Shown: positions 1 through 49,743 of the stretch, in pieces
Position numbering within the stretch: the first letter of the stretch is position 1
Layout of the letters: the number at the start of each line of letters is the position of its first letter
NCBI GenBank assembly: GCA_019695235.1
Contig: JAIBAI010000019.1
Location: 1-49,743, forward strand
DNA length: 49,743 nucleotides
Reading direction: 5' to 3'
DNA from: Bacteroidia bacterium
GTDB lineage: Bacteria > Bacteroidota > Bacteroidia > M30B66
Translations under genes and position numbers: made by a program
Notes under the pieces: model-generated
What the model was told of the DNA's origin: nothing
Database searches by the model: none
What the model saw: only the letters and a program-made list of their open reading frames with translations

Positions 1-2
1 CG

Positions 3-2195
3 CGTGGTTGCAGCAAAACAATCAGCCAGACGATACCCAATACAGGTTCGCTCAATGCCTCGGCTACGGTGAACAACCTGGTTTCATGCTTTGGGGGCAG
101 CAACGGCGCTGCAACAGCTACTCCATCTGGTGGTACAGCACCGTTTAGCTATTTATGGACCAACGGAGCAACGACCGCTCTTGCCAGCAACCTCGGTGCG
201 GGAAGTCATTCGGTTACCATCACCGATGCCAATGGATGTATGGCTTTTGCTTCAGTGAACATTTCGCAGCCTGCTGAGGGCTTGCATGTTGAAGCCGTCA
301 CGAGTCCAGATCAATGTGGCACCAGTACGGGCAGCATTACAGCGATTGCCCGTGGAGGCACCCAACCTTACACTTATAGCTGGAACAGTTTGCCAAATGA
401 ACTTGATCCCATTGCAGGCAGTCTGCCATCCGGCAACTATGCAGTAACCGTTACAGATGCTAATGGCTGCGACACAACCGTAACAGCAGTTTTACCCTCT
501 TATGCTCCCTTGCAGGTTCAACTTGACAGTGTTAAGGCTGTTTCTTGCTTTGGTGCGCAGGATGGTCAGGTTTATTTAAGTATTAGCGGTGGCCGGGGCA
601 ACCTGACCTATAATTGGGGAGCAGGTGAGCAATCAGCATTACCAGGTGGTTTCGCTGCCGGAACATATACATTACAGGTAAGAGACACTGCCTTATGCAG
701 CAGCTCGGTTCAATTTATTATTCAGCGTCCGGCACAAATAGTAGCCAGTGCAACTGTTTTTCCGGTAAGTTGTTACGGAAGGGCTGATGGTCGGATTAAT
801 ATATTAGCATCCGGAGGAAGTTCAGCATTGACATACCAATGGTCTGACGGCGCATCTGTTGCCATCAGGGCAGGTTTGGCTGCCGGAACATATTCGTGCA
901 CCATTGAGGATGCGAACGGGTGCAGTACTATTTTAGACAGTCTTAGCATCATTCAACCGGCAAATCTTGAATTAACGTTAACTGCACGCGACCCAGATTG
1001 TGGTGGTCTTGACAATGGCACTGTAACATCGCTTGTTACCGGTGGTACAGCACCTTATGATTACAAATGGAGCAACAACGTTCAAACTGCCAGTCTGACC
1101 GGCTTAGGGGCGGGAACTTACATTTTAAATGTTACAGATTTCAATGGTTGTGCCGAGCAGGATGAAGCAAACCTAAGAGAGCGTGGCAACTTCAAATTTG
1201 AGGTTCATGGCGATTCTGCTATATGCTTTGGAGAAGGCACAATGCTTGCGGCAAACGTAACGCAAGGCAACAGCCAATATACCTTCACATGGGATCACGG
1301 GGTTCGGGGGGAGCAATTTTTAGCAAATCCGGCAGAAACCACCACGTATCAAGTTACAGCCACTGACTTAGATGGTTGTATCCAGGATACCTTTTACACG
1401 GTGGTAGTACATACCCTGCCGGAGGGTAATATTTTTGCATCAGCCACCAAGGGTTGCGCACCGTTTTGCCCGGAATTGAAAATAACCAATGCAATGCCAG
1501 AGATTGAGTACACTTGGGATATAAGCAATGCTCAGCTTCAGAAGGGGCTTAGCATCAGGCCATGTTTTGATACTCCTGGTGTTTATCCGGTGAGTTTAAC
1601 CATGACCAATGATTTCGGATGTACCAATACTATACTTTGGGATCAGCAATTGATGGTTTATCCTAACCCGGAAGCGATATTTTCTGCAAGCCCCAAGGAA
1701 GCCACACTGGAAGAGCCGCATTTCCGTTTCCGCAATATGAGTAAGGGGGCCAACAGTTATTATTATGAATTTGGTGATCCTGCCAATTCCTTCTCCACGC
1801 TTGAGACCCCTTCGTTTTCATATCGCGACAGCGGCAGTTATCAGGTTAAGCTCATAGTAAGTAATGAGGCCGGATGTACTGACAGCACAACCATTACTGT
1901 GTATGTTGGCGGACTTGAAACATTTTATTTGCCTTCTGCCTTCACGCCCAATGAAGATAATCTGAACGACCAGTTCAAGCCAAAATTCAATGGTCAGTCG
2001 CCATTTGGGTATGAAATGCGCATTTTTAACCGTTGGGGTGAAGAGATATTTTTCTCCAATCAATGGGAGAATGGCTGGGACGGAACCTACCAGGGACAAA
2101 AAGTTCCGGCAGATATGTATGTTTGTAAGGTGCGCTATTATAGCAAATCAGGCAAATCAACCGATCAGATAAGTTCGGTAACAGTTACCGAATAA
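3..2195 (+). CDS. SprB-repeat T9SS substrate with gliding-motility C-terminal domain (5' end outside window)
   Basis: The reading frame is open from the first bases of the window, and the residues before the first in-window GTG (position 69) still read as repeat sequence, so the gene starts upstream. It shows about five SprB-like repeats of 70-75 residues (nt up to about 1180), each with a Cys-rich start such as VSCFGGSNG, a central SGGTAPFSYLW-type strand and an end like VTDANGC. An Ig-like module follows (about 1190-1410), then two PKD-like modules (about 1420-1910) and a CHU_C/gliding-motility domain (about 1915-2195; AFTPNEDNLND, IFNRWGEEIF, GWDGTYQG). In this family the C-terminal domain directs secretion through the type IX system and anchoring at the surface. 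The role is inferred to be adhesion or gliding; the ligand is unknown. No terminator is obvious before the next gene. Confidence 0.93.
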   Translation, partial: RGCSKTISQTIPNTGSLNASATVNNLVSCFGGSNGAATATPSGGTAPFSYLWTNGATTALASNLGAGSHSVTITDANGCMAFASVNISQPAEGLHVEAVTSPDQCGTSTGSITAIARGGTQPYTYSWNSLPNELDPIAGSLPSGNYAVTVTDANGCDTTVTAVLPSYAPLQVQLDSVKAVSCFGAQDGQVYLSISGGRGNLTYNWGAGEQSALPGGFAAGTYTLQVRDTALCSSSVQFIIQRPAQIVASATVFPVSCYGRADGRINILASGGSSALTYQWSDGASVAIRAGLAAGTYSCTIEDANGCSTILDSLSIIQPANLELTLTARDPDCGGLDNGTVTSLVTGGTAPYDYKWSNNVQTASLTGLGAGTYILNVTDFNGCAEQDEANLRERGNFKFEVHGDSAICFGEGTMLAANVTQGNSQYTFTWDHGVRGEQFLANPAETTTYQVTATDLDGCIQDTFYTVVVHTLPEGNIFASATKGCAPFCPELKITNAMPEIEYTWDISNAQLQKGLSIRPCFDTPGVYPVSLTMTNDFGCTNTILWDQQLMVYPNPEAIFSASPKEATLEEPHFRFRNMSKGANSYYYEFGDPANSFSTLETPSFSYRDSGSYQVKLIVSNEAGCTDSTTITVYVGGLETFYLPSAFTPNEDNLNDQFKPKFNGQSPFGYEMRIFNRWGEEIFFSNQWENGWDGTYQGQKVPADMYVCKVRYYSKSGKSTDQISSVTVTE

Positions 2196-2241
2196 TTCAA
2201 CTGTGTGAAATAGAAATTTGGAATATCTTTACCCAAATTCT

Positions 2242-3132
2242 ATGGAATCGGGACACCATATACTTGAATTTACTGAAAAGCTACCTGGAAAGGAGCAATC
2301 AAACGATCAGGAAAGAAACAGCAGAATCGTCAACAGTGCTATATCTTATTTAGCAGCGTATGTGATTGTATATGTATTCTTTCATTTGGTAACAGCATTG
2401 GTTGCAAAGAAGCAAATGCTATTCAACAAGTTTTATTATTTCAAGGTTGATTTTTCCCAAGATTACAACAGCTGGATGCTTGAACCAGTTCGCTATACCT
2501 TCTTATCAGGCACCCTGTTTTGCCTGGCATTGGGATTTATAAGCTTATCAATTCAGCGTTTTTACCGTAAAAGGCCAGGTATGATGAAGCTATTTCTCTT
2601 GTGGCTTGGTATCCATTCGTTGAATTTCTTTTGTACAGAACTTGCCCTACTTCCTATTAAGACTTCCGGAGAAAGCAAAATGTATGTTAGTTACTTGCGG
2701 GTATTCTTTGATTATATGTTTTGGGACAGTATTTTACTACAGATATCAGCTTCAATTGCGGCTTTCTTAATACTTATTGTTATTGGTGCAGTAACGGCAA
2801 AGAATTTCATTCAGTTATCAAACAGCACGCAGCACGTTTACAAAGCAGAAAACAGGTTTTACTATCTGTTTCAAATGGTATTTATCCCCTTTGCGGCCGG
2901 CTCGGTCATTAGTCTGGTATTTTTTGCCGATGCGCCTTTTGTATTGAATATTACAACCGTGTTTACCATGTTTGTAATCGTAGTATCACTGTTTATTAAT
3001 GGCTTAAAAAACCGGATGATTATGATTTATCGTTTACCAGAGACCGGCCAGATAGACAATAAGTTTTTGATGGTTTTGGTAGGAGCATTGATTATCCTGA
3101 AAATTTTCCTAAACGATGGGATTAAATTTTAA
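2242..3132 (+). CDS. Polytopic membrane protein, unrecognised family
   Basis: I do not recognise this 296-residue protein. After a polar N-terminus it has about six or seven hydrophobic segments, for example around residues 30-52, 85-108, 122-140, 172-195, 215-260 and 275-292, so it should sit in the inner membrane. No catalytic motif is visible. A TTG at 2218 would lengthen it by 8 residues, but a -7-like box (TATCTTTA, 2224-2231) lies between that TTG and the ATG at 2242, which favours the ATG. It follows the T9SS substrate by 46 nt and ends just before dapD. Neither neighbour points to a function. A Yip1-like or transporter-accessory role is possible but unsupported. Confidence 0.8.
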   Translation: MESGHHILEFTEKLPGKEQSNDQERNSRIVNSAISYLAAYVIVYVFFHLVTALVAKKQMLFNKFYYFKVDFSQDYNSWMLEPVRYTFLSGTLFCLALGFISLSIQRFYRKRPGMMKLFLLWLGIHSLNFFCTELALLPIKTSGESKMYVSYLRVFFDYMFWDSILLQISASIAAFLILIVIGAVTAKNFIQLSNSTQHVYKAENRFYYLFQMVFIPFAAGSVISLVFFADAPFVLNITTVFTMFVIVVSLFINGLKNRMIMIYRLPETGQIDNKFLMVLVGALIILKIFLNDGIKF

Positions 3133-3156
3133 CCTTTGAGTGAGACAGCAAGCAAA

Positions 3157-3978
3157 ATGATTCATCCGGCAAAAGAAATTATTGAAAAGGTATGGAACGA
3201 ACGGTCAATGTTGGAAGACAAATCTGTTCAGAGCATCATTCGTTCAGTTATTTTTGAATTAGACAAAGGAACAATACGTGTTGCAGAACCACTTTCAGAT
3301 GGGTCGTGGCAAGTGAATGAATGGGTAAAAAAAGCTGTAATTCTATACTTTCCCATACAAAAGATGAGGGTTATTGAGTTGGGGCCATTTGAGTTTCATG
3401 ACAAGATGGATCTCAAGAGGGGATATAACGCTTTGGGAGTTAGAGTTGTGCCACATGCAATCGCCCGTTTTGGCAGTTTTCTCGCAAAAGGGGTCATCAT
3501 GATGCCATCGTATGTTAATATTGGGGCTTTTGTTGATGAGGGTACGATGGTTGACACCTGGGCTACGGTTGGTTCATGTGCTCAAATCGGCAAAAATGTG
3601 CATCTGAGCGGCGGAGTTGGCATTGGAGGCGTTCTTGAACCAGTGCAGGCAAGTCCGGTGATAATTGAAGATGGTTGTTTCATTGGCTCCCGCTGCATCG
3701 TGGTTGAAGGGGTGCGTGTAGAGAAAGAAGCCGTGCTGGGCGCAAATGTTGTGTTGACCCAAAGTACGAAAATCATTGATGTTACTGGCAGTGAACCTAT
3801 TGAATACAAGGGGGTAGTGCCAAAACGTTCAGTTGTCATCCCTGGAGCATATACCAAGACATTTCCGGCAGGTAATTTTCAGGTACCTTGTGCACTCATT
3901 ATTGGCACGCGAAAAGCCTCTACCGACCTCAAAACTTCATTGAACGATGCCTTAAGAGAACATCAGGTGGCAGTTTGA
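3157..3978 (+). CDS. dapD: 2,3,4,5-tetrahydropyridine-2,6-dicarboxylate N-succinyltransferase
   Basis: DapD transfers succinyl from succinyl-CoA to tetrahydrodipicolinate in the lysine/meso-diaminopimelate pathway, in the cytoplasm. The protein shows the family's N-terminal helical part (RVAEP, residues about 41-45) and a left-handed beta-helix of hexapeptide repeats (MMPSYVNIGAFVDEGTMVD, WATVGSCAQIGKNVHLSGGVGIGGVLEP, IIEDGCFIGSRC). Its length (273 residues from this ATG) is normal. A TTG at 3136 would add seven residues, but a promoter-like AACCTTTG (3131-3138) overlaps it, so I prefer the ATG at 3157. It lies 24 nt after the membrane protein and could be partly read through from it. Identity is secure; only the start is open. 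Confidence 0.95.
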   Translation: MIHPAKEIIEKVWNERSMLEDKSVQSIIRSVIFELDKGTIRVAEPLSDGSWQVNEWVKKAVILYFPIQKMRVIELGPFEFHDKMDLKRGYNALGVRVVPHAIARFGSFLAKGVIMMPSYVNIGAFVDEGTMVDTWATVGSCAQIGKNVHLSGGVGIGGVLEPVQASPVIIEDGCFIGSRCIVVEGVRVEKEAVLGANVVLTQSTKIIDVTGSEPIEYKGVVPKRSVVIPGAYTKTFPAGNFQVPCALIIGTRKASTDLKTSLNDALREHQVAV

Positions 3979-4006
3979 ACCATCGGCTGTTGAAATATTA
4001 TGATTA

Positions 4007-4040
4007 TTTGCCATATATAAGGTATTTTTTCGTATCTTTG
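4007..4040 (+). promoter_or_regulatory. rpsU promoter (Bacteroidota type)
   Basis: TTTG at 4007-4010 and TATCTTTG at 4033-4040 match the Bacteroidota -33/-7 elements (TTTG and TAnnTTTG), with a 22-nt spacer. It leaves a leader of roughly 22 nt before the rpsU ATG. Confidence 0.8.
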
Positions 4041-4067
4041 CACTCCAATAAAAACAAAAATATCCAA

Positions 4068-4256
4068 ATGCTTATCATTCCTGTAAAAGAAGGAGAATCT
4101 ATCGAAAAGGCGCTTAAGAAATTTAAGCGTAAGGTTGAAAAAACCGGACTTATTAAATCATTGCGTGAGCGTCAGAAGTTCACCAAGCCTTCTGTAGAAA
4201 GAAGAGATGAGATTAAAAAGGCGATTTACAGCGGTAAATTCCGTACCAACGCCTGA
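4068..4256 (+). CDS. rpsU: 30S ribosomal protein bS21
   Basis: The 62-residue basic protein begins MLIIPVKEGESIEKALKKFKR and continues with VEKTGLIKSLRERQKF, the typical bS21 pattern (long basic helices, Lys/Arg-rich). bS21 binds the 30S platform; in Bacteroidota it takes part in sequestering the 3' end of 16S rRNA with bS18 and bS6. The frame is open further upstream, but the ATG at 4068 lies after a canonical promoter and gives the normal length. The leader (about 4046-4067) is A-rich and has no Shine-Dalgarno sequence. A hairpin terminator follows 26 nt after the stop. rpsU next to a Xer recombinase is a common Bacteroidota arrangement. Confidence 0.97.
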   Translation: MLIIPVKEGESIEKALKKFKRKVEKTGLIKSLRERQKFTKPSVERRDEIKKAIYSGKFRTNA

Positions 4257-4281
4257 TAAGGCCAATGGTTTTAAAATAGAT

Positions 4282-4313
4282 AAGCTGCCCCTGCAAAGGA
4301 GGCAGCTTTTTTT
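4282..4313 (+). terminator. Rho-independent terminator of rpsU
   Basis: Arms AAGCTGCC (4282-4289) and GGCAGCTT (4301-4308) form an 8-bp stem with an 11-nt loop, followed by a T-run to 4313. The loop and 3' arm together contain AAAGGAGG (4296-4303). Confidence 0.88.
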
Positions 4314-4396
4314 ATTGGTTATTTGTTGAAAAGGCTGTGACCATTTTATCCTAATGCTGCATATTTAGGTAAATTTAACGTTGTACCTTCACAAGC

Positions 4397-5278
4397 ATGG
4401 CAGTAGTACAGGATTTTTTAGATAATCTACAGTTTCAGAAGCGCTATTCAGTGCACACCTTGGATGCATATAAAAGTGATTTGGAACAGTTCTTCACTTT
4501 TATGAAGCTTCAGTACGAATTGGATGAGCCGGCACATTTTAATGCCCCGATGATTCGTTCATGGCTGGTTCAGTTAATAGAATCAGGTATCGTTTCACGC
4601 AGTATCAACCGTAAAATTACCACACTAAAGTCTTTTTACAGGTTTGCCAATCGTTCAGGGCATCTGAGCGCCAATCCAATGCTGAAAATAACAGCACCCA
4701 AGGTCCCGAAACGGCTTCCGGTTTATGTTGAAGCAGATAAATTAGACCACTTGCTCGACAGAACTGCTTTTGGAGAAGATTTTGCCGGAGTACGTGACAG
4801 AACTATCCTTGAATTGTTGTATGGAACCGGATTAAGGCGTGCTGAGATACTTAGCCTACGCATACAGGACATAGATTTACGCAATGCTCAACTCAAGGTG
4901 ACCGGAAAACGCAACAAACAAAGAATTGTACCGCTTTTCCCTGCCCTTGTAGAGGTTTTGGCCACCTATATCCAGTTGCAGCAACAAGCGTTTCCGAATG
5001 CCAAAACACTTTTAATTACTGACAAAGGCGATAAAATGTACCCTGCCCTACTTTACCGGATTGTTAAGAAATATTTAGGGCTGGTGAGTTCGCATGAAAA
5101 AAAGAGCCCACACGTTTTGCGCCATTCGTTTGCTACTGAAATGTTAAACAAAGGTGCCGACTTAAACGCCATTAAAGAGATTTTAGGCCATTCAAGTCTG
5201 AGTGCAACCCAGGTTTACACCCACAATACCATAGAGAAGCTTAAAAAGGTTTATAAGCAGGCGCATCCCAGAGAATAA
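4397..5278 (+). CDS. xerC: XerC-like tyrosine recombinase
   Basis: This 293-residue enzyme has the N-terminal SAM-like core-binding domain (residues about 1-90) and the C-terminal catalytic domain. Visible catalytic residues are Arg147 (GTGLRRAE), Lys171 (GKRNKQR), His239 and Arg242 (PHVLRHSF), His265 (LGHSS) and the nucleophile Tyr274 (QVYTH). Xer enzymes resolve chromosome dimers at dif by strand exchange. Length and the position behind rpsU fit the chromosomal Xer of Bacteroidota rather than a phage integrase; no att-like repeats were seen around it. Whether it is the XerC or XerD partner cannot be told from sequence alone. An imperfect -7 box (TACCTTCA, 4384-4391) ends 5 nt before the ATG. 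Confidence 0.93.
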   Translation: MAVVQDFLDNLQFQKRYSVHTLDAYKSDLEQFFTFMKLQYELDEPAHFNAPMIRSWLVQLIESGIVSRSINRKITTLKSFYRFANRSGHLSANPMLKITAPKVPKRLPVYVEADKLDHLLDRTAFGEDFAGVRDRTILELLYGTGLRRAEILSLRIQDIDLRNAQLKVTGKRNKQRIVPLFPALVEVLATYIQLQQQAFPNAKTLLITDKGDKMYPALLYRIVKKYLGLVSSHEKKSPHVLRHSFATEMLNKGADLNAIKEILGHSSLSATQVYTHNTIEKLKKVYKQAHPRE

Positions 5279-5339
5279 TTCGAAAGATTAAGCAATTGTT
5301 AACCTTTCCCTAAATATTATGGCTCAATTGGAATTGATG

Positions 5340-5347
5340 TAGTTTTG
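5340..5347 (+). promoter_or_regulatory. -7 promoter box of the phosphate transporter gene
   Basis: TAGTTTTG matches TAnnTTTG exactly and ends 5 nt before the ATG at 5353, predicting a leaderless or near-leaderless mRNA. An inverted repeat TCAATT-GG-AATTGA (5324-5337) sits immediately upstream. Confidence 0.68.
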
Positions 5348-5352
5348 CGGCT

Positions 5353-6756
5353 ATGTTTGGATTAAGCGAAACACTTACAATCGTTCTGATATTATGCATC
5401 ATCTGCGCATGTGTTTTTGAATTTATCAATGGTTTTCATGATACAGCCAATGCGGTTGCAACAGTAATTTACACCCATTCACTTCCACCTACAACAGCCG
5501 TTATCTGGTCGGGAATTTGGAATTCAATCGGTGTATTTTTTGGCGGTATTTCCGTGGCAATGAGCATAGTAAACTTGTTACCTCCAGAAACACTGATAAA
5601 TCAGGAAATCATGCAGAACATCGCTATGATTCTTGCACTTTTGTTCTCTGCAATCATCTGGAACTTAGGTACCTGGCGATTAGGCCTTCCCGTTTCGAGT
5701 TCACATACCCTTATTGGCTCAATTCTCGGTGTTGCAATGGTCTTCTCATTGTTAGAAGGTAATGGCCTTACGGCAGTGAATTGGGACAAAGCAACTGGTA
5801 TTGGATTATCACTTCTCATATCCCCTCTTCTTGGTTTCGGACTTACCTTATTAGTTATGATTGCCTTGAAGAAGTACGTTAAAGACAAAGACTTTTTCAA
5901 GCCACCAAGTGGTAAGCAACCACCCCGCCCCTTAATCCGCTCTTTACTTGTACTTAGCTGTACAAGTGTTAGTTATGCCCATGGCTCGAATGATGGTCAA
6001 AAGGGTATCGGACTTATGATGTTAATCCTTATCAGCATTGCACCATTAAGTTTTGCCATTGACCGAAGTAAGAACACCTATGATATGGAGCCGCATGTTG
6101 AGGTGGCGCTAAAAAAATCAATACTTTTAGATGACGTATGGCTCAACCCGATTGACCGGGCAATTGCCAATCAGGTAAAGGCAGAATTGTTCGACCTTAA
6201 GCAGACTTTCGACAAGCATGACCCGGCCCTTGGTATTCCGGAAACCGAATTCTTTGATATGCGCAAGGACATCCTCTTTGTATCAAAGCACTTCAATCAA
6301 TTAAAGAAGTCAGGAGCATTGCAATCTCTCAGGAAAGAAGATATCAAGGAAGCAGAATTGGCTATCGTTCAGATGAAAAAGTTCACAGAATACGTTCCTT
6401 TCTGGGTGGTATTAATCATCTCCATTTCGCTAGGTGTTGGCACTATGGTAGGCTGGAAACGCATTGTTGTAACTATCGGTGAGAAAATTGGAAAAGAGCA
6501 TCTTTCGTATGCACAGGGTGCCAGTGCAGAGCTGGTAGCAGCCTCTACTATTGGACTTGCCAGTGTAAGTGGCCTGCCGGTAAGTACTACGCAGGTACTT
6601 TCATCAGGTATTGCTGGTAGTATGGTGTCTTCTAACGGAATACGCAACCTACAGGCTGCCACCGTTAGAAACATTGCAATAGCATGGCTGTTAACACTCC
6701 CTGTAACGGCTGTGTTATCAGGTGGCATTTATGCCCTATTCAGGTTTTTTATCTGA
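5353..6756 (+). CDS. pitA: PitA-like low-affinity inorganic phosphate transporter
   Basis: The 467-residue membrane protein follows the PitA layout closely. It has FINGFHDTANAVATVIYT near residue 23, IIWNLGTW and GLPVSSSHTLIG near residue 115, SYAHGSNDGQKGIGLMM near residue 205, a polar central loop of about 100 residues, then WKRIVVTIGEKIGK, YAQGASAELVAAS and GLPVSTTQVLSSGIAG. PiT carriers import neutral metal-phosphate complexes or phosphate using a cation gradient across the inner membrane. No phoU-like gene (DUF47) lies beside it here. The gene stands alone with its own promoter and ends at a convergent junction with a long hairpin. Substrate preference cannot be read from the sequence. 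Confidence 0.95.
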   Translation: MFGLSETLTIVLILCIICACVFEFINGFHDTANAVATVIYTHSLPPTTAVIWSGIWNSIGVFFGGISVAMSIVNLLPPETLINQEIMQNIAMILALLFSAIIWNLGTWRLGLPVSSSHTLIGSILGVAMVFSLLEGNGLTAVNWDKATGIGLSLLISPLLGFGLTLLVMIALKKYVKDKDFFKPPSGKQPPRPLIRSLLVLSCTSVSYAHGSNDGQKGIGLMMLILISIAPLSFAIDRSKNTYDMEPHVEVALKKSILLDDVWLNPIDRAIANQVKAELFDLKQTFDKHDPALGIPETEFFDMRKDILFVSKHFNQLKKSGALQSLRKEDIKEAELAIVQMKKFTEYVPFWVVLIISISLGVGTMVGWKRIVVTIGEKIGKEHLSYAQGASAELVAASTIGLASVSGLPVSTTQVLSSGIAGSMVSSNGIRNLQAATVRNIAIAWLLTLPVTAVLSGGIYALFRFFI

Positions 6757-6785
6757 TTATTTCGAAAATAGCTGGTCAAATAAGA

Positions 6786-6857
6786 CGAATAAATTCGCAT
6801 ACACTCCTTAATTACAACACACTAACGGAGTGTTATTTATGCATATAAATTTATTCG
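6786..6857. terminator. Long imperfect hairpin between convergent genes, probable bidirectional terminator
   Basis: Arms CGAATAAATT (6786-6795)/AATTTATTCG (6848-6857), GCAT (6797-6800)/ATGC (6839-6842) and ACACTCC (6801-6807)/GGAGTGT (6827-6833) nest into one stem-loop. It fills the gap between pitA (plus) and the EEP gene (minus). There is no clean T-run, so the terminator role is inferred from position. Confidence 0.55.
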
Positions 6858-6870
6858 GCTAATGATGCCC

Positions 6871-8007
6871 TTAATGGGTTTGTTTTACATTTTTCAGCCT
6901 CAGAATGGCATTTACCGGATAATGATCTGACAATTTTTTCCGGATGGTATGAAAATATACCGCATCAAAATAGGCAGGGTTGTATAAAATATAATCAATC
7001 CGCAACATCGGTATAAGGCCTGCATAGGTTGTTCCTAAGCCCGAACCTGCCGTGCGGAATGCATCTTTTAGCCCTTTTGAAATCTGATGGTAAGAATAAG
7101 AATAGGGGGTGTCATTGAAGTCGCCACAAACTATTACAGGATGCGGGCATAATGCAATGTGGCGGGCAATAACATCGGTTTGCCGCGCTCTTCTGATAAA
7201 TGCCCTGCGCATTTTTTCTATTATCCGGCGGGGACTTTCTGAATCCACCAATGTATCATTCTCTGCCAGCTCTTTTATTGCTTTATAGTCTTCTCTTTTA
7301 AACCGGATAGACTCAAGGTGCAAGTTATATACCCGAAAGGTATCCCCGTATGCTTTGATATCAGTGTACATTGAGATATTGTCAGAACTGTCACGGAACA
7401 TTATTTGGCCTTTCGACACTATCGGAAAACGACTAAAAGTGGCAATACCCCAATGATTTACCTTTTTCACATGGGCAGTGTGCTCAATATGATAGTTTCG
7501 CGCAGGCTGTATTTGCAATAGCGTATCCAGGGTATTGAATTTGCCTGTGTCTTCATAAAAGAATTCCTGAAAACACATCACATCAGCATTTTCTCTTTGC
7601 AATAACTCAAGGATACTGTTTCTGGTAAACTTGTTTCTGGTCCAGTTATATAAATCAAACAAACGTACATTGTACGAGGTGACATGTATTGTAGAGTCTG
7701 CCGCTTTAGCCTGTTCAATTTCACGGAACGAAGGAGGCGTACGCCATTGGTAGAGGTCATTGATTTTAACAGCACCAGCTGCAAGCAGAATACCTGAAAA
7801 AAGTGCCAGACGCCACCTAAAAAGCAACCAGAAAAGAAAGAAAAACAAATTGCTCAGGTAAAGCAAAGGGAAGCCAAGTCCGAAAAAAGCGGCTACCCAT
7901 AATTTAGCCGGACTTACAAACAAAGCCAGGTATGAAAGCAACAAGCCAAGCATGGCAATGATATTCACTGCGAACAACATTCTTTGCAAGACGCTCATAT
8001 ATTTCAT
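6871..8007 (-). CDS. Membrane-anchored endonuclease/exonuclease/phosphatase family protein
   Basis: The N-terminal third (residues about 8-100) holds three hydrophobic segments. The C-terminal part is an EEP-fold hydrolase: HVTSYNVRLFD, VMCFQEFF, HWGIATFSRFPI, VCGDFNDTPYS, RIDYIL and SDHYPV are the usual metal and phosphate-binding motifs of this superfamily, and all appear intact. Such proteins cleave phosphodiesters in DNA, lipids or inositol phosphates; the substrate here is unknown, with the active domain probably facing the periplasm. The ATG at 8007 (378 residues) is chosen because a TACTTTTG box (8014-8021, minus) lies just before it and overlaps the alternative TTG at 8016; an ATG at 7998 is also possible. 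It is divergent from the phosphoesterase-like gene. Confidence 0.9.
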   Translation of the reverse strand: MKYMSVLQRMLFAVNIIAMLGLLLSYLALFVSPAKLWVAAFFGLGFPLLYLSNLFFFLFWLLFRWRLALFSGILLAAGAVKINDLYQWRTPPSFREIEQAKAADSTIHVTSYNVRLFDLYNWTRNKFTRNSILELLQRENADVMCFQEFFYEDTGKFNTLDTLLQIQPARNYHIEHTAHVKKVNHWGIATFSRFPIVSKGQIMFRDSSDNISMYTDIKAYGDTFRVYNLHLESIRFKREDYKAIKELAENDTLVDSESPRRIIEKMRRAFIRRARQTDVIARHIALCPHPVIVCGDFNDTPYSYSYHQISKGLKDAFRTAGSGLGTTYAGLIPMLRIDYILYNPAYFDAVYFHTIRKKLSDHYPVNAILRLKNVKQTH

Positions 8008-8013
8008 GGCTTC

Positions 8014-8021
8014 CAAAAGTA
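8014..8021 (-). promoter_or_regulatory. -7 promoter box of the EEP gene
   Basis: On the minus strand the sequence reads TACTTTTG, an exact TAnnTTTG match, ending 6 nt before the ATG at 8007. No clear -33 TTTG was found. Confidence 0.62.
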
Positions 8022-8082
8022 GTACGGTTTTTAATCCGGAACAGGTTTTGAAATTTACTTTTTAACAAGGCTATTTCTCTAA

Positions 8083-8090
8083 TATCTTTG
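8083..8090 (+). promoter_or_regulatory. -7 promoter box of the phosphoesterase-like gene
   Basis: TATCTTTG ends 4 nt before the ATG at 8095, predicting a leaderless transcript. The divergent minus-strand box lies about 65 nt away, so this is a compact two-way promoter region. Confidence 0.7.
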
Positions 8091-8094
8091 GGCC

Positions 8095-9153
8095 ATGTCA
8101 GTAATTCGTTACCTGCTGATTTTTCTCCCATTTATCACTGTTGCGCAAAATGACCCGGTGGTTTTTTCAGTGTATTGCATTGGTAATACAGGGCTTGACA
8201 CTATTCCATCGGCAGCTGTGCAACTGATGGCCTTTGAAAGTTTCGATGATAGCTTAAGTAGTATCGTCTTTGCGGGGAATATCTCAGGTAAGGACTTAAA
8301 AAAAGCTTCTTTTGAGCAGCGCAAGAAGATTATGAATGCACAGTATTCGCTTTTTACAGCCTACCGCGGTCAGCTTGCCATCTTGCCGGGTGAAGCCGAA
8401 TGGAACGGTGCACGCAGATTCGGGCGCATAACCAACGAGCAATGCCGCAATTATAGCAATGCATGGTTTACTGAAAATAGCATTGTAAAAAACAGTACCT
8501 CAGGCTGTTACCAGGAAGGGCCGGCGCCTGAATTACATGAATTGCGCAAGGGGCTTTGCCTTATCACCTTCGATTCGCAATGGTGGCTTCAGAACGGAAG
8601 AATTACATTCAACCGGAAAAAACAAAAGCAGCAACTTGCCCGGTTTGATAGTTTGTTATCGAAAGCGCATGAACAACAACAACAAATTCTGGTAGCAAGT
8701 CATCATCCCCTTATCAGCAATGGTAAGCACATTCATCATAAACAGCCGCTACGATTCTTGATGAATTATTCTCCACTTAAAATATTTTCGCTATTTGGCG
8801 CTGACAGGGCATTAAGGCAAGATTTGAATCAACCCAGGTATAATCGTTATCGTTCAGGTATTCAATCAATCATTCAAAAATATCCCGGGCTTATTTTTAT
8901 AGCTGCACATGAGTATAATATGCAGTATATCAAGACCAAAGGCGTTCACCATATCATCAGCGGTTCAGGAGCTGAAGTTCGTTCAATAGACCGTTACAGA
9001 TATCAGGCACGATTTATGGACGACCTCCAGCCTGGCTTTTTCAGAATCACCTTTCATCGTTCAGGGAACGTATATTTGCATGCTTACGGGGCAAAAGACA
9101 GGGGCGAATATTGGAAAACCCTTATGTTTACGCATCCAAAAACCTTTGAATAA
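8095..9153 (+). CDS. Exported metallophosphoesterase-like protein with degenerate metal site
   Basis: A signal peptide (cleavage likely after TVAQ, residue 18) is followed by a calcineurin-like phosphoesterase layout. In active relatives the order is D-x-G, G-D, G-N-H-D, H, G-H-x-H. Here the matching places read IGNTG (Asn31 for Asp), FAGNISG (Asn62 for Asp), LPGEAEW (Glu100-Ala101-Glu102 for Asn-His-Asp), VASHHPLISNGKH (His203/His204 kept) and IAAHEYN (Ala271-His272-Glu273-Tyr274 for Gly-His-x-His). Several metal ligands are therefore gone, although the frame is intact and 352 residues long. I infer a non-catalytic or altered-function homologue rather than a pseudogene. A dedA gene follows 9 nt after the stop, so the two are probably co-transcribed. 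Confidence 0.8.
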   Translation: MSVIRYLLIFLPFITVAQNDPVVFSVYCIGNTGLDTIPSAAVQLMAFESFDDSLSSIVFAGNISGKDLKKASFEQRKKIMNAQYSLFTAYRGQLAILPGEAEWNGARRFGRITNEQCRNYSNAWFTENSIVKNSTSGCYQEGPAPELHELRKGLCLITFDSQWWLQNGRITFNRKKQKQQLARFDSLLSKAHEQQQQILVASHHPLISNGKHIHHKQPLRFLMNYSPLKIFSLFGADRALRQDLNQPRYNRYRSGIQSIIQKYPGLIFIAAHEYNMQYIKTKGVHHIISGSGAEVRSIDRYRYQARFMDDLQPGFFRITFHRSGNVYLHAYGAKDRGEYWKTLMFTHPKTFE

Positions 9154-9162
9154 CCTATTGTT

Positions 9163-9807
9163 TTGAATCAGATCTGGCATTATATCACGGAGTTCTTTTC
9201 GTACTTTCAACCTGAATTTATCATCAGTTACGGGGGCTTATTATTATTGCTCATTGTTGTCTTTGTTGAAAATGGCCTGTTTTTCGGCTTCTTCCTTCCC
9301 GGTGACTCACTGATGTTTACCGCAGGTCTATTGTGTGCTACAAAGGTGCTGCCCCACACGCTTGGCATGGTGCTTGGTTCAGTATTTCTCACTGCAATTG
9401 CCGGCAGCATGGTGGGTTATTATTTTGGGTTTAGGGCTGGTCCGGGCTTATATTCACGTAAAGATTCATTTTTTTTCAGAAAGAGCCATCTCAAAGCTGC
9501 TGAAGACTTTTACGAGCGCTATGGCTTACGCACATTAATTATTGGCCGTTTTCTTCCAGTAATCAGGACCTTCGCTCCCATTGTTGCAGGCCTGATAAAA
9601 ATGAAATTTTGGCGCTTTATGTTTGGAAATATCCTGGGCGCAGGAGCCTGGGTAGGCTCATTGGTAACCCTGGGGTATTACTTTGGTATAGTTTGGCCTG
9701 ACTCAGAAAAATACCTGGGTTACATCATCCTTATTTTAATTCTAATTACTGCCCTACCGGTTATCAAAACCCTAGCAGGGGTCAACAAAAAGGCCTCAGG
9801 CAAATGA
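9163..9807 (+). CDS. DedA family membrane protein (VTT domain)
   Basis: This is a 214-residue inner-membrane protein with the DedA signature: VENGLFFGFFLPGDSLMFTAG (residues about 32-52), the membrane-dipping Gly-rich stretch GSMVGYYFGFRAG, and the conserved RFLPVIRTFAPIVAG with its essential-type arginines, then hydrophobic helices to the C-terminus. DedA/VTT proteins act as lipid scramblases or flippases (for example of undecaprenyl phosphate or phosphatidylethanolamine) and support membrane homeostasis. The start is a TTG 9 nt after the preceding stop; the next Met is inside the conserved core, so the TTG is needed. It is followed by a two-way terminator. Confidence 0.92.
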   Translation: MNQIWHYITEFFSYFQPEFIISYGGLLLLLIVVFVENGLFFGFFLPGDSLMFTAGLLCATKVLPHTLGMVLGSVFLTAIAGSMVGYYFGFRAGPGLYSRKDSFFFRKSHLKAAEDFYERYGLRTLIIGRFLPVIRTFAPIVAGLIKMKFWRFMFGNILGAGAWVGSLVTLGYYFGIVWPDSEKYLGYIILILILITALPVIKTLAGVNKKASGK

Positions 9808-9825
9808 TGAATGATTTTAACAAAT

Positions 9826-9856
9826 AAAAAAGCCGGTTTCAGCAACCGGCTTTTTT
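9826..9856. terminator. Bidirectional terminator between dedA and tRNA-Phe
   Basis: AAAAAAGCCGGTT (9826-9838) and AACCGGCTTTTTT (9844-9856) form a 13-bp stem with a 5-nt loop. The A-run and T-run give a U-tract on either strand, so it can end both the dedA mRNA (plus) and the tRNA-Phe transcript (minus). Confidence 0.93.
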
Positions 9857-9857
9857 G

Positions 9858-9930
9858 TGGTACCTGCTGGAATCGAACCAGCGACACAAGGATTTTCAGT
9901 CCTTTGCTCTACCAACTGAGCTAAGGTACC
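9858..9930 (-). tRNA. tRNA-Phe (GAA)
   Basis: Read on the minus strand this gives a 73-nt cloverleaf. The acceptor stem is GGTACCT/AGGTACC, the D-arm is AGCTCAGTTGGTAGAGC, the anticodon stem is AAGGA/TCCTT around loop CTGAAAA (anticodon GAA at 9897-9895), and the T-arm contains GGTTCGATTCC. The discriminator base is A. CCA is not encoded (the next bases are CAA), so it must be added by the nucleotidyltransferase. Confidence 0.98.
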
Positions 9931-9946
9931 TGTTCAGATGGGGCTG

Positions 9947-9976
9947 CAAAAGTAATGCGTTTTTAATACAATCAAA
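9947..9976 (-). promoter_or_regulatory. Promoter of tRNA-Phe
   Basis: On the minus strand, TTTG (9976-9973), an 18-nt spacer and TACTTTTG (9954-9947) form a good Bacteroidota -33/-7 promoter, 16 nt before the mature tRNA 5' end. Confidence 0.8.
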
Positions 9977-10002
9977 AAAAAAATCACTTTCTATAAATTA
10001 AT

Positions 10003-10031
10003 TTTGCTTTTGCCTTCAAATTTTATCTTTG
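10003..10031 (+). promoter_or_regulatory. Promoter of the coaX-OMP-lptC unit
   Basis: TTTG (10003-10006), a 17-nt spacer and TATCTTTG (10024-10031). The -7 box ends 4 nt before the GTG start of coaX, predicting leaderless initiation on GTG. Confidence 0.78.
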
Positions 10032-10035
10032 CTGC

Positions 10036-10779
10036 GTGATTACAAAAATAATTGCTGATCTGGGGAACACCTCATTGAAACTAGCCTGTTTCAGAGGAAA
10101 AGAACTTTTAAAAGCTGTAAGAGTAGCTATTACAAACGAAGATGACATAGAAGAAGCTTTTCTCAAACTAATGGTCTACAACCCTGAGATAGCTTATTTG
10201 AGCTCTGTGGCTGGCAAAAACAAAGGTCTTGAGAAGTGCTTGAAAAGGGCAAAAATTAATACTATACAGATTTCAAATCAATGGCCTGTTCCAATCAGTA
10301 ACAAATATCTGAGTCATGAAACACTGGGAATTGACCGATTGGCAAATGCCGTTGCGGCTGCACTGCTTTTTCCGAAACAACCCGTAGTAGTGATTGATGT
10401 TGGCACCTGCATCAAATTTGATTTTGTGAATAAGCACAATGAATATTTTGGAGGCTCCATCTCTCCCGGTATAGACATGCGTTTTAAAGCACTCCATCAA
10501 TTTACAAATGCACTTCCGCTGATCAACCGTTCGGAAGAAGTGTTTCTAATTGGCAGAAACACACAAGAATCAATAAATTCAGGCGTAATCAATGGCGCCC
10601 TTGCTGAAGTAAATGGTATACTTGATCAATACCTGATGACACATAAAAACCTACAAATTGTCGTTACCGGAGGTGATCAAATGGTATTCGAACGTAACAT
10701 CAAATTCAGTTTTGCTTCTGAACCCTGGCTTACCCTCTACGGATTAAATGAAATACAAAATCTTCATGACCCAATTTAA
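10036..10779 (+). CDS. coaX: Type III pantothenate kinase
   Basis: CoaX phosphorylates pantothenate with ATP, the first step of coenzyme A synthesis, in the cytoplasm. The 247-residue protein has the ASKHA-fold motifs of the type III enzyme: IADLGNTSLKLA (P-loop-like phosphate 1, residues 6-17), TLGIDRLANAVAA (near residue 95), VIDVGTCIKFDFV (near 118), FGGSISPGIDMRFKALHQFTNALP and VVTGGD near the C-terminus. Length is normal. The GTG start is fixed by the promoter box 4 nt upstream. It overlaps the next gene and probably forms an operon with an outer-membrane protein and lptC, a neighbourhood common in Bacteroidota. Confidence 0.96.
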   Translation: MITKIIADLGNTSLKLACFRGKELLKAVRVAITNEDDIEEAFLKLMVYNPEIAYLSSVAGKNKGLEKCLKRAKINTIQISNQWPVPISNKYLSHETLGIDRLANAVAAALLFPKQPVVVIDVGTCIKFDFVNKHNEYFGGSISPGIDMRFKALHQFTNALPLINRSEEVFLIGRNTQESINSGVINGALAEVNGILDQYLMTHKNLQIVVTGGDQMVFERNIKFSFASEPWLTLYGLNEIQNLHDPI

Positions 10780-12136
10780 ACCTTTCTGGGTAACACTGCT
10801 ACTTTCTGTAGTATTTATTAAGCCAGTTGTTTCTCAAGAAAGCCTCTCACCTTATAGTCGGTTTGGTATTGGGCACATTAGCAATGGGAGTCAGCCTGTG
10901 ATTTCATCCTTAGGAAACGCAGGAGCAGCTTTCAGTGATTCAGCAACATTAAACCTTTCTCAACCTGCTTCACTTGCATCATTGGGTGCAGGCCTGGTAA
11001 TTCTTGAGGCTGGTTTCACTGGTTCTGTCGGGCAATACAGTTTTAAAAACCAAACTGGGCTTGGCACCACCGCTGGTTTTGGCTATCTGGCATTGGCGGT
11101 TCCGATAGTTAAAAACCGCTGGGTCACAAGTTTTAGCCTGACTCCGATAAGCTCTGCAGCTTTTGCATTGATAGATACTTTGAATTATCCGGGCGGGGTG
11201 CCTGTTGAAGTAAGCAGCTCTGCCAGTGGAGGTTACTCAAAACTTTCATTCGCCAATGCACTTCGATTAACCAAAAATTTCACTATTGGTGTAGGCTTGC
11301 ATTATGTTTTTGGCCGGATGGATTACAACACTCAATCACGCTTTCCCAATGATCCAAATATTAGAAGCTCGGCCATAACAAAGACGAATTGGCTTAACGG
11401 ATTAGATTACAATGCCGGTATTCAGCACCAGATTCGTTTTCACAGGCCTTTCAATTGGGAGCGTGACAGCATTGGAAGAAGAACCGGAAAACATATTTAC
11501 AAATCGGCTGATTCACTTCACCTGATTAGCGGTTTTTGCTTCTCACCTACCCATAATATTAATGGGCGTGAAGGAGTGCTGGCCAGGTCATATCTAAACA
11601 ATTTACAATTCCTCGATACTTTATATTACAGTGATCAAACCAAAGGTACTATGGTCATGCCCATGAATGTTGCATTATCATTTGCTTTAAAACATTCACG
11701 CGACAAATGGCTGGTCATTGCAGAAGCAGCATATACTGACTGGAATCGTTTTAGAAAATTCGGTATACAAGATTCAGTACGTTCTTCATACAGCCTTTCA
11801 ATTGGCGGCCAATGGCATCCAAGACCCGAAAGTATGTACTCAAGCTGGCAAAACTATTTTCAGAGAATAAAGTACCGGGCAGGGTTTTATTATTCTGACG
11901 GCTATTTAAAACCCCAAGGTACGCCATTGGCAGAAATGGGATGTAGCATAGGCTTTGGTTTGCCTTTCAGTTGGAAAACCTATGCAGGTAAAAAGGCAAC
12001 ACATTCAATAAACCTCTCTCTCTCGGCTTCTCAAAGGGGCTTTCTTACTGACAGCCAATTGAAAGAACAAATAATTAAGGCTTCAATAGCCATTACGTTC
12101 AATGACCGTTGGTTTCACAAACGGCAGTATGAATAA
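10748..12136 (+). CDS. Outer-membrane beta-barrel-like protein of the coaX-lptC locus
   Basis: This is a 462-residue exported protein with a signal peptide ending near PVVSQE. It opens with SLSPYSRFGIG, a motif I associate with a Bacteroidota family of uncharacterised outer-membrane proteins. Many alternating hydrophobic strands and aromatic strand ends (YSFKNQTG, SFSLTPISSAAF, YAGKKATHSINLSLSASQRG) suggest a FadL/OMPP1-like barrel. It starts within coaX (32-nt overlap); an ATG at 10766 would also leave a signal peptide. Its stop overlaps the lptC start by 8 nt, so translation may be coupled. The location beside lptC suggests a link with outer-membrane biogenesis, but the function is unknown. 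Confidence 0.88.
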   Translation: MKYKIFMTQFKPFWVTLLLSVVFIKPVVSQESLSPYSRFGIGHISNGSQPVISSLGNAGAAFSDSATLNLSQPASLASLGAGLVILEAGFTGSVGQYSFKNQTGLGTTAGFGYLALAVPIVKNRWVTSFSLTPISSAAFALIDTLNYPGGVPVEVSSSASGGYSKLSFANALRLTKNFTIGVGLHYVFGRMDYNTQSRFPNDPNIRSSAITKTNWLNGLDYNAGIQHQIRFHRPFNWERDSIGRRTGKHIYKSADSLHLISGFCFSPTHNINGREGVLARSYLNNLQFLDTLYYSDQTKGTMVMPMNVALSFALKHSRDKWLVIAEAAYTDWNRFRKFGIQDSVRSSYSLSIGGQWHPRPESMYSSWQNYFQRIKYRAGFYYSDGYLKPQGTPLAEMGCSIGFGLPFSWKTYAGKKATHSINLSLSASQRGFLTDSQLKEQIIKASIAITFNDRWFHKRQYE

Positions 12137-12668
12137 GAGCTTGTTTATACTTACTTGCTTTATTACTATATTCATGATTGGCTGTAGAAATGACCTTCAT
12201 GAAATCAAGGCTATAGATAACGATAAGGTGCTACCAGTTTCAACAACAAGCAATGTTGAAATGATTTATTCAGATTCATCAGTAATGAAGGCCCGGATAA
12301 AGGCTAAACTCCGGGAAACTTATATGAATGAACCTTCCTATGTTGAATTCAGCAAAGGAATCTCCATGGAGTTCTACGGGCCGAAAGGCAAAGTAACATC
12401 ACGCTTGACAGCCGGGCATGCAATAAGCTATAATGCCAAAGAGATTATGGAAGCCCGTAACAATGTAATCGTGACCAATGACAAAGGTGAGCGCCTCAAC
12501 ACAGAACATTTGATTTGGGATCGCAAAGCCAACCGGATATACTCTGATGTTTTCACCACTGTAACCTCTCCGGATAAAGTAATCTATGGAGAAGGCTTTG
12601 AATCAGAGGGTGACTTTTCAAAGTACAAAATACGCAATATAAAAGGCTCTGTCAGATTGAAGCATTGA
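12129..12668 (+). CDS. lptC: LPS export ABC transporter periplasmic protein LptC (lipoprotein form)
   Basis: LptC links the LptBFG transporter to the periplasmic bridge that carries lipopolysaccharide outward. The 179-residue protein has a lipoprotein-like leader (FMIGC, Cys about residue 19), unlike the membrane-anchored E. coli form but usual in Bacteroidota. It then shows the LptC pattern: MIYSDSSVMKARIKA, FSKGISMEFYGPKG, SRLTAGHAISYNAKEIMEARNNV, NTEHLIWDRKANRIYSD and VIYGEGFESEGDF. The ATG at 12129 is chosen over an earlier one at 12102 because it starts directly at the leader. The 3' end overlaps the convergent glycosyltransferase by 17 nt. Confidence 0.88.
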   Translation: MNKSLFILTCFITIFMIGCRNDLHEIKAIDNDKVLPVSTTSNVEMIYSDSSVMKARIKAKLRETYMNEPSYVEFSKGISMEFYGPKGKVTSRLTAGHAISYNAKEIMEARNNVIVTNDKGERLNTEHLIWDRKANRIYSDVFTTVTSPDKVIYGEGFESEGDFSKYKIRNIKGSVRLKH

Positions 12669-13929
12669 GAAGCAGAATTTGTCTGACATAGTTTTCCCAG
12701 GTCATTTCAGCAGCATACACACGCACCTTTTCGGGTGAAACAGGCTCGTTAATCTGCCGCTCAATTGCAGCGGCCATGCTTTCAATATTTCCTGGCTGGG
12801 CCAGATAACCATTTATGCCATCTTTAATAGCGTAAGCAAAGTGCCCAACAGATGTTGCTAATACCGGTTTTGAGAAATTGTAAGCCAAAGACTCCACACC
12901 GCTTGGGGTAGCGTATTCATAAAAGTTTAGCACCGCATCACTTAACAAAAACCATTTATATACTTCTTCATTGGGCACAAAACGATTAATGGTAAGCACC
13001 TTGTTTTGTATTCCTAATTGCTCAATCAAGGCCAGCGGTTGGTATTCTTTGTCATCTGATGATTTTTTGATGAATATCCTTTTTGCAAGCTTAAATAACG
13101 CTTTTTGTACAGAAGTAATCCAGCTCTTCTTGTCCTCCTTGTTCCAGAATGATTCACCAACAATGAGTAGGGATACATCCGGATGTTTTTCTGTCACCTT
13201 TGCGAAAGCTTCAATTGCCCAATGCAGACCTTTATATTTCCTGATGAAACCAAAAAATAAGAAAACATGGTGGTTCAAGCCCAAACGTAGTCGTTCGGCA
13301 TCACGGTCGAAGGTGCCCGGGTGATTGAAAATATCATAATTCGGATGAAAGAGTTCAATATATTTCTTTTCATCTGACCTGGCCTTTTGTTTAACGCTTA
13401 CCAGGCTAATTGTAGGCATGAACTGCTTAAATTCTTCAAGTGTAAGCTGCCCGTGAAAGATATATGCATCAGCCTTTCGAAGGGCAAATCGTGTAAGTAT
13501 TTTGTCTAAGGCTCCTGTTTCTTTCTGAACGACATTGTGCACATCAAAAATAATTCTTGCTGATGGAAGCAGTTTTTTTAATTGCCAGCAAATCACCCCA
13601 ATGGGCAATCCTTGAATTGCGATGGCCCATTGAATTACCACTAAATCAGGATGAATACTGGCAATTTCACGTGCAGTTTTGAACCAGGTCAGTGGGTTGT
13701 TGTAATCAGTAAGGGTAAGTATTTTTACATTGCTACCCTGGAGCAAATTTGATTTAGATGCATGGTCAATAAAATCACGGGGAATAATTGCAGGATATTG
13801 CCTTTTCCAGCTCACAAGGAAAACCTCTTGTTCTGCGGCTTCAAACGCTTTACAGAGTGAAACTGTAAAGTTTGAAATTCCTCCTTTGAATTGGGGCCCT
13901 GGGCCGAAAACAACAACTCTTTTACTCAC
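12652..13929 (-). CDS. Family 4-type glycosyltransferase
   Basis: This 425-residue protein has a GT-B fold. The N-terminal Rossmann half begins RVVVFGPGPQFKGGISNFT with the glycine-rich acceptor loop; it also has IIFDVHNVV. The C-terminal half carries FFGFIRKYKGLHWAIEAF, SLLIVGES and the donor-sugar region LNFYEYATPSGVESLAYNFSKPVLAT with the spaced glutamates of GT4 enzymes. It should transfer a sugar from a nucleotide donor to a glycan or lipid at the cytoplasmic face; acceptor unknown. The GTG start lies 4 nt after a TAGTTTTG box, predicting a leaderless mRNA. No other polysaccharide genes lie beside it, so it is an isolated glycosyltransferase. Confidence 0.92.
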   Translation of the reverse strand: MSKRVVVFGPGPQFKGGISNFTVSLCKAFEAAEQEVFLVSWKRQYPAIIPRDFIDHASKSNLLQGSNVKILTLTDYNNPLTWFKTAREIASIHPDLVVIQWAIAIQGLPIGVICWQLKKLLPSARIIFDVHNVVQKETGALDKILTRFALRKADAYIFHGQLTLEEFKQFMPTISLVSVKQKARSDEKKYIELFHPNYDIFNHPGTFDRDAERLRLGLNHHVFLFFGFIRKYKGLHWAIEAFAKVTEKHPDVSLLIVGESFWNKEDKKSWITSVQKALFKLAKRIFIKKSSDDKEYQPLALIEQLGIQNKVLTINRFVPNEEVYKWFLLSDAVLNFYEYATPSGVESLAYNFSKPVLATSVGHFAYAIKDGINGYLAQPGNIESMAAAIERQINEPVSPEKVRVYAAEMTWENYVRQILLLNASI

Positions 13930-13933
13930 CCGC

Positions 13934-13941
13934 CAAAACTA
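13934..13941 (-). promoter_or_regulatory. -7 promoter box of the glycosyltransferase gene
   Basis: Minus-strand TAGTTTTG ends 4 nt before the GTG at 13929. No clear -33 element was found. Confidence 0.65.
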
Positions 13942-13982
13942 CATATTTGAAATGCTATGTTTTGTGATTGCGCAAGGAAAAA

Positions 13983-14348
13983 TCAACATGATTTGGCACA
14001 AATAAGCACTTTTGATTCATTAAGGCGCTGGTAGCCATAATCATAGCAGAATATAACTTCATTGCCTTTGCGGTCAGCCCTGCAATGGGTATAAAAAGAA
14101 AAATCAAAGCCACGTGCCTGTAGTGAATACACCGGAACCTTTGACCGGGCATGTTCGGCGGCACACTCCATTAAAATACGCCGGTTGCGTTGCAATACAT
14201 AATTAATTGCCCGCATCATATTTGATTCGAGCCCCCGGTGCTTGTTGTGGAAATAAGTACGGCATTCAGCCGAACAGAATTTTTTATCACTGCGCCCTTT
14301 AATTTTTTCGCCGCATTCAGGGCAGGATTTGATAGTAGTCGTTTCCAT
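13983..14348 (-). CDS. Small zinc-ribbon protein (DUF2116-like)
   Basis: This 121-residue protein has an N-terminal zinc ribbon with Cys9, Cys12, Cys25 and Cys29 (SCPECGEKI then KKFCSAECR), followed by YFHNKHRG, a basic helix (INYVLQRNRRILME) and a C-terminal part ending FCYDYGYQRL. The whole pattern is familiar from conserved Bacteroidota proteins of about 120 residues annotated only as zinc-ribbon or DUF2116. Nucleic-acid binding is a reasonable inference from the ribbon and the basic helix but is not shown. It is divergent from ssb across a 238-nt region rich in repeats, so the two may share control elements. No exact TAnnTTTG box was found for it. Confidence 0.85.
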   Translation of the reverse strand: METTTIKSCPECGEKIKGRSDKKFCSAECRTYFHNKHRGLESNMMRAINYVLQRNRRILMECAAEHARSKVPVYSLQARGFDFSFYTHCRADRKGNEVIFCYDYGYQRLNESKVLICAKSC

Positions 14349-14423
14349 ATATACATCGTTTAATTAATAAAGAACCAATGTAATAAGAAGAATTCATTTT
14401 CCAACAATTTGTGAATAACTAAG

Positions 14424-14443
14424 CGTTTCAAAACGTTTCAAAA
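14424..14443. repeat. Tandem 10-bp repeat upstream of ssb
   Basis: CGTTTCAAAA occurs twice in tandem (14424-14433, 14434-14443), followed by a further CG; a related ACGTTT lies at about 14463-14468. The block lies in the divergent region between the zinc-ribbon gene and ssb, in a position suited to a protein-binding site. Confidence 0.7.
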
Positions 14444-14507
14444 CGCATCTAACTCACTGTAAACGTTTGTAAATGATTTGTATACGACTTGTGTAAAAGC
14501 ACTGTTC

Positions 14508-14553
14508 CACATTTGCAGCATCAATGACATTGATACCGGAAAAGGCGCCTTTT
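14508..14553 (+). promoter_or_regulatory. ssb promoter box and two palindromes in the leader
   Basis: A -7-like CACATTTG (14508-14515) is followed by two palindromes: ATCAATG-A-CATTGAT (14520-14534) and AAAAGGCGCCTTTT (14540-14553). The first would lie at or just after the predicted transcription start. The second runs into a T-rich stretch. Both look like operator or RNA-structure candidates; function is inferred. Confidence 0.5.
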
Positions 14554-14586
14554 TTTAAATTTTATTTCATCCTTAAAACAAACAAC

Positions 14587-14934
14587 ATGAACAACTTGAG
14601 AAACTCTGTACGCCTGATTGGAAATCTTGGCGGCAACCCGGAAGTCAAAGAACTTCCAAGCGGCAAGAAAGTCGCAAAAATTTCTATCGCAACCACTGAA
14701 AAGTACAAAGACAGTGATGGCAAACAGGTAAGTGAAACCCAATGGCATAACCTCGTCTTCTGGGATAAGAATGCTGATTTTGCAGCAAAATATCTTGAGA
14801 AAGGCAATGAGGTTGCTATTGAAGGCAAACTGCTTAATCGCTCTTATACAGATAAGGAAGGACACAAAAAATACATCTCAGAAATATCTGTCAACGAGAT
14901 AATGCGTGTTGGAGGTATTAAAAAGAAGGAATAA
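14587..14934 (+). CDS. ssb: Short single-stranded DNA-binding protein
   Basis: The 115-residue protein is an SSB OB-fold: NSVRLIGNLGGNPEVKEL, VAKISIATTEKYKD, TQWHNLVFWDKNADFAAKYLEKGNEVAIEGKL and RSYTDKEGHKKYISEISVNEI. It coats single-stranded DNA in replication, repair or recombination. It stops right after the fold (VGGIKKKE), with no glycine-rich linker and no acidic C-terminal tip, the part through which normal SSB recruits partner proteins. It is thus probably a second, specialised SSB. The ATG at 14587 starts at the conserved MNNLRNSVRLIG; an upstream ATG at 14524 lies inside a palindrome and is unlikely. A hairpin terminator follows about 95 nt later. Confidence 0.95.
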   Translation: MNNLRNSVRLIGNLGGNPEVKELPSGKKVAKISIATTEKYKDSDGKQVSETQWHNLVFWDKNADFAAKYLEKGNEVAIEGKLLNRSYTDKEGHKKYISEISVNEIMRVGGIKKKE

Positions 14935-15028
14935 GTGCCTATCCCTTATTAAGTGGCAGACCCAAATTTAAACAAAAACAAATATACAACTGCCTTATTA
15001 TCAATACTTTAATTTATCTTATTATTTC

Positions 15029-15056
15029 GGGGGCCTAAGCGCCCCCTTTTATTTTT
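15029..15056 (+). terminator. Terminator after ssb
   Basis: GGGGGC (15029-15034) and GCCCCC (15041-15046) form a GC-rich stem, followed by a T-rich tract to 15056. It overlaps the last codons of the convergent gene on the minus strand. Confidence 0.82.
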
Positions 15057-15501
15057 GCCCGGTTTTACGGTCATCCCAAACCAAGGCGCCATCAAGCAGG
15101 TATTCTTCCAATTTTGATTCTCCTATTTTAATAGACACCTTGTCAATTAAAAAACGAACCTCACAGCGTGATTTAGCAAGCGTTTCCTGGTCTGCATTAT
15201 TTGCAATTCCATCAAGCATTCCCACATAAGCAATGTTTCCATGAATGGTATCCAAACCTGAAAGGTTAATGGTATACCATTTTTCTTTTGGACCGGCATT
15301 AACGGTAATTGTATTTTTTTTCTTATTCCAGTATATTGTGTATTCCAGAGGTTTTACTCCTTCAGAAAACATCTTGCTTTTTCCAAGGAACGAATATCTG
15401 GCTTTTGTACCGGTATATTCAAATCCTTTTCTACTGTTTTGGGCTGAAATATTGTGCAGAACTCCTATGTGAATCAGGAGGAAGAATAAAAATTTTCTCA
15501 T
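15049..15501 (-). CDS. Small exported protein, unrecognised
   Basis: I do not recognise this 150-residue protein. It has a clear signal peptide (MRKFLFFLLIHIGVLHNISAQ) and a mature part with alternating strands (YTIYWNKKKNTITVNAG, KWYTINLSGLDTIHGN) typical of a small periplasmic or surface beta protein, with a single Cys (SRCEVRF). The ATG at 15501 is chosen because a TATCTTTG box (15519-15526, minus) covers the alternative GTG at 15519. It lies downstream of the giant T9SS gene on the same strand but behind a terminator and its own promoter, so it is probably an independent unit. Confidence 0.8.
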   Translation of the reverse strand: MRKFLFFLLIHIGVLHNISAQNSRKGFEYTGTKARYSFLGKSKMFSEGVKPLEYTIYWNKKKNTITVNAGPKEKWYTINLSGLDTIHGNIAYVGMLDGIANNADQETLAKSRCEVRFLIDKVSIKIGESKLEEYLLDGALVWDDRKTGQK

Positions 15502-15518
15502 TTTGGTCAGGATGCCCA

Positions 15519-15526
15519 CAAAGATA
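15519..15526 (-). promoter_or_regulatory. -7 promoter box of the small exported protein gene
   Basis: Minus-strand TATCTTTG, exact TAnnTTTG, 17 nt before the ATG at 15501. It decides the start codon by excluding the overlapping GTG. Confidence 0.7.
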
Positions 15527-15532
15527 TTGAAA

Positions 15533-15603
15533 AAAATTAAGTATGCCTGATTGCCGAAGTCTCCCTAAAACCAAAAGCTCGCCTTCGCTCGACCCTGGCA
15601 TAC
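15533..15603 (-). terminator. Nested stem-loop with T-run after the giant T9SS gene
   Basis: On the minus strand, arms GTATGCC (15603-15597) and GGCATAC (15547-15541) enclose an inner CGAAG/CTTCG pair, and the outer arm is followed by TTAATTTTTTT. It begins 3 nt after the stop codon of the giant gene. The loop is GC-richer than its surroundings. Confidence 0.7.
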
Positions 15604-15605
15604 AC

Positions 15606-18600
15606 CTATCGAATTACCGTTACCCGCCCGATATATTCTTTTGCATGTTTTTTAAAACTACGGCAGATAATTCTGTATGAGTAAACGCCATTCATCACTA
15701 GTTTACCGTTAAAGGTACCATCCCAGCCATGTGAAAAATCTGTAGTTCTGAAAATCAGTTCTCCGTCGCGGTTAAAGATGAGCATCTCAAATTCATCTAT
15801 ACCATAGCCTTTAGGAAGGAACACATCATTTCTGTCGTTGCCGTTAGGCGTAAAAGCATTTGGTATATAGAGTCCGTATCCAAAGATTACATCAAAGTTC
15901 ACAGTATCCAGAGCCGGACACCCCGCCGAATCAATCATATACAGAGAAAGCTGCTGGTTGTCGCGGTAACTGCCGTAGGTGTGACCACAATCACTGCAGA
16001 ATACCGCATACTGAGGCTCCCAGAGATAGGAGAATGCCCCTTCTGCCCAAACCAATAAGGTATCTCCGGCAAACATAACGGTATCATTCATCACCCGTAT
16101 ATCCGGCTTGTACACTGCAAACTCTGCTTCGGCAGTATCCGCTCCACAATGATTAGTCGTTTCAAGAATCACAGAATATTCCCCGTATTCATTGGCACAT
16201 TGCACAAATGATTTGTTATTGAAAACCAGCGAATCTGCAATATTCCATTTCCAGCTTTCTGCATACAAGCCAACTTCCTCTATGTTGATGCAATCGCCCA
16301 GACACACCGGGTTGGGGAGCGCTCCTATAAGCGCTACCGGAAGCGGGTCCTTTATGATCTCCCGCTCGTCGTACCAGGTACATCCGGCTGAATCAATAGT
16401 TAATGAAACCAGACCTGCTCCTGTTACGGTATATTCAGGGGCGGTGCTTTGATCTGACCAGATAAACCTCACCCCCGGTGGTACCAGCGGACTAAGTACA
16501 AACGACTGTAATTCGCAAAGTAGTGTATCGGCTCCGAGGCCAAAGCTAAGATCAGTTACAGTAACAACAATGGTATCAGAAGCCAGGCATCCGTTTCGTT
16601 CAATGGCCAGCCAGAAGGTCCCGGCGCCGGTAATCTCTAAATTAGAAGCAGTGGATTGGTCACTCCAGGAATAGGCAGTACCAGGCTGCAAAGCGGGGGC
16701 AAGCAGCAAGCTGTTGTTCAGGCAGATGTTGGTATCATTGCCCAGACTGAAGCGGTCGTCCTGCAGATGTACCACTACCGAATCGGTTTCATAACACGAA
16801 GCAATACGCGATTCTACCCTGTAAATACCTGGGTCAAACACAGTGGTATCTGGCGCTGTTCCGCCGTTGTTCCAAAGCCATGATACTCCCGGATATGCCG
16901 TTGTCGCCTCGATGCGTACATCGCTGTTATAGCAGAGTATCAAACTGTCGGGCAAATGCAGGTTGATTCGCAGTGAATCAACCTGCAACAAGTCAGAATA
17001 TGAGCATCCCAGCGAATCGGTTCGCAGCCAATAGGACCCAGGTTCGGTAATCAGCAGGGGTAAGGTGCTTACTGTACCTTCACTCCAGGTCAATACCCCT
17101 CCAGAAACTAAAGGGTCAAGAAAAATGGTATCGCCTGTACACAAAACAGTATCATTGCCTAAGTCAACCTGCAAACTGAGTACCTCTACCTCAATGGTAT
17201 CCGCAATGGAGCATCCGTCAAGGCTCAGTTGCAACCAGTAGGTTCCGGCAGCACCTGCGATAATGGAGGTTTCAGTTGAACCGGTTGACCATAGAAACGC
17301 CGGTGGTTCGGGATTCAAAGGCGGGGCAAGTGTAATGGTTGTTCGTGAACAGATTACGGTATCGTTCCCCAGTCCATTGATCAACGGAACGGCATGAACC
17401 TGAACGGTATCATGGTAATCGCAGCCATTGTAATTTACAAGTACCCTGTATTCACCCGGTGTCGAAACCAGTATTTGCGAAGTTGTTTCGCCTGTTGACC
17501 AAAAACAGAAGGCATTCAGCAGGTTTACTTCCAGTGCAATGGTTTGATTGGTACAGACTGCCGTATCGTTTACAAGCTCAAATGGGTTCCCTCCTGCTCC
17601 AATACTAACCTTTTTTACTATTGTATCACGAACACCTGCTTCAAGATTGTGCGCAATAAGTCGTACCGGATATTCAACCACTCCGGCAGCTGTAGGCGGA
17701 TATTCATACACAGGCGACAATTCAGTTGATACCGCACCCGGTATGCCGAAGTCCCACTCATACACAATATTGGGCCCCGTAGATGAATAATTTGTGAAGA
17801 AAATAGAATCAGAGGTGCATGACTTGGCAAAATCAAAATCTACATCAATGGCTACAGGATCAAAAGGTTCACAACCCGGCGTAGGATTTGGAATAATCTC
17901 AATACGTACCCCGATTTCACCAACGGCCACTTCCGGGTATACTACCTGTAGGTATAAATTCCCCTCAATGGTAGGAGGAATACAAGGAATTTCATTAATC
18001 GTAAAAAAATCATTCCAGCAATAAGTACTAATCAGTGACGAACATGTTAATCCATAATACTGACGCATCCTTATGTTTTCCGGAGAGCCGTAATTGCTCA
18101 ATCCGGCAGTAATCATGTTTACTTTAAAATTTACAGTATCAGGACCTGCATAAGAAAAAACAAACCAGGATGACCGCATCCCCTCTGGGGCCTTAATGCA
18201 GTCTGCGTTCGAACCATCTTCTGCAAAGTCAGTGCCGATGGTTTGACAATTCACAGGAGCCTTAAGGTTATATACGCCCGTTGTGGCCGAGCTTCCTGAA
18301 ACTGCTGACATGCAATAATCACCCGGGTTATTCCTGAACAGAATGCGTGGTTGTATTTGGTTGGTATCACCGGCATAGCAGGAGTTAAACCACAGATAAT
18401 ATTCGCCGGGAACTAAGCAATACTGGCGCCACCCGTTATAGGGTGCTGCAGGCGACAAGTACGGCAACGTAAGGGCTCCCGAAGGACCGCTGATATCAGT
18501 CAGCACCGAATCGGTGGGTTGTCTGCGTTTTACCAACTGGTAATAAATCTGTGCTCCTGCCGCTCCGGCCAAGGTATTAAAATTGGTCAGAACTTGTCCT

Positions 18601-21600
18601 GGCTCGTCAATGGTGAATTTATACCAGATTGATTTCTTGTTTCCATTCGGACAGGTATAACCCAGGTTGTATGACTGATCGGCAGCATCCACCGTAGCGC
18701 AGGTAAGGTTGCCCCATGCCCCCAGGTATTCGGTATCGTATTCGAGCGAAAAGGGGGTGTAAGGTGGCTCTGTTTCATTAAGGCCTATACGGTTGGCACC
18801 GGAAATAAAATCGTATGGCGCACCCTGTGAAACGTTGGGAATTGGCATAAATCGCACTTCAACATCAATTGAAAGCGTTGGCCTTTGTGCCGCCTCATTG
18901 AGGTCAACCAAAATATAATACCGGGTTTTGACAATTTCAGAGGCACAAATTAGGTTGAGCCTGTCAACAGTAACCGTCGGGTACAAATTGCCACATTGGC
19001 CATAAATGGTTCTTGGATGGTTGTTCACAACGAAGGTCAGACCGGCACTGTTGGTTGAATCCAGTTCTCCCATCGCATAAAGATCACCAAAAGGAATATT
19101 GGCATCTACATCCGACTGAAATACCTGAAAAGGTAACAATGAATTCCTGGAGGCGTTATACTGTCCGGTAAGGTTATTTACTTTCACCTGCACCGTTCCG
19201 GGTCCTTCAACTACAAATGTGTACCACAGATTTCGCCGGTTGGCACCCGGCTGAATACCGTTTTCGTTATAATAGGCATTGTTAGGTACATCGGGGTAAA
19301 TGGGTGCATAATGGGTGTAAAAAGAGCTGCTGCAGTCGGAGGTGGGATCGGAAGCTGAAGCACCTGTACTGCAATAAAATATGTCGGCACTTGCGTTTAA
19401 TTCTGCGGGGAAGTTTGGGTGGCTGTCGCCAGTTTTCCCCCCATGATATACGCCATCCGAAGGAATTTCTCCAAAGTCGTATGCATTTTTTGCAAAATCA
19501 AAACGCGATCTCCCCAGTTCGTCAATGGTGATTACCGGTGTGACGGAAACGCAGTTTTGATTGGGCCCGGCAAAGACACAGAGGGTATAGGTTCCGGGGT
19601 CAAGTTGACATACCTGCAAATCATTGCCTACCGATTCGCATTGAATCAAGGCAGCAGCCCCTGGAAACAGCAATGAATCGGTTCTTACATCCATCTTATA
19701 AAGCTTCCGCTGAAAGTTGCTGATACCACTGATACGCAGAAAACTTGCTTCAGTCAGTTCGAAAACATAGTAAGCCACTCTTTCGGTGAATGGGCAACCA
19801 TCAACGGGATGATCTGTAAATGGTAAATCATTTGCCGGGCGGAAATTTTCGGTACACAGCGTATAAGTACCTGTACGTGCGGGTATAGCCTGGGTTCCGT
19901 TGTTTTCAAAGTCAAGTGGCAGGCCATTGTTTGCTACGCACGCCTTATATGGCCTGTTGTAAAAGGGGCCTGGAGAAATAGAAGTGTCTGCTGCAACACT
20001 GATTAATGAGGCTTGTCCAATACTCCAGCCTCCGGAAATAACACCTCCGTGGCCTATGGCGTTGAGATGCGAGAAATTATTGTCGTACCCTGCCCCCTGC
20101 CCGTAGCTGACAATGGTGTACCAGCCGGCGGGCAAAAAGGTACAGCCCGGACTTGTGAATGAGCTGCCGTAACAACTGTTTCCTGCATAAGGTGCTAAAC
20201 TTAATGCAGCAATTCCATCTTTGGCCCTTCCGGCAAATAAGCGGAAGGAAGAAAAATTTGAATAGTGGTTGGTGATTGTAATAGCTGCTTCTCTGCTTAG
20301 GTAAAATTCGCGGTAAATCAACTTTGTTGAATTATTGCAGGGGCTAAGGCCTGCAATAACAGACGGGTTTTCAAGGCAGCTAAAGGTGTCACGGGTTGAG
20401 ATTGCGGTCATTCCTAAGGCGATGACATCTCCTAAATCTTCAGCCTTTTCTGGCGATGAGAATTTTGTTTTCGGCTGCTGCCAGTTGAAGATGGGTTTAG
20501 TTGAAAGACCAATTTCAGTGCTATCACCAAAAGTTAGAAACGAATACTTTCCCGGAACCAAACAATACTTTTGGGTGGTGTATATCTGGTCCCAGCCAGG
20601 ATAACCGTAAGGTGCTGAATTATAAAATGCGCAACCTGCCAGTGGATCAAGCCCATCAATTTTTTCCGGCCATGTATATTTATTCTGAGCAGCAGCCAAA
20701 GCATCGGCACTGCCAGCGTAAAGCAGTGAGATTGATAAACGATTCAGGGCATCTGTTCTGTAATTTGCGCTTGTTATGCTAAGCATACCTGAATCAGGCT
20801 GCCCGTCATTATTAGCATCCCCGATGGTAAACTCGCGGAAGATTGCCCTGTCAGCTACCGGATTACACAGCACGGTATCCGGCAATACCGTTTTAACACA
20901 TGAAAATGGCGTTGGCACAGCATTATAGGTGCCATTTAGTTGCAGAGGAGCCCCGCCGTTGATTTGGTCAACATCTGCAGCAGTGACCAGTGAAAAGTCA
21001 CCATTACCGACTAGTTCAACGCTAATTCCCATACGTACCCTGGTGCCCAGTTGGTTGTTACTACATGAGAGCCAATCGTTTAAAGCATAGGGGTCTTTCG
21101 CCAGTAGCTGAATACTGTATGTACCGGCAGGAAGACAGCTAATAAAAATTTTTCCATCCGTGTTAAAAATATCCTGCCGATAGAGATCATTCACCGCATC
21201 AATTGAACCACAACTTGGGCCAATTCCTTTGCTAAAAAGTCGCATGACCATCCCGTGAGTGAGATACTCCCAATTGCAGATGGAGGCACTAAAAACACTT
21301 GCGTTAAAATAAATATGGGCTGCCTCAGTTAAGGTAAACTCAAACCAGGTTGTAAGGCTGTAACGCTTGCCGGATATCACAAGGCCACTATCAGGATTTA
21401 CTGTGCCACAGGATACAGAATCACGATTCATGCTTGCCTGACAAGAAAAATAATCGTTAAGCTGATAGCTGTTTCCAGGTGAAATGGATCCAAATTTATT
21501 CGATGCGGGGAAGCTGTTGCTCACAGGTACGGCCCCCTGAGTGGTGCCCTCTCCCATGTGCCTAATATAAATGTTAGAGGTGCTGTTATTATCATAGTGT

Positions 21601-22544
21601 GATATTAGCTGAACGGAATATGTTGTTAACGGTTTTAACTCATCACACGAGAGGTTCACATATTCATAATTATTGTACCGCTGACAGTCGCGGATTACCC
21701 GAAGCGCTGCATAAGGTTCAGTGCGAATATCTCCTTCAAAGAAACGAAGCGCATAAGCCTGGGTATTGGTTAGCTGAAATTGAAGTATGTCAACTGAATT
21801 GTCAGTAGTAAACGTGTACCAGGCACTTTTTGTAAAAGTTAAAGAATCATCTCCTAACTGAGGACAAACCTCACTTTTTTCATTCATACTTAAACAGTTC
21901 CATGTCAGGGTAGTTGAAAAAACTGAATTAAGTGTACCAAGATGACTCGCATTCTCATAAAAGTCATTGCTGTTGATGGTACTTGGCCGGTCAATCTCAA
22001 TCCGGGGATAGATGAATCCGGTGGCAGTACCTTGTTTAACTCCCACCTGTAATAGATATTCTCCGGGCGGCATACACGGATTATCGGAAGTAGAACCTAA
22101 TATATTGATGGGTGAGATCTGCGAAGCCCTTTCCGCATCGGTTGGTAAGCACTGCCCCGCTCTAAAGAGTGTGAATGCAACATCAGTGGCAGCCAAGCCA
22201 CCCGTTCCTGTCAGGTGTTCCCAAACAGAAACTACTAGTTTTCGGTGTGTTGTAAGCCGGAAACGATACCAAACCGTCTTACGAAACAGAGGAAAATACA
22301 GAAACTCATTAAACTGCTGTGTTGCATTTGTGATTTGAACGGTATCGCCGTAGAAGGTTCCCATCCCGTACCCTTCATCAGGAAATACAATTTCCATTGG
22401 GCTGTTGCAATTATCGTTTACAGGTGCCTGTGCAGACAATTGACTTGTGAACATTACAAACAGTAGGACGAACAATTGGTACAAATTCCTGCTGATTTGC
22501 CATTTGCGGCTTTGCTTGTGTTTTATTAGGGACAAGGAAGTCAA
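15606..22544 (-). CDS. Giant secreted multidomain protein with T9SS/gliding-motility C-terminal domain
   Basis: About 2,300 residues with a signal peptide (hydrophobic core FVLLFVMFTSQLSAQ). Residues about 40-1560 hold roughly eight related beta-sandwich modules with phrases such as TVWYRFRLT, SAWYTFTTD, TTWFEFTLT and CLPAGTYSIQLLA, resembling PPC-type domains. A PKD domain follows (about 1570-1655), then about six Ig-like repeats with LGNDTVLC-type openings (about 1655-2070), another PKD-like module and the CHU_C domain (about 2225-2312: AFTPNGNDRNDVF, IFNRDGELIF, HGWDGTFNG). Secretion by the type IX system and a surface or adhesive role are inferred from the family. The TTG at 22544 overlaps a weak -7 box (AATATTTG), so the true start may be slightly downstream, for example TTG at 22535. 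Confidence 0.92.
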   Translation of the reverse strand: MTSLSLIKHKQSRKWQISRNLYQLFVLLFVMFTSQLSAQAPVNDNCNSPMEIVFPDEGYGMGTFYGDTVQITNATQQFNEFLYFPLFRKTVWYRFRLTTHRKLVVSVWEHLTGTGGLAATDVAFTLFRAGQCLPTDAERASQISPINILGSTSDNPCMPPGEYLLQVGVKQGTATGFIYPRIEIDRPSTINSNDFYENASHLGTLNSVFSTTLTWNCLSMNEKSEVCPQLGDDSLTFTKSAWYTFTTDNSVDILQFQLTNTQAYALRFFEGDIRTEPYAALRVIRDCQRYNNYEYVNLSCDELKPLTTYSVQLISHYDNNSTSNIYIRHMGEGTTQGAVPVSNSFPASNKFGSISPGNSYQLNDYFSCQASMNRDSVSCGTVNPDSGLVISGKRYSLTTWFEFTLTEAAHIYFNASVFSASICNWEYLTHGMVMRLFSKGIGPSCGSIDAVNDLYRQDIFNTDGKIFISCLPAGTYSIQLLAKDPYALNDWLSCSNNQLGTRVRMGISVELVGNGDFSLVTAADVDQINGGAPLQLNGTYNAVPTPFSCVKTVLPDTVLCNPVADRAIFREFTIGDANNDGQPDSGMLSITSANYRTDALNRLSISLLYAGSADALAAAQNKYTWPEKIDGLDPLAGCAFYNSAPYGYPGWDQIYTTQKYCLVPGKYSFLTFGDSTEIGLSTKPIFNWQQPKTKFSSPEKAEDLGDVIALGMTAISTRDTFSCLENPSVIAGLSPCNNSTKLIYREFYLSREAAITITNHYSNFSSFRLFAGRAKDGIAALSLAPYAGNSCYGSSFTSPGCTFLPAGWYTIVSYGQGAGYDNNFSHLNAIGHGGVISGGWSIGQASLISVAADTSISPGPFYNRPYKACVANNGLPLDFENNGTQAIPARTGTYTLCTENFRPANDLPFTDHPVDGCPFTERVAYYVFELTEASFLRISGISNFQRKLYKMDVRTDSLLFPGAAALIQCESVGNDLQVCQLDPGTYTLCVFAGPNQNCVSVTPVITIDELGRSRFDFAKNAYDFGEIPSDGVYHGGKTGDSHPNFPAELNASADIFYCSTGASASDPTSDCSSSFYTHYAPIYPDVPNNAYYNENGIQPGANRRNLWYTFVVEGPGTVQVKVNNLTGQYNASRNSLLPFQVFQSDVDANIPFGDLYAMGELDSTNSAGLTFVVNNHPRTIYGQCGNLYPTVTVDRLNLICASEIVKTRYYILVDLNEAAQRPTLSIDVEVRFMPIPNVSQGAPYDFISGANRIGLNETEPPYTPFSLEYDTEYLGAWGNLTCATVDAADQSYNLGYTCPNGNKKSIWYKFTIDEPGQVLTNFNTLAGAAGAQIYYQLVKRRQPTDSVLTDISGPSGALTLPYLSPAAPYNGWRQYCLVPGEYYLWFNSCYAGDTNQIQPRILFRNNPGDYCMSAVSGSSATTGVYNLKAPVNCQTIGTDFAEDGSNADCIKAPEGMRSSWFVFSYAGPDTVNFKVNMITAGLSNYGSPENIRMRQYYGLTCSSLISTYCWNDFFTINEIPCIPPTIEGNLYLQVVYPEVAVGEIGVRIEIIPNPTPGCEPFDPVAIDVDFDFAKSCTSDSIFFTNYSSTGPNIVYEWDFGIPGAVSTELSPVYEYPPTAAGVVEYPVRLIAHNLEAGVRDTIVKKVSIGAGGNPFELVNDTAVCTNQTIALEVNLLNAFCFWSTGETTSQILVSTPGEYRVLVNYNGCDYHDTVQVHAVPLINGLGNDTVICSRTTITLAPPLNPEPPAFLWSTGSTETSIIAGAAGTYWLQLSLDGCSIADTIEVEVLSLQVDLGNDTVLCTGDTIFLDPLVSGGVLTWSEGTVSTLPLLITEPGSYWLRTDSLGCSYSDLLQVDSLRINLHLPDSLILCYNSDVRIEATTAYPGVSWLWNNGGTAPDTTVFDPGIYRVESRIASCYETDSVVVHLQDDRFSLGNDTNICLNNSLLLAPALQPGTAYSWSDQSTASNLEITGAGTFWLAIERNGCLASDTIVVTVTDLSFGLGADTLLCELQSFVLSPLVPPGVRFIWSDQSTAPEYTVTGAGLVSLTIDSAGCTWYDEREIIKDPLPVALIGALPNPVCLGDCINIEEVGLYAESWKWNIADSLVFNNKSFVQCANEYGEYSVILETTNHCGADTAEAEFAVYKPDIRVMNDTVMFAGDTLLVWAEGAFSYLWEPQYAVFCSDCGHTYGSYRDNQQLSLYMIDSAGCPALDTVNFDVIFGYGLYIPNAFTPNGNDRNDVFLPKGYGIDEFEMLIFNRDGELIFRTTDFSHGWDGTFNGKLVMNGVYSYRIICRSFKKHAKEYIGRVTVIR

Positions 22545-22698
22545 ATATTTTTCGGAAAGTTAAAAAAAAAATCTACAAAATGATGGCTGGTAAATTAAGG
22601 GGCTTTTGCGCATTTTTCCTTTGCAGGTTCATCAAGCCAGATACACAAGTATAATTGAAATTTTTTGACAGGGAATTATTTTTCGGTGAGTACGTTGA

Positions 22699-23301
22699 TT
22701 GTCAGAAACATTTATTTTAACTTGCGTCAACTTTTTTTTACAAAACCTGAAACCAGAGATAAAATATGGGTTTATGGCTGCACTTTTGCTAATTATTTGG
22801 CATTTGGTGCAATTCGCCCTACAATTTCACACCCTGCATTTTGAGTTTCTGAAATTCACATTTTTGGGGCTGATGCTTATTTTGTTTCTCACCCTGCTAC
22901 CTACCCTACGAGAAAAAAGGCATGATTATTCAGGTCACCTGAGTTTGAGAAGCGGTTTGCGCAGTGGGCTTTTGCAGCTATTTATTACGGCTTCTGTAGC
23001 ATCAGGTTTTATGGTAATCTATGATTACCGGATTAATAAGTTATGGGTAGAAGAATATGTTAAATGGCAAAATCAACATGGCTCGGAAGGTTTTTTTATG
23101 TTTTTTGCAAATGACCCTTCTGCCAGCCCTGAAACGTTTATCCTCAGTAATACCGAGATGCATTTGGTGTATTACTTTATGAGTATTCTTTTTATCGGCG
23201 GCTTCTTTTCAGTGCTCATCACCAGTCTTATGAGAGATAAAAAAATCAGAAAAGAAGCAGCAGAAGAAACAGTGAGCGCCAAATTAAGGCACTCTAACTA
23301 A
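22699..23301 (+). CDS. Small membrane protein, DUF4199-like
   Basis: This 200-residue protein has about four hydrophobic segments (residues about 24-45, 50-68, 90-110 and 160-182) and the opening LKPEIKYGFMAALLLIIWHLVQF, which resembles the Bacteroidota DUF4199 family. It probably lies in the inner membrane; function is unknown in the family as far as I know. The TTG at 22699 is the longest start; the first ATG (22774) falls inside the first membrane segment, so a non-ATG start upstream of it is likely. It is divergent from the giant T9SS gene and ends 7 nt from the convergent prfC stop. Confidence 0.78.
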   Translation: MSETFILTCVNFFLQNLKPEIKYGFMAALLLIIWHLVQFALQFHTLHFEFLKFTFLGLMLILFLTLLPTLREKRHDYSGHLSLRSGLRSGLLQLFITASVASGFMVIYDYRINKLWVEEYVKWQNQHGSEGFFMFFANDPSASPETFILSNTEMHLVYYFMSILFIGGFFSVLITSLMRDKKIRKEAAEETVSAKLRHSN

Positions 23302-23308
23302 TTTATTT

Positions 23309-24901
23309 TCAAGCTATTTTAAACTCCGAATTAAAGTGAAACTTTAAGTCGGGGAAATCTTTTATCATTGTATCTAACATCCAGGGTGATTCTGCTAGGA
23401 ACACGTATCTGCCATCTTTATCCTGCGCCAGTTGATGTGCCCGATACCGTGCGAATTGTTCAAATACTTCGGGTTTTTCAAAGGTTATCCAGCACGCTTT
23501 GTATATCTGAATAGGCAAAAATTTACAGGAAGCGCCATACTCGTGCATTAAACGATATTGAATAACTTCAAACTGTAGCTCGCCAACTGTACCTACAATT
23601 TTACGTTGTCCATTTTGTTGTATAAATAATTGTGCTAAACCTTCTTCGGTCAATTGCTCAATTCCTTTTTCGAGTTGCTTTGATTTGAGCGGGTCGGTAT
23701 TGGCTACTTCTTTGAATATTTCAGGTGAAAAGCTAGGAATTCCTTTGAACATGAATTTTTCACCCTCGGTAAGTGTATCCCCTATTTTAAAATTCCCGGT
23801 ATCATATAAACCAATCACATCACCGGGAAATGCCTGCTCAATAATATTCTTTTCCTGAGCCATAAATGTCGCCGGGCTGCTAAACTTAAAATCCTTCCCT
23901 AAACGTACATGATGGAAAAATTTATTGCGCTCAAACTTTCCTGAACAAACCCTTAAAAACGCAATCCTATCGCGGTGTCTTGGGTCAATATTGGCATGAA
24001 TCTTAAATACAAAACCGCTGAATTTTTCTTCAGTTGGTTCTATTAAACGTTTATCCGCCATACGTGGACGCGGAGCTGGCGCCAGCCGAATAAATGTGTC
24101 AAGCAACTCACGTATTCCGAAATTATTTACCGCACTCCCGAAAAACACCGGAGCAAGGTGCCCTGAACGGTACAATCCATCATCAAATTTATCATAAACC
24201 CCTTCAATCAGTTCAATATCCTGTCTTAACACTCCTGCATCTTTCAAGCCAATCGCATCTTCCAGGTTTGAATCACCCAAATCGCGTATTTGCAAAATTT
24301 CTTCTTCAATCCTTGTCTTGTTAGGGTTAAACAAATTCAACTCCTTGTCGTAAATATTGTACACCCCTTTAAATGTAGCTCCAATGCTAATGGGCCAACT
24401 TAATGGCCGTACCTTAATCTGTAATTTGCTTTCTAATTCATCAAGCAGATCGAATGGATTTTGACCTTCCCGGTCTAACTTATTGATAAAAATCATCACC
24501 GGCGTATCACGCATCCGGCAAACTTCCATGAGTTTTTCAGTTTGCTCCTCCACCCCTTTCACACAATCAATTACTAAAATAACACTATCAACGGCTGTAA
24601 GGGTTCTGTAGGTGTCCTCAGCAAAATCTTTGTGGCCGGGAGTATCTAATAAATTGATAAGCACATCACGATAATGAAAGGCCATTACCGATGTGGCTAC
24701 CGAGATACCCCGCTGCTTTTCAATTTCCATAAAATCAGATGCCGCCGTGTTCTTAATTTTGTTCGACTTAACGGCACCAGCTGTCTGTATTGCACCACCA
24801 AAAAGAAGTAATTTCTCGGTCAGGGTGGTTTTACCTGCATCCGGATGTGATATAATTGCGAATGTTCTCCGCTTTTTTATTTCTTCACTGATAGTGCCCA
24901 T
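23309..24901 (-). CDS. prfC: Peptide chain release factor 3
   Basis: RF3 is a GTPase that recycles RF1/RF2 from the ribosome after termination. The 530-residue protein has the normal length. The GTPase motifs are present: SHPDAGKTT (G1, residues about 18-26), [10 protein letters not shown] (G2), [10 protein letters not shown] (G3) and INKLDRE (G4), followed by the RF3-type second and third domains ([28 protein letters not shown] in the form [15 protein letters not shown]). The ATG at 24901 is preceded on the minus strand by a TATTTTTG box (24919-24926), so it has its own promoter although the OmpA-family gene lies just upstream on the same strand. Confidence 0.97.
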
Positions 24902-24918
24902 AGATTCATTCAGGGCGG

Positions 24919-24926
24919 CAAAAATA
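24919..24926 (-). promoter_or_regulatory. -7 promoter box of prfC
   Basis: Minus-strand TATTTTTG (exact TAnnTTTG), 17 nt before the prfC ATG. A -33 element is not convincing. Confidence 0.6.
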
Positions 24927-24958
24927 GGTATCCTTGCGTTAATGAGGCAGGCAATACC

Positions 24959-27520
24959 TTATTTCGCACCGATTATTTTGATCTCGGTCCTACGGTTCAA
25001 CTGCCGGCCTTCCGGAGTGTCATTGGTGGCAATTGGCTCCTTAAACGATCTACCGCCTGCTTTCAGACGTGATGCAGCAATTCCATTTCTAATCAAATAA
25101 GCGCGTACCACCAATGCCCTGCTTTCTGATAAACGCTGATTATATGCCATAGTGCCTATGTTGTCGGTATGGCCGGATATTTCAATCTCCAAACCAGGAT
25201 GTTTCTGCATAGTCTGAAGCAAATTATTAAGTGTTTTGTATGAAGTTGGGCGCAGTGTAGCTTTGTTGAAATCGAAGAAGATATTGTTGAGCACCATCTT
25301 CGAACCTTTTTTCAAGCTTACAAGTGGAATGTCAAGTGTGACTTCCTGCTTTGACGAGGAAGTATCAATCATCAGATTTGTTGAAAATGGCAGAAAACCT
25401 TCTGCTTCTGCTTGAATGGTCAAATCAGCACCATTGAAAACAATGCAATCGTAACTGCCAGGCTTACTATATACCAACATTGAAATACCGCCGTATTCTG
25501 TCACTTGTATCTTTGCCAGCACTGGTTTACCTGTGTTGATATCATACACCTTGCCCTGAAGTTTCGACATCACCGTACGGTTTATGCGTGTTAGCATATA
25601 TTGCCGGTTGAGCGCCGAATCAGCACGTACCCCCGTTATGATTAGAGAATCTGAAGCGGTACCATAATTTCGTGAGCGTGATAATGCCAAATAATCTGCA
25701 TTAACAGGTAAGCTTACCTCAAATTGCCCGTCACGTGCGGAATAAGTTGTCTTGACAACCTCTTTCGTTGCTAAATCCTGAAATTCTATCTCTCCAGCAA
25801 GAGGCACAAGTGTCTCACGGTCGGTTAATTGCCCCTTGATGGTTGTACTTACATCTTTGCTAAGTGCAATGTTCCTGGTTACAACCTGATTAGATGCTTC
25901 AAAAGGGATCTCTAAAATCTCTTTATACTCCTGAAAAGGACTTGCAATCACCGTTATCTCGTAGGTAGCCCCAACCGGAACATTGGCGATGGTCTCTCCT
26001 TTTCGTGTTTCGCGGCTTACAACCAATTGGCCATTTTGAAGATTACGTATTTCTATCAATGCTTCAAGAGGCTGTTCAAGCTTATCATCTGTGATAGTAA
26101 ACTGTAATGAACTAAGTTCTTCAACATCTTTTAAAAAGTGCATTACATAGATGTCTTTGTCGCCAAAACCTTCAGGGCGATAGGATGCAAAAAATGCTTT
26201 TTTACCATCCGAAGAAGGCACAAAAAATACATCATCCTCAGGTGAATTGATAGGATAACCAAGGTTTTCAGGCTTAGACCAGGTGCCATTTTTTAAGGTG
26301 CTTTTGAAGATATCAAAGCCGCCCATAGAATTGTGGCCTTTTGAAGAGAAATACAGACTTTTCCCATCCGGATGCAAGTACACCCCATCTTCATCATACT
26401 TGGTATTCAATGTGTTGCCAGCATTGCGAATATTGGCAAAGCTTCCATCCTCAAGTATATCTGCAACATACAAATCCTTCCCACCTGCCGCGGTTGAATC
26501 TTTCCGGTTAGAAATAAAATATAGCTGTTTATTATCTGGTGAATAACTGGCATGATTCTCATACCATTTTGAATTGATTCCTTGTAAAGGCTTAGGCTCA
26601 GACCATTGTACCCCTGAAAATACTGATTCGTAAATATCACCGCCATTACTTGTACGGTATATCAACAAGCGCTTACCATCGGCAGAAAGGTAAATAGATG
26701 CATCATGCTCATTTGTATTCACCGGAACTCCGATATTTTTTGCCTCTGCCCAGTTACTGTCAATTTTATACGAGATATAAATATCCTCAAAGAACAATGA
26801 ATCCTCCGGGTCAACCATTTTCCCGGTTGACTGCTCCCGGCGGGAAGTAAAAATAATCTTTGATTCGTTTTCAGGTAATACCGGTGAATAATCCGGAAAC
26901 TGGCTGTTTATTTCCGGACCTAAATTATCAATTCGTACCCTTACCGGATTTTTAATTAATTCAATTCCGGATTGACATTCTGTTATGCGTTTTTCAGCAT
27001 TTTCAACCATTTCTTTTGTAGGCTTTAAACTGGTTGATTTTGGGTCACGGATTGCTTCAAATAGCAAAATAGCCTTATCAAATTCAAGATTGTATTGGTA
27101 AGCGCTGCCCAGGGCCATTAAAAAATCAGCACTGAAAGAAGTGCTCAGCGAACGTGCTCTCTCAAGGTATGGGAGTGCCATCAGGCGATCTTTCTGAAGA
27201 TTTAAATAACACAATCCAATCTGGTAATTTAAATCGGCGTTATTGGGATTAAATTCCTGGGCCTTCAGGTAATGTTCTAGGGCTAAAGGAAAATAAACCG
27301 CCCCCCGTAAAAAATAGTAATCTCCTTTACGATACGCTTCTAATGCCTGATCAAATGCTTGTTCCTGCCCTGGGAAATTCTTTGACTTAAAAGGAACATC
27401 TGCTTTTTCCTGCGCAAATAATACAGTGCTGCTCAATAGCAGCATCAACCCAACCGTAATTATGCTTCTGAAAACCAAGTTCAGACTTTGCATCCAATTC
27501 ATCTTGATGCGAAGATACAT
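24959..27520 (-). CDS. PorE-like TPR/PD40/OmpA outer-membrane-associated protein
   Basis: Domains read in order: signal peptide (LMLLLSSTVLFAQ), TPR helices (nt about 27380-27000: NNADLNYQIGLCYLNL), PD40/WD40-like propeller blades (about 26830-26130: SADGKRLLIYR, SPDNKQLYFISNRKD, HPDGKSLYFSSKGHNSMGG, SSDGKKAFFASYRPEG), carboxypeptidase-regulatory-like sandwich repeats (about 26100-25400) and an OmpA peptidoglycan-binding domain (about 25300-24960: IFFDFNKATLRPTS, ISGHTDNIGTMAYN, QLNRRTEIKI). This order matches PorE of the type IX secretion system, which anchors the machinery to the cell wall. The two T9SS substrates in the window support that reading, but other OmpA paralogues share the layout. 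The ATG at 27520 gives 853 residues; ATGs at 27502 and 27493 are also possible, and the earlier TTG (27553) is unlikely. Confidence 0.88.
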   Translation of the reverse strand: MYLRIKMNWMQSLNLVFRSIITVGLMLLLSSTVLFAQEKADVPFKSKNFPGQEQAFDQALEAYRKGDYYFLRGAVYFPLALEHYLKAQEFNPNNADLNYQIGLCYLNLQKDRLMALPYLERARSLSTSFSADFLMALGSAYQYNLEFDKAILLFEAIRDPKSTSLKPTKEMVENAEKRITECQSGIELIKNPVRVRIDNLGPEINSQFPDYSPVLPENESKIIFTSRREQSTGKMVDPEDSLFFEDIYISYKIDSNWAEAKNIGVPVNTNEHDASIYLSADGKRLLIYRTSNGGDIYESVFSGVQWSEPKPLQGINSKWYENHASYSPDNKQLYFISNRKDSTAAGGKDLYVADILEDGSFANIRNAGNTLNTKYDEDGVYLHPDGKSLYFSSKGHNSMGGFDIFKSTLKNGTWSKPENLGYPINSPEDDVFFVPSSDGKKAFFASYRPEGFGDKDIYVMHFLKDVEELSSLQFTITDDKLEQPLEALIEIRNLQNGQLVVSRETRKGETIANVPVGATYEITVIASPFQEYKEILEIPFEASNQVVTRNIALSKDVSTTIKGQLTDRETLVPLAGEIEFQDLATKEVVKTTYSARDGQFEVSLPVNADYLALSRSRNYGTASDSLIITGVRADSALNRQYMLTRINRTVMSKLQGKVYDINTGKPVLAKIQVTEYGGISMLVYSKPGSYDCIVFNGADLTIQAEAEGFLPFSTNLMIDTSSSKQEVTLDIPLVSLKKGSKMVLNNIFFDFNKATLRPTSYKTLNNLLQTMQKHPGLEIEISGHTDNIGTMAYNQRLSESRALVVRAYLIRNGIAASRLKAGGRSFKEPIATNDTPEGRQLNRRTEIKIIGAK

Positions 27521-27595
27521 GATGCCACCTTTATTGCAATATGTTAAACGCAAAACAAAAATTTATTAGTTGTGCTTCTTTTATTGCGATTTTGT

Positions 27596-30214
27596 TTAGC
27601 CAACCAATGTTTCAACACGTTCAATGGCTACAGGCAAGCCTGCAATTTCACTTCCACCAGCGGTTGCAAAAAAGTCCTGACCTCCGCCTCCCCCGCGAAT
27701 ATCTTTTGATAACTCACGTACCAGCTTTGATGCCGACATTCCGGCCTCTACCAATTTCTTTCCCAATGCAATAGTGAGCATAGGCTTATTGTTTGCAATA
27801 TGGCCAATCACCAAGCACAAATCAGGGTATTTGTCCTTTAACCTGAAGGATAAATCTTTTATCTGTTCTGGCGCATCAAAATCTACAACCTTGTTAATCA
27901 ATCTCTTGTCGCCAATTTGCCGGATAGAAGTCTCTAATTGACTCTCCAGTTGCTTTGATTTTTCACGGTTAAATTGCGCTAATTTTTTTTCTAAAAAAGC
28001 AGTGTTTTCAATCATAGCCCTAATTGCTTTTTCAGGGTCTGCAGGGTTTTTCAACAACTCACGCACGGTTTCTAACTGCTGCCTTTCTTTATTTGCCGCT
28101 TCAATTGCATTCTTTCCGGTAAGCGCTTCGATGCGTCGAACCCCAGCGGCAACGGCACTTTCAGAAATTATCCTGAATAAACCTATCTGCCCGCTTGCTT
28201 GCACATGTGTTCCTCCACAAAGTTCAATTGAATATTCCGGGTCGAAACAAACCACCCTTACCTGCTCTCCGTATTTTTCACCAAAAAGTGCCATTGCCCC
28301 ACTTTTACGGGCCTGTTCAAGTGACATTTCCTCAATCTGGGCAGGAATGTTGCGCATAATTTGCTCATTCACAATAGCTTCTATTTTTTCTAACTGCCTT
28401 GCATCTGGTTTTTCAAAATGTGAAAAGTCAAAGCGGAGATAATGCTCATTCACCAGAGAGCCTTTCTGTTCAACATGTGTACCCAGCACCTCACGAAGTG
28501 CTGCATGGAGCAGGTGCGTTGCTGAATGGTTCTTGCGAATGGCTGCTCTCCTTGATTTGTCAACTACTGCCAATCCTTCTGCTTGTAGTTTTACTGGAAC
28601 TTGCTCTGTGAGGTGCAAAATTACGCCATGCTCTCTCCGGGTATCTAATACCTGAATTGATTTATCTTCAAAGGTTAAGGTGCCGGTATCTCCCACCTGA
28701 CCACCACTTTCGGCGTAAAAAGGTGTTTGATTGAATACTAAATGAAACTGTTTTTTGCCTTTGGCTGCCACTTCGCGATATGCAAGGATGCGTATAGGTG
28801 CCTCCTCTGTATGATAACCCAAAAACTGTGTGGCATTTGCTTGTCCATCACTGATATAGACCCAATCTCCGGCATCAGTAGCAGCGGCAGAACGGCTGCG
28901 TTCTTTTTGTTTTTCAAGTGCCGCTTCAAAGGCAGGCTCGTCAATCATTCTGCCATTTTCTCTTGCCATCAGGCTGGTCAAATCTTTCGGGAACCCATAA
29001 GTATCAAACAATTCAAAGACAAACTCTCCAGGTATAACCTTTACTTCCTTGTTTTTGGTAATAAAATCATGAAAGCGCTGAATACCTGTTTCGAGGGTTC
29101 TCAAAAAAGCATTTTCTTCTTCATGAATAACCTTAGTAATCAATTCACCCTGGGCAATTAACTCAGGATAATGTACCCCCATTGTTTGTTGAAGAACAGG
29201 AACCAATTGCACCAGAAAAGGTTCTCTTTGATTCAAAAATGTATATGCATACCGTACTGCTCTTCTCAAAATGCGGCGTATCACATATCCGGCTTTGTTA
29301 TTTGATGGTAGCTGCCCGTCAGTGATCGAAAAGGCGATTGTACGGATATGGTCTGAAAGCACCCGCATGGCAATATCGGTTTTCTCATCTTTACCATAGA
29401 CCAGCCCGGTTTGTTTTTCGATATGCTTTATAAATGGCTGAAACACATCGGTATCATAATTACTCGACTTGTTTTGAATTACCCGCACCAGCCGTTCGAA
29501 GCCCATGCCTGTATCAACGTGTCTGGCAGGCAGACTTTCAAGGCTACCGTCTTTTTTTCTATTGTATTGAATAAATACATTGTTCCATATTTCCAATACC
29601 TGCGGATGATCTTTGTTAACCAAAAGGTGACCAGCAATTTCGGCTCTTTCATTATCCGGTCTTAGATCAACGTGAATCTCACTACAAGGGCCGCAAGGAC
29701 CCGTATCCCCCATTTCCCAAAAATTATCTTTTTTTGAACCAAGTACTATATGTTCTTCAGCGACAATTTTGCGCCATTCTTGCAAAGCAATTTCAGAAGG
29801 AGGCAAGCCTTCCTGTGCATCACCCTCAAACACAGTTACATAAAGGCGTGAAGGGTCTAACTTAAATACTTCTGTAAGTAACTCCCAACTCCAGGCAATG
29901 GCTTCGGCTTTGAAATAATCGCCAAACGACCAATTGCCTAACATTTCAAACATCGTATGGTGATAAGTATCTACCCCCACCTCTTCAAGGTCATTATGTT
30001 TCCCACTGACTCTTAAGCATTTCTGACTATTTGCAACGCGTTTGTATTTCGCGTTGGCATTACCCAGAAAAATATCTTTAAACTGGTTCATCCCTGCATT
30101 GGTAAACATCAGGGTGGGGTCATCCTTAATGACCATCGGTGCTGAAGGAACGATATGGTGTTCTTTAGATTTGAAAAATTCTAGAAATGCCTCTCTGATT
30201 TGGTTTGCGTTCAT
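27596..30214 (-). CDS. alaS: Alanyl-tRNA synthetase
   Basis: AlaS charges tRNA-Ala and edits mischarged Ser/Gly. The 872-residue protein opens with MNANQIREAFLEFFKSKEHHIVPSAP-type sequence and has the class II catalytic part (TNAGMNQFKDIFLG, GDTGPCGPCSEIH, VFIQYNR, DTGMGFERL), the editing domain with HSATHLLHAAL and CGGTHV zinc-type ligands, and the C-terminal C-Ala domain with the glycine run GGGGGQDFFATAGG. An upstream in-frame start at 30256 would add 14 unconserved residues and is rejected. It is divergent from the M23 peptidase gene across about 105 nt. Confidence 0.98.
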   Translation of the reverse strand: MNANQIREAFLEFFKSKEHHIVPSAPMVIKDDPTLMFTNAGMNQFKDIFLGNANAKYKRVANSQKCLRVSGKHNDLEEVGVDTYHHTMFEMLGNWSFGDYFKAEAIAWSWELLTEVFKLDPSRLYVTVFEGDAQEGLPPSEIALQEWRKIVAEEHIVLGSKKDNFWEMGDTGPCGPCSEIHVDLRPDNERAEIAGHLLVNKDHPQVLEIWNNVFIQYNRKKDGSLESLPARHVDTGMGFERLVRVIQNKSSNYDTDVFQPFIKHIEKQTGLVYGKDEKTDIAMRVLSDHIRTIAFSITDGQLPSNNKAGYVIRRILRRAVRYAYTFLNQREPFLVQLVPVLQQTMGVHYPELIAQGELITKVIHEEENAFLRTLETGIQRFHDFITKNKEVKVIPGEFVFELFDTYGFPKDLTSLMARENGRMIDEPAFEAALEKQKERSRSAAATDAGDWVYISDGQANATQFLGYHTEEAPIRILAYREVAAKGKKQFHLVFNQTPFYAESGGQVGDTGTLTFEDKSIQVLDTRREHGVILHLTEQVPVKLQAEGLAVVDKSRRAAIRKNHSATHLLHAALREVLGTHVEQKGSLVNEHYLRFDFSHFEKPDARQLEKIEAIVNEQIMRNIPAQIEEMSLEQARKSGAMALFGEKYGEQVRVVCFDPEYSIELCGGTHVQASGQIGLFRIISESAVAAGVRRIEALTGKNAIEAANKERQQLETVRELLKNPADPEKAIRAMIENTAFLEKKLAQFNREKSKQLESQLETSIRQIGDKRLINKVVDFDAPEQIKDLSFRLKDKYPDLCLVIGHIANNKPMLTIALGKKLVEAGMSASKLVRELSKDIRGGGGGQDFFATAGGSEIAGLPVAIERVETLVG

Positions 30215-30295
30215 AAATTTGGGATAGCCTAAGCGTGCCAAAATTAATAAAACCAAGGCTATATACTAAAAGGCAGCATTATTCGTTCAAAGGCT

Positions 30296-30303
30296 TAATT
30301 TTG
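30296..30303 (+). promoter_or_regulatory. -7 promoter box of the M23 peptidase gene
   Basis: TAATTTTG, exact TAnnTTTG, 15 nt before the ATG at 30319; it supports that ATG over the earlier in-frame start at 30235. Confidence 0.68.
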
Positions 30304-30318
30304 TACCAAATAACGCTT

Positions 30319-31290
30319 ATGGCAAAAGTAAAATATCAGTTCAACACCAAGTCATTATCGTACGAGCGGATTCGTTTAGGTGCTAAAGAGCGTATGCTTC
30401 GGTTTTTGTCGTTTGCCGCAACCGGACTTGTATTCGCAACGCTCGGGGTTGTGGTGGCCTATAATACCATTGATTCACCAAGAGAAAAGCAATTAGAGAG
30501 AGAGCTTGACCAGATGAAAATGGAGTACGATTTGGTAAACCAGCGTTTAAACCAGATGGGCTCAGTTCTTGAAAATCTGCGCGATCGCGACGACAATATA
30601 TACCGGGTAGTTTTTGAAGCAGAGCCTATTCCGGATGAAGTACGACAGGCAGGTTTTGGGGGGGTAAACCGCTATTCGAAATACAAAAACATGGAAAACG
30701 CCGAAATGGTTGTTTCTACCCTGAGCAAGGCCGACCGGCTGGCAAAACAAATTGTTATTCAAAGTAAATCTTACGATGACATTTTCCAGATGGTGCGTAA
30801 CAAAGCCACTATGCTTGCCTGCATCCCTGCCATTCAACCTGTAAATAACAAAGACTTGCGCCGGATGGCTTCAGGATATGGTTACCGTACAGACCCCATT
30901 TACAAAACTACCAAGTTTCATGCAGGCATGGACTTTGCAGCGCCCAATGGCACCGAAATATATGCTACTGGCGACGGGAGTGTATTAAGAGCTGATGCTG
31001 ATGCATCTGGTTATGGTAACCACGTACGAATTAATCATGGATATGGATATATAACCCTTTATGGCCACATGAGTAAAATTAAGGTACGCCCGGGGCAAAA
31101 AGTAAAACGAGGCGATATAATCGGATATATTGGTAACACAGGTAAATCAGTCGGTCCTCATTTACATTATGAAGTACATAAAAACGGACAACCAATCAAT
31201 CCGGTCAATTTTTATTACAATGATTTAAGTCCGGAAGAGTATGAAAAGATGCTTGAATTATCCGGCACTGAAAACCAGGCATTTGATTAA
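30319..31290 (+). CDS. Membrane-anchored M23 (LytM-type) peptidase
   Basis: This 323-residue protein has one N-terminal membrane anchor (FAATGLVFATLGVVVAYN, residues about 33-50), a coiled-coil stretch (REKQLERELDQMKMEYDLVNQRLNQM) and a C-terminal M23 domain. The zinc ligands are visible: SGYGYRTDP, FHAGMDFAAP (His and Asp) and GPHLHYEVH (H-x-H), with TLYGHMS between. M23 enzymes cut glycyl peptide bonds in peptidoglycan, and close relatives act in cell division or cell shape. The domain should face the periplasm. Its TAA stop shares TTAA with the stop of the convergent gene (4-nt overlap). Confidence 0.95.
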   Translation: MAKVKYQFNTKSLSYERIRLGAKERMLRFLSFAATGLVFATLGVVVAYNTIDSPREKQLERELDQMKMEYDLVNQRLNQMGSVLENLRDRDDNIYRVVFEAEPIPDEVRQAGFGGVNRYSKYKNMENAEMVVSTLSKADRLAKQIVIQSKSYDDIFQMVRNKATMLACIPAIQPVNNKDLRRMASGYGYRTDPIYKTTKFHAGMDFAAPNGTEIYATGDGSVLRADADASGYGNHVRINHGYGYITLYGHMSKIKVRPGQKVKRGDIIGYIGNTGKSVGPHLHYEVHKNGQPINPVNFYYNDLSPEEYEKMLELSGTENQAFD

Positions 31291-32891
31291 TCTTCTTTGC
31301 CATTACTGCCAATAGCCAGAATACCCGTTTTGTATTTATTTGCTGAGATACCAATGAGTAGTATTGATTCATTGCTGATTTGACAGCTTGCCCTTGGAAG
31401 CATCGGAAACTTATTCCGCTTTTCTGTTGATAGCGCATCTCTGGTATAATTACCATTACTTTTCATCGTCACAAGTACCGGAACCGCACGTTCAACATTG
31501 TTCATCACAGCAACTTTTCTGGCATCATTCTTTGCTGTATTTGCCTGATTATCGTTGAACACAAAATATATCTGGTCTTTATTTTGCGCAAACACATACG
31601 ATGAAAACCGGCCTCCATCATTTGCCGTTTCCTGAAATTTCGGAATATCGGCCGACCAGATAACCTGCCCTTGCCGGCTCATGTTAATTACAGCTATGCT
31701 ATTAAAGTTATATATGTAATTACAGTTCATCATGCCGGTACGGTAGTCCTGATAACAAATTTCATCAATTAAAAATTGTTCAGCAACTAGGGCATAACCA
31801 GAATCACCAAACTGAATAAAATGATCAAGCTTAAAATCAGGTAATTCCATATTGTCCCTTCCACGACTACCAATTCCTAAACTTGTCTTGAAAGAACCAT
31901 CAAAAATGCTCAGTTTTTTCTCAACTACCCCACCTGCATTCCGGTCAATTTTCATAAAAAATACCCCTTCGGTCTGGCGGGCCACATTACTTGCATAAAA
32001 GCCTGAAAAAGTAATCTGACCATTTGCTTCCGGAATAAACCGAATATCTACAATACGGTGTTCTGGCAACACTATTTCGTAATCTTCTACCTCAGATGAA
32101 TCTCCTGTAAATGTTACCAGACTGTATCTGTAAGATGCCTGTTCTTTGTTTCTGGCCTTTTTCTCCTGTGTTTCAAGACGGACTAATAAATAAACACGAC
32201 CGCTGGCATCAACTTTGGCGCTATGTACGCTAAATTTATTGCCGGCGTATGGAAACTCAATACTCCTGTTCAGGGTACTCTGAAGCTGCTCGTTAAATAA
32301 GATAAACTGAATTTTCTCCCTTTCGAATTTATCCCAGCGTTCTGAAAAGAAGGCAAGCATGGTGGAAGAATCTGCTGAATGCACAAAATTCAACCCTTCT
32401 ACCATGCTTTTACGGGTAGCACCAAATTCTGCAATTTTTGTTTCTTTCCCTTCCGGCTCCCCCTCCAGATTGTAAGGCCGGCCATACAATTCAATCTTAT
32501 CACGTGTTTTATTAAAGTATGTGGCAAACAGCACCGGATGCGAACCAATTTTTTCCAACACCTGGTATTCAAGTGATTTATCTCCTTTTGAGGTTTCCAA
32601 CTGAATCGGCCGGTTAAATTGTGGTAGTACCGTCAGATTATCAAGTCGCTGTATAAACGTTTTGCCTGGTGAAAAAAGGCGATCACTTGTACGACTTTGC
32701 ATTAAAATTCCTTCGTCCCAGTTGCCAATTACTTTAAAGCTTGCGGAACTTCCAGGCTTAAATACTTCTCCCCCCCATCGAATCTGTGCTTGGGCTTCAA
32801 GCTGTGAATGAAGCGTTGGCATTAGTATCAACAACAAACCACCAATTATGGTAGTCGCACCCACTATTTGATTTTTTATTGTTTGAATCAT
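31287..32891 (-). CDS. Exported protein coupled to tamB, unrecognised
   Basis: I do not recognise this 534-residue protein. It has a signal peptide (IIGGLLLILMPTLHSQLEAQA), and the mature part is rich in repeating beta strands of 45-60 residues with phrases like FATYFNKTRDKIELYGR, MLAFFSERWDKFEREK, VYLLVRLETQ and YALVAEQFLID, which suggests a beta-propeller-like fold. No catalytic motif is evident. Its ATG overlaps the tamB stop as ATGA, so its translation is probably coupled to tamB, implying a related task in outer-membrane assembly or surveillance; that is inference from context only. Expected location is the periplasm or outer membrane. Confidence 0.85.
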   Translation of the reverse strand: MIQTIKNQIVGATTIIGGLLLILMPTLHSQLEAQAQIRWGGEVFKPGSSASFKVIGNWDEGILMQSRTSDRLFSPGKTFIQRLDNLTVLPQFNRPIQLETSKGDKSLEYQVLEKIGSHPVLFATYFNKTRDKIELYGRPYNLEGEPEGKETKIAEFGATRKSMVEGLNFVHSADSSTMLAFFSERWDKFEREKIQFILFNEQLQSTLNRSIEFPYAGNKFSVHSAKVDASGRVYLLVRLETQEKKARNKEQASYRYSLVTFTGDSSEVEDYEIVLPEHRIVDIRFIPEANGQITFSGFYASNVARQTEGVFFMKIDRNAGGVVEKKLSIFDGSFKTSLGIGSRGRDNMELPDFKLDHFIQFGDSGYALVAEQFLIDEICYQDYRTGMMNCNYIYNFNSIAVINMSRQGQVIWSADIPKFQETANDGGRFSSYVFAQNKDQIYFVFNDNQANTAKNDARKVAVMNNVERAVPVLVTMKSNGNYTRDALSTEKRNKFPMLPRASCQISNESILLIGISANKYKTGILAIGSNGKED

Positions 32892-35800
32892 CTTAATTTT
32901 TTCTTGCGTAGCTCAGAGAGTGCTTCAAAATCTCTCCGATAGAACAGACCTATTCCCTGTGTATAAGGCACCCCATTGTACACTAAAAGATGTTGGTTTG
33001 AACGGTTAAAGACACGTATTCTTATGGTACCATCAGGATTTAATTTTGCTTCAATGTTAAATTCTCCCACGAGGTTGCTGGTATTTTGAACTGCGCTTTG
33101 AGGAATACCGGCAGTACCGAAGTTGCCATCAATCATTACCCTGTCGCCAAGAAGTTGTGTTGACCACATCAAGCGCAATTCTTCAGTATTGGTAGCATCA
33201 CCCTGTTTGTAATTCACCCCAAGCTTCACATCATCACTCAGCGCACCCAACATATTTGAAAGCTGCCCTGAGATCAATTCACTGGCGTTCACCCCACCTA
33301 ATCCGGCAATTTCATTGGCTCCTCCCTGGTTTGGCCAAAAATTACCCAGCATAATCAGTGCAAAAACCTGGCGATTTAACTCATCGTCACTTGCAATTTG
33401 TGAACGCAATAGATTTCTGGTTGCTTCATCTGCATTAGGCAATTGAATGTCGAACTTCACGGTAGGCTTCATCAACTTATCACTTAGATTCATGACCGCA
33501 TATACGTCAATCATGCGTTTGACTGTGGCACTTGAATCAATATTTTTCACAAGATTGTAAAGTGAAGTACGCACTTTATACAGTGCTGTAAGGTTAATAT
33601 CTGCATCATAAGGGTCGCCTTTGAAACTGATAGTTCCACCCGGTTGAAGTGTAAAGGGTTTTGAAACTACCAGATTAAATTGATAATCACCGCTTGTAAT
33701 TGTATAATCGCCAAACATATTAAAAGCACCTGCCTCCGTTACTTCCATGTGTAAATCAGCAGTACCTACCCCCCGAATCATATCACCGGTTTGAGGGTCA
33801 AAAATTAAAATCACATCGGCATCATTACTGATATTCAGGTTGAAATTCAACTCATATCCGGTATGGTTTATCAAATTGGCCTTTTTCCGGATGCGATTCG
33901 TCGTTTGCCCTGTTTTTTCGAAAGTGATAAAATCCTGACTACTTACCTCACCTGCATCAAATAAAGGAAGATAAAACTCGGTACCTTTTTCTGTTTTTGC
34001 GGTAATATCCATAACAATATTTTCTATGGGGCCATGTGCCCTGAAGCTACCGCTGGCAAAGGCTGTGCCATAGAATAAATCACTTTGAGTTTCATTGGTA
34101 TTCAGTGCATGTATGCGTTTTGATTGCAATTTTATGTCGAAATTAAGATCGTTAAAATGGCGGTGATTGAGCTTAAAATCCAATAGGGCAGTGTTTCCAA
34201 ACTGGTCATTTACCAGAATATTTTTGGCAGTGATTTGATTTTTCTCGAGTATAAATTCATGGGTAAATGAATAGGTAGTATTCAACAGGTCAACTGTCAG
34301 GGCTGTTCTTTTCAGGTTGATACTTCCTTCTGCCTGTGGTTCTGAGGGGCTTCCCGAAAGATGGATTTTCCCATCTGCATAGCCATCCACGATATTAGAA
34401 AAGATATCCTTCAGGTAACGTTCAAAGAGCTCAACTTTTAGGTTATTGAGACTGATATCCAAATCGAGGCTATTTTTATCTCTTTCCGGATAAATGCCCC
34501 CTTTGAATGCCATTCGTGGTACATTTGCTGCCGTAAGTGCCCCTTCAAGGTTAATACGTTTTTCAGCCGGAATCCAGGTACTTGCCAGTAATCCATCACC
34601 AAAGAAATCTCCGTTCAGGCTAATAGACTGAAATTTCAGGTTACTTTTAAAATAGGGTTCACCTTTCAGGCCGCCAAGAGAAATTATACCAAAGGCTTTT
34701 CCCTGAAGGTTAATTCCGGCAGATAGCAATAATGGGTTTATATTACTTATATTGAAACGATCGAGTACCACATCAAGTTCATCCTGTGGTCTGTTTCCGA
34801 TTACCCCGTCAATTCTGATAAATTCATCCAGATGCGAAAACGATAGATTTTCGAAGGTGTATGCCGCTGTATCAATTGCAACAAAGTTACCTTCATTAAC
34901 CTGCCATAGTGAATCTCCCATAAGAATCAACGAAGGCAGTACCTCTAACCTGGCCGACTTGCCTTGAAATGCAAGCCTGAGATTTAGTTGCGCATCAGGC
35001 TTGCTCAGTATATTTCTTGATGCCCATTGCAGGTTTATGTCTGCATCACCGCTATCAGCCTTGATTTCAGAGCGGATGTGTTTAATTTTCAGGCTGTCAG
35101 TAAGCTGTAAAGTCTGGGTATTCAGTATTGCTGTTAATTTTTTTCCGGATGTATTCACATCAAAATCAAAAGCATCAAAGCCTAGCTCAGCAACGTGCAT
35201 TTGTGGAATCTCGGCCTGAAAACGAATTAACTCTCTTGAAGAAGAATAGCTCAGGTTGAGCTCCCCGCCTTTGTTTACCTGTATTGAGGGTACAAATAAT
35301 GCCGAAAGCAGCCGTGTATCTTTCAGCTTAACAAAGGCGGTAATTTCCTGTGCTGCCTTTGTAGTATTGTCACCTGCAATTGCAAACCAGTCGGGCAAGG
35401 CCTGATTGAGGGTTTTTGCAAATGCCGGAAGAATATCCTGAACAGCAATAGAACCATGAATGCCGGCGTCAAACATATTGCTGTAAAATTCAATATCCCG
35501 GTTGTTTTGATCGCCCTCAAGTTCTAACAGAAGATCATCAATGTTATAGCGGCCTTTGCCATATTTAACCAATGCTTCGCTGATTTCCAGGTGACCGGTA
35601 AGATTATCAATATGCTCACCTTCTAAGTCTGCTATCAATTCAGCTGACACAGTCATTAGTGAATCGGTTTTCCACAAGCCCAAAGCAGCCGGGTCGGCAT
35701 TTCCCACCGAAGCATTCATCTGCAATGAAGGCCTCTTCAAACCTAAATTGGCACTCAGATTGGCTTCTATTTTCAAGTGCTGATCGGCAACTTTCACACG

Positions 35801-37417
35801 ACCTTTATAGCGCTTACCATCAGCAGTACCGTCAAATGTCAAGAACTGGTAATTGTAGCCATTCAATGAAAGTGAACTAATTTCGGAGCTGAATTTTGCA
35901 TTCAAAGTATTGGGGTCAAGCCCTTCGCCTTCTACTTCTATGTTGAAAGCTGCTCTGCCAAATAAGTCTTCGCGCTTGGTTATCAGGCCAATATCCAGGC
36001 CTTGTTCTGACTGCAGCCCCCCCCTGTAAGTATATTTTTGAGTTTGTGGCTTGTACTTCACAAATAAATTGGTAATCAACTCGCCTGGCTTGCAAAACAA
36101 GCGACCATTGAGGTGAAAATCTGTAAGTAGCCCCTCCAATTGGCCGTTGAAGCTAATTTTCTGCAATCGGTGAACCTCATCCGGAAGGTTTATTTTCTCT
36201 CCACCAGAAAAGGGATATTCAGGGATTCGTTCAAGGTCATTCGCAGTAGTTGTAAAATTGCGTACTGAAAACCTAAAGTAGGTACTATCGGTATTAGGTA
36301 AGCCTTTCATGCGGAAGTTTCCGGCATATTCAGTATTATTTCCCGTTTGCAGGAGTACATTTTTCCCGGAAAGGTCGTCAACGGTGCCTTTAAAGTTTCC
36401 ACTAAGTTGCAGCACCTGATCAAGGCCAATGAGTTCGGGACCAAAAAATGCCAGGTCGCGGGTATGAATTTTTGATTCCTTGATTTTTCCCCGCATTTGT
36501 ACCAATGGGATGAAGTCACTTAAATCATCGTAGCTGTCGTAATCAAAATGCACCTTTCCATTAAGACTGCTTAAAGGGGTTTGCAGGTTCAGGCTGGCAA
36601 AGTCCATCATCGTATAACTGATGATAAAATCGGTATCCATCCGGCGTATAACAAAACCATTCGGATCATTGCACTGTAAATTGCGCAACTCTCCTGAAAG
36701 TGAATCATTGACAATCATAAAGCGCTTCAACGAAGCATTGATATCGCGGATTCTAATCAGGTTTTGGTCAAACCCTTGTACTGTATCATGAATACTGTCG
36801 CGGTATTCGTAAGTAAAATCAACATGGTCAAGGTCTAACTTCCAAAAAAATATTTCAGGCGGCTTTGGCCGTACTTTCTTGGTGGTATCTCTTGGCCCAT
36901 TTATAAAATCAAGTAAAAACTGGATATTAAGGTCTTCTTCTCCTGCAAACTGACGTACATTAAACTGACCGTTTTTCAACTTCACTTCATCAAAACTGAA
37001 ATGCGTAAATCCAAGGAAAATATCATCCAGATTCACGTGCATTTCTTCGACATAAAGCAGGGTGTCCTTGTGCAGATCTTCAAGATACACCCCCTCTATT
37101 TGAGCACGGTCGAGAAATCGAATATTCACTGAGCGAATGCGAACCGGAACGCCCATCGCCGTTGAGAGCTGTTGAGCAACTTTTTCAGCAATATATGTTT
37201 GCACCTGACTACTTTGCAAAGCAATCAATGCTCCAAACAATACCAGCAGTATGGTGAGCAGAAAAATTCCTGTTATTTTGCGAAGCTGTTTGATACGTTC
37301 AGAATTCAGAGTATTTATGTCAGAGCCGAAATATATTTTAGGTATTGAATCTTCATGTGATGATACGGCGGCTGCTGTAATTGCAAACGACAAAATCCTT
37401 GCCAGTGTTGTAGCCAC
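32888..37417 (-). CDS. tamB: Translocation/assembly module TamB-like protein (DUF490)
   Basis: This is a very long protein (about 1,475-1,509 residues) with one N-terminal membrane segment (GIFLLTILLVLFGALIAL) followed by SSQVQTYIAEKVAQQLSTAMG, RIRSVNIRFLDRAQIEGVYLEDLHKDTLLYVEE and extended beta-taco repeats. The C-terminus carries the TamB domain (GTADLHMEVTEAGAFNMFGDYTITSGDYQFNL, FALIMLGNFWP, VNASELISGQLSNMLG, LMWSTQLLGDRVMIDGNFG). TamB-type proteins bridge the two membranes and take part in lipid transport and outer-membrane protein assembly. The coordinates use a GTG at 37417, inside the divergent tsaD. The next in-frame TTG is at 37393, and no ATG/GTG/TTG follows until the membrane segment, so the true start is uncertain. 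Confidence 0.9.
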   Translation of the reverse strand: MATTLARILSFAITAAAVSSHEDSIPKIYFGSDINTLNSERIKQLRKITGIFLLTILLVLFGALIALQSSQVQTYIAEKVAQQLSTAMGVPVRIRSVNIRFLDRAQIEGVYLEDLHKDTLLYVEEMHVNLDDIFLGFTHFSFDEVKLKNGQFNVRQFAGEEDLNIQFLLDFINGPRDTTKKVRPKPPEIFFWKLDLDHVDFTYEYRDSIHDTVQGFDQNLIRIRDINASLKRFMIVNDSLSGELRNLQCNDPNGFVIRRMDTDFIISYTMMDFASLNLQTPLSSLNGKVHFDYDSYDDLSDFIPLVQMRGKIKESKIHTRDLAFFGPELIGLDQVLQLSGNFKGTVDDLSGKNVLLQTGNNTEYAGNFRMKGLPNTDSTYFRFSVRNFTTTANDLERIPEYPFSGGEKINLPDEVHRLQKISFNGQLEGLLTDFHLNGRLFCKPGELITNLFVKYKPQTQKYTYRGGLQSEQGLDIGLITKREDLFGRAAFNIEVEGEGLDPNTLNAKFSSEISSLSLNGYNYQFLTFDGTADGKRYKGRVKVADQHLKIEANLSANLGLKRPSLQMNASVGNADPAALGLWKTDSLMTVSAELIADLEGEHIDNLTGHLEISEALVKYGKGRYNIDDLLLELEGDQNNRDIEFYSNMFDAGIHGSIAVQDILPAFAKTLNQALPDWFAIAGDNTTKAAQEITAFVKLKDTRLLSALFVPSIQVNKGGELNLSYSSSRELIRFQAEIPQMHVAELGFDAFDFDVNTSGKKLTAILNTQTLQLTDSLKIKHIRSEIKADSGDADINLQWASRNILSKPDAQLNLRLAFQGKSARLEVLPSLILMGDSLWQVNEGNFVAIDTAAYTFENLSFSHLDEFIRIDGVIGNRPQDELDVVLDRFNISNINPLLLSAGINLQGKAFGIISLGGLKGEPYFKSNLKFQSISLNGDFFGDGLLASTWIPAEKRINLEGALTAANVPRMAFKGGIYPERDKNSLDLDISLNNLKVELFERYLKDIFSNIVDGYADGKIHLSGSPSEPQAEGSINLKRTALTVDLLNTTYSFTHEFILEKNQITAKNILVNDQFGNTALLDFKLNHRHFNDLNFDIKLQSKRIHALNTNETQSDLFYGTAFASGSFRAHGPIENIVMDITAKTEKGTEFYLPLFDAGEVSSQDFITFEKTGQTTNRIRKKANLINHTGYELNFNLNISNDADVILIFDPQTGDMIRGVGTADLHMEVTEAGAFNMFGDYTITSGDYQFNLVVSKPFTLQPGGTISFKGDPYDADINLTALYKVRTSLYNLVKNIDSSATVKRMIDVYAVMNLSDKLMKPTVKFDIQLPNADEATRNLLRSQIASDDELNRQVFALIMLGNFWPNQGGANEIAGLGGVNASELISGQLSNMLGALSDDVKLGVNYKQGDATNTEELRLMWSTQLLGDRVMIDGNFGTAGIPQSAVQNTSNLVGEFNIEAKLNPDGTIRIRVFNRSNQHLLVYNGVPYTQGIGLFYRRDFEALSELRKKKLR

Positions 37418-38339
37418 TCAAGACATTCACAGTCATTGGGGTGGTGTTGTGCCTGAGTTGGCCTCCAGAGCACATCAGCAGAAAATCGTACCGGTTGTTC
37501 ATGCAGCATTGTCAGAAGCAAAAATAAAGAAAGAGCAACTACATGCCGTAGCCTATACAAGAGGGCCAGGACTTTTAGGTTCATTGCTTGTTGGAGGTGC
37601 ATTTGCGAGAGGATTTGCCAGTGCATTGGGCATCCCTGCTATTGCGGTAAATCACATGCAGGCGCATATTCTGGCACATTTCATCTCAGGCGAGCGGCCT
37701 GCCCCTGTATTCCCGTTTTTGTGTTTGACAGTTTCCGGCGGGCATACGCAAATTGTAAGGGTTAACAGTACATTCGATATGGTCTTGCTTGGTGAAACTA
37801 CCGATGATGCCGCCGGAGAAGCATTTGACAAGATTGCGAAGATGCTGGGCCTCCCCTATCCCGGCGGGCATTTGATTGATAAGTTAGCCCGCAATGGAGC
37901 AGCTGAGCGCTTTGGTTTTCCTGAACCACGTGTGCCGGGGTTTGACTACAGCTTTAGTGGCTTAAAGACTTCGGTTATGAATTTTCTTAGAAATGCCACC
38001 AGGGAGCAGCCTGGTTTTATTGAAGATAACATGGCTGATATCTGCGCATCTGTTCAGGAGCGTATTGTGAGTATTTTACTGCGTAAATTCAAGGCTGCTG
38101 CTGATGCACAACAAATCACGCAGCTTGCCATTTCAGGGGGTGTTTCGGCAAATAGTCGTCTTAGGGCAGGCCTTGAAGCGCTTGCAGCAGAAGGCTATTC
38201 AGTTTTTATTCCACCCTTTGAGTATTGCACAGACAATGCCGCCATGATTGCTGTAACTGGCTGGTTAAGTCTTAAAGAAGGACATTGGAAGCACAGTGAA
38301 ACGGCCATATCGGCACGACTTGGGCTTCAGGATTTATGA
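37317..38339 (+). CDS. tsaD: tRNA N6-adenosine threonylcarbamoyltransferase
   Basis: TsaD transfers the threonylcarbamoyl group to A37 of tRNAs that read ANN codons, working with TsaB/TsaE. The 340-residue protein starts SEPKYILGIESSCDDTAAAV and has the metal-binding HMQAH motif (VNHMQAHILAHF), LTVSGGHTQI, DDAAGEAFDKIAKMLGLPYPGG, DYSFSGLKT, SGGVSANSRLR and the C-terminal TDNAAMIA. The length is standard. The ATG at 37317 starts at the conserved N-terminus; the frame is open earlier but not conserved. It is divergent from tamB, a common pairing in Bacteroidota, and its 5' end may overlap the tamB start region. Confidence 0.97.
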   Translation: MSEPKYILGIESSCDDTAAAVIANDKILASVVATQDIHSHWGGVVPELASRAHQQKIVPVVHAALSEAKIKKEQLHAVAYTRGPGLLGSLLVGGAFARGFASALGIPAIAVNHMQAHILAHFISGERPAPVFPFLCLTVSGGHTQIVRVNSTFDMVLLGETTDDAAGEAFDKIAKMLGLPYPGGHLIDKLARNGAAERFGFPEPRVPGFDYSFSGLKTSVMNFLRNATREQPGFIEDNMADICASVQERIVSILLRKFKAAADAQQITQLAISGGVSANSRLRAGLEALAAEGYSVFIPPFEYCTDNAAMIAVTGWLSLKEGHWKHSETAISARLGLQDL

Positions 38340-38345
38340 TTTCCC

Positions 38346-39584
38346 TTAGAACTCAATTGGCAAGGTAAGCGTTTGGGTATCTCTGATAACTGTCACACTA
38401 GTTTTTTGCCCCTTCTCAAATTTCCCAAGTGCCTCCATATAGGTCTGTATGTCTTTAACTACATGCTCTCCGATACGTACAATCACATCTCCATCTTTCA
38501 TACCTGCTTTTGCACCCGGCTTACCATCAAGAATTGCTTCAGCTTTCAGTCCGTTTTCTGAATTGGCATACGAAGGCATAATACCCAGGCTCACTTTAAA
38601 TGAAGCTCTTGAGCCTTGTGAGGCGTTGCGGGTTTTTAAAAATGTCAGTTTTTCGTCCGGAAGTTTTTCTATCAGTCCTGCTATGACCATCAACACGGCT
38701 TCAATGCCTCTGCTGTTGATTTTCTCAACATCATCAGAGGGTTTGTGATAATCAGCATGTGAACCAGTGAAAAAGTGTAGTGCCGGAATATTTTTCTTAT
38801 AGAATGAAGCGTGGTCTGATGGCCCTAAGCCTGAAGAATCTGTTTTTATTTCCATCGCCGCTGATGAGAATGAACGAAGCAGGTTCTCCCAAACAGCTGC
38901 TGTACCTGAGCCAGAAACGGTAAGTTGGGGCTTTGCCGGATTCAATCGCCCGATCATATCCATGTTAATCATGCAATTTACCTTAGCAAGATCAATAGAA
39001 GGATGCTGCACAAACCAGTCAGAGCCCAGCAGACCAAGCTCTTCACCGGAGAAGGCAACAAAGAGGATGTTAAACCTTTCGCGCTCAGCGTTTTTAGCAA
39101 AATACCTGGCTAATTCAATTAAACCTGCAACCCCTGAGGCATTGTCATCAGCACCGTTGTGAATCTTCCCCTTTGCAGCAGGGTCAAGCGAATGGCCGTC
39201 TTCTCCTTCACCTAAATGGTCATAATGGGCACCAATGATGATAGTCAAAGGCGCATTGTTGTCGAGCCAAGCAATTACGTTATTTGCCTTACCTACCCTT
39301 GCTTCCGCCCCATGAGATTCAGTTTTAAAATCAAACGCTTGTTTCCAGTTGTTATCACCGGCAAGAGGCTTTAATCCGAAAGCTTTGAACTGGCTGATGA
39401 TATAATTGGCTGCCATTGTCTCCCCCTCGCTTCCGGTGGCCCTTCCGCGCATGCTATCATGTGCAAGCGCACTTACATGCTGGTTGATTTTTGATATTGC
39501 AAACCAATCGTTTTGTGCGTTTAAGTGCAATGAAGCCCCCATCGAGAGGGCAACTCCGAGTAGTTTTAAAAAATGTTTAGTCAT
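38346..39584 (-). CDS. Exported M28 family aminopeptidase with C-terminal PDZ domain
   Basis: The 412-residue protein has a signal peptide (LLGVALSMGASLHLNAQ), an M28 peptidase core and a PDZ-like end. Zinc and catalytic motifs are visible: IIGAHYDHLG (His/Asp), NGADDNASGVAG (bridging Asp), FSGEELGLLGS (catalytic Glu with Glu ligand), NMDMIGRL (Asp) and SHADYHKPSDD (His). The PDZ part reads LGIMPSYA, KAGMKDGDVIVRIGEH and FEKGQKTSVTVIRD. M28 enzymes remove N-terminal residues from peptides; the periplasmic or surface location is inferred. The ATG at 39584 starts directly at the signal peptide; an earlier in-frame start at 39641 is less likely. It ends 6 nt from the convergent tsaD stop. Confidence 0.94.
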   Translation of the reverse strand: MTKHFLKLLGVALSMGASLHLNAQNDWFAISKINQHVSALAHDSMRGRATGSEGETMAANYIISQFKAFGLKPLAGDNNWKQAFDFKTESHGAEARVGKANNVIAWLDNNAPLTIIIGAHYDHLGEGEDGHSLDPAAKGKIHNGADDNASGVAGLIELARYFAKNAERERFNILFVAFSGEELGLLGSDWFVQHPSIDLAKVNCMINMDMIGRLNPAKPQLTVSGSGTAAVWENLLRSFSSAAMEIKTDSSGLGPSDHASFYKKNIPALHFFTGSHADYHKPSDDVEKINSRGIEAVLMVIAGLIEKLPDEKLTFLKTRNASQGSRASFKVSLGIMPSYANSENGLKAEAILDGKPGAKAGMKDGDVIVRIGEHVVKDIQTYMEALGKFEKGQKTSVTVIRDTQTLTLPIEF

Positions 39585-39653
39585 AGGTAATATTATAGCA
39601 ACAGGCTGTTTACAGGCGTATAGTCTTTGCGCAGGTATCACCAGGTTTTGTGC

Positions 39654-40205
39654 TTAATTTGTTGGCGTAACAGTTGAATCTGCACTAATCTGATTGTGCT
39701 TTTCTTCAACAATACGCAAGGCTTCCTCAGGGGTCATCCCTAAAAAAGTGATTGAGTATTGTGCATCTGCTGCCAGGGCATGGTTTGGATACTTTTCGAT
39801 GAATTCGCGGTAGATTTCACCTGCTTTAACGTCATCATTCAGCTTCTCGTCATAGATAAATGCTTTATTGAAGAGCACTTCTGCGGCTTTATCGCTTTTC
39901 GGGAACTTGCTGATAAGTAAATCAGCTGATTTAATTGCACGGTCGTACCAGCCTAATTTTTGGTTTTGTTCAAATGCCTTATATAGAAATACCGGAGCTA
40001 AGCTATCATCCGGAAAACGCTCAGCAAAATCGTTGTACAGAATTTCCAAATCATAAACCAGCGGACCTTGTTGAGCAGGGTTTTTCTCATTTTCAAGCCG
40101 GAGTTCAATGTCCTTAATTTTATCTACTGAAGCCTCACGCCCTTTACCACACGCAGAGAAAAGCAATGAAACGGCGATTAATCCTGAGAAGAAGTTACGA
40201 ATCAT
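39654..40205 (-). CDS. TPR lipoprotein (YbgF-like)
   Basis: This 183-residue protein has a lipoprotein-type leader (LIAVSLLFSAC, Cys at residue 19) and three or four TPR-like helical pairs (YNDFAERFPDDSLAPVFLYKAFEQNQ, AIKSADLLISKFPKSDKAAEVLFNKAFIYDE, EIYREFIEKYPNHALAADAQYSI), the spacing seen in YbgF/BamD-like proteins. It is probably a periplasm-facing outer-membrane lipoprotein acting as a protein-binding scaffold; the partner is unknown. It lies between the M28 peptidase and def on the same strand, with a 44-nt gap to def and no strong promoter box. Confidence 0.88.
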   Translation of the reverse strand: MIRNFFSGLIAVSLLFSACGKGREASVDKIKDIELRLENEKNPAQQGPLVYDLEILYNDFAERFPDDSLAPVFLYKAFEQNQKLGWYDRAIKSADLLISKFPKSDKAAEVLFNKAFIYDEKLNDDVKAGEIYREFIEKYPNHALAADAQYSITFLGMTPEEALRIVEEKHNQISADSTVTPTN

Positions 40206-40249
40206 AGGAAGTGCAAATAATAATTGGTGGTAAAAATAGAAAAAGCCTT

Positions 40250-40813
40250 TTACTTTCGCATCAAAGGAAACTTCATTCTGTAATCAACCTTCACATTTCC
40301 CTTTGAAACATGTTGCAGTTTTGAGCGAAGTAGGGCTTTTCGTAGCTGACTGATTCTGTCAGTGAACAACACCCCTTCTATGTGGTCGTACTCATGTTGA
40401 ATGATACGAGCAAGCAGCCCGGAAAATTCTTCCTCGTGGGTTTGAAAATTTTCATCCTGGTATTGAAGCTTAATAAGTGGTTTTCGCTCAACATCTTCAC
40501 GTATAGTTGGGATACTCAGGCAGCCTTCATTAAACTTCCATGGGGTACCTGACTCTTCAAGCATTTGGGCATTAATAAAAGCTTTTTTATATCCTTTCAG
40601 CGCTGGTTCGTCTTCTGCAAAGGGAGTAGCATCTACGATAAACAAACGAAGTGATTCACCAACCTGGGGTGCAGCGAGTCCTACACCATGTGCCTGATAC
40701 ATGGTATCGAACATATTGTCTATCAATGTCTTAAGTGATGGATGTTCGGGTAAAATCTCTGCCGCCTTCTTTTTCAGAACCGGGGTGCCATACGCAACAA
40801 TTGGTAAAATCAT
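40250..40813 (-). CDS. def: Peptide deformylase
   Basis: Def removes the formyl group from the N-terminal Met of new proteins, using a metal ion. The 187-residue protein has all three motifs: HGVGLAAPQVG (residues about 42-52), EGCLSIP with Cys98, and QHEYDHIEG with His140, Glu141 and His144. The ATG at 40813 is preceded 4 nt upstream by an exact TAATTTTG box, predicting a leaderless mRNA. That is a neat detail, since this enzyme acts on the products of initiation. It sits directly after ruvX on the minus strand. Confidence 0.97.
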   Translation of the reverse strand: MILPIVAYGTPVLKKKAAEILPEHPSLKTLIDNMFDTMYQAHGVGLAAPQVGESLRLFIVDATPFAEDEPALKGYKKAFINAQMLEESGTPWKFNEGCLSIPTIREDVERKPLIKLQYQDENFQTHEEEFSGLLARIIQHEYDHIEGVLFTDRISQLRKALLRSKLQHVSKGNVKVDYRMKFPLMRK

Positions 40814-40817
40814 TTGG

Positions 40818-40825
40818 CAAAATTA
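40818..40825 (-). promoter_or_regulatory. -7 promoter box of def
   Basis: Minus-strand TAATTTTG (exact TAnnTTTG) ending 4 nt before the def ATG, in the 17-nt gap after ruvX. Confidence 0.62.
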
Positions 40826-40830
40826 GGAAT

Positions 40831-41247
40831 TCAGCCCGGATTGGCACTCATGTAATCTTGCAGGATAATTACTGCACTTATTGTATCAAGCTTCTTTTTG
40901 TCTTGTCTTTGCTTTTTTGAAGCCCCGGCAGTTATCAAGGTTTGTTTAGCTATAAGGCTCGTAAAGCGTTCATCCTGGCGAACAATTTTTTTGTCCGGAT
41001 ACTTTTTAGTGATAAAACGTACAAAGTTTTCAAGTGCTTCTGCCGGACCGCTTGCCTGGCCATTCATCCGTTTAGGTTCGCCTACAACGATAGTGTCTAC
41101 CGGTTCTTTGGTGAAATAATTTTCGAGCCAACTATGAAGGTATTGACCTTCTATAGTTTCAAGGGGCGTGGCAATCATTCTCCCCCGGTCTGACACTGCA
41201 ATTCCGGTTCGTTTGGTACCAAAATCTATCGCAAGTATCCGCGCCAT
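40831..41247 (-). CDS. ruvX: RuvX/YqgF family putative Holliday junction resolvase
   Basis: The 138-residue protein has the RNase H-like fold of YqgF: ILAIDFGTKRTGIAVSD at the start, TIVVGEPKRMNGQ, FITKKYPDKKIVRQDERFTS and LDTISAVIILQDYM near the end, where the aspartates form the active site. Members are linked to pre-16S rRNA 5'-end processing as well as to Holliday junction cleavage. The ATG at 41247 overlaps the prmC stop by one base (TGATG); the TTG one codon upstream is not needed. It is probably translated from the prmC transcript. Confidence 0.95.
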   Translation of the reverse strand: MARILAIDFGTKRTGIAVSDRGRMIATPLETIEGQYLHSWLENYFTKEPVDTIVVGEPKRMNGQASGPAEALENFVRFITKKYPDKKIVRQDERFTSLIAKQTLITAGASKKQRQDKKKLDTISAVIILQDYMSANPG

Positions 41248-42098
41248 CAATCAGGTTTTACAGCTTTTACAAAGCGTGATTTCCCTGCAAGGTCAGCAAT
41301 AACTTCAACAGATGCAAAACCTGCTTGCTTAAAAAGTGAGGCTACCTGATGTGCAAAGTGCTCATGACATTCAAGTATTAACCCTCCATTCGGTTCGAGG
41401 AGTTGTTCGGCATGGTCACGAATGGCTTTGTAAAACAACAATGGGTCGTCATTACCTACAAACAATGCTTCATGTGGTTCAAAAGCGGTTACATGAAGCG
41501 CCATACCTGATGCTTCATCTTGTGGGATATAGGGTGGATTTGAAAGTATCCAATTGAATTTTGGCAAATCTTCAGGGAAATTCTTAAGTACATCTGCCTG
41601 AAAGAAATTTACCTGCAGTTTGTTCATCTCTGCATTGCCTTTGGCAACTTTCAAAGCCTCTGTAGAAATATCTGTAGCCCAGACCCTTGTTTGCTGACAG
41701 TAATAGGCCACTGCTAAGGCAATACAGCCTGAGCCGGTACATAAATCAAGTATGCGCCCTCCCGGTGCAGGTTGTGCCTCTATCAACAAATTCACTAATT
41801 CTTCCGTCTCCGGCCTTGGAATTAAAACATGGCTATTTACATGAAGTTTAAGGTCCATAAACCAGACCTCTTCTGTAATATATTGAAGTGGAACATGCTT
41901 TTTCAGCATTTCAAGAGCTTTCAAATAATCCGAAAGCACTTCATCGCTGATTTGTTTATCAGCAAACAGATGTAGGGTAATTAGCGACAGTTGTTCATAG
42001 TGTGCTGCAAGAGCACGTATAATTGCACGTATTTCCTCCGGTGGGTAATAAGTTGACAATTCATCCCTGAACAACTGGTTCAATTCATCATATCTCAT
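41247..42098 (-). CDS. prmC: Release factor glutamine N5-methyltransferase
   Basis: PrmC methylates the glutamine of the GGQ motif in RF1 and RF2, using S-adenosylmethionine. The 283-residue protein has the N-terminal helical domain (residues about 1-85, with PLQYITEEVWFMDL) and the Rossmann methyltransferase domain: ILDLCTGSGCIALAVAYY for cofactor binding and the catalytic NPPYIP. The ATG at 42098 is standard. A TATTTTTG box on the minus strand (42126-42133) lies inside the 3' end of the GH57 gene, 27 nt before the start, and may give prmC-ruvX its own transcript. Confidence 0.96.
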   Translation of the reverse strand: MRYDELNQLFRDELSTYYPPEEIRAIIRALAAHYEQLSLITLHLFADKQISDEVLSDYLKALEMLKKHVPLQYITEEVWFMDLKLHVNSHVLIPRPETEELVNLLIEAQPAPGGRILDLCTGSGCIALAVAYYCQQTRVWATDISTEALKVAKGNAEMNKLQVNFFQADVLKNFPEDLPKFNWILSNPPYIPQDEASGMALHVTAFEPHEALFVGNDDPLLFYKAIRDHAEQLLEPNGGLILECHEHFAHQVASLFKQAGFASVEVIADLAGKSRFVKAVKPD

Positions 42099-42116
42099 GC
42101 CAATACCAATTCGTAA

Positions 42117-44558
42117 CTAATTGGCCAAAAATACAGGGAGTTTTACCTGAATATGCATTCCGATCTCATGAAATTTTTTCAGCCAGTTGGCTGCATCCTG
42201 TTCTTCTTTGAAATATGTTTGAAAGTAATCACGGTTGTAGCGACTACCTTTTCTGAAATATTCATTCTGAAACTCCCATAGGTCTAGTTCAATGTCCAGT
42301 TGATTCATCACATCAAAGATGCGTATCAGCGTATCAATGGTTCTTAATGTTTGCTCATTGGGTTCGAGCAAACGCATTTGCTGGTACAATTTAGTACTTG
42401 CGGCAAAGCTTATAGCTGTTTTATCAAGATCAACCTTCCAGCGAATAGCATCATTTGCCAGCTTTTCAAGACGGGAAGGGTACATATTACCGTTTTCAAA
42501 GAAATGCCGGATATCGCTGTTTATCACATTTTCAAGGTTTTTAATCAGTACTTGGGGTACTGGAATTGAAGCACCATCCATTACCGATAAAATATTGTAA
42601 TTCTGATAATATATCCGCCTGAATGCTTCCTCTGCCGCCTGCACGTCTTTATTGATAATCAAGCGGATAACCTTGCGCTGTTCATCCTTGAACAAATTCC
42701 ACAAAGAGAATTTATCTGGGCCGAAAAAGGTCTGCATGACCCCTATAACATCTGCAACCTGGCTATCGGTAAAGGCTTTGGTGATTTCTTTTTTCATATT
42801 GAAAAATTCATCTTCCTCCATGTGGCCTGTTGAATTTCCGATAATATGATGTTCGCCTAACCAAAGTACAGCAAAGAAGAAGGTTCTGACGCTTTGAGTA
42901 ACAAGTGAGTGGATATGCGTTTTACCTGTTGCCAATCTGAATGAACCCGCCTCAATGCGTTCATAGTACTCACTTTCAGCCCGGTAATTACAGATTGTTA
43001 AAGTTTCAGGGAAGTCTTCGAATAAACTGGCCACCGCATAATGAGAACCAACACGTGAAAGTGTAAGCCTTGAAGGTTGCACAAAATGCTTATGAATCAC
43101 TTCCCCGTCAGGATATTCAGGTACATTGCCCACAGCTTTTGCAATTCGCTGCAAGAACTCCTGTTCAAGGCGGTGGTTGGTTTCGCTTTCGGTGAGTTGA
43201 ATTGCCCGGTCGGCATATTGCAAAACCTGCGTTGTTTCTATGCCTGAAATATCGTCGAAGAACCAGGCGCATGAAGTGTACATCAACAGGGCATGTCTTT
43301 GTAACTCAAGCATGCGGAGTATGTGGGTTCTCTCAGCCGGGGTCAGATTTGCGGTGCAATAGGTTTCTAAAAACGCATTTACCGTTTGTTCATTCCGGTT
43401 AAGGAGTACTGTTATGTAGGCATCACGGAGCAGCCAGGGTTGATTGCAAAAGCGCAGAATTTCTTCTTCATATACCAGGTATAATTTATCGCGAAGCCAA
43501 TCAAGGGTTTCTCTTAATGGTGCCCGCCATTTCTGGTGCCAGCCAGGGTTCATACCTGAATTACAGCCACAATTGTTTCGCCAGCGTTCTACACCATGCA
43601 CACAACTCCATGAGCTGTTCTGGTGTATTTCCACCTCCCATTCTGGTGTATTTTTACTCAGGTATTCGGCATAATTTGTAAGGTGTATCTCCGGATTTTT
43701 ATCAATCAGTTCAAGACAATACGCCAGTGCCATATCGCCGTGACGGTGGTGATGGCCATAACTTTCACCATCTGTTGCCACGTGCATTAGTTGATTTTCA
43801 GTGTACTCGCTGTTAAATCCTGCAATCAATTGATTTGCAAGTTTCCCGCCATCTGCAAGGATGCCTTTAAATGCAATGTCTTGCGAAACGGCTCCGTTGT
43901 AAAAGAACAAGACAATAGTTTTGCCAGATGGTAGCTTATAGCTGTAAGGCCGGTGGGTGGGTATATTTTCGCCGGCCACTTCCTGCCAGCTGTCTGTACC
44001 AATACGTTTTATTGCCTTTGCCTGCCTTGGAGCGAGAAGGGTGAAAGTAAGCCCTTGCTCTGCTAATACTTCAAGCGTTTCTGTGTCAACTGCCGTTTCT
44101 GCGAGCCACATTCCTTCCGGTTTACGGCCAAAGCGATAAGTGAAATCCTGAATTCCCCATTTTACCTGCGTTTCTTTATCACGCCTGCTGGCAAGTGGCA
44201 TAATAATATGGTTGTACACCTGCGCCATTGCATTGCCATGGCCTGAGAAACGTTCGATGCTTTCCTTATCTGCCTGAAGAATAGCCTTGTAGGCTTCCGG
44301 CGCATTTCGTTCCATCCAGTGCAACAAAGTTGGCCCGAAGTTGAAACTGATACGTGAGTAATTGTTTAAAATATTGATAATACTTCGCTCCTTATCCAAC
44401 ACCCTTGATGCCCCATTTGGGCCATAACATTCATAAGAGATACGCTCATTCCAATCGTGAAATGGCCATGCAGAATCTTGTTGTTCAATTACTTCCAGCC
44501 AGGCATTTTCACGGGGAGGCTGATAGAAATGCCCGTGAATACATACAAACTTGTTCAT
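42117..44558 (-). CDS. Glycoside hydrolase family 57 / DUF3536 protein
   Basis: The 813-residue protein starts NKFVCIHGHFYQPPRENAWLEV, the typical GH57 opening with its active-site histidine, and has FGPTLLHWM, GHGNAMAQVYNHIIMPL, PEGMWLAETAVD (probable nucleophile Glu near residue 154) and VATDGESYGHHHRHGDMAL (probable second acid). The C-terminal half matches what is annotated as DUF3536. GH57 enzymes act on alpha-glucans as amylases, branching enzymes or transglycosylases; this subgroup has no settled substrate that I know of. No signal peptide is seen, so it should be cytoplasmic. The start at 44558 is chosen because the conserved region begins there; 48 upstream nt of open frame are unconserved. 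No glycogen genes lie nearby. Confidence 0.93.
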   Translation of the reverse strand: MNKFVCIHGHFYQPPRENAWLEVIEQQDSAWPFHDWNERISYECYGPNGASRVLDKERSIINILNNYSRISFNFGPTLLHWMERNAPEAYKAILQADKESIERFSGHGNAMAQVYNHIIMPLASRRDKETQVKWGIQDFTYRFGRKPEGMWLAETAVDTETLEVLAEQGLTFTLLAPRQAKAIKRIGTDSWQEVAGENIPTHRPYSYKLPSGKTIVLFFYNGAVSQDIAFKGILADGGKLANQLIAGFNSEYTENQLMHVATDGESYGHHHRHGDMALAYCLELIDKNPEIHLTNYAEYLSKNTPEWEVEIHQNSSWSCVHGVERWRNNCGCNSGMNPGWHQKWRAPLRETLDWLRDKLYLVYEEEILRFCNQPWLLRDAYITVLLNRNEQTVNAFLETYCTANLTPAERTHILRMLELQRHALLMYTSCAWFFDDISGIETTQVLQYADRAIQLTESETNHRLEQEFLQRIAKAVGNVPEYPDGEVIHKHFVQPSRLTLSRVGSHYAVASLFEDFPETLTICNYRAESEYYERIEAGSFRLATGKTHIHSLVTQSVRTFFFAVLWLGEHHIIGNSTGHMEEDEFFNMKKEITKAFTDSQVADVIGVMQTFFGPDKFSLWNLFKDEQRKVIRLIINKDVQAAEEAFRRIYYQNYNILSVMDGASIPVPQVLIKNLENVINSDIRHFFENGNMYPSRLEKLANDAIRWKVDLDKTAISFAASTKLYQQMRLLEPNEQTLRTIDTLIRIFDVMNQLDIELDLWEFQNEYFRKGSRYNRDYFQTYFKEEQDAANWLKKFHEIGMHIQVKLPVFLAN

Positions 44559-44719
44559 AGAGAGCACCTTCTTTGCAATTGCCGAAGCAGCGCATCGAAT
44601 GGGCAATGATAACGAAAAACCAATTATTGTCAGAATGACACTTTCAACTTTGTTTAACAGGTACTGTTTACAACCTGCTCAAGCGCATGGTAGCGCATCA
44701 AGGTGCACAATTTTCATCA

Positions 44720-47095
44720 TTAATAATTTTTCTTCACAAAGAAAAAGGTACCATTCTCGTCGTCAAGGCCTTTGATTTTTCCAAACTTGGGTGTTTGTTT
44801 TTGATTTTGCTTCACAATTCCAAGCACCTTTTGTGCAACATATTCTATTGATACACAGTTATTAGGGTTGTTGTTAAGGGTATTAGCAAAGGCTTGCGTA
44901 AACAAGCTATTATCACTGCTTAATTCTCTGTTTGAAGAGGTAAGTACCTGGGCCGACTTAAACTTTGTTACGTTCCAGTCGTCACATGCTTTGTTTTGAA
45001 TTTCATCATCACGCATGGCCATGTAAAATGCCGGACCTGATTCGCATGCATCTGACACCACCAGAATGTGTTTCAACAATGTGTATGATTGAATGGCAGC
45101 CCTGAGGTTGTTAACATTGTAATAAGTAAATTCTTCGTAGGTATCTCCATCTACAGGAATCCAGTAGCCGGTTTCATTCAGAAACTTTCCATGGCCGGCA
45201 TACCAGATGATTAAAGATTTTACTCTGTTTTTCTGAACCTGATCGCGCAGGTCAATAGTAAAAAAACGATCAAGTTGAGACTTTGTCATGTCTTTACGAT
45301 GAATCACATTGTCAATTTTGTATCCAGCCAAAGCTGCTTTCATGTCGGTTACATCTTTTTGAGGTCCTTCCAGGCGTTGCAGGTTTTTATAGTTTGAATT
45401 TTCAATAAATACCACCCAGGTTGTGCCCATAGGATTAGAATTGGAGGTGTCTTCACGTACCACTTTATATTTGAGAACACTAGTGTTTCCGGTCTGATCA
45501 GTAACTTTTACAGTCATCGTATCCTTTGTGCCGATTGCAACCAGTGCTTGAAATGCCGGGTCTTTCTGATCTAAAGGAAAACTTGCAGCTGACTCATTCA
45601 CAATGATTGACTGGATGAGACTGGCGTCGCGCACCTTACCTTCTACCATCAGCATCGGCCTGTTTTCAATATAAATTGTATTTCCTTCAAGTGATTGGAG
45701 GGGTCTGGTGAGTCTAACTTTGGGAGCATCTGTTTCGGTGCGAATAATTTTCCAGCTTAATATCCGGGTATTCAGGTAGATATCTGTAACCCTTATTTGC
45801 AGGCTGTCTCTGCCAGTGGGATTAAAACTAAATCTGATAAGTGGATTTTTAACTTCTTCATCTACCGATATACTTTTACCTCCGGCAATAAATGATTTAA
45901 TTCCGCTTGCATCATTGATTTGCACCTCCATTTCAATGCTATCCGCATCTGCACGAATTATCAGCTCTTGTTTTACCCCGGCTGGTTTCATGATAAAAGC
46001 CTCCGGTTTTACAGCTTCCACATTGGCTTCATATTGGCGTGTCCGGGCTTCGAGCAGGCTTTTTTTCAATTCGCTGTCATTTGGCCTTAATGCAAGTGCT
46101 AACTGATAATCACGTACTGCTTCGTTGAACATGCCACTGCTCTGTTCGCATCCCGCTTTTGCTGCGATGGCCAAGCCGTGCTTACTGTTTAACAAAATAG
46201 CCTGATTCAGGTCGCTTATTGCAGCAGCATATTGCCCTAATTTTTGATTGACGATACCACGTAAGTAAAACGCTTCCGGGTTTTTAGGCTGCAACGAAAT
46301 TGAACTATTCAAATCATTGGTAGCATTTACGAAGTCGGCGGTTTCAATTCTAACAGCAGCCCTGCGATTGAGTAAACCAAAATCATCAGGTGCTACCCGG
46401 ATAGCTTCATTGTATAGTTTCAATGCCTGGTCATGTTTTAAAAGCTTTGTTTTCACCGAGGCAAGGCTCCCAAAAAAGTTCTTCAAAAGCAAAGGATTGC
46501 GCTTGTACTCTTTGTTATTTACTGCCAGCGACAATGCTTTCGCGTAGCCACTCTCCGCTAATGCAAGGTTTCCTATACTGTCGGCAGCAAGGCCCATTAT
46601 AAATGCACAACGTTCTTCGTCTTTAAAGGTACTCAAACATTGTTCAGCTAACTTATATGCCTGTTCATAGGCTTTAAGGTTCATCAGGCACAGCGATTTT
46701 CCATAATAAGCCGGCAATGACTTTCCATTAAGCGCAAGGAGCCGCTCCCAGGTTTGAATAGCCTCTTTTAGTTCACCACTTAGCTGGTAGGTTTCAGCCA
46801 ACTCAACAAGCATCCTTTCATTTTTGGATGATTTAAGCAGAGCGGCTTTATAGTCTTCAATTGCTTCCTGGTATTTGCCAAGTTCTTTTTCTGAACGTGC
46901 ACGAAGATAGAATGCATCGTCATTGTCAGGCAATAAGTGAATAATCTGCGTGCAATGTTCTGAGCATTGCTGGTATTTACCCTCAGCAAAGAGTACCTGT
47001 GCCTCTTTGAATAATTTACGGGCTGATTGTGCAAAATCTGCCTGAGGTAATAAAGCTAAACAAATAAGTAAAAATGCTTCAAGTATTGGTTTCAT
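44720..47095 (-). CDS. Exported TPR protein with Ig-like linker and C-terminal caspase (C14) domain
   Basis: A signal peptide (ILEAFLLICLALLPQADFAQ) leads into about ten TPR units (residues about 20-350: KYQQCSEHCTQIIHLLPDNDDAFYLRA, FYLRGIVNQKLGQYAAAISDLNQAI and others). Two Ig-like stretches follow (about 365-560: INDASGIKSFIAGG, KVTDQTGNTSVLKYKV), then a caspase-fold domain (about 565-791). The catalytic dyad is visible: His635 in IWYAGHGKF and Cys684 in VVSDACESG. Bacterial members of this clan (orthocaspases) cut after basic residues, but specificity here is not readable. An earlier ATG at 47110 would add five residues. The catalytic domain is probably outside the cytoplasm. Confidence 0.9.
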   Translation of the reverse strand: MKPILEAFLLICLALLPQADFAQSARKLFKEAQVLFAEGKYQQCSEHCTQIIHLLPDNDDAFYLRARSEKELGKYQEAIEDYKAALLKSSKNERMLVELAETYQLSGELKEAIQTWERLLALNGKSLPAYYGKSLCLMNLKAYEQAYKLAEQCLSTFKDEERCAFIMGLAADSIGNLALAESGYAKALSLAVNNKEYKRNPLLLKNFFGSLASVKTKLLKHDQALKLYNEAIRVAPDDFGLLNRRAAVRIETADFVNATNDLNSSISLQPKNPEAFYLRGIVNQKLGQYAAAISDLNQAILLNSKHGLAIAAKAGCEQSSGMFNEAVRDYQLALALRPNDSELKKSLLEARTRQYEANVEAVKPEAFIMKPAGVKQELIIRADADSIEMEVQINDASGIKSFIAGGKSISVDEEVKNPLIRFSFNPTGRDSLQIRVTDIYLNTRILSWKIIRTETDAPKVRLTRPLQSLEGNTIYIENRPMLMVEGKVRDASLIQSIIVNESAASFPLDQKDPAFQALVAIGTKDTMTVKVTDQTGNTSVLKYKVVREDTSNSNPMGTTWVVFIENSNYKNLQRLEGPQKDVTDMKAALAGYKIDNVIHRKDMTKSQLDRFFTIDLRDQVQKNRVKSLIIWYAGHGKFLNETGYWIPVDGDTYEEFTYYNVNNLRAAIQSYTLLKHILVVSDACESGPAFYMAMRDDEIQNKACDDWNVTKFKSAQVLTSSNRELSSDNSLFTQAFANTLNNNPNNCVSIEYVAQKVLGIVKQNQKQTPKFGKIKGLDDENGTFFFVKKNY

Positions 47096-47117
47096 ATATA
47101 GCAAGTTCATGACCAAT

Positions 47118-47157
47118 CAAAGTTAAACATTCTAACAATATTTGCTGTTTTAGAATG
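47118..47157 (-). promoter_or_regulatory. Promoter box and inverted repeat of the TPR-caspase gene
   Basis: Minus-strand TAACTTTG (47118-47125, exact TAnnTTTG) is preceded two bases upstream by an inverted repeat CATTCTAA (47128-47135)/TTAGAATG (47150-47157) with a 14-nt spacer. The repeat covers the space between the -7 and expected -33 elements, a typical repressor position. Confidence 0.55.
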
Positions 47158-47227
47158 CATAAAATTTGTGATAATTGTACCAACTTATCAACAAATCATT
47201 TACCCTGCTACCTTGTCAGCGAGCCTG

Positions 47228-48058
47228 TTATTCTTTGGCAAAAAGCAGGCATGACCATCCATTTTCATTTGTAGCATTCAAAAGTTGTAGATTTTTATCT
47301 ACAAAGAATGAAATCAGAGATGCCTCATCCTGGGCTAAGAATCCGCTGATTAGCAACCAGCCACCTGGCTTCAGATGGTGCAAATAAGCATCTGCTGTTT
47401 GAATTAAAACGTTGCGGTTGATATTGGCAAGAATGATATCATAGCCGCCGGTATCAGGCATTGCCTCTACTCCACCCTCGTAAACTGTGAAATCAACATG
47501 GTTTCTTTGGGCATTTTCTCTTGAGTTTTCAACTGCCCAGCTTTCTATGTCATTACCTGCAACATATTGAGCCTCTAACCTGGCTGCAAGTATACCCAAC
47601 ACCCCGGTACCGCAACCGTAATCCCACACCATTTTTCCGGCAAAATCAAGTTTTAACATCTGCCGGCACATCAATCGGGTAGTTTCATGGTGACCTGTAC
47701 CAAACGACATTTTTGGTTCGATGATGAGTTGCAATGGCACATCTTGCATTGCTTCATGAAAAGGTGCTCTTATCCAGCAATTATCATCAATACAGATGGG
47801 TTCAAACTGGCTTTCCCAAACAGCATTCCAGTTTTGAGGCAGGTGCTTAATAAGCTCAGGAGAAGCTATCAGAGGGAACTTTGCTAAAGCTTGGCGCCAA
47901 TGCTCCTCACTAAAGGTATCATCCTGAATAAATGCTGAAAAGCCCTCCTCACCTTCTGTAAAGCTTTCAAAGCCTATCTCTGCCAATTCTAAAGTGAGTA
48001 ACTCTACAGTAATTGCGTCAGGAACTGGTAAAAAACGTGCTTCCAGATAAACACTCAT
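47228..48058 (-). CDS. prmA: Ribosomal protein uL11 methyltransferase
   Basis: PrmA trimethylates ribosomal protein L11 using S-adenosylmethionine. The 276-residue protein has the N-terminal substrate-recognition part (MSVYLEARFLPVPDAITVELLTLELAEIGFESF in the first 33 residues), then SFGTGHHETTRLM, the cofactor loop VWDYGCGTGVLGI and ILANINRNVL. Its ATG overlaps the tpiA stop by 4 nt (ATGA), so it is co-translated with tpiA. The enzyme is not essential in E. coli and its physiological role is modest. Confidence 0.96.
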   Translation of the reverse strand: MSVYLEARFLPVPDAITVELLTLELAEIGFESFTEGEEGFSAFIQDDTFSEEHWRQALAKFPLIASPELIKHLPQNWNAVWESQFEPICIDDNCWIRAPFHEAMQDVPLQLIIEPKMSFGTGHHETTRLMCRQMLKLDFAGKMVWDYGCGTGVLGILAARLEAQYVAGNDIESWAVENSRENAQRNHVDFTVYEGGVEAMPDTGGYDIILANINRNVLIQTADAYLHHLKPGGWLLISGFLAQDEASLISFFVDKNLQLLNATNENGWSCLLFAKE

Positions 48059-48807
48059 GCGAAAGCCTTACAAATGGTTAAAAAATCAGCCGCTTTCAAA
48101 GATGCCCCGCCGATCAATCCACCATCAATGTTCTCCTGCGCAAACAACTCAGCAGCATTGGCAGCATTGCAACTTCCTCCGTACAAAAGGGAGATATCTG
48201 CACCAATCTGCCCAAACTGCTGTTTCAGTAAATTCCTGATAAACCGGTGTACCTCTTCTGCCTGGGCTGGACTTGCCGTTATGCCGGTACCGATTGCCCA
48301 AACTGGCTCGTAAGCAATAATGATGTTCGATGCCGGATTTTCAATAACTGTAGGCAGCCCTTCGGTAATCTGCCTTGTAATTACCTCCTCTACTCTACCT
48401 GCTTCCCGCTCTTCAAGGGTTTCGCCACAACAAAAAATTACTATTAAATTATTTTTCAGGGCCTGGCTTACTTTTTGTTGTATCGTCAGGTTGTCTTCAC
48501 CGAAAATTGTACGTCTTTCACTGTGGCCTAAAATCACATATTTTGCACCTACAGAGGCAATCATTGAAGCAGCAATCTCACCTGTAAATGCGCCCTTTTC
48601 TGCGAATGAACAATTTTGGGCACCCAAGGCTATGGCTGAGCCTGCTGTGAGTTTCACCAGAGGGTCTAAAAACAGACTTGGCGGACAAAGAATAGCTTGA
48701 GCTTTCATCTGCTCAGCACCTTCAATTACAGTATTTGCCAGTGAGATGGCATCCTGTAAATCAGTATTCATTTTCCAGTTTCCGGCAACAATTTTCTTAG
48801 GTGGCAT
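48055..48807 (-). CDS. tpiA: Triosephosphate isomerase
   Basis: TpiA interconverts dihydroxyacetone phosphate and glyceraldehyde 3-phosphate in glycolysis. The 250-residue protein has the normal length and motifs: IVAGNWKMN (Asn/Lys), ILGHSERR (His), AYEPVWAIGTG (catalytic Glu) and LLYGGSC and GGLIGGASL for phosphate binding. The ATG at 48807 is chosen because a TATATTTG box (48823-48830, minus) covers the alternative TTG at 48825. The promoter lies between tpiA and the end of the rhodanese-thioredoxin gene. Confidence 0.97.
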   Translation of the reverse strand: MPPKKIVAGNWKMNTDLQDAISLANTVIEGAEQMKAQAILCPPSLFLDPLVKLTAGSAIALGAQNCSFAEKGAFTGEIAASMIASVGAKYVILGHSERRTIFGEDNLTIQQKVSQALKNNLIVIFCCGETLEEREAGRVEEVITRQITEGLPTVIENPASNIIIAYEPVWAIGTGITASPAQAEEVHRFIRNLLKQQFGQIGADISLLYGGSCNAANAAELFAQENIDGGLIGGASLKAADFLTICKAFA

Positions 48808-48822
48808 AGCATATTTTTCCGG

Positions 48823-48830
48823 CAAATATA
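48823..48830 (-). promoter_or_regulatory. -7 promoter box of tpiA-prmA
   Basis: Minus-strand TATATTTG, exact TAnnTTTG, 15 nt before the tpiA ATG at 48807. Confidence 0.68.
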
Positions 48831-48843
48831 CTGCCTGAACTGG

Positions 48844-49563
48844 TTAAAAACCGACCGCCTGCTTCAATTGCTCTTCAGTTACAATGCCTGAATGCTGCCA
48901 GATAAGTTTCCCGTCTTTGTATAATTCAATATACGGTATAGCCCTGATACCCTTCTCAGTCATCAATGTTGGATTTTCATCCGCATCTATTTTGAGCAAC
49001 ATCAACTGCTCTTTACGTTCATCAGAGAACTTCTGTAAAATCGGGGCAATTTTACGGCACGGCCCACACCAAACCGCATGATAGTCAATCAAAACGTAGG
49101 CTTTACTTTGGGCTAAAGCTTGCAGCTCTGCCAAAGTCTTTCCTTTCTTTTGCAATGCCCCGGCAGCAGCTTCTACCGGAAGTCCGGCAGCTGTCCATTC
49201 TAAAATACCGCCTTTAAGGTTGTACACCTCTGTAAACCCTGCATCTTTAAGTCTGGAAGCAGCGCTGGCACTACGCCCACCACCAAGGCAGTAAACAAAA
49301 ACCGGTTTTGATTTATCAAGTGTGGTGATTGATTCATTGAACGCAGGTTCATTGATGTCCATTAAAGTAGCCCCTTTCAGATGCCGCTCACGGAATTCTT
49401 TTTGGGTACGAACATCTATTAACTGAGCATCAGATTTTGATTTCATCAGTTGTTCGAACTCCACGGCTGAAATATCCTGCTTTTGCTGCGTACCTCCCTG
49501 ACTTTGACATGAGGTATGTGAAATTGACAACAACAATACTAAACTAAGAACCAGAATACGCAT
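48844..49563 (-). CDS. Rhodanese-thioredoxin fusion lipoprotein
   Basis: This 239-residue exported protein has a lipoprotein-like leader (LVLLLSISHTSC, Cys19), a rhodanese domain (residues about 30-130, active-site Cys92 in VYCLGGGRSA) and a thioredoxin domain (about 145-239) with WCGPC at 165-169 and the cis-proline region AIPYIEL. Rhodaneses carry a sulfane sulfur on the active Cys and thioredoxins reduce disulfides or persulfides, so the fusion suggests sulfur relay or oxidative-protein repair in the periplasm; the substrate is not known. The ATG at 49563 is chosen because a TAGATTTG box (49579-49586, minus) covers the alternative TTG at 49581. Confidence 0.93.
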   Translation of the reverse strand: MRILVLSLVLLLSISHTSCQSQGGTQQKQDISAVEFEQLMKSKSDAQLIDVRTQKEFRERHLKGATLMDINEPAFNESITTLDKSKPVFVYCLGGGRSASAASRLKDAGFTEVYNLKGGILEWTAAGLPVEAAAGALQKKGKTLAELQALAQSKAYVLIDYHAVWCGPCRKIAPILQKFSDERKEQLMLLKIDADENPTLMTEKGIRAIPYIELYKDGKLIWQHSGIVTEEQLKQAVGF

Positions 49564-49578
49564 AAGTGTTTTTTTTGG

Positions 49579-49586
49579 CAAATCTA
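49579..49586 (-). promoter_or_regulatory. -7 promoter box of the rhodanese-thioredoxin gene
   Basis: Minus-strand TAGATTTG, exact TAnnTTTG, 15 nt before the ATG at 49563. Confidence 0.68.
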
Positions 49587-49699
49587 CATTATCATAGAAA
49601 TTAGATACGTAACCTTGGTTACAAAAGAAGCATTTGTTTCCAATTGTATTTTATTGCATATCAGCACTTTACATCTTTTTCCAGAAAATTTTAACGCAA

Positions 49700-49730
49700 C
49701 TGCTGCCCGGGGACAGCACCCGCTGCCCCG
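49700..49730. other. GC-rich hairpin-forming segment at window edge
   Basis: GGGGACAGC and GCTGCCCC (about 49709-49729) can pair, in a patch much GC-richer than the AT-rich sequence before it. On the minus strand a frame is open from the window edge to a TAA at 49671-49669, so it could be the last 24 codons of a gene lying mostly outside; this cannot be decided here. Confidence 0.3.
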
Positions 49731-49743
49731 TGTTCAAGTTACC

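Follow-up and report, generated by a model that had tools for sequence, protein, structure and literature searches.

The window analysed here, the whole of a 49,743-nucleotide stretch of contig JAIBAI010000019.1 in the Bacteroidia assembly GCA_019695235.1, carries a gene for a metallophosphoesterase-like protein (hereafter MPE) between a divergent gene of the endonuclease/exonuclease/phosphatase (EEP) type and a dedA gene (Table 1). The MPE reading frame opens with ATG and has no internal stops. Immediately upstream lies the box TATCTTTG, which we take, together with the pattern TAnnTTTG, to be the Bacteroidota -7 type promoter motif, and a TAnnTTTG box is placed 4-5 nt 5' of the MPE start codon in nine of ten orthologues within the order. 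The dedA start codon follows 9 nt past the MPE stop on the same strand, and with a terminator-like stem after the pair, the two genes probably constitute one operon. The first-pass annotation had described an intact frame, a good promoter and a co-transcribed dedA, and on each of these points the present analysis agrees with it. Export of the protein is predicted from a probable signal peptide.

Table 1. Coordinates of the MPE-dedA locus and of motifs within the MPE gene (residue numbers are those of the window MPE).
Feature	Position	Strand	Remarks	Basis
EEP (endonuclease/exonuclease/phosphatase) gene	6871..8016	-	divergent; conserved neighbour in the order	
Promoter -7-like box TATCTTTG	8083..8090	+	4 nt 5' of the MPE ATG; leaderless-type arrangement	sequence
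Window MPE, putative pseudo-metallophosphoesterase with PAP/ACP5-like fold	8095..9153	+	352 aa; export predicted	ORF, AlphaFold2 model, Foldseek/VIA
Probable signal peptide, residues 1-17	8095..8145	+	cleavage near TVA/Q	by eye; model helix 2-17
Motif I, Asn31 for Asp (GNTG)	8185..8187	+		alignments
Motif II, G61-N62-I63-S64	8275..8286	+	bridging Asp deleted; Tyr ligand replaced by Ser64	alignments
Motif III, E100-A101-E102 for Asn-His-Asp	8392..8400	+		alignments
Motif IV, H203-H204 (HHP)	8701..8706	+	kept	alignments
Motif V, A271-H272-E273-Y274	8905..8916	+	first His kept, second lost	alignments
Order-specific conserved block, residues 297-318	8983..9048	+	10/11 active-invariant positions kept; candidate interaction surface	
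dedA (VTT domain), downstream gene in the probable operon	9163..9807	+	only PF09335 match found in the window genome	
Terminator-like stem, 13 pairs, T runs on both sides	9826..9856		closes the MPE-dedA pair	

The interval from 9826 to 9930, in which this 13-pair stem separates dedA from a tRNA-Phe gene on the opposite strand, probably holds a shared two-way terminator. Elsewhere in the window, positions 10748-12136 encode an outer membrane protein of the FadL type (PF03349, E 9e-4, under the cut-off) between coaX-like and lptC-like genes recognized by eye, and its product could be BamG-like. Positions 15606-22544 encode a 2312-aa protein that has PKD domains and ends in a type IX secretion domain (CHU_C), and positions 32888-37417 a TamB-like protein of 1509 aa (PF04357).

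Fold, orthologues and genomic context of the MPE

The metallophosphoesterase fold, which the first-pass annotation had called clear together with the order of motifs, is borne out by structure prediction. An AlphaFold2 model of the window MPE built with 31 relatives reached a mean pLDDT of 87.5 and a pTM of 0.87, with weaker values in the motif II and motif III loops (74 for residues 61-70 and 80 for residues 101-110), and the model of the orthologue from genome G003 gave comparable figures (pLDDT 88.1, pTM 0.89). Foldseek placed Plasmodium PfGAP50 (3tgh) first (E 5.5e-11), with a dimetal phosphatase from zebrafish and the purple acid phosphatase (PAP) of rat next; VIA-align superposed the model on human PAP (2bq8) with Z 27.3 and an rmsd of 2.8 over 267 residues, and on 3tgh with Z 26.6 and an rmsd of 3.0 over 273 residues. 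A profile of the MPE family searched against solved chains also found 3tgh best (E 2e-8), along with TRAP/ACP5 chains, and because these three approaches converge, the window MPE is classified as a PAP/ACP5-like metallophosphoesterase by modelled fold. The sequence by itself gives little sign of this: its match to Pfam PF00149 (Metallophos) is 14.7 bits, below the gathering cut-off of 21.5, against 30.4 and 31.4 bits for the active orthologues L002 (from G001) and L006 (from G002). No family was assigned to it in PHROGs or NCBIfam, and its 352 residues have no match to the Omp85 barrel family PF01103.

The order was sampled by 10 genomes, which are identical to the family sample. Each holds one MPE copy, and since the arrangement of divergent EEP gene, MPE and dedA recurs in all 10, the copies can be treated as syntenic orthologues. 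The ligands are intact in seven of them, which carry the PAP motif set GDNxY, GNHD and GHxH, so that the window protein descends from an active-type family; they are lost in the window MPE and in two species of genus g4 (genomes G003 and G005). The g4 proteins are partly altered, reading GNTG/GDNVY/PGDRDW/HHP/AHEQ (L003) and GNTG/GDNVF/PGERDW/HHP/AHEH (L004). The first-pass annotation had asked whether the substitutions and the dedA linkage are conserved among orthologues: the linkage is, throughout the order, and the substitutions are in part, in three genomes and not in the seven with intact sites. A second member of the MPE family was absent from the window genome, whose three other PF00149 matches are all different proteins. 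A contig scan with a single MPE protein as query gave no match.

How often the ligands were lost within the order depends on the tree considered. A species tree built from rpoB and IF2 pairs g4 with the intact G001 (UFBoot 98) and G002 with the window genome (92). The MPE tree from all columns joins the window MPE to g4 (75), and once the motif columns are removed g4 goes with G001 (56) and the window-g4 grouping is gone. A single origin of the loss in the order was not adopted, as the motif-free MPE tree and the species tree disagree with it, and AU tests rejected none of four topologies. The loss occurred either once, which leaves the intact G001 unexplained, or twice in parallel.

The adjacent DedA gives the locus a possible biochemical setting. 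In PF09335 searches the window genome has a single match and each of nine order relatives has two, and the best NCBIfam match of the window DedA is PRK10847 (E 6e-35, below the cut-off). The acidic residues (ENG..PGDS) and the basic motif GRFLPV(I/V)RT are present in all 10 orthologues. A phylogenetic study assigns undecaprenyl-phosphate (UndP) flipping to the COG0586 DedA subfamily, with acidic residues in the first and basic residues in the second reentrant helix, and notes fusions of COG0586 DedA proteins to PAP2 phosphatases (PMC10127716). A phosphatase adjoining DedA is therefore plausible biology. A BacA-type undecaprenyl-pyrophosphate (UndPP) phosphatase is encoded in the window genome, and a role of the MPE as substitute for BacA is not supported: BacA was found in seven of the 10 order genomes, including those of the window, G003 and G005, and the three genomes that gave no match have a completeness of 80-86%.

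Ligand loss in the window MPE and in distant relatives

Motifs II-V of the MPE family were mapped onto PAP by profile alignment to 2bq8; the mapping of motif I, the roles of the ligands and their assignment to metal 1 or metal 2 are assumed from general PAP chemistry rather than taken from a metal-bound structure of the MPE family. An active dinuclear PAP has seven metal ligands and a catalytic His. Two of these ligands, H203 and H272, are left in the window MPE, and the catalytic His is Ala101. The residues lost from the first metal are the motif I Asp, the Tyr and the second His of motif V; the bridging Asp has also gone, and the two His on the side of the second metal persist beside a new Glu. 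Most of this had been recognized from the sequence alone, namely Asn31 in place of Asp, Glu-Ala-Glu at 100-102, a retained SHHP at 202-205 and AHEY at 271-274. Asn62 had been misread as a substituted Asp: it aligns with the Asn of GDN, and the motif II Asp is missing through a one-codon gap. Loss of the PAP-type Tyr of GDNxY, at Ser64, adds to the earlier list. Because all seven core positions are kept in 99 of 104 homologues, the substitutions in the window MPE are not attributable to chance.

One exception, L038, prompted further searches by pattern, by family and across the phylum. The pattern PG[DE]RDW was matched 23 times, across 22 of the 395 genomes, and only five of these matches fall in homologues; the codon pattern MGN spells Ser as well, so that some of these matches do not contain Arg. 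The family search yielded matches in three of 13 genomes, and a phylum-wide search seeded with variants in 139 of 395. The resulting set of 143 aligned homologues is a biased sample, since 39 come from the variant-seeded searches and loci were fetched for the best matches only. Fourteen variants were flagged and 12 kept. L030 was dropped because its N-terminus is cut by a contig end, and L215 because its open reading frame is cut at an in-frame TAG and its motif I-III residues are intact. With its ligand motifs intact and its frame interrupted by a single in-frame TAG (codon 100 of the match), L215 presents the opposite state to the window MPE.

The 12 variants comprise the window MPE with L003 and L004 of g4; L038; L202; and L194, L195, L196, L197, L204, L205 and L211, fused proteins that form one clade (support 1.0) spanning families f2 and f49. 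All 12 have lost the motif I Asp (to Asn in 10 and Gly in two), carry an acidic residue for the motif III Asn (Asp in 10, Glu in two) and lack the catalytic His, which is replaced by Arg in six, Lys in three and Gly, Phe or Ala in the others. The first His of motif IV and the first His of motif V are retained in every variant, and the bridging Asp in 11, being lost only in the window MPE. The AAHEY of the window MPE is approached by the AAHDY or AAHDF of three f49 fused variants (L204, L205 and L211), all fitting AAH[DE][YF]. L038 has an intact sister, L206 (0.98), and L202 lies beside the intact L201 and L199, so that both are of separate origin and the altered site has no fewer than four origins in total. 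When one base of an Asn codon is changed at random and nonsynonymously, an acidic residue results with p 0.15-0.29 (kappa 1.3-4); an acidic outcome in each of four origins is therefore unexpected by chance (p 0.0005-0.007, a rough guide that ignores chemical preference).

The f2 and f49 variants occupy large reading frames of 857-1320 aa. The frame of L038 is similarly large and carries an Omp85 barrel (PF01103, E 7.7e-10, in a barrel scan of this protein only). The f2 genomes with variants also hold intact MPE paralogues, of which none was seen in the window genome. On one contig of G326 the fused variant L196 stands tail to tail with the intact stand-alone L198, an arrangement that suggests paired dead and live copies.

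That relatives have acquired the same replacements more than once speaks for a function that has shifted repeatedly, not for decay. As a tentative proposal, to which we would give rather less than even odds, they could define a recurrent alternative active site in the PAP-like fold of envelope proteins of Bacteroidota, in which the motif I Asp becomes Asn or Gly, the motif III Asn becomes Asp or Glu and the catalytic His becomes Arg or Lys, a side-chain cation taking the place of the first metal and a one-metal or phosphate-holding second site persisting; such a site would have at least four origins and be fixed in the old clade of large fused proteins, with the window MPE a further reduced and DedA-coupled form. 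No paper on such a ligand swap was found in a literature search that is weak on subscription journals.

Constraint on the window MPE and rival explanations

Constraint was assessed at 19 motif positions and at 42 non-motif positions, the latter chosen for conservation of >=90% among 28 stand-alone active relatives that do not belong to the order. The motif positions are changed at nine sites in the window MPE, at six each in G003 and G005 and at none in the active members. At the non-motif positions the G003 and G005 proteins differ at four and five sites, within the range of the seven active members of the order (3-8), and the loss in g4 is therefore targeted. The window MPE differs at 14, which by this comparison shows targeted loss together with more general change and makes it the most altered member. 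Of 93 positions that do not vary among the seven active members it keeps 68, against 77 in G003 and 73 in G005. Retention is high at residues 146-166 (6/6), 196-215 (6/6) and in the order-specific block near the C-terminus, and low around the loops of motifs II, III and V.

A recently released gene that is decaying behind a still unbroken frame would account for the 25 changed order-invariant positions, the several deletions relative to orthologues and the existence of orthologues with intact sites. The length changes are, however, all in frame, and when four active orthologues were evolved neutrally until nine motif positions had changed, only three of 2000 runs were without a stop. Branch codon models reject omega=1 on the window branch on both the species tree (lnL -10427.45 vs -10413.93) and the gene tree (-10409.82 vs -10396.53), averaging over time before the ligand loss; dS is saturated, and the omega values themselves are therefore unreliable. 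The window branch measures 0.88 for MPE and 0.21 for rpoB+IF2, a ratio of about 4.2 (calculated by hand on the species topology) that the active copy of G002 matches (0.66/0.16), other tips ranging from about 1 to 6 with rpoB missing or partial in G001, G005, G007, G008 and G009. The conserved promoter argues against decay as well, as does the like change in g4, under normal constraint, and elsewhere. The first-pass annotation had held that intact orthologues combined with relaxed selection on this copy would mark a decaying gene; half of this is found, in that intact orthologues exist and the window MPE has changed at more of the conserved positions than the active members have. Its preference for a pseudoenzyme over decay is supported by fold, frame, promoter, operon and the outcome of the neutral simulation, and most strongly by the presence of the same altered site in independent lineages. 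Neutral decay of the window MPE is accordingly judged unlikely. An error of assembly or alignment, conceivable in a draft genome of 116 contigs, is still far less probable, given that synteny is intact and that codon-level substitutions of the same type occur in the separately assembled G003 and G005.

The chief rival, improbable for the window MPE though less so than decay, is a remodelled enzyme in which a basic Arg or Lys stands in for the first metal and the second site, with its added carboxylate, holds one metal ion that supports a different phosphoester reaction or some other chemistry. In its favour, the set of residues on the side of the second metal (motif II Asp, motif III acid and two His) is complete in 11 of the 12 variants, nine have Arg or Lys at the position of the catalytic His, and the convergent pattern is long established in the fused f2/f49 clade. 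Against it, the metal-site roles derive from general PAP chemistry and profile alignment, and the window MPE is the worst equipped of all, since its bridging Asp is deleted and its basic residue is Ala. Remodelling is thus a stronger explanation for g4 and the fused variants than for the protein studied here.

We consider, with a probability of roughly 0.64, that selection maintains the window MPE as a pseudo-phosphatase in which catalysis has been given up and which probably binds a ligand or serves as a scaffold in partnership with DedA. It would be an exported, stably folded PAP-like protein for which the two-metal phosphoesterase reaction is presumably no longer possible, the reaction that the ancestral enzyme catalysed having probably been abandoned in this lineage. 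Such a protein would be kept for binding, either of a phosphorylated ligand or of a partner protein, on the periplasmic side of the inner membrane, where it would most likely act with the adjacent DedA; the residual pocket of E100, H203 and H272 may hold one metal ion or a phosphate. Because seven genomes with intact ligands share the dedA linkage, it predates ligand loss. The linkage cannot serve as proof of a regulatory role, as active copies have it too, and the earlier suggestion of a DedA regulator consequently gains little from a linkage that is constant across the order. The protein may serve DedA as a binding partner or by holding a ligand.

Comparison with known systems

To our knowledge, most of the pseudo-enzymes known to have a metallophosphoesterase fold are eukaryotic, as are Vps29 and, with some debate about its status, GAP50; a search of the literature for pseudoenzyme together with metallophosphoesterase, thin in its coverage of subscription journals, gave no match. 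Vps29, which is among the structural and profile matches of the MPE, differs from it in being a small cytosolic eukaryotic protein that is not PAP-like and has lost other ligands. In retromer its phosphoesterase fold is described as a protein scaffold (PMC4256932). The closer parallel is PfGAP50 (Plasmodium glideosome-associated protein 50), a PAP fold with lost ligands that reads GDQP at motif IV and GHDN at motif V; unlike the window MPE, it loses the motif IV His, and it is eukaryotic, at 15% identity. GAP50 is a membrane-linked anchor (PMC8949495) that is nevertheless listed as an acid phosphatase (PMC8949495, PMC4256932), and ligand loss is therefore no proof of inactivity. PAP/TRAP (ACP5; 2bq8, 1ute) shares the fold of the window MPE and the motif set of its active orthologues, the difference being that the window protein lacks the motif I Asp, bridging Asp, Tyr, motif III Asn, catalytic His and second motif V His.

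Among bacterial proteins, the Omp85 'Metallo' subfamily joins a PF00149 domain to an Omp85 barrel; its description calls the fused domain a metalloprotease and, in its treatment of the subfamily, makes no mention of ligand loss (Heinz and Lithgow 2014, PMC4104836). Variant L038 with its PF01103 match resembles this subfamily, and the proteins in the clade of seven fused variants are similarly large, whereas the window MPE is barrel-less. Omp85-PF00149 fusions, and scaffolding phosphoesterase folds such as Vps29, are thus already described. The locus studied here adds a bacterial family in which the same ligand swap recurs, alongside intact sister enzymes whose gene neighbourhoods are identical. 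This constitutes a natural experiment, one operon with and without catalysis, in which partnership with DedA by chemistry or by binding becomes testable. As a warning for annotation, PF00149-type proteins of Bacteroidota, Omp85 fusions included, are not all phosphatases.
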